Shown here: piece after piece, positions 1-27,834 of the stretch | Layout of the letters: every line of letters starts with the position of its first letter | Position numbering within the stretch: position 1 is the first letter of the stretch | Virus record (IMG/VR): IMGVR_UViG_3300048048_000041 | Location: 1-27,834 of that record | Source: a virus | DNA length: 27,834 nucleotides | Direction: 5' to 3' (one strand) | Program-made: the position numbers and the translations under genes | Notes under the pieces: model-generated | Database searches by the model: none | Seen by the model: only the letters and a program-made list of their open reading frames with translations | Told to the model about the DNA's origin: nothing

Positions 1-480
1 CTAAGCGGACTTCTCGCTGTGTTTATCAATAAAGGCCTGGAGTTCTTCGATTTTGCGATTGAGGGCAGACAGTGGTTCGCCTGAGCGGCTGCGTGCCGCG
101 CTCTTGTTGCGCCGTTTCAGATGCTCGTTGATGAGATCGCACACGGCAGCACACCCTTTGGCCTTGGCAAGCGTGAAGGGCAGATCGCCCTCGGTACGCG
201 CAAAGGGATCAGCGCCGTGCTCAAGCAGGTACTCAACGATTTCGGTGCGACCAGACTCACTGGCAACATGCAGTGGCGTATACCCATGCTCACCATGCTT
301 GTTGACTTCGATACCGCCTTCAACAAGAAGCCGCACACCTTCGAGATCGCCCCAGCGCACTGCTACATGCAGGGCGTTATCGCCCAGCGCATTGACCGTC
401 CCGATTCCGTCGAACCGGACATGCTGGAACTCCGGTGTGCCAGCCACCTTTTCCAGCAAGGCTTCAATCCTGCGATCCAT
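1..480 (-). CDS. Small ankyrin-repeat protein
   Basis: A 159-aa protein with two clear ankyrin repeats, roughly residues 33-62 and 66-95. The signature is visible as NALHVAVRWGDLEGVRLLVE and then YTPLHVASESGRTEIVEYLL, followed by a degenerate third repeat near 98-120. The C-terminal 40 residues are basic and then helical. Ankyrin repeats bind protein partners, and the target here cannot be told. There is no signal peptide or membrane segment, so it is probably cytoplasmic. The ATG at 480 is preceded by a GGGGA Shine-Dalgarno-like stretch and the stop is at the first bases of the window. It is separated from the phage late operon by about 560 bases, so it could be a host flanking gene or a phage accessory gene. 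The family call is firm; the role is unknown. Confidence 0.85.
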   Translation of the reverse strand: MDRRIEALLEKVAGTPEFQHVRFDGIGTVNALGDNALHVAVRWGDLEGVRLLVEGGIEVNKHGEHGYTPLHVASESGRTEIVEYLLEHGADPFARTEGDLPFTLAKAKGCAAVCDLINEHLKRRNKSAARSRSGEPLSALNRKIEELQAFIDKHSEKSA

Positions 481-1046
481 TCCCCGTATCCCCAGTCAGC
501 AAAGCCGAAAAACCGCCTCGACCAGCGCGACCTCCAGAGGAGAATACCGACAAAACGATCCCAGGGACACAAGTTTCCCGGATTCGCTCTCGCCTGCCCC
601 CTTGAAAAAAGCCGCTACTGCGCCTCGACTGCCGGGCGCCCCACCAGACAGCCGGTCTTTTTTTGTAAACGAGCGGCATTATGCACCAGGCAGCCCGCTA
701 CCGAACGACCAATTGTCACGAAAATCTGGCAAGAAAAACGGGGCATCTCCGGCAAAACGGCGCGCAGCCTCGCTGCACGGGAAATGCGACAAATTTCGAA
801 ATAATCCGAAAGTGATGCCAAAGTACAACACTCTAACGATGGCAGCCCACAGATGTAAAACCCGGTAAACCAAGGTGAAAGTGTGGTTTTTCGGTGAACG
901 GAGAGTGCTTGGGCTACCTGAAACTGGCTACAAGAGGAAGACTTGACAGCAATGCTTCGGGACAAAGAAAGAGGATGAGCTAGCGCATGGAGGCGGCCGG
1001 CATGGTTTCCCCTACCGACCGTTGGAGCGATGCTTACCTGCGATGC
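481..1046. other. Long non-coding gap between late operon and ankyrin gene
   Basis: No convincing gene is seen in these 566 bases. Reading frames on either strand lack good starts, Shine-Dalgarno sites and recognisable domains. A T-run at 658-664 follows only a weak stem. The late operon ends at 1047, so its terminator and a promoter for the ankyrin gene should lie here, but neither is recognisable with confidence. No tRNA or obvious attachment site was found. Confidence 0.5.
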
Positions 1047-1052
1047 TTACCT
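1027..1052. repeat. Perfect tandem 13-bp duplication spanning a stop codon
   Basis: GCGATGCTTACCT occurs twice in immediate succession (1027-1039 and 1040-1052). The right copy contains the stop codon (1047-1049) of the minus-strand gene that ends here; the left copy lies just downstream in the non-coding gap. A slippage duplication or a protein-binding site are both possible. Confidence 0.85.
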
Positions 1053-2132
1053 ATTTTGATAGTTCCGCATCTGGGCATTGGCGGCAAGGCCCTGCTGGAA
1101 CTGCTGGTTGGTGGCATTCAGCCTTGCCATCTCGGTTCCAGCCTGCAGTGCGACATTATTCTGCGCCGTGGCATTGGCCATCTGCGCATTGCGTTCCTGC
1201 ATGTCATTGCTTGCCAGCCCCTGCAAGGTGCGCAACTGATTGGCAGTGAGCTGACCATTCGGCGAACCAGCGTAGGCCCGGCTTGCTGCCGCCAGTGCCT
1301 GGCTGGCGGCACTGCCATTTGCCGGATTGGAGATACTGCCACCACTTCCCCCGCTGGGAACCGCTATCGCTGGCGCACTGGCATAGCTGGGCTGGCCCAG
1401 CGGCGTAGCGCCTGAGCCACCGGGCACGGAACTGAAAGTGCCATTGGAAGGCGCCTGCCCATTGATGGTGACAGAGCCGGAAACATTGCCACCCCAGTAA
1501 TTGTTGCCATTGCGGACAACATCACGGCCTTCGCCTGGGGTCATGGACGCCTGCGTGCCCGACGCGTAGGAACCTTCCTGCCTTTGCGAACCAAGGTTGA
1601 TCGTATTGGTGCCCAGACCAGGATTGCCGCCAGCAGTCGGGACGGTGCTGCCACTGCCCTGTGCAGACGATTGCAAGGGATTGACCTGAGGGCCATCGTC
1701 AAACCCAGGTCGGCCATTGCGATGGCGCGCCAACATAGCCTGCAGGACGGCAGGCGTGTGCGTGCTACGACGCATGGCATCAAGCACGTTCCAGCCAACG
1801 GTGTAGACCTGCTCGGGGGTAAGCTGATAATCCGCATGATTCCCCATGCCCGGCACCTGTCGGCCAAGACGGGAAAGTTCCTGCACGCCGAAGAAAGCCG
1901 TGGAGTCCGCCGGCATGATGAAGCTGCCTTTGCGCATATCACGCGGGATGGAATCAGAAATACCGGTACCAGGACCGCGAACAATTCCACCTTCACGCGG
2001 GCTTAGCTGATACTTATCATTTGAATATTTTTCTTGAGAAAATGACGAACTTTTTTTCAAGACGTCTACCAAACTTCGTTCACGACGCACTGAATTGCTT
2101 TCCCTAAGCTTAGAATTGAAACCGAACGCCAT
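1047..2132 (-). CDS. Probable phage ejection/internal virion protein with Gly/Ser/Asn-rich middle
   Basis: A 361-aa protein from ATG 2132, chosen over the upstream GTG at 2138 because a GGGGG Shine-Dalgarno site sits a few bases before the ATG. Residues 69-78 (GSFIMPADST) and 102-120 (YQLTPEQVYTVGWNVLDAM), then RPGFDDGP at 141-148, form a motif shared with the neighbouring gene. Residues about 150-290 are low-complexity Gly/Ser/Asn/Ala, probably disordered. The last 60 residues are a Gln/Asn/Ala-rich helix. It is the last gene of the late operon, where podoviruses place proteins ejected with the DNA. The first ~45 codons are AT-rich, unlike the rest. Function is inferred from position and motif, not from a firm family match. 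Confidence 0.6.
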   Translation of the reverse strand: MAFGFNSKLRESNSVRRERSLVDVLKKSSSFSQEKYSNDKYQLSPREGGIVRGPGTGISDSIPRDMRKGSFIMPADSTAFFGVQELSRLGRQVPGMGNHADYQLTPEQVYTVGWNVLDAMRRSTHTPAVLQAMLARHRNGRPGFDDGPQVNPLQSSAQGSGSTVPTAGGNPGLGTNTINLGSQRQEGSYASGTQASMTPGEGRDVVRNGNNYWGGNVSGSVTINGQAPSNGTFSSVPGGSGATPLGQPSYASAPAIAVPSGGSGGSISNPANGSAASQALAAASRAYAGSPNGQLTANQLRTLQGLASNDMQERNAQMANATAQNNVALQAGTEMARLNATNQQFQQGLAANAQMRNYQNR

Positions 2133-3300
2133 GCTCACCCCCTACGATCACAAAACATACAGGCACTTAGATAAATCAAACATTTACGAAGCAGATTTTT
2201 TAACCTGACCTGGCAATCCTTTTTCATTCAATTCATTAATATACTGTTTTTCGGCATTCATATATGCATCAGTCTTGTTTGCCGGAGTCATAAATAGATT
2301 TGAAGCATTACCAAACCAATTTCCTAATTTCCTCCCCTGAGACGCATTAGCCTCCGTATCAGGAATTGCATCATACGACAAAACTGGGGGAGAACTCTGA
2401 GTACCAGACTTACTCAGTGAACTGTGGTCTATTATCTTTTGATTCCCATATCTTTGCATTACCTGCTGTTTTTGGCGGTCACTCAAAACCCCCAATCTAT
2501 TCCCGATATTTTCTTTCAAAGTATCAATCTCGCCATTAATCATATCTCCGTACGGCGTAAAGCGATATAACCCATATCCCAGCCCAGCCCCCGCGAGACC
2601 AGAGGCAAGAGTGGCTCCGGCCACTACTGATGCTGGCACAGTGCCTGCCAGCCCTCCTCCAATCGCCATCCCTTCTGGCACAAGAGCTTCAGATGCAAGA
2701 AACGCCGGCTTAACGCCGCTTCCAAAATCCTGAAACGCTTTACCATACTCACCACTATTGACATCATTGATACCCTTGAAATACCCGTGACCACCACGCA
2801 AAATATTTAGCCACGGATTTTCCTTTGGGCCGATGTTTTCAATACCGTCAAACATGCTGCCAATTCCATCAGAGGTATCGCCGTTACGAATCATTTGGAT
2901 GCCATGAGCAAACTGTGAAGCTCCTTTTCCCTTATCAATTAGCGATTTTGCTTTCGAAAAGCCCCCTGTTCCACCGTCCCCGATCCAAGACGACGCAGCA
3001 TCACTGAGGTTTGAAACTGCACTAGCGGCATCATCTGCGCTTTTCCAATACTGACCATTCTGATAGTTATTTAGCGCTTTGGCGCCAGAAGTTGCAGCCC
3101 CTAAAACCTTTGGAATTGCTCCAAATTTCTTGAACTCACTCGTTGCGTTATCCCCTAACACCCCTTTTGATGCGTCGTACATTGCGTTGGCACCGCTAAC
3201 TGCATCTGAGAAGGCGGGTAACAACTCCCCATTATTCAGATCGGTCCTGGCACCCACGAGGCCGCCAACTCCTTTCAGAACGCTACCTATAGCAGGCCCT
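2000..3300. other. AT-rich mosaic block across two probable ejection-protein genes
   Basis: Base composition changes sharply near 3300 and near 2000. One line inside the block (2161-2220) has 22 G/C of 60, while a line in the adjoining gene (5161-5220) has 40 of 60. The block holds the last ~370 codons of one gene and the first ~45 codons of the next. It ends, within tens of bases, at the conserved motif of the upstream gene. This pattern fits exchange by recombination. Confidence 0.65.
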
Positions 3301-3617
3301 AACGAAGAAATCGCACCGGGACCATCCGCGAACCCCGGCCTCCCATCTCCATGCCGCATCGCCGCAACCGCCTGCAGCCCGATGGCATAGATCTGCTCCG
3401 GCGTGAATTCGAATTCGCCATTCGAGAGGTTCACGGGCATGCGCTGGTTGAGCTGGGTGGGCAGACCGGTGCGCGGGGTACTGCCACGCTGGCTGGAGTC
3501 GCGGCGGGGCTCACCGCCTGTCAGTGAGCGGCGCAGGGCGGTGCCGATGTTGTCGTCGTCCATCTTGGGCTGACGCCGGGTACGTGCTTGACCACCTGCT
3601 CGAAATCCGTAAGACAT
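2184..3617 (-). CDS. Probable phage ejection protein with glycine-zipper membrane segment
   Basis: A 477-aa protein. The ATG at 3617 has a GAGGAG Shine-Dalgarno site. The basic N-terminus (1-60) leads into the shared motif at 62-101 (VNLSNGEFEFTPEQIYAIG, AMRHGDGRPGFADGP). After that the composition switches to an AT-rich, Gly/Ala/Asn-rich region. Residues ~125-305 contain loosely repeated Asn/Gly plus Ala/Asp segments, for example around 128-150, 183-212 and 286-305. Residues 318-350 are hydrophobic and small-residue-rich, resembling a glycine-zipper transmembrane hairpin. The C-terminus is polar and helical. Position and the membrane-active segment suggest a protein delivered into or through the host envelope during DNA entry. 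A toxin-like role is an alternative, but no catalytic motif is seen. Confidence 0.55.
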   Translation of the reverse strand: MSYGFRAGGQARTRRQPKMDDDNIGTALRRSLTGGEPRRDSSQRGSTPRTGLPTQLNQRMPVNLSNGEFEFTPEQIYAIGLQAVAAMRHGDGRPGFADGPGAISSLGPAIGSVLKGVGGLVGARTDLNNGELLPAFSDAVSGANAMYDASKGVLGDNATSEFKKFGAIPKVLGAATSGAKALNNYQNGQYWKSADDAASAVSNLSDAASSWIGDGGTGGFSKAKSLIDKGKGASQFAHGIQMIRNGDTSDGIGSMFDGIENIGPKENPWLNILRGGHGYFKGINDVNSGEYGKAFQDFGSGVKPAFLASEALVPEGMAIGGGLAGTVPASVVAGATLASGLAGAGLGYGLYRFTPYGDMINGEIDTLKENIGNRLGVLSDRQKQQVMQRYGNQKIIDHSSLSKSGTQSSPPVLSYDAIPDTEANASQGRKLGNWFGNASNLFMTPANKTDAYMNAEKQYINELNEKGLPGQVKKSAS

Positions 3618-3688
3618 GAAAGGGCTCCTCTAAATAGTGCTGATTGGATATTGCGCGCAGGCTGCATGCCTGCAAAACCCCAGAGGGG

Positions 3689-5584
3689 TCAATAGGAATA
3701 GCTGTAGCTGGTCTGCGTGGAGGTGCTGGTACTGTCCTGCGAGTTGGCTGACCCACTGCCCGACACCCCCGCCGATACATGCATGGCCGACATTGCCCCG
3801 GCGGCGAGCTGGGCGCAGTAGGAACCCATGGCCTTGGCGGCTTCAAGGGTGACCTGGGCCTGCTGGATGGCTTTCTGGATGTTGGCCTGGTATTCGTGGA
3901 TCTGCATTTCGGCGTAGGAGATGTTGGTGCGCGTCTGCATGTCGGCATACCGGCTCTGGGCTTCGGCGGCGGAGATGTCGGCGGTGGCGGTGGCTTTCCA
4001 GGCTTCGACCTTGGCCTGGAAGACCTGCACGCCGTATTGCACCTGCTGGAGCGATGCCTGCATCTCGGCTTTGTAGGCATCGAGATCGGCGAGGTATTTC
4101 TGCACCCTGGTTTTGGCGGCATCCATGCGGAGCTGGGCGGCTTTGGCACGGATATCGGCCTTGCTGGAGAGGCCCTGGATGGTGGTGGCGTACACGCGGG
4201 CCTGGGCATCAAGCAGATTGGCCTTGGCGGTTTCGCCCTGCACCTGGGCGCTATAGGCATCGAACTTGAGCTTTTCGGCGCCGATTTCCTGTGCGTAGGC
4301 ATCCACTTCGGTGCGGTAGACCTGGAACTGCGTGGCGATGACATCGGCACGCACCTTGACGGCTTCCATCTGCGCACGGAAGAGGTCAACGCTGGTCTGC
4401 ACGGCGCCAAGGCGGGCTTTGTAGATATCGACTTTCTGGGCGTTGAGCTGGCCGATGGCAACCTGCGCATCGATAGCCGTCTTGTAGGCCTGGAGCTTGG
4501 CGTTGGCAGCGTCTACCTTTGTTTTATAGACCTGTACGAGGTTGGCGAAAGCCTGGCTCTGGGCATTGAACAGGGATACCTGGGCGTTGAAGACATTGAG
4601 CTGGCTTTCGGCCTGATACTTGGCGACTTCGAAGAGGCGGCCCACCATGTTGCTGTAGAGGTTGGTGGTGAGCTGCTCTAGCGCGAGGCCCTGCTGCACG
4701 GCGAAGCGGATCGCATCGATCTGCCACTGCGCGGCCTGGGTGAGGATGTCGCGGTTGGTTTCGGCAGCCTTGAGGCGGCCCTGCTCGCGCACCACGTTGA
4801 TCTGCTTGGCCAGCATGCCGGGGGGCATCGAGAAGCCACGCGAGGCAAAGGTATCGACAGCCTCCTGCACGGCACGGTTGGTTTCCGCCGAATCCCGCTC
4901 GCGGGCACGGGCGAAGAGCGCGTCTTCGACCGCACGCGGCATGCCGGTGGAACCGGCCATCATTTCGCGCACCTGGGCCTGCAGCGCATCGAGCATTTCG
5001 GATTGATACTGCGGCTCGGCCCAGTTGATGAAGGGTTCGGGCACGGTGAGCGCAGCCACTGGGGGCTGATCAGTGAAATCCGGAAACTCCGGGTAGACGA
5101 AATCCGGCAGCGTGATGGCGTTCAGCGTGTCCATCGTGGGCATGGTCAGATCGGGGGACGCCGGGTAGCTCAGTGCGGTGTCAACATCAGGCCGGCTTGG
5201 TGCGGTGTGCGTGCCCATGCTGGGGGCATCCGGCAGCGTGAGCGTGACGGTGGCCGGCGCATCGGGCAGCGCATCCATATCGGCGATGTCAAGATCACTG
5301 AGCAGGCTGTCAATATCGATTGCCGTGGGAACGGCGGGCATCGTCAGCGTGCTGTCGGCATAGGCGGGTGGATCACTCAGATCGAACACCGGCTCTGCTG
5401 TTGTGGCAGCTGGCAGATCTGCGGGGGCGGCAACGTCTGCCACCTGGATGGTGGCCAGCTCGTCGAGCGCAAGCTGCAATTTGCCGCTGTATTCGCTGAC
5501 GGTGGAATTGATGTTGGTGACGCGTTCGCTGACAAAATCGATGGCGGTATCCAGAATGCTGCCGTCGGCAATGGCACTGCTCAT
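3689..5584 (-). CDS. Large alpha-helical phage structural protein (probable internal/tail protein)
   Basis: A 631-aa protein. The ATG at 5584 is chosen because GGAGGG lies seven bases upstream; the TTG at 5590 would overlap that site. Residues ~40-170 are Pro/Asp/Ala-rich and acidic. Residues ~180-590 are an almost unbroken run of Ala/Gln/Lys/Glu-rich heptad-like sequence (VYKTKVDAANAKLQAYKTAI is typical), predicted to form long coiled-coil helices. The last 30 residues are Ser/Thr/Tyr-rich and end in SYSYSY. No enzymatic motif is seen. Long helical proteins at this operon position in podoviruses are usually internal core or ejection proteins that form a periplasm-spanning tube. That role is inferred; it could also be a tail-associated structural component. 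Confidence 0.6.
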   Translation of the reverse strand: MSSAIADGSILDTAIDFVSERVTNINSTVSEYSGKLQLALDELATIQVADVAAPADLPAATTAEPVFDLSDPPAYADSTLTMPAVPTAIDIDSLLSDLDIADMDALPDAPATVTLTLPDAPSMGTHTAPSRPDVDTALSYPASPDLTMPTMDTLNAITLPDFVYPEFPDFTDQPPVAALTVPEPFINWAEPQYQSEMLDALQAQVREMMAGSTGMPRAVEDALFARARERDSAETNRAVQEAVDTFASRGFSMPPGMLAKQINVVREQGRLKAAETNRDILTQAAQWQIDAIRFAVQQGLALEQLTTNLYSNMVGRLFEVAKYQAESQLNVFNAQVSLFNAQSQAFANLVQVYKTKVDAANAKLQAYKTAIDAQVAIGQLNAQKVDIYKARLGAVQTSVDLFRAQMEAVKVRADVIATQFQVYRTEVDAYAQEIGAEKLKFDAYSAQVQGETAKANLLDAQARVYATTIQGLSSKADIRAKAAQLRMDAAKTRVQKYLADLDAYKAEMQASLQQVQYGVQVFQAKVEAWKATATADISAAEAQSRYADMQTRTNISYAEMQIHEYQANIQKAIQQAQVTLEAAKAMGSYCAQLAAGAMSAMHVSAGVSGSGSANSQDSTSTSTQTSYSYSY

Positions 5585-5586
5585 GT

Positions 5587-6744
5587 TCAAACCCTCCGTT
5601 TGACCGGCAGGGCCGAGACCCGCAGATCATTGATGTAGCCTGCCTTGCCGGTGAGCTGCAAAGAGAAGGCGAAGTGCCGCCCGCGCAGCCCTCGGCCCAG
5701 CTGGAAGCGGCCAGTGGTAAGCGTGTCGGCAGGCTTGGCGGGCAACTGGTAGGTGTAGGCGACTTTGCTGCCGCCCTGTGTCTGGCTGACTGTCATGCTG
5801 GCGCTGCCATCAAGCTCATAGGCAAGATAGGCATCGGTGAGGTGCGCGAGCTGGCCCTGCCCCACATCCAGCAGCCCGGTGGTTAGTGTGGCGGTGATGG
5901 TTTCGTCTTCTCCGTCGAGGGCATAGACGCCGTCTTCACCGGTGGCGCAGATCACGCCATTGATCACGGCAAGCGAGGTGAAGTCGAAGGGCTCGTAGCG
6001 GCTCATGGCCCAGTTGGTGGTGTTGGCCGTCCAGGCCACGGCACGGCGCGGCTGCATGCCGCTATCGCCGGCATCCATCCAGTCGTACACAAAATCCCGC
6101 GCCGCCAGGTGCTGGCTGACGCTGCTGGTGCCGCTCGCGCCACCCCACAGCTGTTCGCGGGCGCGCAACATTCCCGTGGTGGCATCGGTCGCCTGGAATG
6201 AGTCGCCAAGGCCATGAGAGGTGCTGACGGCGGAGAAGCTGGCATCAGTCGCCAGTGCGGTGTCTGCCACCATCGACTGTGCCGCCTGCCAGGCGCTATC
6301 AGCAAGCGTGGCCTGCTCGGCCAGGGCACTCGCCATCTTCCGCTGTGCCAGCACCGCATCCACGGCCACAGCGGAATCAGTGCTCGTCTGCAGAGTGGTG
6401 CTATAGGCGATGGCGTCACTGATGACGGCGCGATCTTCATGCATCACGCGTAGTGCCGGCAACGCCTTGTCACGCACACTGCCCTGCTCTTTCACGAGAT
6501 TGGCCGCCGCCAGATGGCTGGGCACGCTGCTGGCTGCAGTGGCAGTTTCGACAAACAGGCTGAGAACGGCGTCGCTAAGGCTTTCACTAGCGACGGCGGC
6601 ACCGCCATCGTGAGCCACGAGCAGACCAAAGAGCAGCACACCGGCAAGGCTGGCCGCTTCTTCAGCCAGAACGATGAATCCGCCCCAGCTGCTGTCCCTG
6701 GCTGCGGCGCCATCGGTGTTGTCGTCGCGATAGGTACTACTCAT
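5587..6744 (-). CDS. Phage tail-associated structural protein, Ala/Ser-rich N-terminus and beta-rich C-terminus
   Basis: A 385-aa protein. The ATG at 6744 follows AGGTG at suitable spacing and overlaps the upstream stop by eight bases; a GTG at 6753 is the alternative. Residues 1-200 are Ala/Ser/Asp-rich, helical and repetitive. Residues ~215-385 are beta-rich, with GVYALDGEDETITATLTTG and a closing segment RGRHFAFSLQLTGKAGYIND. That ending resembles domains at the ends of virion surface proteins in related prophages, from memory and without a search. Stop and next start are separated by two bases, so it is co-translated with the 631-aa helical protein. No catalytic residues are evident. Confidence 0.55.
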   Translation of the reverse strand: MSSTYRDDNTDGAAARDSSWGGFIVLAEEAASLAGVLLFGLLVAHDGGAAVASESLSDAVLSLFVETATAASSVPSHLAAANLVKEQGSVRDKALPALRVMHEDRAVISDAIAYSTTLQTSTDSAVAVDAVLAQRKMASALAEQATLADSAWQAAQSMVADTALATDASFSAVSTSHGLGDSFQATDATTGMLRAREQLWGGASGTSSVSQHLAARDFVYDWMDAGDSGMQPRRAVAWTANTTNWAMSRYEPFDFTSLAVINGVICATGEDGVYALDGEDETITATLTTGLLDVGQGQLAHLTDAYLAYELDGSASMTVSQTQGGSKVAYTYQLPAKPADTLTTGRFQLGRGLRGRHFAFSLQLTGKAGYINDLRVSALPVKRRV

Positions 6745-9460
6745 TGATGACACCTATGAAATGATGGGCGGATTTGTGATCGGCCAGTGCGGAGTAGCCC
6801 CAGTGCACACGCTCGCTGCTGCCGGCCGTCTCCGATACATTGGCATAGGTGACGCTGCCAAATAAAACCCTAGAGGCGTCACGATAGAAAAGCGAACCCG
6901 ATTCATCCGGTGAAGGCGTCCAGTACCAGTTCTCCGGCTTCACCGAGAGCGTCTGCTCCCGCGCCGGGAAACTCAGCTTCAGGGCACTCGATTCGGTGCT
7001 GCCGCTTTTCGTGGTCGTCGAGTATTCCTTGACGTTCGGCGTCGAGCCGCCGCCACTCTCCCAATGCTCGTTGGCTTTAGGATGCACGATGTAAGTGATG
7101 TCTGCCGGCAGTGAGAGCCACGGCCCGTTATCGGCAAAATCACTGCAACCGCCTGGACTGTAGCTCTCCATGCTGGCCCACACCGGGTTTTCATCCTTGG
7201 GGTAAGGGTCACCACTCATCACCTCAATTTCTCCAATCCACCGGAAAACAAAATCCCAGGTCCAGAAACGGTAGCTATAGGGATCCTGCACAGAGCCCAA
7301 CTGCACGCTCTTGGTAACACTGCCCCCCGATGTTGATTCGCGCTTGGCATACAGCAGCGCATTGCGGCACAGGTAAGGTACGCACACTGCTAGCCCCAGA
7401 CCATACCCCTTGGTGGTCGTCTCAGTAGTGGTGTGCTGGTAGTGGCGCGCCCGCGTGAGCTTTCCAATGCGATAAAAGAAGCCATCGTATGCAAAGCTTG
7501 GCGTGGTGTCGTAGCCCAGATCCTTGCCGACGATGGTCGTCACCGTCGAGGTGTTTGCGGCCATCTTGCGGTCATCAAAATCCGTGGTGTAGAAGTTGCC
7601 CATCGGCACCTTGGCCGTGGTGTAGACCGTTTCCGTCCATGAGCCCACGATCATGCAATCATCAAAATCGTTCTCCGATGTGGTGCTGGAACTGTCCGGG
7701 TCGTAGAAATACTTCACCACCTTGAGCGTATCGCCGATGTAGTAGCCGTACATGATGGTGTCGCATTTCAGGTTGCCACCCGAGCCGATCATGGGCAGAA
7801 AGTCATGCGAAACACAGCCCCCCAGTGCCGGCTCAGGAAATTTGAACTGCGGCGCGTAATCCGAGGTGGAAGGCGTCTTGTTGTAGAGCCAGCCCCGCGC
7901 AACCTGCGTGATGCTGGCCGTGTGGGTGGCGATGGGGTCAAGTTCCAGGTTGTCCCAGTAATCCACTTCGGTGCTGGTGACCTGGGTGACGGACTTGGCC
8001 CGCGCCAGCAGATCGGCGGCGCTCTTGCGTCGCCACTTGTATTTGATGGCTTCGTAGCGCGAGGCGAGCGAGGTGTCGGTGGTGGCGCTGCTGCTTGAGG
8101 AAGACCCGCCACTGCCAGAATAGGAAATGCCGCCGCTACTTGTGCTGGAGGGTGATGTGGAGGCGCTGCTGCCGGAGGCGTTCTTCGCGAGACTGGCGCC
8201 CATCAGCCTGTAGAGCGCTGCCAGGTAGGCAGTCACCACAGCGCGATCCTGCGCATCGTCGTATTGCAGGTTGGCAGGCAGGCGGCCGTTGTAATCCGCC
8301 TTGCCATAGCTGATGCGAAGCGTGTAGGCGAGGCCGTAGGCATAGCCGGTGCCGTCCTCATCGTAGTCGTAACAGGTATTGAAGGCTTCTGTGGCTTTGG
8401 CGTTGAACGACCAGCCACAGGCCGTGGAATACGCCGTGTGCGTGTAGAACTCATCGGCAGCGCACAGCTTGATGATCACGCCAGCCCGCCGCCACGCCTC
8501 GAATGCGCCTGAAATTGTGGGGAAGCTCTCGCCGCTGGGCATGGCGCCGAAGCGATCCAGAATGGCAAGGATTTCCTGATCGCCCGCTTTCTCGATGTAA
8601 GCCCGGAACGCCTTGGTGGCCGTTGCCGGCACGATGGGCAGCGGCATCGCGTACACGCCGCCAGACTTGATGCGCAGCAGCCAGGGGGCGCCAGCGGCAT
8701 CAAAACCCACACCGTGGGTCTGAATGAATTTGTAGTCGAACTGAAACTGCCCATTCTGCGGTGGTACGCCGGAATAGCCCGGCAGGTGCGTGTTGCCCAA
8801 CTCACGGCGGATGGCATCCATCACATTCGCAGGAATCACCATGCGCGCCTGCTCGACTGGATTGGCTTTGGGCAGGCTGGCGAGATCCTGCCGCCCGTAG
8901 CCCCCCACTATCTGCATCACCTCCGCCATCGCGCCGGAATACCAGGTCGGGCGCTGGCGCACGTACTGGGTATAGGTCACGCTGGATTCCGGCAGATTCA
9001 GCGCGGGGTCCAGCTCCTGCACCATCTCGTTGAACTTGATCACGAAGCGCTGCAGTCTCTGATCCTTCGCCGGCAGCGCCTCGTCACGCTTCGGGTAACC
9101 GGCAATCCGCCGCCGTGTCTGCGTGCTCAGGCGCAGGCCCACACCGCCATTGTCAGTCATTGAGGCAGCCGTCACCACACCGGAGAAGAGCATCGGGATG
9201 TAGCTCTTCGCCGTGGTGTCCGTCACTGCCTGCGCGGCCGCCACCGGCTGCTGCACAATGGCGCGCAACACGCCACCGATGCTCTGCACAATCACGCTGC
9301 CACCACCGGGCAGCGTGCGCACCATCTTCATCGACGGCAGCCCGCCAGCCTGCTGCAGATTGGAGAGCCGCCGCACCTGGGAGTCTACGGCAGCCAGATC
9401 CTCCTGCCCCAGCTCGCCTCCATCCGGCACAAACAGCCCGTAGGGCCGCGCGGACAACAT
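6737..9460 (-). CDS. Very large phage tail-associated protein, function unknown
   Basis: A 907-aa protein with a start four bases after the preceding stop. Residues 1-80 contain a short helical region (AAVDSQVRRLSNLQQAGGLP). Residues ~100-420 look globular and mixed alpha/beta. Residues ~424-462 are a Ser/Gly/Thr-rich low-complexity linker. The C-terminal half (~470-907) is rich in Tyr, Trp, Thr and Ser with many aromatic beta-like stretches, which is typical of virion surface proteins. Position between the fibre/nozzle genes and the helical ejection-type genes suggests a tail or baseplate component. No family was recognised. It is intact and has the GC-rich composition of its neighbours. Confidence 0.55.
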   Translation of the reverse strand: MLSARPYGLFVPDGGELGQEDLAAVDSQVRRLSNLQQAGGLPSMKMVRTLPGGGSVIVQSIGGVLRAIVQQPVAAAQAVTDTTAKSYIPMLFSGVVTAASMTDNGGVGLRLSTQTRRRIAGYPKRDEALPAKDQRLQRFVIKFNEMVQELDPALNLPESSVTYTQYVRQRPTWYSGAMAEVMQIVGGYGRQDLASLPKANPVEQARMVIPANVMDAIRRELGNTHLPGYSGVPPQNGQFQFDYKFIQTHGVGFDAAGAPWLLRIKSGGVYAMPLPIVPATATKAFRAYIEKAGDQEILAILDRFGAMPSGESFPTISGAFEAWRRAGVIIKLCAADEFYTHTAYSTACGWSFNAKATEAFNTCYDYDEDGTGYAYGLAYTLRISYGKADYNGRLPANLQYDDAQDRAVVTAYLAALYRLMGASLAKNASGSSASTSPSSTSSGGISYSGSGGSSSSSSATTDTSLASRYEAIKYKWRRKSAADLLARAKSVTQVTSTEVDYWDNLELDPIATHTASITQVARGWLYNKTPSTSDYAPQFKFPEPALGGCVSHDFLPMIGSGGNLKCDTIMYGYYIGDTLKVVKYFYDPDSSSTTSENDFDDCMIVGSWTETVYTTAKVPMGNFYTTDFDDRKMAANTSTVTTIVGKDLGYDTTPSFAYDGFFYRIGKLTRARHYQHTTTETTTKGYGLGLAVCVPYLCRNALLYAKRESTSGGSVTKSVQLGSVQDPYSYRFWTWDFVFRWIGEIEVMSGDPYPKDENPVWASMESYSPGGCSDFADNGPWLSLPADITYIVHPKANEHWESGGGSTPNVKEYSTTTKSGSTESSALKLSFPAREQTLSVKPENWYWTPSPDESGSLFYRDASRVLFGSVTYANVSETAGSSERVHWGYSALADHKSAHHFIGVINE

Positions 9461-9464
9461 GTGA

Positions 9465-10046
9465 TCAACCCGCCGAGAGCGTCAGCCGATAACCGATATC
9501 GTAAGTATCGCCATCCTGAAAGGTGCGCGGCGAAGCGTATCTGGTGGCAGACAGCAAGGTGCCGGTAGTACCACCACGCACAGCGCTGGTCAGGAGCGCA
9601 GCGCCCGTCACCGTGAGCGAACCCGTGGTCGCCATCGTCACGCTGGCCACATTGCCCGTATTGTCGATCGCCGAAGTACTGCCCGCATCAGTGGGCTTCC
9701 ACACCGGGCGGGTCGCCGCCGTGTAACCCTCCGTCAAGCTCACCACCTCCCCGGCCACCGAGGCAAACTGCGCAGCCGTCCACGAAGCCGTCGGCGCCGT
9801 AGAACCGGAAAACAGCGCAATATAGAAAGCCGTCGGCTTGGCCACGCTCCCCAGAGCAACATTAAGGATGTAGACCAGACCTTCGGTTACAATAAGATTT
9901 CGGGTACGCTCCCAGGCGCCGCCGTTGATGCGGTCGATATACTCACCGCTGGCCAGCACCCCAGGGCGGGGAAAGAAAATACCTTCGTCGGTCTGGTCAA
10001 AACACTCGACGGCCAGCTCGCGGGAAAGTTCGGTGCGCAGATTCAT
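9465..10046 (-). CDS. Phage structural protein, 193 aa
   Basis: The ATG at 10046 (MNLRTELSRELAV) has GAGGAG about ten bases upstream and is preferred to the in-frame TTG at 10067, which would include that site in the coding region. The N-terminal 55 residues lead into a segment with RNLIVTEGLVYILNVALG and FYIALFSGSTAPTASWTAAQ, then a Thr/Ser/Ala-rich beta domain. Similar proteins of this style are common in phages as virion components, from memory. The small 135-aa protein at 23302-23709 has a comparable plan (KVYLIDSG against FYIALFSG). After the cassette insertion this is the first late gene on the left side, so it needs either read-through or its own promoter. Confidence 0.6.
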   Translation of the reverse strand: MNLRTELSRELAVECFDQTDEGIFFPRPGVLASGEYIDRINGGAWERTRNLIVTEGLVYILNVALGSVAKPTAFYIALFSGSTAPTASWTAAQFASVAGEVVSLTEGYTAATRPVWKPTDAGSTSAIDNTGNVASVTMATTGSLTVTGAALLTSAVRGGTTGTLLSATRYASPRTFQDGDTYDIGYRLTLSAG

Positions 10047-10091
10047 GATGGATGGGCTCCTCGGCAATTTGGGATCAATGAAGACCCGACC

Positions 10092-10120
10092 AGCCTAAAC
10101 ACCAGCGCGCCTGCCCTCAA
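10092..10120 (-). promoter_or_regulatory. Weak candidate promoter for the left half of the late operon
   Basis: On the minus strand a TTGAGG hexamer (10115-10120) is followed after 17 bases by TAGGCT (10092-10097), about 45 bases before the ATG at 10046. Only 4/6 and 3/6 positions match the sigma-70 consensus. A six-base inverted repeat CTGCCC/GGGCAG (10111-10134 region) overlaps the -35. It is reported because the inserted cassette separates these genes from the rest of the operon. Confidence 0.25.
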
Positions 10121-10318
10121 ACCCTACAGGGGCAGCACCATCCCTCCACCCGAATTGTCCGGCAGGCTACCGGGCAGTTGCGTAAGGCTGCTGGATGGGC
10201 AACACTGCACAGCAGGCGACAGCATGCAACCCGAGCAGTGCCGGGCCAGGCGCCACACTTAGCTCGCGCAGGCTCAACCTACCGACAATCAAGCCCGGAA
10301 GACCAATTTCCACCAGCC

Positions 10319-11608
10319 ATGCTCGAACGATACCGAGTCAGCACCGAAAATCTGCTGAGAAAACTGCTTTCTGGCCATCTGGCACGCAGCACAATCAAAA
10401 CCACGGCAGTATTCGGCATGCGCCTCGCCGCCCAGGCCACCACGCTGATTTTCCTGGCACGCCTGCTTGGCCCGGCTCAATTCGGCGAATTTTCTTCCAT
10501 TGCCGCGTTAGCTGTATTGATGGGAACACTCTCCACACTCGGAACCCATCTGGTTCTGCTGGGTGAAACGGCCATCAAGCCGTCTAACCGAGATACGATC
10601 CTGCCCTTCGCAATTCCGACAACGCTTGTCTGCGGCACAACCCTGTTTGCCCTCTACAGCCTGTCTGTCATTCACTTTATCCAGCCAAACCTCGTGACAT
10701 GGACAGTTGTCAGCGCGATTGGCATCACAGAGCTGGTCGTTCAACCGCTGATCTATCTGGCCTGCGGAGAACTTCAGGGGTTGGATCAATCACCACTATC
10801 GCAGACGCTGCTCAATATTCCCCTATTCTTTCGGGCGGGCTTGCTAGGGCTGATGACCATCGGCCAGATGGGAAACGTCCTTCAGGCTTATGCCATCAGT
10901 TACCTGATAATTTCTACACTCACGATTGTCTTCATTCAACATTGCCTACCTGCGAAATGGCCTTCTCCGCAGAACTGGAGATTGCCTAAAACCCACGAAA
11001 TCCAGAAAGCGGTGGGTTACTCATTCTTATCACTCAGCAGCAGCGGTACATCGGAAGTCGACAAAACCCTATCTCCTGTCCTCATTGGCACCACCAATGC
11101 GGGGCTCTATATTATTGGTACACGCATACTCAGCGCCATGGCACTGCCGATAGGCGCACTGGCAATATCGGCCATGCCCCGCATTTTCCGAAGCCACGAA
11201 GCAAACACAGGCCTTGGCTCTCTGCAAAAACGGATGTTCATCGCCTCACTTCTCTACGGCACGGTAGTGGGCGTGGCCTTGTGGCTGTGCGCGTCCTTCT
11301 TCGTCAGGATACTGGGGCCTCATTACCAGAACCTGCCTGACACACTCTCCTGGATTGCATTTGCCTGCCCAGCACTCTGCTTTCGCTACATATCAGGAAC
11401 ACTTCTCGTAGGAATCAACCGGCCATGGCTACGCAGCGGCGGCGAATTCATGGGGATTGCCATCTTTATTCTGAGTGCGCCATTGCTCACCAGCATGTTG
11501 GGCTACCAGGGTTTCCTCCTCGCTCTGGTACTCAGCGAGTGGTGTATGGCAGTGGCAACCGGGCTGATATTGGCGAAATGTAAAAGCCAATCAACATCGA
11601 TTTCCTGA
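10319..11608 (+). CDS. Wzx/MATE-type polysaccharide flippase
   Basis: A 429-aa polytopic membrane protein from ATG 10319. An in-frame GTG-type extension to 10178 would add 47 polar residues unlike the family, so it was not used. No clear Shine-Dalgarno site precedes either start. About a dozen hydrophobic segments are visible. The N-terminal pattern (IKTTAVFGMRLAAQATTLIF, LARLLGPAQFGEFSSI) is typical of polysaccharide biosynthesis/O-antigen flippases that move undecaprenyl-linked oligosaccharides across the inner membrane. It is the first gene of the plus-strand cassette, 32 bases before a GT4 glycosyltransferase. The substrate is unknown. Confidence 0.85.
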   Translation: MLERYRVSTENLLRKLLSGHLARSTIKTTAVFGMRLAAQATTLIFLARLLGPAQFGEFSSIAALAVLMGTLSTLGTHLVLLGETAIKPSNRDTILPFAIPTTLVCGTTLFALYSLSVIHFIQPNLVTWTVVSAIGITELVVQPLIYLACGELQGLDQSPLSQTLLNIPLFFRAGLLGLMTIGQMGNVLQAYAISYLIISTLTIVFIQHCLPAKWPSPQNWRLPKTHEIQKAVGYSFLSLSSSGTSEVDKTLSPVLIGTTNAGLYIIGTRILSAMALPIGALAISAMPRIFRSHEANTGLGSLQKRMFIASLLYGTVVGVALWLCASFFVRILGPHYQNLPDTLSWIAFACPALCFRYISGTLLVGINRPWLRSGGEFMGIAIFILSAPLLTSMLGYQGFLLALVLSEWCMAVATGLILAKCKSQSTSIS

Positions 11609-11640
11609 AATAGCGTGTACGTTTCAACCCTCAGTAAAAA

Positions 11641-12723
11641 ATGCCGCCCATGTCAGATATTTTTGTATGGTTCCCGACAATCAAGACCGGTACCGGAACA
11701 GATACCTTTACCACGCGTCTTGCGGAAGGATTGGCAGCCCGTGGCATCCGCACGGAAATCAGCTGGCTGCCGCACCGCGCAGAATACCTGCCGGGCAGCG
11801 TTCCGATTCCACCCAAGCCTCCCGAAGCCAACATCATCCATATCAATACATGGCTCCCGGCGAGGTTCATTCGCCCCTTCAAAGAAACCCCTGTAGTCGC
11901 CACCATCCATCACGGCAACTACGCGCCCGCAGCATTCCAGAGCAAGTCCATGTTGCAGAAAATCTACAACCACCTCTGGATCCGCCCTATCGAACAAAAA
12001 AACGCCAAGCGTGCAGACACGCTGACAGCAGTCAGCCAGCACGCGGCAAACACTTTCCGAACACATGTGCTCGATACCGATATCTGCGTGATACACAATG
12101 GCATCGATACCAACGAATTCTGTCCGCAACCCACATACCCAACCCCGCCGGATCATCAATTCAGACTGCTCTACATTGGCGGCTGGAAACGGATGAAAGG
12201 CATTTCAACACTTTCCCGGGTTATGCAGGAACTGCGCAGCAACTTCACCCTGTACTACACCGGACCAGAGGGAAAAACTAATGCCCAGAACGGCATGCCT
12301 GAGAATTGCGTCAATCTTGGGCGCCTCACAACTCAGGCAGAAGTCATCAATGCATACCGATCCTGTGACGCCTTTATTTTCCCCTCGCTGAGTGAAGGTT
12401 TCGGCCTCGTAGTGGTAGAAGCCATGGCCTGTGGCAAACCAGTGGTTGTCAGCAATCTGCCCAGCCTGGAAGAAATCGCAAGGAACAACATTGACGGCAT
12501 AGTCTGCGACAAGGATTCCCCTCATGACTTTGCCGCTGCAATCATCCGCCTAGCCCAGTCAAAAGACCAGGCTCATGCGATGGGAAAGGAAGGCCAACTT
12601 CGCGCAGTCTCATTCTTTTCATACGAAAAAATGCTATCGAACTACATAAACACCTATTCAAAGCTATGCAAAAGTTATACAATTCAGAAAAATTTTTCAA
12701 AACCGAAAATCAATCTCGCCTAG
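11641..12723 (+). CDS. GT4-family glycosyltransferase (GT-B fold)
   Basis: A 360-aa protein; ATG 11650 is an equally possible start because neither has a clear Shine-Dalgarno site. The N-terminal domain is the acceptor side. The linker-proximal motifs TAVSQHAANTF (129-139) and IHNGIDTNEF (151-160) are family hallmarks. IGGWKRMKG (179-187) begins the nucleotide-sugar domain. The retaining GT4 EX7E motif is intact as EGFGLVVVE (252-260, Glu252 and Glu260), followed by AMACGKPVVV. It should transfer a hexose from a nucleotide donor to a lipid-linked or glycan acceptor at the cytoplasmic face. The C-terminus is Lys/Ser-rich. Family assignment is strong; sugar and linkage are unknown. Confidence 0.92.
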   Translation: MPPMSDIFVWFPTIKTGTGTDTFTTRLAEGLAARGIRTEISWLPHRAEYLPGSVPIPPKPPEANIIHINTWLPARFIRPFKETPVVATIHHGNYAPAAFQSKSMLQKIYNHLWIRPIEQKNAKRADTLTAVSQHAANTFRTHVLDTDICVIHNGIDTNEFCPQPTYPTPPDHQFRLLYIGGWKRMKGISTLSRVMQELRSNFTLYYTGPEGKTNAQNGMPENCVNLGRLTTQAEVINAYRSCDAFIFPSLSEGFGLVVVEAMACGKPVVVSNLPSLEEIARNNIDGIVCDKDSPHDFAAAIIRLAQSKDQAHAMGKEGQLRAVSFFSYEKMLSNYINTYSKLCKSYTIQKNFSKPKINLA

Positions 12724-12786
12724 TGAGAACAGAACTTCCGATCATTTAAATTAGTGGCTTGTGAAATATTTCATTACAACTCCATT

Positions 12787-12792
12787 TATAAT
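12787..12792 (+). promoter_or_regulatory. Candidate -10 box in an AT-rich leader before the epimerase gene
   Basis: The sequence is a perfect TATAAT within a very AT-rich stretch (12781-12840 has 13 G/C of 60). No matching -35 lies 16-18 bases upstream and no extended -10 TG is present. If used, transcription would start near 12800 and leave a leader of about 160 bases before the TTG start at 12961. The 237-base gap 12724-12960 holds no gene. Confidence 0.3.
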
Positions 12793-12960
12793 TTTCTTCA
12801 TAAAATATCTCAAGTAACTATCTAAAACAACTTTTCATCTCTGAGCGTGACTCACACACAGATACCTTGAAACTATTCGAGGGTGAGCATTGCCTGATGG
12901 TCGCTTGCCAATTGTATCAACATTTGAACACGCTAAATTCCTAAAAAGGAAGGACACGCT

Positions 12961-13995
12961 TTGATCTTGGTAACTGGTGGTAGTGGCTTTTACGGCGGTT
13001 TGCTCAAGGAACGTCTGCTAAAAGAAGGGCATCAGGTCATAAACGTCGACCTCTGCCCAGATGAATTCACGCATCCAAACCTGATCTCGTATAAAGGAGA
13101 TATACGGGATGCCGATTTCATTGAAAAAGAGGTCTTCGCTGCCCATCCAATTACGGCAGTCTTCCACTGCGCAGCCATCCTGGCTCACGATGTAAGCGAT
13201 GAAAGCTTTCTGTGGACATCTAACGTTAACGGAACGCGCGTGGTGGCTGAAGCCTCTGCGCGGCACAATGTAAAGCACCTGGTATTCACTTCCTCAAACT
13301 GTCTGTGGGGGCAAAACCTGGGGCGCGCCGTACGCGAGGACGACGAACCTTCACCCGTTGAGATCTATGGCCGATCCAAGCTCGAAGGGGAGAAAATCCT
13401 CCGAACATTCGAAGACCGATTGAACGTAGTTATCTTCCGCTGCCCGACCATTGTCGAAATGGGGCGCCTGGGTCTTCTTGCCATCCTGTTCGAATTCATC
13501 TCGGAAGGGCGTAAAACCTGGGTTGTCGGAGGGGGTGACAATCGCTACCAGTTTATCTACGCACAGGATCTTGCAACGGCCTGCATTCTGTCATTGAGTC
13601 TGGACCATTCAGATCTGTTCAATATCGGCTCCAATAACGTCAAGACGTTCAGGGAGGTGTACGAACACGTCATTTCCCATAGTGGCACAAAAGCAAGAGT
13701 TGCAAGCCTGCCACGCGGATTGACCCTTCTTGTTATGCAGATTGCTTACCGGCTAGGCTGGTCTCCACTCGGGCCATACCAGTACAAGATGATCGCCGAG
13801 AGTTTTGTTTTTGATACCTCACACCTCAGAAGTACATTGAATTGGTCGCCCACGCTGACCAACGAAGAAATGCTTCTGCGTGCCTACACGTACTATTTTG
13901 AGCACAAGGCAGAAATTGAATCTCGCACCGATGCCTCAGCCCATCGTCGCGGAGCGCGAATGGGGATAATCCGTCTCCTGAAATGGCTATCATGA
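12961..13995 (+). CDS. NAD-dependent sugar epimerase/dehydratase (extended SDR)
   Basis: A 344-aa protein starting with TTG at 12961, supported by a strong AAGGAAGGA Shine-Dalgarno stretch about eight bases upstream and by the protein beginning directly at the first beta strand. The Rossmann glycine motif TGGSGFYGG is at 5-13, an acidic residue (Asp30) ends the second strand and favours NAD, GDIRD is near 46-50, TSSN is at 110-113, and the catalytic YGRSK is at 136-140 (Tyr136, Lys140). Enzymes of this type remodel nucleotide sugars or 3-beta-hydroxysteroid-like substrates; in this cassette a nucleotide-sugar role is likely. The C-terminal ~25 residues are basic and hydrophobic. The stop overlaps the next start as ATGA. 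Confidence 0.88.
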   Translation: MILVTGGSGFYGGLLKERLLKEGHQVINVDLCPDEFTHPNLISYKGDIRDADFIEKEVFAAHPITAVFHCAAILAHDVSDESFLWTSNVNGTRVVAEASARHNVKHLVFTSSNCLWGQNLGRAVREDDEPSPVEIYGRSKLEGEKILRTFEDRLNVVIFRCPTIVEMGRLGLLAILFEFISEGRKTWVVGGGDNRYQFIYAQDLATACILSLSLDHSDLFNIGSNNVKTFREVYEHVISHSGTKARVASLPRGLTLLVMQIAYRLGWSPLGPYQYKMIAESFVFDTSHLRSTLNWSPTLTNEEMLLRAYTYYFEHKAEIESRTDASAHRRGARMGIIRLLKWLS

Positions 13996-14402
13996 ATTTC
14001 CTTCGTACCTACTTTAAAAGCATTCTCATGTACGGTGTCGTGGTAAGCGGAACAGCCGCACTAGCAGAATGGTCTTCATTCGCATGGTGCGTGTATAGCA
14101 TGGGAATGCAGTACGTACTGGCATCCATCCTGGCATTTATCGTGGGTACATCGGTCAACGCCATTTTGTCCAGATACCTCGCTTTCAACTCACGAGGGCG
14201 CACAGGTACTCAGGAAGTTATTTTTATCTATCTGACCAGCGCAGTGGCTTTTTTTCTCAATGTTGCCGCAATGATGTGTATTGTAGAACTGCTGCACCTG
14301 AACATCATGCTAGGAAAAATAGCCGGAACAATCATGGCCTTTTTTGCCAACTACCTGCTCCGTCAATTTTTTATTTTTAGTGCGGAGCCTCGCTGGAAGT
14401 AA
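13992..14402 (+). CDS. GtrA-family small membrane protein
   Basis: A 136-aa protein. ATG 13992 forms an ATGA overlap with the epimerase stop (13993-13995), indicating translational coupling; ATG 13983 in frame is the alternative. Four transmembrane segments are visible at roughly 11-32, 36-60, 74-97 and 105-128. The C-terminal NYLLRQFFIF matches the family's closing pattern. GtrA proteins are proposed to flip bactoprenol-linked sugar in phage O-antigen modification and act in other cell-wall glycan pathways. Classical sets are gtrA-gtrB-gtrC; here no GtrB-like GT2 enzyme follows. Confidence 0.85.
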   Translation: MNFLRTYFKSILMYGVVVSGTAALAEWSSFAWCVYSMGMQYVLASILAFIVGTSVNAILSRYLAFNSRGRTGTQEVIFIYLTSAVAFFLNVAAMMCIVELLHLNIMLGKIAGTIMAFFANYLLRQFFIFSAEPRWK

Positions 14403-14496
14403 ACTCAATTGATTTCACTGACCTGGGAATCGACGCAGCAACCCGGTATTCACGCCCATCGGTCATCCATTTTTGTTACGCCTGATCTTCAGAAGA

Positions 14497-14625
14497 ATGA
14501 GCGACTCCATGTTTAATCACAAATCCTCCACGACTAACCGCTCAGCTCCCGATACACTCAGTTCAACGCACAAGAGCAAAAATCGGAACGGCGACATTAT
14601 TTATGCTTTAATCATATTTAATTGA
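14497..14625 (+). CDS. Possible 42-aa small ORF in the gap before the 722-aa gene
   Basis: An ATG at 14497 preceded by AGAAGA opens a 42-codon frame, polar for 34 residues then ending in a short hydrophobic run (DIIYALIIFN). It lies in the 269-base gap 14403-14671, which otherwise shows only an AT-rich upstream region with an AATAAT hexamer at 14628-14633. No family is recognised. It may be chance. Confidence 0.2.
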   Translation: MSDSMFNHKSSTTNRSAPDTLSSTHKSKNRNGDIIYALIIFN

Positions 14626-14671
14626 TTAATAATTTTTAAACATTGAGCTTCAGAAAAATTTATTTCTAAAA

Positions 14672-16840
14672 ATGCCCAATCAAAACACCAAAGCCCACAA
14701 GGCGCTGCAGATGTGCTTTGTCCTGCTCCTTGCAGCTTGCTGGCTTGTGCAAGACACCTATACCGGTATTCACCAAGATTCCTTCCTTTATAACTTTTTG
14801 GCATTACTTCATCAGATACCAGAAAATTTTAGGCACGATCTTTTCATGGAGTTCGGTGGACAGGGAAACTATACCTTGTTCCCTACACTCTACCGTCATT
14901 TTGTGTCTGTTTTAGGGTTGCAAACGGCGGCTCTCGCCTTGACCATTGTGGCGAAGCTGGTGTACTTTGCCGGTCTGATCTGTCTGATCCGACGTCTGGT
15001 GGGGCCTTATTGGATAACGTGCCTGGCTGGCGTTATTCTAGTGTCACCGTATTATGATGGGTTTAAAGTTTTTCTTTATGCATACTCTAATCTGACGCCG
15101 CGTATTTTCGCAGAAGCCCTTTGTCTGTTTTCCTTGCGGATCCTTTGGGATCGGCACTATGGCGCCGCAGCACTACTCATTTGTTGTGCGGGCGCCCTGC
15201 ATCCCCTCATGACGACAGTGGGCGGACTGCTGCTATGTCTGACCCTTGTAACAGACACGGCTTTTAGCGTGCGTATCAGGCTATCCATTGCACTAGGCGG
15301 CATAGTGGCTGGCGCAGCACTGCTTCTCTCTGTAGTGGGGATTGATGCCATACGACCTCAGCTTGATGAACGCTGGGTCAATATCATGAGCCTTACTGGC
15401 AACGCCTATCAGTTACCCGACAAATGGAACTTTGATATGGGGTGCAAACCCCTGTATTTCATGCTGATACTAGGTCTAGCGCATTATCTTCGCCTGATCG
15501 ACGGCAAGAGAGTGATGTGGTGCCTTGTAGTCAGCGTTTTACTACTACTAGGGGTCTGGATTGTCGGCAGCGGGGTCCTGCGGAATGCATTCATTACGCA
15601 GTTGCAGCCATGGCGTGGATTATGGCTGCTCCAGATTGTCGGCATCATTCTGAATGTCCGGCTGCTGCTCGTTCTCTGGCAGGGAAGCGTGCCACAGCGC
15701 TGGGCGGCCACATTGCTCACCCTGGCTTTTTTCAATATTGGCTTTCTAGGACTGCACGTCACACCGTCGGCGGCACTGTTTCTCGCCATCAGCGCTTGCG
15801 TACTGTGGGCGCTGCTGTCGCGGGTGCCATCGCAATATTTTGAAACCCGCACAATGCGTTTGCTGCCATGGGTAGTCATTGCGCCGCAATGCGTAGCCTA
15901 TCTGCAATCCGTGGTGGAGCTTTGGATTCTTGTCGTACCAATCCTGTTTTATGCCCTGGTACGCTGCGCCAGTGCCCGTGGCGTGATCACTGCTGCGTGT
16001 GCGCTGCTGGCGGTCGGGATGGCGCCTCTCGTGGGCGAGACGATGATGCCACTCAGTTCCATGATCTGCTTCCTGATCTGGATGGCAGCCACCGATCACA
16101 AGCATCCACTGTGGGTGCGTTCCCCGGTTAAAGCCTTTCTGCTAGTGGCTTTAGGCGTGCTATGCGCACAGGGTGTGCCTGATTTTCTGGCTCTTTTCGA
16201 GAAAGAATTCGAAAAGACCATCTTACCAGCACTTGGTGACTCAATGCAGACCACAGAGCTGATGGTGCTCGCAGCCTGTGGTGTGGCTTTTTTCTGGATT
16301 CGCCATAAATGGCAGCCACCTTACGAAAAGGTGCTCCTCCCCTTGCTGGGGCTGGCCACCTTTACCGGCGCCTTTAACTTCTGGTTGCCAACCCAGGCAC
16401 AACTCTCTGCCTATAATCAGCCATGGGCTGATGCCTTGCAAAGCAGAATTCCCAAGGATGCGGTAGTACTCAGTGATCGTGGCGTGGATTGGAGCTGGTT
16501 TGTACTGCATCGCAGCTTTTACGAAAGCAACGTGCAACTTTTTGGGCCGGTTTTCTCGCGGAGAACCGCCACCGAAGGCTACCGGCGGCGCCTGTTCCTT
16601 TGCGGAATTGATGGCGATTTCTGTCTCCATGTCACTTCAGCGTTTGGCCAGGACGGTACCCACGTGCTGACAGACCCGGATATCGGCAGGATCTGCTCAG
16701 ATCGCGCACTGGATTTCCTGGTGCTGCGAGGCCGTTATCGGGACAGCATCGAGGTGGTAGCGGATTCGTCTGGCCAGCCCAATTCCCTGATTGCCTGCGC
16801 CCCACTACGCAGCACAGAGCGGCTATCGAAGACCCCCTGA
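14672..16840 (+). CDS. Large polytopic membrane protein, GT-C glycosyltransferase-like
   Basis: A 722-aa protein. ATG 14672 lacks a Shine-Dalgarno site; an in-frame ATG at 14711 (residue 14) is preceded by AAGG and is a possible start. The first membrane segment at ~12-27 is followed by an acidic periplasmic-type loop containing TYTGIHQDSF, reminiscent of the acidic loop of GT-C enzymes. About fifteen further hydrophobic segments extend to ~590. The final ~140 residues are soluble, with IPKDAVVLSDRGVDWSWFVL and a cluster FSRRTATEGYRRR. GT-C enzymes transfer sugars from polyprenyl-phosphate donors outside the inner membrane, which would suit a GtrC-type role next to GtrA. That role is inferred; the specific family was not identified. 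Confidence 0.6.
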   Translation: MPNQNTKAHKALQMCFVLLLAACWLVQDTYTGIHQDSFLYNFLALLHQIPENFRHDLFMEFGGQGNYTLFPTLYRHFVSVLGLQTAALALTIVAKLVYFAGLICLIRRLVGPYWITCLAGVILVSPYYDGFKVFLYAYSNLTPRIFAEALCLFSLRILWDRHYGAAALLICCAGALHPLMTTVGGLLLCLTLVTDTAFSVRIRLSIALGGIVAGAALLLSVVGIDAIRPQLDERWVNIMSLTGNAYQLPDKWNFDMGCKPLYFMLILGLAHYLRLIDGKRVMWCLVVSVLLLLGVWIVGSGVLRNAFITQLQPWRGLWLLQIVGIILNVRLLLVLWQGSVPQRWAATLLTLAFFNIGFLGLHVTPSAALFLAISACVLWALLSRVPSQYFETRTMRLLPWVVIAPQCVAYLQSVVELWILVVPILFYALVRCASARGVITAACALLAVGMAPLVGETMMPLSSMICFLIWMAATDHKHPLWVRSPVKAFLLVALGVLCAQGVPDFLALFEKEFEKTILPALGDSMQTTELMVLAACGVAFFWIRHKWQPPYEKVLLPLLGLATFTGAFNFWLPTQAQLSAYNQPWADALQSRIPKDAVVLSDRGVDWSWFVLHRSFYESNVQLFGPVFSRRTATEGYRRRLFLCGIDGDFCLHVTSAFGQDGTHVLTDPDIGRICSDRALDFLVLRGRYRDSIEVVADSSGQPNSLIACAPLRSTERLSKTP

Positions 16841-16871
16841 TTTCACTGCGGAGCCTGAATTCAATTGTCTG

Positions 16872-16898
16872 AATGGAGTGTTTCCGCTGCACTCCATT
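16872..16898 (+). terminator. Hairpin after the cassette, possible terminator
   Basis: AATGGAGTG and CACTCCATT form a perfect 9-bp stem with a 9-base loop, 31 bases after the stop of the 722-aa gene. No T-run follows on either strand, so it is not a canonical intrinsic terminator; it may protect the 3' end or pause polymerase. Confidence 0.35.
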
Positions 16899-17041
16899 GT
16901 TGCGGCAGAACGGCTTCTGGGAAGAATCTGTCACGTGGTACGTCGCTGCGTAGCAAGCGTAGAGAGACGCCTGCGGCTTTCTCAACATACGCCATTAGCA
17001 TACTCTATCATCCTATTTTGTAGGGAGGCAAAGCGAACAAT

Positions 17042-17061
17042 GAGCGGAAGCGAATTGCACC
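17042..17061 (+). repeat. REP-like repeat copy A
   Basis: A 20-base match to the consensus GAGCGNNAGCGRATTGCGCC with one deviation (GCACC end). It is preceded by AAT like the other copies. Confidence 0.6.
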
Positions 17062-17113
17062 TTTCGCGTCTACCCAACCTGCTTCACCGCGCCAGCGTAA
17101 GGAATGCGCGTTC

Positions 17114-17134
17114 GGCGCAATTCGCTCATCGCTC
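17114..17134 (-). repeat. REP-like repeat copy B (inverted)
   Basis: On the minus strand this reads GAGCG, four bases, GCGAATTGCGCC, one base longer in the variable centre than copies A and C. Its inverted orientation relative to A and C is the arrangement seen in REP clusters. Confidence 0.6.
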
Positions 17135-17200
17135 ATTGGCACCCCACATTATTGGCATGACAATCGATTCGTAGATTGCGCCGCGCCAGCGGGAATAATG

Positions 17201-17220
17201 GAGCGTAGCGGATTTGCGCC
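17201..17220 (+). repeat. REP-like repeat copy C
   Basis: GAGCGTAGCGGATTTGCGCC matches the consensus and its last eight bases form the left arm of the hairpin at 17213-17248. Confidence 0.6.
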
Positions 17221-17248
17221 GACCAAGCCTCCGCCCGGAGGGCGCAAA
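17213..17248. repeat. Strong nested hairpin
   Basis: The outer arms TTTGCGC(C) at 17213-17220 and GGCGCAAA at 17241-17248 enclose an inner stem CCTCC/GGAGG (17228-17232 and 17237-17241) with loop GCCC. One side has an internal bulge. No T-run is present on either strand. It lies 89-124 bases downstream of the nozzle-like gene stop, so it could act on either convergent transcript. Confidence 0.6.
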
Positions 17249-17336
17249 CCATCAGATAGCGAATCATTCAGTAACGGCACCGACTCATGCGACATCACCC
17301 GATTATCACAATGCCCGTCGCTACGCGGAATGGCAA

Positions 17337-18524
17337 TCAGGCGCACACCACCCTATCCCCAAACACTACATTTTTCCCAGCAGCACCAGCGATGTCCGCA
17401 AGGCGCCGACCGCTCGTTTCCACCAGCGTCCCCACCGCCGTGCCCATCACAAAACCATTCTCCGCGAGCCACAGCGCCGTGGCCTGACCGCCCTGCGATG
17501 CATCAGTGCCAGCGATTTGCGCATCAACCAGAATGGCACTCCCAGGCACCGGAGGACGTGCCTTGCGTGGCTGCACTTCAAGCGCATCAGGCGAATTGCC
17601 CGCCAGAAAGATGACGTGATCGGCCTGCCCCACCCAGATTCCACCATCCACCGGAGCGACAAAGGTGATGCGCTGGGGCATCTGGATGAAGCCATGGCGC
17701 GCATCATGCAGGTGGTAAGCCAGCGCTTCCGAGAAGTTCAGGATGTTTCGTGTAGCCGTCAGGAGCCGCCCGCGCCAGTAGGCCAGATAGCGCCCTGTGG
17801 GCATCGGCTCCAGGTGGCGGAACTGTGCAGCGGCGCCAGAGGCAGACAACAGCGGCAGGCTGATTTGCGGGGTGGCGACAGGATAGTCTTCACCACGCGT
17901 GAATTCACCACCATTCTGGCTCGTAAAGTAAAGACGCACACGTTTGACCGTGGCATCCAAGCAAAGCGGGCAGGTTATGCCCAAGCCACCGGCTTCCTGC
18001 AGCGTCACGAAGGTGGCTTCTGAAACGGCCGATTCCGTCTCGCCACGTAGCCAGGAGAGCGCCACGCCGTAGGTGCCCGGTTCCAGGCTGCCTTCCTGCG
18101 TAACCTGCACCATCGGTGAGGGTGGCGTATCCAGCGTGAAGCGGTATGCGCTGCCACCATCAAAGGTAAAAAGTCCTTCGGGGCCGGCAACGATAACCTG
18201 ACCGTTGAGCGCGATGTGGCTGACAGGATCATCGCCAATCGTGGCGAGCGTCTGGGTGGTCCAGCTCTGCGTATCCACACGTACCCAATCCCTGCCCTGC
18301 GTGGCAAAGGTGTCGCCGAACAGTTCGCTGTGCCAGAGGTTATCCAGCCGCAGACTGCTCACGCGCCGCAGGCCTGGGCGCAGGCGCGCACGGCCATCGT
18401 CGGAGATGTCGAGATTGACGGCATCGCGCACGTAGAGGCGCGGGGCATCGCCACCGATCTGCAGGGCGGCGTCATCATCTTCGGTATCAATGCCCGCGAG
18501 CGGACCAATCTGGATGTCTGTCAT
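17337..18524 (-). CDS. Phage nozzle/tail-stabilisation-like beta-propeller protein
   Basis: A 395-aa protein whose ATG overlaps the upstream stop as ATGA (18521-18524). The N-terminus carries NLDISDDGRARLRPGLRRV at ~38-56, a pattern I associate with P22 gp10/T7 gp12-like tail proteins that sit below the adaptor. The rest is beta-rich with repeated blades, including RYLAYWRGRLLTATRNILNF near 245-265 and GIWVGQADHVIFLAG near 295. It should form the distal short-tail channel and plug packaged DNA. Assignment rests on pattern and context and could instead be another beta-propeller tail protein. It is the last late gene before the antisense cassette. Confidence 0.6.
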   Translation of the reverse strand: MTDIQIGPLAGIDTEDDDAALQIGGDAPRLYVRDAVNLDISDDGRARLRPGLRRVSSLRLDNLWHSELFGDTFATQGRDWVRVDTQSWTTQTLATIGDDPVSHIALNGQVIVAGPEGLFTFDGGSAYRFTLDTPPSPMVQVTQEGSLEPGTYGVALSWLRGETESAVSEATFVTLQEAGGLGITCPLCLDATVKRVRLYFTSQNGGEFTRGEDYPVATPQISLPLLSASGAAAQFRHLEPMPTGRYLAYWRGRLLTATRNILNFSEALAYHLHDARHGFIQMPQRITFVAPVDGGIWVGQADHVIFLAGNSPDALEVQPRKARPPVPGSAILVDAQIAGTDASQGGQATALWLAENGFVMGTAVGTLVETSGRRLADIAGAAGKNVVFGDRVVCA

Positions 18525-21340
18525 GATAGGGGTGCCCCTTTACGGTAAGTTTCGGCATTGCCATCCGGGCGGATGTATTGCGTCTTGAGTTTGATGTCTG
18601 GTGTGGCAACAGCCAAAGCAGTAAATCCGTTTGTGGCGGTGCGCTGTGAAGCGATCACCACGGCAGCCTGTTTCACCTTCATGCGACTGTCGAAGGCATC
18701 CAGGGTGTAGTCGCTGGTAAAGGCATCAAATCCTGTTGCCCGCACATCGCGAATCTTCAGCGAAACCCACGCCGTTCCAAAGCTCTGCGAATCCCAGCCC
18801 GTGGGAATCGTCGGCATGGGTGACCCGACATGCAGGGTCTGCCAGGTGTAACCGTCCGCAATCTCCCTGCCGCTTGCGCCCAGGCCCGCGTTATCTGTGC
18901 CAGCCGGATAGACGCGCCGGTTGAAATTCTCGATGTCCAGCGCCCCCATCCTGCCGAGGTCAATGCCCTGCCCCGCAATTGTCTGCGGCCCCGTATAGTG
19001 GATCGTTACCGTTGGCTTACCATACGTGGTGTCTGGCGTCTCCACATCATCGCCCAGCTGCTCCGCCGTCTGCGGGAATGGCCCTAGCGTCTGATACCCA
19101 TGACGCGAAGGCGCATAGCCCGCAGGCTTGATGTACTGCCGGCGCAGTGTCAGCGTTGGCGTGCCTGCCGCCGTCAGCGTCCCCAGCGAACTAGCTGTCA
19201 GGAAGCGGTGGCGATTCGTCACAACAGGCGAACCCAGCTTGATGCCCGGATTCCTCGAATCCCCGCCGACATCAATGTAGTTGCCGGCCTTGCCCCATTT
19301 CAACGCCTCTGCCGGTGCCCCGTTTGGCGCCCAGATCGTCCAGGGCGACATGCGCGGATAGTTGCTCGTATCAAACTCTTGCGACTGCCCGACAGAGCTC
19401 GCCGTCAGCGTGCGAATCCACAGCGAAACCGTCACCGTGCCACATGCGAACGAACCCACCCCCGAATCAATCCGGATGCCGTTGGCCTGCATATCCGGGC
19501 TGCCCGCCGCCAACGCCGAGAATCCCGCCGCGTACACCACCTGCTGATTCAGCGCCACCGTGCCATCGAACTTCAGCGTTTCCAGGCCGCGAGGGAACAC
19601 CTTCTGCGTGGCAGGCGGATCTTCCGTCGTCTTCTCCGCGCGCAGCTTCGTACCCATCAGCAGCTTATTCACGCCAGAGGGATAGATCCACTGGCGCCTG
19701 TCCTTGATCACCGTATTGCCGAAGGCCAGCGAGGAGATACCATCAAGCGCATAGCGCCGCCACTGCGTGCGCACCGCAGGCGTACCGAAGATTCTGGAAT
19801 CATGCCCATAGGCGTACAACTGTGGCGTCTTGTTCTTTACTGTTGGCGATCCGTAAGTCACCGACCTGATCCCATCCGGATAGAAGATCGTCCAGTGAAT
19901 CCGCAGAGACGGCGCCTCCCAGCCTAACCGGCTAAACCCGGTCGGCGCCACATAGTGCCGCCACAGCTTTACCTCCGGCCCCTTCAGTGTTGGCGGCGCG
20001 ATACTCTCCACCGTCGGAATCTTCACCGTGCGCACCCGGTACGCCACCATCGGCGAGCCCATCGCCAGCGCATTCAGATTGCTGTAAATCGTGAAGCTGC
20101 GCCGCGTGTTCACCACGCTCGCCGCCCTGCCATACCCCGCCGTCACAAAGCCCGCAGGCGCCAGCACCCGCGCCGCGTTGTAGATCGTGTGGTACTTTTC
20201 AAAGCGGATCGAATCAATCCCCTCCAGGCGATATGTCCGCACCCGGTGGCTCACCATCTTCAGCGTAAGCGCCGGCGCCGCCACCCCGGCAGGCTTCACA
20301 GTCCGGGCCTTGTTCTCAACCGCAGGGGAAGGCAAGGGATGCGGACTGGTGGCAAAGGTTGCAATCGTCCGGTTGCGGTTCTCCACCGTCACATACTTCG
20401 ACATCACAGGCGGATCCAACGAAGTCGAATCATCTGTCTGCGCATACTGCGTGATGAAGCGTGCCCAGTTCCAGACCTTCGACGCCCCCCAGCGATATTC
20501 CTCCCGCACATCCGGCAAAAACCCCGCAGGGCTCACCGTCTGCGTGCGCGTCCAGATCCGCGCTGAACCAAACACCCCGGCAATCCCGCGCGGATAGCAA
20601 TACTGCACCTCTGGAACAATGCGCGTGCCGAACCGCAAGCCATCCCAGCCGAACGGAATGGCCGTCTGCCCGTAGCCCATCAGCGGCGTGCCAAACGCCG
20701 AAGTCTTGAACCCCTCCCCCACCTCCACATAGCGTGGCGAATCCGATACCCACGGCCCCCCCGTCGCCAGCAGGCTCACGCCCGAGGGGTACAGATTGCG
20801 GATCTCCAGCGTGGCCGACGTGTCACCACCAACATACAGCCGATTGAACCCGCCCGGCTTCAGATAGCGGGTACGCAACTCGATAGTCAGCGCCCCCGAA
20901 GCCAGCGTGGAAAACCCCGCCAGCGGCTGATACTGCCGCATCAACACCAGCGTCGGCTTGCCATAGGCCGCCGTGTTGATCGCCCCACCGCCCACATCCT
21001 GCCGCCAGCGCCAGGGATGCGGCGAGCCAAACACTGCCGATGCATCTATGCCCGCGGGCCTGGCGCGAGTCAGCCAATTCCAGACAGCAGGGCTTCCGCC
21101 CGCCGCATCAAAAATTCCAGACGGTCTGGCAACCTGCTGTACCAAACGAATGGCCGCGGCAATCGACAGATCCGGCGCCGCAATGCCATGTGCCGAAACA
21201 TACTGATCAAGCGCGGAGTTTCCGTCGCCATTAACGTAGCCAGACTCGTTGTAGCCATACGCGACATAGACTTCCACGTCCACATCGAAATAGCCCATTT
21301 CAAGGTAATAATCCTCGAAATAGTTGGCGGCGTCAGTCAT
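18521..21340 (-). CDS. Repeat-built phage fibre-like protein
   Basis: A 939-aa protein. Residues ~65-930 are about thirty imperfect repeats of 22-25 residues with the pattern Pro-x-Gly-(Ile/Phe)-x5-(Phe/Tyr)-Gly-x-Pro-x-Val then an Arg-rich turn; for example YPDGIRSVTYGSPTVKN and ATGFDAFTSDYTLDAFDSRM are loosely equivalent units. The regular spacing suggests stacked beta-hairpins or a beta-solenoid fibre. The N-terminal 60 residues are acidic and Tyr-rich and may attach to the tail. No endosialidase or lyase motif is recognised. Gene position after the LamG pair and before the nozzle-like gene supports a receptor-reading or tail-decoration role. The Shine-Dalgarno site is weak and it may be coupled to the upstream LamG gene, 14 bases away. 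Confidence 0.6.
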   Translation of the reverse strand: MTDAANYFEDYYLEMGYFDVDVEVYVAYGYNESGYVNGDGNSALDQYVSAHGIAAPDLSIAAAIRLVQQVARPSGIFDAAGGSPAVWNWLTRARPAGIDASAVFGSPHPWRWRQDVGGGAINTAAYGKPTLVLMRQYQPLAGFSTLASGALTIELRTRYLKPGGFNRLYVGGDTSATLEIRNLYPSGVSLLATGGPWVSDSPRYVEVGEGFKTSAFGTPLMGYGQTAIPFGWDGLRFGTRIVPEVQYCYPRGIAGVFGSARIWTRTQTVSPAGFLPDVREEYRWGASKVWNWARFITQYAQTDDSTSLDPPVMSKYVTVENRNRTIATFATSPHPLPSPAVENKARTVKPAGVAAPALTLKMVSHRVRTYRLEGIDSIRFEKYHTIYNAARVLAPAGFVTAGYGRAASVVNTRRSFTIYSNLNALAMGSPMVAYRVRTVKIPTVESIAPPTLKGPEVKLWRHYVAPTGFSRLGWEAPSLRIHWTIFYPDGIRSVTYGSPTVKNKTPQLYAYGHDSRIFGTPAVRTQWRRYALDGISSLAFGNTVIKDRRQWIYPSGVNKLLMGTKLRAEKTTEDPPATQKVFPRGLETLKFDGTVALNQQVVYAAGFSALAAGSPDMQANGIRIDSGVGSFACGTVTVSLWIRTLTASSVGQSQEFDTSNYPRMSPWTIWAPNGAPAEALKWGKAGNYIDVGGDSRNPGIKLGSPVVTNRHRFLTASSLGTLTAAGTPTLTLRRQYIKPAGYAPSRHGYQTLGPFPQTAEQLGDDVETPDTTYGKPTVTIHYTGPQTIAGQGIDLGRMGALDIENFNRRVYPAGTDNAGLGASGREIADGYTWQTLHVGSPMPTIPTGWDSQSFGTAWVSLKIRDVRATGFDAFTSDYTLDAFDSRMKVKQAAVVIASQRTATNGFTALAVATPDIKLKTQYIRPDGNAETYRKGAPLS

Positions 21341-21354
21341 GGCGTGCCCGTCAT

Positions 21355-22149
21355 TTAGGCAAAAGCGCCGGCAGCCAAGCGGGCGTGCAGTGCTACGCGG
21401 TCAGCGGACAGGCAGGTGTTGTAGAACGCAATCTCATCAATGATGGCTGTCCCAACGCTATCAGAATATGGGTCTGTCAGCACGCCACCATAGGATCTTG
21501 CTACTGTCGATAATGTGGTGGCAGACGCTACCTTTGCTACTGGCGTGCCATTGATATATAGAACGGCTGTACTGCCGTTGTAGGTAGCTGCTACATGCAC
21601 CCAATCGTAAAGATTCAAATTAACAGGCGCCTGCACGTATGCCCCGGAAGCAGCGCTGGAGAAGAAACAAAGCGATGGCGCAAACCTACCATTGTCGCAG
21701 ATGCGGATGCCAAAGCGGTTTATGCCTGAACTCGATGCCGAGGAGAATTCAAACAATGGAAAGTAGGAGGTTGTCGAGAACAGCTTCGCCATGCCTTCCA
21801 TCGTGATATTGTTGCCCACAGGAAAGACCGACCACAGGGTAGCCGCAGGAGTGCCATATATACCGGCGCCATTATTTGACATACCTCTGTCGCTACTCGC
21901 CGAAAGCCCTCCGCGCATTGGCATCATGCTGCCACTTAAAGTCAGATAGTTCCCATTCCCGCTGGCATCTGGAATTTTCGTGGTTCCATATTCCTCATTG
22001 AATCGCCAATAGGCAACCGGATTGTCGGCCATCACTGCGGCGGCATAGCGATCAGACTCAAATGCCGTTTTGATGTTGGTCAGGTTTGTATCCATCTCGT
22101 CATGCGTGAGTGGAGTCCCCTTACCGGCCCGAGTAATTATGCTGACCAT
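21355..22149 (-). CDS. LamG/concanavalin-fold phage receptor-binding-type protein (copy 2)
   Basis: A 264-aa protein with a strong GAGAGGGG site before ATG 22149. The N-terminus has the phage fibre signature KGTPLTHDEMDTNLTNIK (10-27). Residues ~38-250 fit a LamG_3-like jelly roll: VAYWRFNEEYGTTKIPDASG at the start, WVHVAATYNGSTAVLYINGT near 185-205, and IIDEIAFYNTCLSADRVALH at the end. Such domains bind carbohydrate or protein and are used in phage adhesins. It is paralogous to the adjacent 261-aa protein: ends are conserved and the middle differs. It is slightly less GC-rich than its neighbours. Confidence 0.8.
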   Translation of the reverse strand: MVSIITRAGKGTPLTHDEMDTNLTNIKTAFESDRYAAAVMADNPVAYWRFNEEYGTTKIPDASGNGNYLTLSGSMMPMRGGLSASSDRGMSNNGAGIYGTPAATLWSVFPVGNNITMEGMAKLFSTTSYFPLFEFSSASSSGINRFGIRICDNGRFAPSLCFFSSAASGAYVQAPVNLNLYDWVHVAATYNGSTAVLYINGTPVAKVASATTLSTVARSYGGVLTDPYSDSVGTAIIDEIAFYNTCLSADRVALHARLAAGAFA

Positions 22150-22158
22150 AATCCCCTC

Positions 22159-22944
22159 TCAGACAGATGCGCCGGCAGCCAGCCGCGCATGCAGCGCAAT
22201 ACGGTCTGCAGTCAGTGCTGTACTGTAAAGCGCCAGATCACTGAAATGCCCCGTCGCTGACGGGTCCCCCCAGTTATCCTTTCCCATTCCACCAACAGAA
22301 CGCACGGCGGCAGTCATATAGCTGGCGGCAGCCACACTCACAGCCAGCGACCCATTCACGTAGATCATGAGATTGGCCCCATCGTACACAAGCGCCAGGT
22401 GATGCCATTCGTAGAGCGGCAGACTGAAGGGGACAACCGGCTCGACCATCGCAGCGCTGGCGCTCCACAGGCGAGCACGTGGCACATTACCGCGCCAAAT
22501 CAACATGAGCCCGCTGATGGCGCTGCTCTGTGCGATTCCAATGCCGAATATCTGGGAGAAATCGGCCCCGCTTGCGTCAAATCTCGCCAGCACCTCAATG
22601 GTGAATTTCCCTGTGTCTGCAAATCCGGCTGCGCTGGACGGCATACTGAACATCCCGGAACTGCCCATGTATCGCGCTAGCCTGCCAGCCCCCAAGGCCG
22701 GGTACTGCTGGGAGGTACTTGCTGAGGTAGCATCCCGCCCGTTGCCAGATGAGTCTGCAAGAGCCGTTGTGCCATACGCCTCATTGAGCCGCCAATACGC
22801 ATAAGGCACATCTGCCAGAACGGCAGCCGCGTAGTGATCTGCCACGGCAGTCTCCACCGCCGCTTTCAGGTTCGTGAAGTTCCCATCCAACTCCGCATGT
22901 GTCAGCGGAGAGCCCTTCGCGGTTCGCGTGACAATATCGACCAT
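22159..22944 (-). CDS. LamG/concanavalin-fold phage receptor-binding-type protein (copy 1)
   Basis: A 261-aa paralogue of the next gene. The N-terminus is KGSPLTHAELDGNFTNLK. The LamG body runs from YAYWRLNEAYGTTALADSSG through YEWHHLALVYDGANLMIYVN to the shared end LYSTALTADRIALHARLAAG. The start at 22944 has only a weak AGGA very close to the ATG, so coupling to the gene nine bases upstream (stop at 22951) is likely. Role inferred: virion surface adhesin or fibre tip, with two specificities offered by the pair. Confidence 0.8.
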   Translation of the reverse strand: MVDIVTRTAKGSPLTHAELDGNFTNLKAAVETAVADHYAAAVLADVPYAYWRLNEAYGTTALADSSGNGRDATSASTSQQYPALGAGRLARYMGSSGMFSMPSSAAGFADTGKFTIEVLARFDASGADFSQIFGIGIAQSSAISGLMLIWRGNVPRARLWSASAAMVEPVVPFSLPLYEWHHLALVYDGANLMIYVNGSLAVSVAAASYMTAAVRSVGGMGKDNWGDPSATGHFSDLALYSTALTADRIALHARLAAGASV

Positions 22945-22950
22945 ATCCTG

Positions 22951-23295
22951 CTACCCCTTGAGTTTCCCCAATGGCGTCTCACGCAGCCATTGCCCGCTTG
23001 CCGCGTGCCACTCGCAATACGCCTCAAAGAACGCCTGTTCGCCCATCTGCTGCACCTCGGCCACCATGCGCTCGCGTGCCCACTGATGCCAGTCAGCATC
23101 CTGAGGCCCGCGCTGGCGCTGCCAGATGAACAACTGGAAAGGCGGCAGCTTCGCCAGCGCCTCCCAGTCAATGGCGGGCCGCATCCAGTCTTCCGCTTTC
23201 TGCGACCACTCCTCCTCTTTAAGAGCACCCCCCATTGCGCCAAAGGCCCGAAAGCCCGGAACGCCCAGCCTCTGCGGTGCAGGTTTATCCGCCAT
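22951..23295 (-). CDS. Small phage protein, 114 aa, unknown
   Basis: A Trp/Glu/Gln-rich helical protein with no recognised domain. It has seven tryptophans or so, including DWHQWARERM and YCEWHAASGQWL. It begins six bases after the stop of the 135-aa gene and has no clear Shine-Dalgarno site, suggesting translational coupling. Position between a virion protein and the LamG pair makes an assembly or chaperone role for the adhesins possible, by analogy only. Confidence 0.65.
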   Translation of the reverse strand: MADKPAPQRLGVPGFRAFGAMGGALKEEEWSQKAEDWMRPAIDWEALAKLPPFQLFIWQRQRGPQDADWHQWARERMVAEVQQMGEQAFFEAYCEWHAASGQWLRETPLGKLKG

Positions 23296-23301
23296 GGCCG
23301 C

Positions 23302-23709
23302 TTACAGCCGGAAAATCTTGTTGGTCCCCGAATCCCAGGTGACGATGATGTCACCGCCATTCGGCGTGATCGGCAGGCCAGTGGCCGTATCAATGTAGGC
23401 AATCAGCGGGCTGGTCGATTCAGTACCCGTATCCTTGTAGATCAAAATCGCCTCGATGCTGGTGCCCGACACCGATGAAAACGTAATGTCAGCTGCATCG
23501 CATGCACCTGCCGATGCCGTCAGGCTCGACAGCGCCACCGGGCCAGCAATGCGTGCGGAGGTTGAAACGTCGGACAGATACAGGTGGGTTGATGTATTGA
23601 CCGTGTAGTTGCCCGAATCAATCAGATAGACCTTGAACGTGTCACTGGTCCAGTTGACCTTTGCCGTCGCGAACAGCTCGCGAGCGTTATCGTAGAGAGT
23701 ATTTGCCAT
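23302..23709 (-). CDS. Phage virion protein of common small beta-rich type, 135 aa
   Basis: The AAGGA site before ATG 23709 is good. The protein is beta-rich, with KVYLIDSGNYTVNTSTHLYL in the first half and IAYIDTATGLPITPNGGDII plus VTWDSGTNKIFRL at the end. I recognise this pattern as recurring in many tailed-phage genomes, without an assigned function. A decoration, head-fibre or tail role is plausible. It may share a fold with the 193-aa protein at 9465-10046. Confidence 0.7.
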   Translation of the reverse strand: MANTLYDNARELFATAKVNWTSDTFKVYLIDSGNYTVNTSTHLYLSDVSTSARIAGPVALSSLTASAGACDAADITFSSVSGTSIEAILIYKDTGTESTSPLIAYIDTATGLPITPNGGDIIVTWDSGTNKIFRL

Positions 23710-23795
23710 GATTTGATTCCTTTCCGCATAGGTGCGCTACAGCACATCTGCCAGTTGTTTTTCTCAATTCCGAAAATGTGGCTCGTCAGTACCGC

Positions 23796-24464
23796 TCATA
23801 CAAAATGTGGTTCGTTCTGTAGAGGGTTATCCACCCGCGTACTACGACGCATATCCGCATCGGGCGCCAGCCCGAAGTAAGCCGAGAAAGCCGCCTCCGC
23901 CTGCCCTGCCCGCTGCGCATCAAAGCTTTCGCTGTCCGGAACGCTGAAGGCCCGATGCAATGCCCAATTCACCAGATGCCGGTGATGCGCCGCATTGATT
24001 TCCGGCACATCTGTGCTGGCAGAGAGACTAGCGATTGGTAGACGGTAGCCTTCCAGATACAGCGTGCCAGCCACATCCGGCTCGGGTGCCAGACGGATGC
24101 TGTTGTCTGTCTGCATAAGCCAGCGAGGCACACCGGTTTCCTCTCGCCAACACGGGAAGTGGCAATCCAGCCATTCCACGCTGACGCTCTTCAACGGCAC
24201 CCGCTTCACCCCCTCCTTGGGAAGAAAGGCCTGATACGTAATCTCGAACAGGCAGGCACTCAGCGCATACACGCTGACACCAGCATTCACCGCGATTTCA
24301 CACACATCCCTGGCAGCGGATTCATGGATCAGCCGCGCACGGATGGCCGCCTCAGTCTGGGCTTCGTTAAGCCAGCCCGTTACCATTGCATCAGGCCAGA
24401 AATACGGCTCGGCACGATCCTGCGCATCGACGCGAAACTGGGCGATAAGCTGTTCGAGCGTCAT
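23796..24464 (-). CDS. Phage head-tail adaptor-like protein
   Basis: A 222-aa protein. ATG overlaps the preceding stop as ATGA. The N-terminal helical segment (LIAQFRVDAQDRAEPYFWPD, then VTGWLNEAQTEAAIRARLIH) is typical of podoviral adaptor proteins (gp11-like, DUF6682-type by recollection) that dock onto the portal. Later parts contain VSVEWLDCHFPCW and the beta segment TLYLEGYRLPI. The order capsid - small head proteins - adaptor - nozzle supports this assignment. Confidence 0.75.
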   Translation of the reverse strand: MTLEQLIAQFRVDAQDRAEPYFWPDAMVTGWLNEAQTEAAIRARLIHESAARDVCEIAVNAGVSVYALSACLFEITYQAFLPKEGVKRVPLKSVSVEWLDCHFPCWREETGVPRWLMQTDNSIRLAPEPDVAGTLYLEGYRLPIASLSASTDVPEINAAHHRHLVNWALHRAFSVPDSESFDAQRAGQAEAAFSAYFGLAPDADMRRSTRVDNPLQNEPHFV

Positions 24465-24862
24465 ACCAAACCAAACCTGTCAATCATCTGCACAACTTCC
24501 TGGCGCAGATCTTCAACACTGTGGCGGCGGTCAATAAGCCGGCCATAGTTGCGCTGCGCAAAACTCCCCAGCGCATCCTTGTCCATCGCCCGCACTTCCA
24601 GATACATCGCCTGGATCGCCAGCTGTGCCTGCTCGCGCTGCACATCTTCCTTCCGCGAAATTTCCAGAATCTCAGCGCTATCGTCGTTGCCGCGCTTTGT
24701 GACATGCCCTTTTGCAAGCTCGAACACATCCGGATGACGCAGGAATTTGTCTGCAAGGTGCGGCGGCAGCGTACGCACCTGGTTTGGCTCCCACACCAGA
24801 TTCGTTCCATAAAGCCGATCCGCAAATTGCGCCCGGCGACCCGTATACCTGACTGCCTTCAT
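24461..24862 (-). CDS. Small phage head/connector protein, 133 aa
   Basis: ATG 24862 has a strong AAGGAG site. Residues 1-45 (VRYTGRRAQFADRLYGTNLV WEPNQVR region) form a small beta domain common in phage head-gene clusters; the remainder is charged and helical and ends in LRQEVVQMIDRFGLV. No enzymatic motif. It sits between the decoration-like protein and the adaptor, with which it is translationally coupled. Its exact role is unknown. Confidence 0.65.
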   Translation of the reverse strand: MKAVRYTGRRAQFADRLYGTNLVWEPNQVRTLPPHLADKFLRHPDVFELAKGHVTKRGNDDSAEILEISRKEDVQREQAQLAIQAMYLEVRAMDKDALGSFAQRNYGRLIDRRHSVEDLRQEVVQMIDRFGLV

Positions 24863-24920
24863 GGCAACTCCTTGTTGGTGGGGAGGTGCCAGCGGCCCCT
24901 CCCCTGATGACCCGCCGCTT

Positions 24921-25397
24921 TTACTTCGCGCCGGTCAGCTCACCTGTGATGACGATCTCTGCACGCCCTGCTTCTGCCAACGCAGCACCCGCCAGGGTGA
25001 GGATCAGGCGGGCAGGCTTTGCCAGCGTCACCGGCCTGTTGGCCGTGGCATTGCGCAGGCGGCCTGCGGCATCCAGCGCCAGCGACGTGCCGAAGTAGTC
25101 GTCATCCTGCGGCACACGCACATCATCCACGCCATCTGCATACTTGAAACCCAGCTTCGCCGTGGTACCTGCAGTGAAAGCATCGGAGATCACCACCACG
25201 CTGTCGTCCAGGCGCAACCCTGCCGGCAGTTCCCCCATATCCACCACATCACCGATCGCCAGTGCAGTATTCGAATCCGAATTGCTAACGGCCCCCGCCG
25301 AGGTCGCCACAAAAGAAAACGTCAGGGCCGAATGATTGCCCCAGGGCGACGGCCCAAATTGGCGTGCCGTCCAGTCATTGATTCTTACTGTTGCCAT
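24921..25397 (-). CDS. Probable phage head decoration/accessory protein, 158 aa
   Basis: The AAGGAG Shine-Dalgarno site before ATG 25397 is strong. The protein is beta-rich, small and lies directly downstream of the major capsid gene, where decoration or capsid-stabilising proteins are commonly encoded. Visible segments include SALTFSFVATSAGAVSNSDS and an Ala/Leu-rich end (ARLILTLAGAALAEAGRAEI). No specific family is recognised, so the role is from position and composition. Confidence 0.6.
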   Translation of the reverse strand: MATVRINDWTARQFGPSPWGNHSALTFSFVATSAGAVSNSDSNTALAIGDVVDMGELPAGLRLDDSVVVISDAFTAGTTAKLGFKYADGVDDVRVPQDDDYFGTSLALDAAGRLRNATANRPVTLAKPARLILTLAGAALAEAGRAEIVITGELTGAK

Positions 25398-25461
25398 GAT
25401 TGGCTCCTTGAAATCTGTTCAACGAATGGGCCAGCCCTTATCGGCCAGCCCACCAGCAGGC

Positions 25462-26757
25462 TTACTGACGCTCGCCGATGATGGGCACAGCCGTATCCAG
25501 CGCCATGACACCGTAATCCGTAAACTGCTTGCCGGCCCCCGTATCCACCTCGAAGCGAATCTTGCTGGTGCCACGGATCGTGCCGATCAGCAGCTCCACC
25601 TTGTCCTTGTGGTCCAACTGCACTTCCGACCAGAAGAACGGGATGCCGCTCTTGTCAGAGGCTGCGAGAGCTTCGGCCACGGCCTGCCCACCAAGCAGGA
25701 TGGCGCGGTCGATGGCGTACTTTGAACCGAAGGCTTCCGGCACCGTGACAGAGGACTCGCTATCGCTATCGTAAGCAGCGCAATACTTGATCGTGTCGCC
25801 AGCGTAAAAGCGGATCGGCTTGGGCATCTTGATGATCAGGATACCGTTCCACAGCCCGGCTTCACCGAGGAACAAGGGATGCTGGTTGGCCTGCGAAGCG
25901 CGTGCGATAGCCGAGGCCTGCAACTGGCGGAAGCTCGTGTCAGTGGCAAACGAGTTGTACTGGGCCGGGGACACCAGCAGCACACGCAGCGGGCTATCAG
26001 AAGCGGCCTTGTCGCCCTCGAAGATCACGGCTGGCGGCGGCAACGTCACCTGTTCCAGTGTGGTGCGTAGCGCATCGACCACATCCATCTTCAGAAGATC
26101 GGTGGTGGCCACATCCAGCGCGCCACTCCCAACGGCATCCACAAACGGACGAATGCTGTCGGCATCTGCGATGAAGTGACGGTTGCGTGTCGGCGCCTTC
26201 ACGGCGTTCACCAGAATCTCATCAAAATCCACATCCGCATCGGTTGGCACCACCCAGTCGATATTGTTGTGGTAGCCACGGGCGCCTGCCATCTGCACGA
26301 ACAGCGACTGGTCGATGTAACGATCCATCAGCGATTGCGCAATCGGGCGGCCCAGCGAGCGCAAATCCACCGGATTGCGGATCGAGGTCATTGCGTCCCC
26401 CAGATCAATCGGGAAACGGGCCTGATTCACGCGCAGGCGCCCCTCCGAAATGCCGATCCCGGTGCCGCGCCCCTCGGCCTGCCGGCTGCCCATGATGGGC
26501 TTGGCTCCCACCGGATTGACGAGGTGGAAACTCACCTCATCGCCCTTCTGCTTGGTCAGATCCTGGCAACGCACGATAGGCATCGTTGCCGAACTTTGCT
26601 TGCGGATCGTTGCCTCGGCGCCCGCCGTGCCCTTGGGCATCTTGCCGGTCAGCCGCGCAATCGTGCTGTTACGCTGCATGTGGGCGGCAAACAAGCCCAC
26701 CGCCTGCTGGATCATATTGGTACTGTCGCCATAGGCGGCATGTGTCTTGGTAGCCAT
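25462..26757 (-). CDS. Major capsid protein, DUF4043/N4-gp56 type (HK97 fold)
   Basis: A 431-aa protein with a GGAGAG site before ATG 26757. The pattern RKQSSATMPIVRCQDLTKQK then GDEVSFHLVNPVGAKPIMGS, followed by the Gln/Arg-rich stretch VNQARFPIDLGDAMTSIRNP, matches the DUF4043 capsid family. The C-terminal region (SKYAIDRAILLGGQAVAEAL) is also typical. It builds the icosahedral head after a scaffold-like protein encoded just upstream. Length is as expected and the gene is intact. Confidence 0.9.
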   Translation of the reverse strand: MATKTHAAYGDSTNMIQQAVGLFAAHMQRNSTIARLTGKMPKGTAGAEATIRKQSSATMPIVRCQDLTKQKGDEVSFHLVNPVGAKPIMGSRQAEGRGTGIGISEGRLRVNQARFPIDLGDAMTSIRNPVDLRSLGRPIAQSLMDRYIDQSLFVQMAGARGYHNNIDWVVPTDADVDFDEILVNAVKAPTRNRHFIADADSIRPFVDAVGSGALDVATTDLLKMDVVDALRTTLEQVTLPPPAVIFEGDKAASDSPLRVLLVSPAQYNSFATDTSFRQLQASAIARASQANQHPLFLGEAGLWNGILIIKMPKPIRFYAGDTIKYCAAYDSDSESSVTVPEAFGSKYAIDRAILLGGQAVAEALAASDKSGIPFFWSEVQLDHKDKVELLIGTIRGTSKIRFEVDTGAGKQFTDYGVMALDTAVPIIGERQ

Positions 26758-26796
26758 TCAGCTCTCCATTGTCATACGCATCAGATGCATTGCCAG

Positions 26797-26815
26797 GTGT
26801 GGCGTTTCACCACAC
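26797..26815 (-). promoter_or_regulatory. Hairpin between scaffold and capsid genes
   Basis: GTGTGG and CCACAC form a 6-bp stem with a 7-base loop, starting inside the scaffold stop codon and ending 40 bases before the capsid start. There is no T-run. It could stabilise the capsid message or lower scaffold read-through; this is speculative. Confidence 0.3.
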
Positions 26816-27834
26816 TAGATGCGCCGGTTCAGGAAGGCCTCAATCTGCTGTGGCGACCAGCCTTTGCTCTGGATCGCATCAAGCAGATCGGGGCCACTCA
26901 AACTGGCGATTGCCACGTCATCGGCCGCCCCCGCCGCACGCCCACCCGGAATATCCGAGAGGCTTGCCGGCACGGGGGTGGCAGCACGCGCAAGCGCCGC
27001 TTTGGCTGCAGCCTGCATATCCCCAGGCCGCCCTGCCGGAGTTCTGCCAGTGTCCGTCTTGAAACGGTCGAACAGTTCGATCACCTCTGCCGTGTTACCC
27101 GCCTGCATCACATACTCACAGGCTGCACGCGCAAAAGAAGGCTGTGCCGCGACCCACTCCGCCAGCTCCCGGCTCTCCGCGATGGAATCCGCATCCGGGT
27201 GGCGGGCATAGATCTCGTCGTAATGCTCGGCCAGCGCGTCATCAGCCTCGCGCATTGCTAGGGGTGCCAGTGCCGAATCCACACGCTGCTGCAGATTCGC
27301 CGTGAGAGAAGCCACACGGGCATCCACCAGATGCTGGATGCCTGCAGCCAGCGCACGCTCGGAAAAGTCCCCGAACACCTCCGGGCTGACCCCGGCATCA
27401 ATGGCTGCCTGCGCCACTGCCACCTGGTTGTCCGCCCGAGTCGGCACCACGCCGGCCGCCATGCGTGCCTCGGCATTCGCCTGCAAGGCCATCAACTGCG
27501 CCATTGCCGCTTCCGCCTGAGCACGTGACAAACGCGCCTCCTCACGTGCTTCCGCCAATCGTTCGTACGGAATCGTGTGGCGGCCATCTTTGGCCAGGAT
27601 CACCGCTTCAGCGGCCTGCGCCCCCCCATCGGGCACGTTCGAACTGTCCGCCGCAGCGGACAAAAGCTCACCGATATCGCCATCCCCACCGCCTGCGGGA
27701 GTCGTGGGCTCGCTCCCCCTGTCCGGCGTGCTGGCGGTATCGCCCGTCAGCGCCGCATCGAGAAGCTGCGCTGCATGCTCTGGAGATAATGCTCCATCAT
27801 CGGTGTGCTGCTGGATAAACTCGTCTTGATTCAT
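26815..27834 (-). CDS. Phage scaffold-like protein
   Basis: A 339-aa protein whose ATG is at the last base of the window; the upstream context is not visible. The N-terminal ~80 residues are acidic and low complexity. Residues ~85-125 form a charged coiled coil (ERLAEAREEARLSRAQAEAA). The middle is Ala-rich and helical, and the C-terminus is a short helix with basic ending (GWSPQQIEAFLNRRI). Acidic-helical composition, size and position directly before the capsid gene are the usual features of tailed-phage scaffolds, whose C-terminus contacts the coat protein. A protease fusion is not evident. Confidence 0.75.
   Translation of the reverse strand: MNQDEFIQQHTDDGALSPEHAAQLLDAALTGDTASTPDRGSEPTTPAGGGDGDIGELLSAAADSSNVPDGGAQAAEAVILAKDGRHTIPYERLAEAREEARLSRAQAEAAMAQLMALQANAEARMAAGVVPTRADNQVAVAQAAIDAGVSPEVFGDFSERALAAGIQHLVDARVASLTANLQQRVDSALAPLAMREADDALAEHYDEIYARHPDADSIAESRELAEWVAAQPSFARAACEYVMQAGNTAEVIELFDRFKTDTGRTPAGRPGDMQAAAKAALARAATPVPASLSDIPGGRAAGAADDVAIASLSGPDLLDAIQSKGWSPQQIEAFLNRRI

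What the first reader, a model, noticed from the sequence alone, without database searches (positions are those of the whole stretch)
13992..16840. GtrA paired with an unfamiliar 722-aa GT-C-like protein, without GtrB
Classical phage serotype conversion needs GtrA, the GT2 enzyme GtrB and a specific GtrC. Here GtrA is coupled to an epimerase and followed by a large membrane protein with an acidic first loop and a soluble C-terminal domain, plus a GT4 enzyme and a flippase upstream. This may be a variant system in which the epimerase-modified sugar is loaded by GT4 or by a host GtrB.
Basis: partly seen in the sequence, partly recalled or inferred. Interest (0 to 1): 0.65.

Follow-up and report, generated by a model that had tools for sequence, protein, structure and literature searches.

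The report
Phage sugar-transfer cassette, pilin-linked enzyme family
A prophage carries a surface-sugar-modifying gene set whose large membrane enzyme belongs to an unnamed bacterial family that often sits right behind type IV pilus genes, so the prophage may be sugar-coating the pili that phages of this kind grab, but this is untested.

Summary
GtrA (13983-14402, PF04138) overlaps an SDR epimerase and is followed by a 722-aa polytopic membrane protein. No GtrB-like gene was found in the window. The genes lie in a 7.3-kb insert between two structural genes of an F116-like prophage; 10 of 12 relatives with both flanks have 41-97 bp there.

The 722-aa protein matches no Pfam, PHROG, NCBIfam or PDB entry. 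It belongs to an unnamed family, mostly of Rhodocyclaceae. Of 44 bacterial loci examined, 28 have GtrA within 3.5 kb, 25 of those without a GT2, and 30 have a UDP-galactopyranose-mutase-like flavoenzyme. So GtrA plus this protein without GtrB is common in the family.

Twelve of 44 loci have a type IV pilin gene upstream on the same strand (0 of 45 control loci). F116 is reported in print to use type IV pili. Best reading: lysogenic surface conversion with a host-made lipid-linked sugar. The bold reading is pilin glycosylation that blocks superinfection.

Against: the phage protein's closest relatives are not pilin-linked. The GT-C fold was not shown: models failed and profiles gave no match. 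A sister prophage with the same enzyme lacks GtrA and the epimerase, so these are not obligate partners.

The parts
9465..10067 (-). F116-like structural gene (phrog_8123), left border of the insert
   Evidence: 96% identical to the sister prophage, 48-64% to 10 other F116-like phages
10178..11608 (+). Wzx-like flippase (Polysacc_synt, just under Pfam cut-off)
   Evidence: E 6.8e-6, 26.2 bits vs cut-off 28.2; 53% identical in sister prophage L002
11641..12723 (+). GT4 glycosyltransferase
   Evidence: PF00534 1.1e-29; only a 3' remnant in L002
12961..13995 (+). extended SDR nucleotide-sugar epimerase/dehydratase, TGGSGFYG and YGRSK motifs intact
   Evidence: absent from sister cassette
13983..14402 (+). 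GtrA-family flippase (alternative start 13992, ATGA overlap with epimerase stop)
   Evidence: PF04138 5.8e-17
14672..16840 (+). 722-aa polytopic membrane protein, proposed periplasmic lipid-sugar-dependent glycosyltransferase; invariant D36, D56, HP177-178, D232, Q312, W314, R315, C675, C709
17016..17251 (.). dispersed repeat also found in the MAG of the sister prophage, at the right end of the insert
17337..18524 (-). head closure Hc3 (phrog_8040), right border of the insert

Best explanation
The insert is a lysogenic-conversion cassette of an F116-like prophage. The 722-aa protein most likely acts as a periplasm-facing glycosyltransferase. It would take one sugar from a polyprenyl-phosphate carrier that host GtrB-type enzymes load and GtrA moves across the membrane, and put it on a surface molecule of the lysogen. 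The epimerase would change which sugar is loaded, or its configuration. The flippase and GT4 are probably left over from, or belong to, a separate lipid-linked oligosaccharide step. Shown: gene content, site, conservation, selection, and family linkage to GtrA, UGM-like and pilin genes. Inferred: GT activity, carrier, sugar, acceptor, and effect on phage adsorption.
For: The genes sit in a 7.3-kb insert (6.7 kb in the sister) between the same two structural genes; 10 of 12 phages with both flanks have 41-97 bp there. They run against the structural genes and have lower GC. The 722-aa gene is under purifying selection, dN/dS 0.20. Of 44 bacterial family loci, 28 have GtrA (E<1e-15) within 3.5 kb and 25 of those have no GT2. 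Thirty of 44 have a flavoenzyme whose sampled member is related to UDP-galactopyranose mutase (PDB 4dsg, E 7e-18), i.e. sugar-donor chemistry. The first-loop acids D36 and D56 are invariant in 19 members, as expected of GT-C enzymes (PMC11127046 passages). The sister prophage's host has GtrA-GtrB pairs.
Against: No structure: pLDDT 34.8 and 43.8 for the C-terminal part. The family profile does not match PMT_2 GT-C enzymes (0.3-0.4% probability; positive controls 99.8-100%) or any PDB chain. The sister cassette lacks GtrA and epimerase. The window's own host and its GtrB are unknown. The prophage may be a remnant: in the sister contig it covers about 27 kb between chromosomal genes.
Confidence: 0.6

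Rival explanations
1. Pilin glycosylation (a sub-case of the best explanation that names the acceptor): the enzyme puts sugar on the host's type IV pilin, masking the receptor that F116-like phages use, and so excludes competing phages (works like TfpW/TfpO).
For: 12 of 44 family loci have a prepilin gene upstream on the same strand, 10 of them within 100 bp; 12 pilin ORFs in 171 kb near vs 2 in 480 kb far, p 6e-6; 0 of 45 control loci vs 8 of 19 family loci at +-1.5 kb. All 12 lie in the tree half (31 rows) that holds the phage pair, none in the other 21 rows (Fisher p 7e-4, not corrected for kinship). F116 uses type IV pili (PMC6024842 passage). TfpO and TfpW glycosylation blocks pilus phages (PMC11841053 passages). 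The sister host MAG has 31 N-methyl prepilin matches.
Against: No pilin gene in either phage cassette. The nearest relatives (two copies in G001 outside this prophage, one on plasmid pVF1) are not pilin-linked. The branch joining the phage clade to pilin-linked L051 has only 93/85 support. The receptor of this phage is unknown.
Confidence: 0.3
2. Classical O-antigen (or other polysaccharide) conversion, with the 722-aa protein as a divergent GtrC and the flippase/GT4 as helpers.
For: Wzx-like flippase, GT4 and epimerase lie in the same insert; GtrA-GtrC type conversion is the best-known phage use (recalled; PMC11127046 passages); a flippase is kept in both prophages.
Against: The acceptor-like neighbours seen in the family are pilins; recurring O-antigen operon neighbours were not looked for beyond GtrA, GT2 and flavoenzyme profiles.
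Confidence: 0.3
3. A decayed cassette in a dead prophage with no present function.
For: GT4 is a remnant in L002; the sister prophage region looks partial and is flanked by chromosomal genes.
Against: All five cassette ORFs are intact in the window; dN/dS 0.20 for the enzyme.
Confidence: 0.12

Closest known systems
gtrA-gtrB-gtr(type) serotype conversion of Shigella/Salmonella phages
   Same: phage-borne GtrA followed by a large membrane protein with conserved acids in the first loop
   Different: no gtrB; an SDR epimerase is coupled to gtrA; the membrane protein has no Pfam hit; family members are linked to pilins and UGM-like enzymes
TfpW / TfpO pilin glycosyltransferases of Pseudomonas aeruginosa
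   Same: relatives of the enzyme lie just downstream of a pilin gene; a UGM-like (furanose-type) enzyme is often beside them, and TfpW adds arabinofuranose (PMC11841053 passage)
   Different: homology to TfpW not tested (sequence not held); the phage copy has no pilin gene beside it
Three-component pentofuranose systems (GT136, PMC11127046)
   Same: charging enzyme, flippase and membrane GT with C-terminal domain
   Different: GtrA instead of a MATE flippase; no phosphoribosyltransferase seen among the cassette's Pfam hits; no sequence match tested to GT136
Phage F116 (Hollowayvirus)
   Same: same structural gene order; 43-59% identity in three flanking proteins
   Different: F116 has no cassette at this site

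Membership tests
Classical gtr serotype-conversion cluster | gtrA present | tested here: met
   PF04138 E 5.8e-17
Classical gtr serotype-conversion cluster | gtrB (polyprenyl-phosphate sugar synthase) in the cluster | tested here: not met
   no GT2 ORF in the window with the GT2 profile
Classical gtr serotype-conversion cluster | type-specific GtrC changes O-antigen | not testable with these tools
   needs glycan analysis
GT-C glycosyltransferase superfamily | polytopic, 7-13 TM helices | tested here: inconclusive
   simple hydropathy count gives about 12 segments for the window protein and 14 for L002 (profile)
GT-C glycosyltransferase superfamily | conserved acid in first periplasmic loop | tested here: met
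   D36 and D56 invariant in 19 members; side of membrane inferred
GT-C glycosyltransferase superfamily | GT-C fold or profile homology | tested here: inconclusive
   models unusable; profile vs PMT_2 negative; no PDB match
TfpW/TfpO-type pilin glycosyltransferase | gene beside a type IV pilin gene | tested here: not met
   not met for the phage copy; met in 12 of 44 bacterial relatives
TfpW/TfpO-type pilin glycosyltransferase | sequence homology to TfpW or TfpO | not tested
   their sequences were not at hand
F116-like phages | shared structural gene set and order | tested here: met
   Hc3, phrog_8123 and the 907-aa protein in the same order in F116, 8P, Y7, Y11 and six IMG/VR relatives

The most novel reading that the evidence does not exclude
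A prophage of a pilus-using phage group carries a captured member of an unnamed, pilin-linked glycosyltransferase family and uses host lipid-linked sugar to decorate the host's type IV pilin, turning a bacterial pilin-masking defence into a prophage superinfection-exclusion device. The bacterial form (pilin, enzyme, GtrA, UGM-like flavoenzyme) would be a new furanose-type pilin glycosylation system without GtrB nearby.
Probability: 0.27. Interest if true: 0.8.

Novelty: new variant of a known kind. Interest (0 to 1): 0.55.

Why it matters
Phage-driven conversion is known for O-antigens. A phage-borne enzyme from a pilin-linked family would extend it to the pilus, a major phage receptor. Independently of the phage, the recurring set of pilin, membrane enzyme, GtrA and UGM-like flavoenzyme in Rhodocyclaceae and relatives has no Pfam family for the enzyme and gives a concrete, testable candidate for a new pilin glycosylation pathway.

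Tried and rejected

GT-C by sequence: hmmscan of 19 members, PDB profile and hhalign against 9 PMT_2 proteins gave nothing; family-half and PMT_2-half controls worked. A first hhalign run was repeated with cleaner input. Of 12 PMT_2 and 12 MFS loci fetched, 9 and 8 proteins passed the length filter and were used.

More phage relatives: the 722-aa protein, a relative from G001 and a 105-base motif pattern found none in viral contigs; tblastn found none in phage records.

Epimerase relatives: 0 of 297 genomes at E 1e-50; the cut-off was too strict to mean absence.

The worry that GtrA hits in long ORFs were shadow frames was checked: all loci counted have E below 1e-20; L095 (8.8e-9) was not counted.

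Rows dropped: 6 of the 34 genomes (G014, G073, G075, G076, G186, G210) matched only short stretches and were not fetched. Order and class searches (12 of 399, 2 of 369) used a stricter cut-off, 1e-20. The 44 loci are 31 from 28 family genomes, 11 from order genomes, 1 from a class genome and 1 plasmid.

Papers: passages only were read of PMC11841053, PMC11127046, PMC9284122, PMC6024842, PMC3564109 and PMC5836110. Searches for a phage-encoded pilin glycosyltransferase or for this gene set showed none in the listings (listings and abstract starts only).
Full report
What is there. The window is an IMG/VR virus record of 27,834 bases. Its minus-strand genes are an F116-like structural module: major head protein 25462-26757, Hc3 17337-18524, phrog_8123 9465-10067, and a 907-aa protein 6737-9460. 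Between Hc3 and phrog_8123 lies a plus-strand insert of 7,272 bp: Wzx-like flippase, GT4, SDR epimerase, GtrA and the 722-aa protein. Ten of 12 F116-like phages with both flanks have 41-97 bp there. These are 8P, F116, Y11, Y7 and six IMG/VR contigs; the two exceptions are the window and the sister prophage. L112 has only one flank and is not counted.

Sister prophage. One genome contigs locus encodes a 78%-identical 722-aa protein, in MAG 'Rhodocyclaceae bacterium UBA1310' (L002 = G001). The window's first and last bases both align with that contig, with long blocks at 89-93% DNA identity (L166, L067) and 87-92% (L002); short stretches within and the insert's interior do not align. In the contig this region is flanked by chromosomal genes: ZnuA on one side; an acetyltransferase, a CitMHS-type transporter and PmbA/TldD on the other. 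So it is an integrated element of about 27 kb there. I saw no terminase or portal gene in the contig, but I only looked at ORF lists and selected Pfam scans. The two inserts differ. L002 keeps a flippase (53% identity) and the 722-aa enzyme, has only the 3' end of GT4, lacks epimerase and GtrA, and carries a methyltransferase and a GT2 on the other strand. Homology resumes 3 bases before the enzyme's start. dN/dS of the enzyme is 0.20 over 722 codons; flanking 907-aa protein 0.07, Hc3 0.22.

The enzyme family. Relatives occur in 34 of 297 genomes of the MAG's family (28 after dropping six short partial matches), 12 of 399 of its order and 2 of 369 of its class (order and class at E 1e-20, both counts including G001). 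A 30%-identical copy stands alone on Vitreoscilla plasmid pVF1 among cobalamin genes. In 19 aligned members, D36, D56, Q64, HP177-178, D232, W235, Q312, W314, R315, C675 and C709 are among the invariant positions. No Pfam model, PHROG, NCBIfam model or PDB sequence matches.

Neighbours. I examined 44 bacterial loci (52 family proteins of 450+ aa in all, with the two phage ones). GtrA (E<1e-15) lies within 3.5 kb in 28, a flavoenzyme in 30, a GT2 in 5; 25 of the 28 GtrA loci have no GT2. The flavoenzyme matches PF01593 and, for the one member compared with the PDB, UDP-galactopyranose mutase (4dsg, E 7.2e-18, residues 156-501). A prepilin gene lies upstream on the same strand in 12 of 44 loci. 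By position, 12 pilin ORFs occur in 171 kb within 2 kb of the enzyme and 2 in the other 480 kb (p 6e-6; one of those two is L061's, separated from the enzyme by the flavoenzyme gene). Control loci have none: 0 of 12 PMT_2, 0 of 12 MFS, 0 of 15 GT2 and 0 of 6 GtrA (the last two sets from G001 only), against 8 of 19 family loci of like size. Two different pilin types are involved, PilA-like and a 220-230-aa type.

Tree. In a 52-row tree the phage pair is one clade (100/100), sister to two G001 copies outside this prophage (L049, L050; 100/99), then pVF1 (91/55), then pilin-linked L051 (93/85). All 12 pilin-linked rows fall in the same 31-row half as the phage pair; none falls in the other 21 rows. 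The phage enzyme's closest relatives are therefore not pilin-linked, which weakens a direct transfer of the pilin role.

Mechanism. By established knowledge of gtr systems (recalled; also PMC11127046 passages), GtrA moves a polyprenyl-phosphate sugar and a GT-C enzyme uses it outside. Here the loading enzyme is missing. G001 has GtrB-like genes next to GtrA at two places and a flavoenzyme beside one of them, so a host-made donor is plausible for the sister; the window's host is not known. The window shares a 236-bp dispersed repeat with G001 at 81-84% in the two copies scored; the other 12 of 13 matching genomes (297 searched) show only short stretches. This hints at a near relative as host.

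Acceptor. Pilin is the acceptor suggested by neighbours in about a quarter of the family loci. F116 is listed among phages that use the type IV pilus (PMC6024842 passage; Pemberton 1973 seen as a reference title only). TfpO and TfpW glycosylate pilins and protect from pilus phages (PMC11841053 passages). O-antigen or another glycan remains equally open for the phage copy, given the flippase and GT4.

What could not be shown. The GT-C fold: both models are too poor to use, and profile comparison with PMT_2 is negative while controls work. Sugar, carrier, acceptor and phenotype are all inferred. Co-transcription of GtrA with the enzyme is not shown; 270 bp lie between them, and promoter and terminator scans were no better than chance.

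Verdict. The more interesting point is that GtrA plus this enzyme without a nearby GtrB is common (25 of 44 loci) in an unnamed family that is linked to pilins in 12 of 44 loci.

Noticed in passing
window 17016-17251: A 236-bp dispersed repeat just after the enzyme gene, with several copies in the sister prophage's MAG (two scored copies 81-84%) and only short matches in 12 other genomes of 297.
   Followed up: partly
window 21355-22149 and 22159-22944: Two tandem Laminin_G/ConA-like lectin-domain proteins in the structural module.
   Followed up: no
window 1-480: An ankyrin-repeat protein at the left end of the element.
   Followed up: no
window 1 and 27834: The record starts and ends exactly at gene ends, as if a provirus call had been trimmed at genes; the element may extend further.
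   Followed up: partly
L166:3926-5383: A membrane protein weakly like GT87 (under the Pfam cut-off) lies near the end of the sister prophage region.
   Followed up: no
L053, L060, L064, L066, L087, L094, L098: Recurring bacterial gene set: pilin, unnamed membrane enzyme, GtrA, UGM-like flavoenzyme; a candidate pilin glycosylation pathway in its own right.
   Followed up: yes

Follow-up and report, generated by a model that had tools for sequence, protein, structure and literature searches.

Why does a phage carry two adjacent genes whose products agree at both ends and differ in the middle? The question is raised by positions 21355 to 22944 of the window, by which we mean the whole 27,834-nt IMG/VR record IMGVR_UViG_3300048048_000041. 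This segment is filled exactly by two complete minus-strand open reading frames, gene B (261 aa), which is the upstream member in the direction of transcription, and then gene A (264 aa). Both products match Laminin_G_3 (PF13385) above the Pfam gathering cutoff of 27.6 bits (A, 57.1 bits; B, 67.7 bits), and BLASTP aligned A with B at 104 of 268 identities (39%; E 7e-55), far beyond chance. The answer that we regard as probable is that they are two tail adhesins of an F116-type Rhodocyclaceae phage, with slot-specific docking ends and jelly-roll LamG cores, the core of A being exchanged by recombination. The features of the pair are as follows.

22159-22944, minus strand: gene B, LamG adhesin-like, first of the pair, 261 aa (open reading frame, Pfam)
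22849-22944, minus strand: B-type N-terminal module, aa 1 to 32, proposed docking segment
22195-22629, minus strand: Laminin_G_3 match of B, aa 106 to 250 (Pfam)
21355-22149, minus strand: gene A, LamG adhesin-like, second of the pair, 264 aa (open reading frame, Pfam)
22025-22149, minus strand: A-type N-terminal module, about aa 1 to 42, proposed docking segment and left recombination arm
21423-22024, minus strand: exchanged core of gene A, its borders being the best two-breakpoint fit, given without a confidence interval
21391-21828, minus strand: Laminin_G_3 match of A, aa 108 to 253 (Pfam)
21355-21422, minus strand: conserved C-terminal end of A, with the final helix and tail, proposed right recombination arm

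The original prediction had described shared starts and endings around a differing LamG core, and this pattern is present in the window: A begins with KGTPLTHDEMDTNLTN and B with KGSPLTHAELDGNFTN, A ends with SADRVALHARLAAGA and B with TADRIALHARLAAGA, and the two proteins agree at 0.59 over aa 1 to 32, 0.32 over aa 33 to 240 and 0.71 over aa 241 to 264 of A. Among named phages, the pair has no relative at E 1e-5, A being without any match and B having one 27% match, in Burkholderia phage FLC9, and a literature search by title and start of abstract, mostly outside subscription papers, returned no description of it.

The start motif extends well beyond this pair. When viral contigs were scanned with B, 60 loci were found, of which L002, a 7.6-kb viral locus, matches residues 1 to 260, while the other 59 match only within residues 1 to 57. 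A relaxed motif search of 142 sequences, with the window and the overlapping L001 counted, gave 70 hits in 63 sequences, none of them more than 30 residues into its open frame, the frames being of very different lengths. Carriers of the motif range from 108 to 1240 aa and diverge past the start, as these lengths and the 59 partial matches show, and when 33 carriers were compared with Pfam, four families were matched by one member each, Laminin_G_3 among them. Residues 1 to 39 of B have matches in 16 named-phage records, the best being EBPR siphovirus 1 (E 2e-6), phage Simon (E 2e-5), where the motif opens a 407-aa open reading frame, and a Synechococcus phage (E 6e-3); 11 Achromobacter records match weakly (E 0.04 to 0.7), 6 of which are annotated as tail fibre, tail collar or collar. 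The N-terminus is therefore common to other tail proteins, as in modular RBPs, the annotated tail matches being weak (E 0.04 to 0.7), and we read the motif as a probable tail-protein module. As a general phage module, it leaves no trace of this particular duplication, and its use as a marker of that event is ruled out. Another two-gene tandem with the same start motif occurs in L019 (positions 2818 to 4758) and L020.

The neighborhood of the pair is given by the following features.

23302-23709, minus strand: phrog_644 homologue, anchor gene
22951-23295, minus strand: phrog_11163 homologue, upstream border of the slot
18521-21340, minus strand: 939-aa phrog_11272 homologue, downstream border of the slot
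21224-21340, minus strand: first 39 aa of the 939-aa protein, holding FEDYYLEMGYFDV, common to a different tail protein of Mu-like phage L062 and apparently traveling with the pair
17337-18524, minus strand: 395-aa homologue of head closure Hc3 (phrog_8040)

Anchoring on the phrog_644 gene confirmed 163 viral loci; the best 80 of the 163, among them L002, were used together with the window, making 81. A homologue of the 939-aa gene is present in 68 of the 81 (the window, L002 and 66 others), and the slot between the borders spans 659 to 3343 bases with one to four same-strand open reading frames of 60 aa or more; where no phrog_11163 homologue was found (6 of the 68 loci), the anchor served as the border. 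The 110 slot frames (93 distinct), a few of which look spurious, fall into 35 clusters at the thresholds used, and the cluster holding A and B contains only the four frames from the window and L002. Matches of 47 representatives (43 slot frames and 4 from L062) at E up to 0.01 included 8 to Laminin_G_3, 8 to CarboxypepD_reg and 6 to F5/8 type C, and other representatives matched beta-propellers. Among 202 locus pairs whose adaptors are 80% or more identical, a slot frame lacks a counterpart in 36 (identity times coverage below 0.5, in one direction), these 36 being nonindependent, with L089 in 14 of the 25 pairs listed, and some of the frames being doubtful; L113 and L119 form another such pair, with identities of 0.98 in the adaptor and 0.99 in the phrog_644 protein.

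The pair thus occupies a slot that is variable among F116-type phages. Matches to the 939-aa protein occur in 39 named-phage records, 37 of them from Pseudomonas phages including F116, at 26 to 34%. Hollowayvirus F116 and the F116-like phage phiC725A share with the window the virion gene order around the slot as well as homologues of the 939-, 907-, 395-, 200-, 633- and 133-aa proteins and of the adaptor (33 to 59% identity over the matched parts), whereas in F116 the 939-aa homologue is preceded by F116p50, a 285-aa gene, and the LamG pair has no match in that phage. By these likenesses the window element is a relative of F116-type phages, and we do not place it in the genus Hollowayvirus.

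The same two-gene arrangement recurs in L062, which carries the genes for the Mu portal, F, protease and gpT head protein and is a Mu-like phage; L062 and L002 have the same metagenome number in their contig names. In L062 a B-type LamG gene is followed by an A-type gene, in the same order as in the window, and the next gene matches the start of the 939-aa protein over its first 39 residues (74%) and the tail protein family phrog_6079 over residues 98 to 660. The start of the 939-aa protein (47 aa) had no match in named phages. The contig of L062 (L143) and the window share DNA matches of 82 to 211 bases, 67 to 83% identical, at the gene ends, one of which runs from the end of B into the start of A. 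Across four genomes, A-type starts agree at 0.75 to 0.97 and B-type starts at 0.83 to 1.00, while A and B starts agree at 0.51 to 0.72, so that the N-terminal ends are slot specific. The best reading of a pair that is common to unrelated phages together with about 39 codons of the next gene is that these moved as a unit.

Phylogeny of the cores bears on the kinship of the two genes. In a tree of 32 LamG cores, the eight from the four genomes group as one clade (SH 0.995), with the outgroups chosen by similarity to the query, and A and B are paralogues; independent acquisition, the phylogeny that the original prediction had set against duplication, is judged unlikely on this clade. Of the duplication it proposed, the paralogy holds, while neither the start motif as a trace of the event nor a recent origin of the pair does: the pair does not appear recent, since both N-terminal types occur in the same order in the unrelated Mu-like phage. 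The A and B cores of L062 group together (SH 0.981); core exchange between the two genes, or in L062, is no more than a suggestion, because AU tests keep a grouping in which cores follow their slots (p 0.184, with too few replicates according to the program's warning, and 0.104 in a second test).

The place of the pair in the particle can be read in another way, namely, that the LamG proteins are decorations of the head or neck, or attach to extracellular matrix, without setting the receptor. The pair does lie between head-tail joining genes, the SU10-type adaptor (phrog_399) and head closure Hc3 (phrog_8040), and phrog_8510, one of the PHROGs matched, carries the label head and packaging. We nevertheless consider this reading unlikely, since the slot is variable in F116-type phages and the L062 pair precedes a phrog_6079 tail protein.

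The reading as tail adhesins of a phage must also be weighed against the state of the element itself. On the minus strand, the window runs from a start codon at 27834 to a stop codon at 1, as expected of a trimmed provirus. Whereas the terminase and portal genes of F116 adjoin its head genes, both are absent from the window, which looks trimmed, and lie on another contig in UBA1310, a Rhodocyclaceae MAG with a 16.7-kb prophage locus (L166) related to the window. On UBA1310 contigs C21 and C60 (loci L166, L282 and L288), the virion block is on C21, between host genes, and portal and large-terminase matches to F116 occur only on C60, beside a small-terminase gene; none of the window virion proteins matched C60, and no viral-contig relatives of the C60 portal or of the phrog_479 gene were confirmed. 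Eight other loci, from seven genomes of the family, each have their portal and capsid genes together in one stretch of 9 to 20 kb. A gene with a PRTase-CE domain (L288, 10344 to 13577, minus strand) stands beside the C60 terminase and portal. The split may reflect a rearranged prophage, an assembly fault or a domesticated particle.

If the carrier were a domesticated or defective remnant, the adhesins would serve a particle other than an infectious phage. This would suit the separation of the UBA1310 virion block from the sole F116-type terminase and portal matches, the coincidence of the window ends with gene boundaries, and the 19 genes compared between the window and UBA1310, all of which are open in both, with dN/dS of 0.004 to 0.39, the highest value belonging to a poorly aligned 477-aa gene whose counterpart has 398 aa. 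However, the case draws on one MAG with its assembly joins taken as given, and a match to the 939-aa gene was found in 1 of 395 family genomes and the capsid gene in 1 of 8 genus genomes, both being UBA1310, so that we hold a remnant to be rather improbable. A more far-reaching version, in which the pair would serve as a two-slot cassette of adhesins on a GTA-like particle, F116-derived, domesticated, split over the chromosome and under purifying selection in Rhodocyclaceae, seems to us very doubtful; if it were true, exchanging one adhesin core would alter which relatives receive DNA.

Evidence for replacement of a core comes from close relatives of the window. Against L002, blastn gave three aligned pieces with 88 to 91% DNA identity and left 21439 to 22016, inside A, unaligned, as well as 23710 to 23823; in 100-column windows, 9 of 76 fall below 65% identity, six in the A core and three at 23659 to 23835. 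In the same type of comparison with L166, which is 89% identical to the window over 10.5 kb with an A core at 0.89 aa identity, 1 of 74 windows falls below 65%, and it is located elsewhere. By codon windows, A agrees with L002 at 0.87 to 0.90 at the start, 0.23 to 0.59 in the middle, and 0.90 and 0.81 at the end, with third codon positions in the core 0.20 to 0.44 identical, while B agrees at 0.75 to 1.00 throughout, a single last codon excepted. A two-breakpoint fit placed the borders at 22024 and 21423 (2dlnL 150), with 349 of 613 columns differing inside and 19 of 194 outside. The core of gene A was thus replaced in L002, the one recipient, between conserved ends; the original prediction had proposed a test for recombination at these ends, and an exchange bounded by them is borne out for this gene in this one relative. 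It is an exchange of a domain between close relatives, as is found in modular RBPs. Gene B (90% aa identity in L002, 92% in L166) has undergone no exchange in either. The second patch of low identity against L002, at 23659 to 23835, comprises the end of the adaptor gene and a spacer.

Most simply, the shared A core would be the older one and the replacement would be carried by L002, because dS between the window and L166 is similar in the A core (0.38), B (0.46) and the 939-aa gene (0.41); between the window and L002, it is 0.28 for B and 0.25 for the 939-aa gene. We infer accordingly that the transfer was into L002. A search for the donor of the L002 core returned no match in phage records and only L002 itself in viral contigs. 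The phrog_644 and phrog_11163 genes of the window are closer to L166 and its 939- and 395-aa genes closer to L002; closeness varies along the block, and the backbone itself is therefore mosaic.

A simple tandem duplication whose copies diverged slowly, structure constraining the ends and no exchange taking place, accords with the clear paralogy of A and B, with conserved ends that coincide with helices of the modeled fold, and with the AU tests, which keep slot-following cores; it is nonetheless improbable in our judgment, since the A core is near saturation between the window and L002 while B and the 939-aa gene stay at about 90%, and the borders are sharp. Directed hypermutation by a diversity-generating retroelement would account for a change limited to one presumed binding domain, but we give it almost no credence, as the change covers about 600 bp with indels and none of the 23 window proteins scanned (Pfam or PHROGs) matches a reverse transcriptase.

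Structural models place the exchanged segment within the fold. The AlphaFold2 model of A (pLDDT 85.9), in which confidence is low at the very start (ten-residue blocks of 44, 72, 68 and 85), has residues 1 to 15 without regular structure, helices at 16 to 32 and 34 to 41, a jelly-roll and a final helix at 249 to 259; the model of B (pLDDT 75.6) has the same layout, jelly-roll included. The fitted breakpoints fall at about residue 42, just past the second helix, and residue 242, where the last strand ends. A Foldseek search with A returned concanavalin A-like domains among both solved structures and viral ones, and of the 50 BFVD matches listed, many are named LamG or ConA-like phage proteins; a profile search found solved relatives, the best being an arabinanase domain (5hon; E 2e-15). 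A and B resemble Laminin_G_3 and concanavalin A-like domains in their Pfam matches above cutoff and, for A, in the fold relatives, but identities are 10 to 22% among the fold-search matches listed.

Returning to the reading as exchangeable tail adhesins, these observations can be assembled as follows: (i) B and A would be tail-associated adhesins, and hence virion proteins, of an F116-type phage of Rhodocyclaceae, a host suggested by one MAG; (ii) the short N-terminus, an extended stretch followed by two helices, may dock each adhesin at its own place on the tail, the A-type and B-type termini being kept between phages; (iii) the jelly-roll LamG/ConA-like core, followed by a conserved final helix, would contact the cell surface and presumably bind a receptor, so that the two cores could provide two receptor specificities, as originally proposed; (iv) homologous recombination at the conserved ends is the presumed mechanism by which the A core is swapped, which would renew binding while leaving assembly undisturbed; and (v) the pair would have moved between unrelated phages as a unit that takes in roughly the first 39 codons of the next gene.

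The pair adds a new case to the known modularity by which phages renew host-touching proteins. It resembles the modular RBPs with a conserved N-terminal anchor in the excerpted text of Smug et al. 2023 (PMC10684548), where the start is kept and the binding part is exchanged between close phages, and the replication-initiator case of that paper (Fig. 5E in the same excerpts) is likewise read as a swap into a distant variant of the same domain. In the neck-passage and tail-fibre examples of those excerpts, the C-terminal part is exchanged, whereas in the present pair the replacement affects the middle of the gene, leaves the two ends intact and concerns one of two tandem, slot-typed copies. With two docking types, one exchanged core, and fitted borders that directly follow the N-terminal helices and coincide with the end of the final strand, the locus would offer a compact natural system in which the docking and binding parts of a phage adhesin are separable by sequence, and as close phages differ in one core, a change of receptor could be tied to one segment.

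A link between the adhesin target and a surface-glycan cassette had also been put forward. Such a cassette lies on the opposite strand at 10178 to 16840 (plus strand), with a group 1 glycosyltransferase, an epimerase, GtrA, a 722-aa protein without a Pfam match and a weak Polysacc_synt match below the cutoff. Comparison with pieces of UBA1310 gave only the 722-aa gene (78%) and a partial match to the first gene (53%), with 1.35 kb between the pieces outside the comparison. The A core and the 722-aa cassette gene are both common to the window and L166, while the L002 record stops before the place of the cassette, and the link stays conjectural, with co-occurrence in its favor. According to an extract of PMC5217972, the F116-like phage phiC725A depends on type IV pili and was able to grow on both LPS mutants tested, wzy and algC, so that, as far as this extract goes, slot proteins need not bind glycans.

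In the host family, 47 of 395 genomes match the profile of the pair, most of those outside UBA1310 weakly and in longer frames, and the pair itself was found only in UBA1310, with up to six candidates scored per genome. Elsewhere in the window, neighboring genes of 363 and 477 aa (1047 to 3617, minus strand) both match phrog_11341, the latter being only 42% identical to its best UBA1310 counterpart and hence a second fast-changing gene, and an ankyrin-repeat gene at the end of the block (1 to 480, minus strand) is 96% identical in UBA1310.
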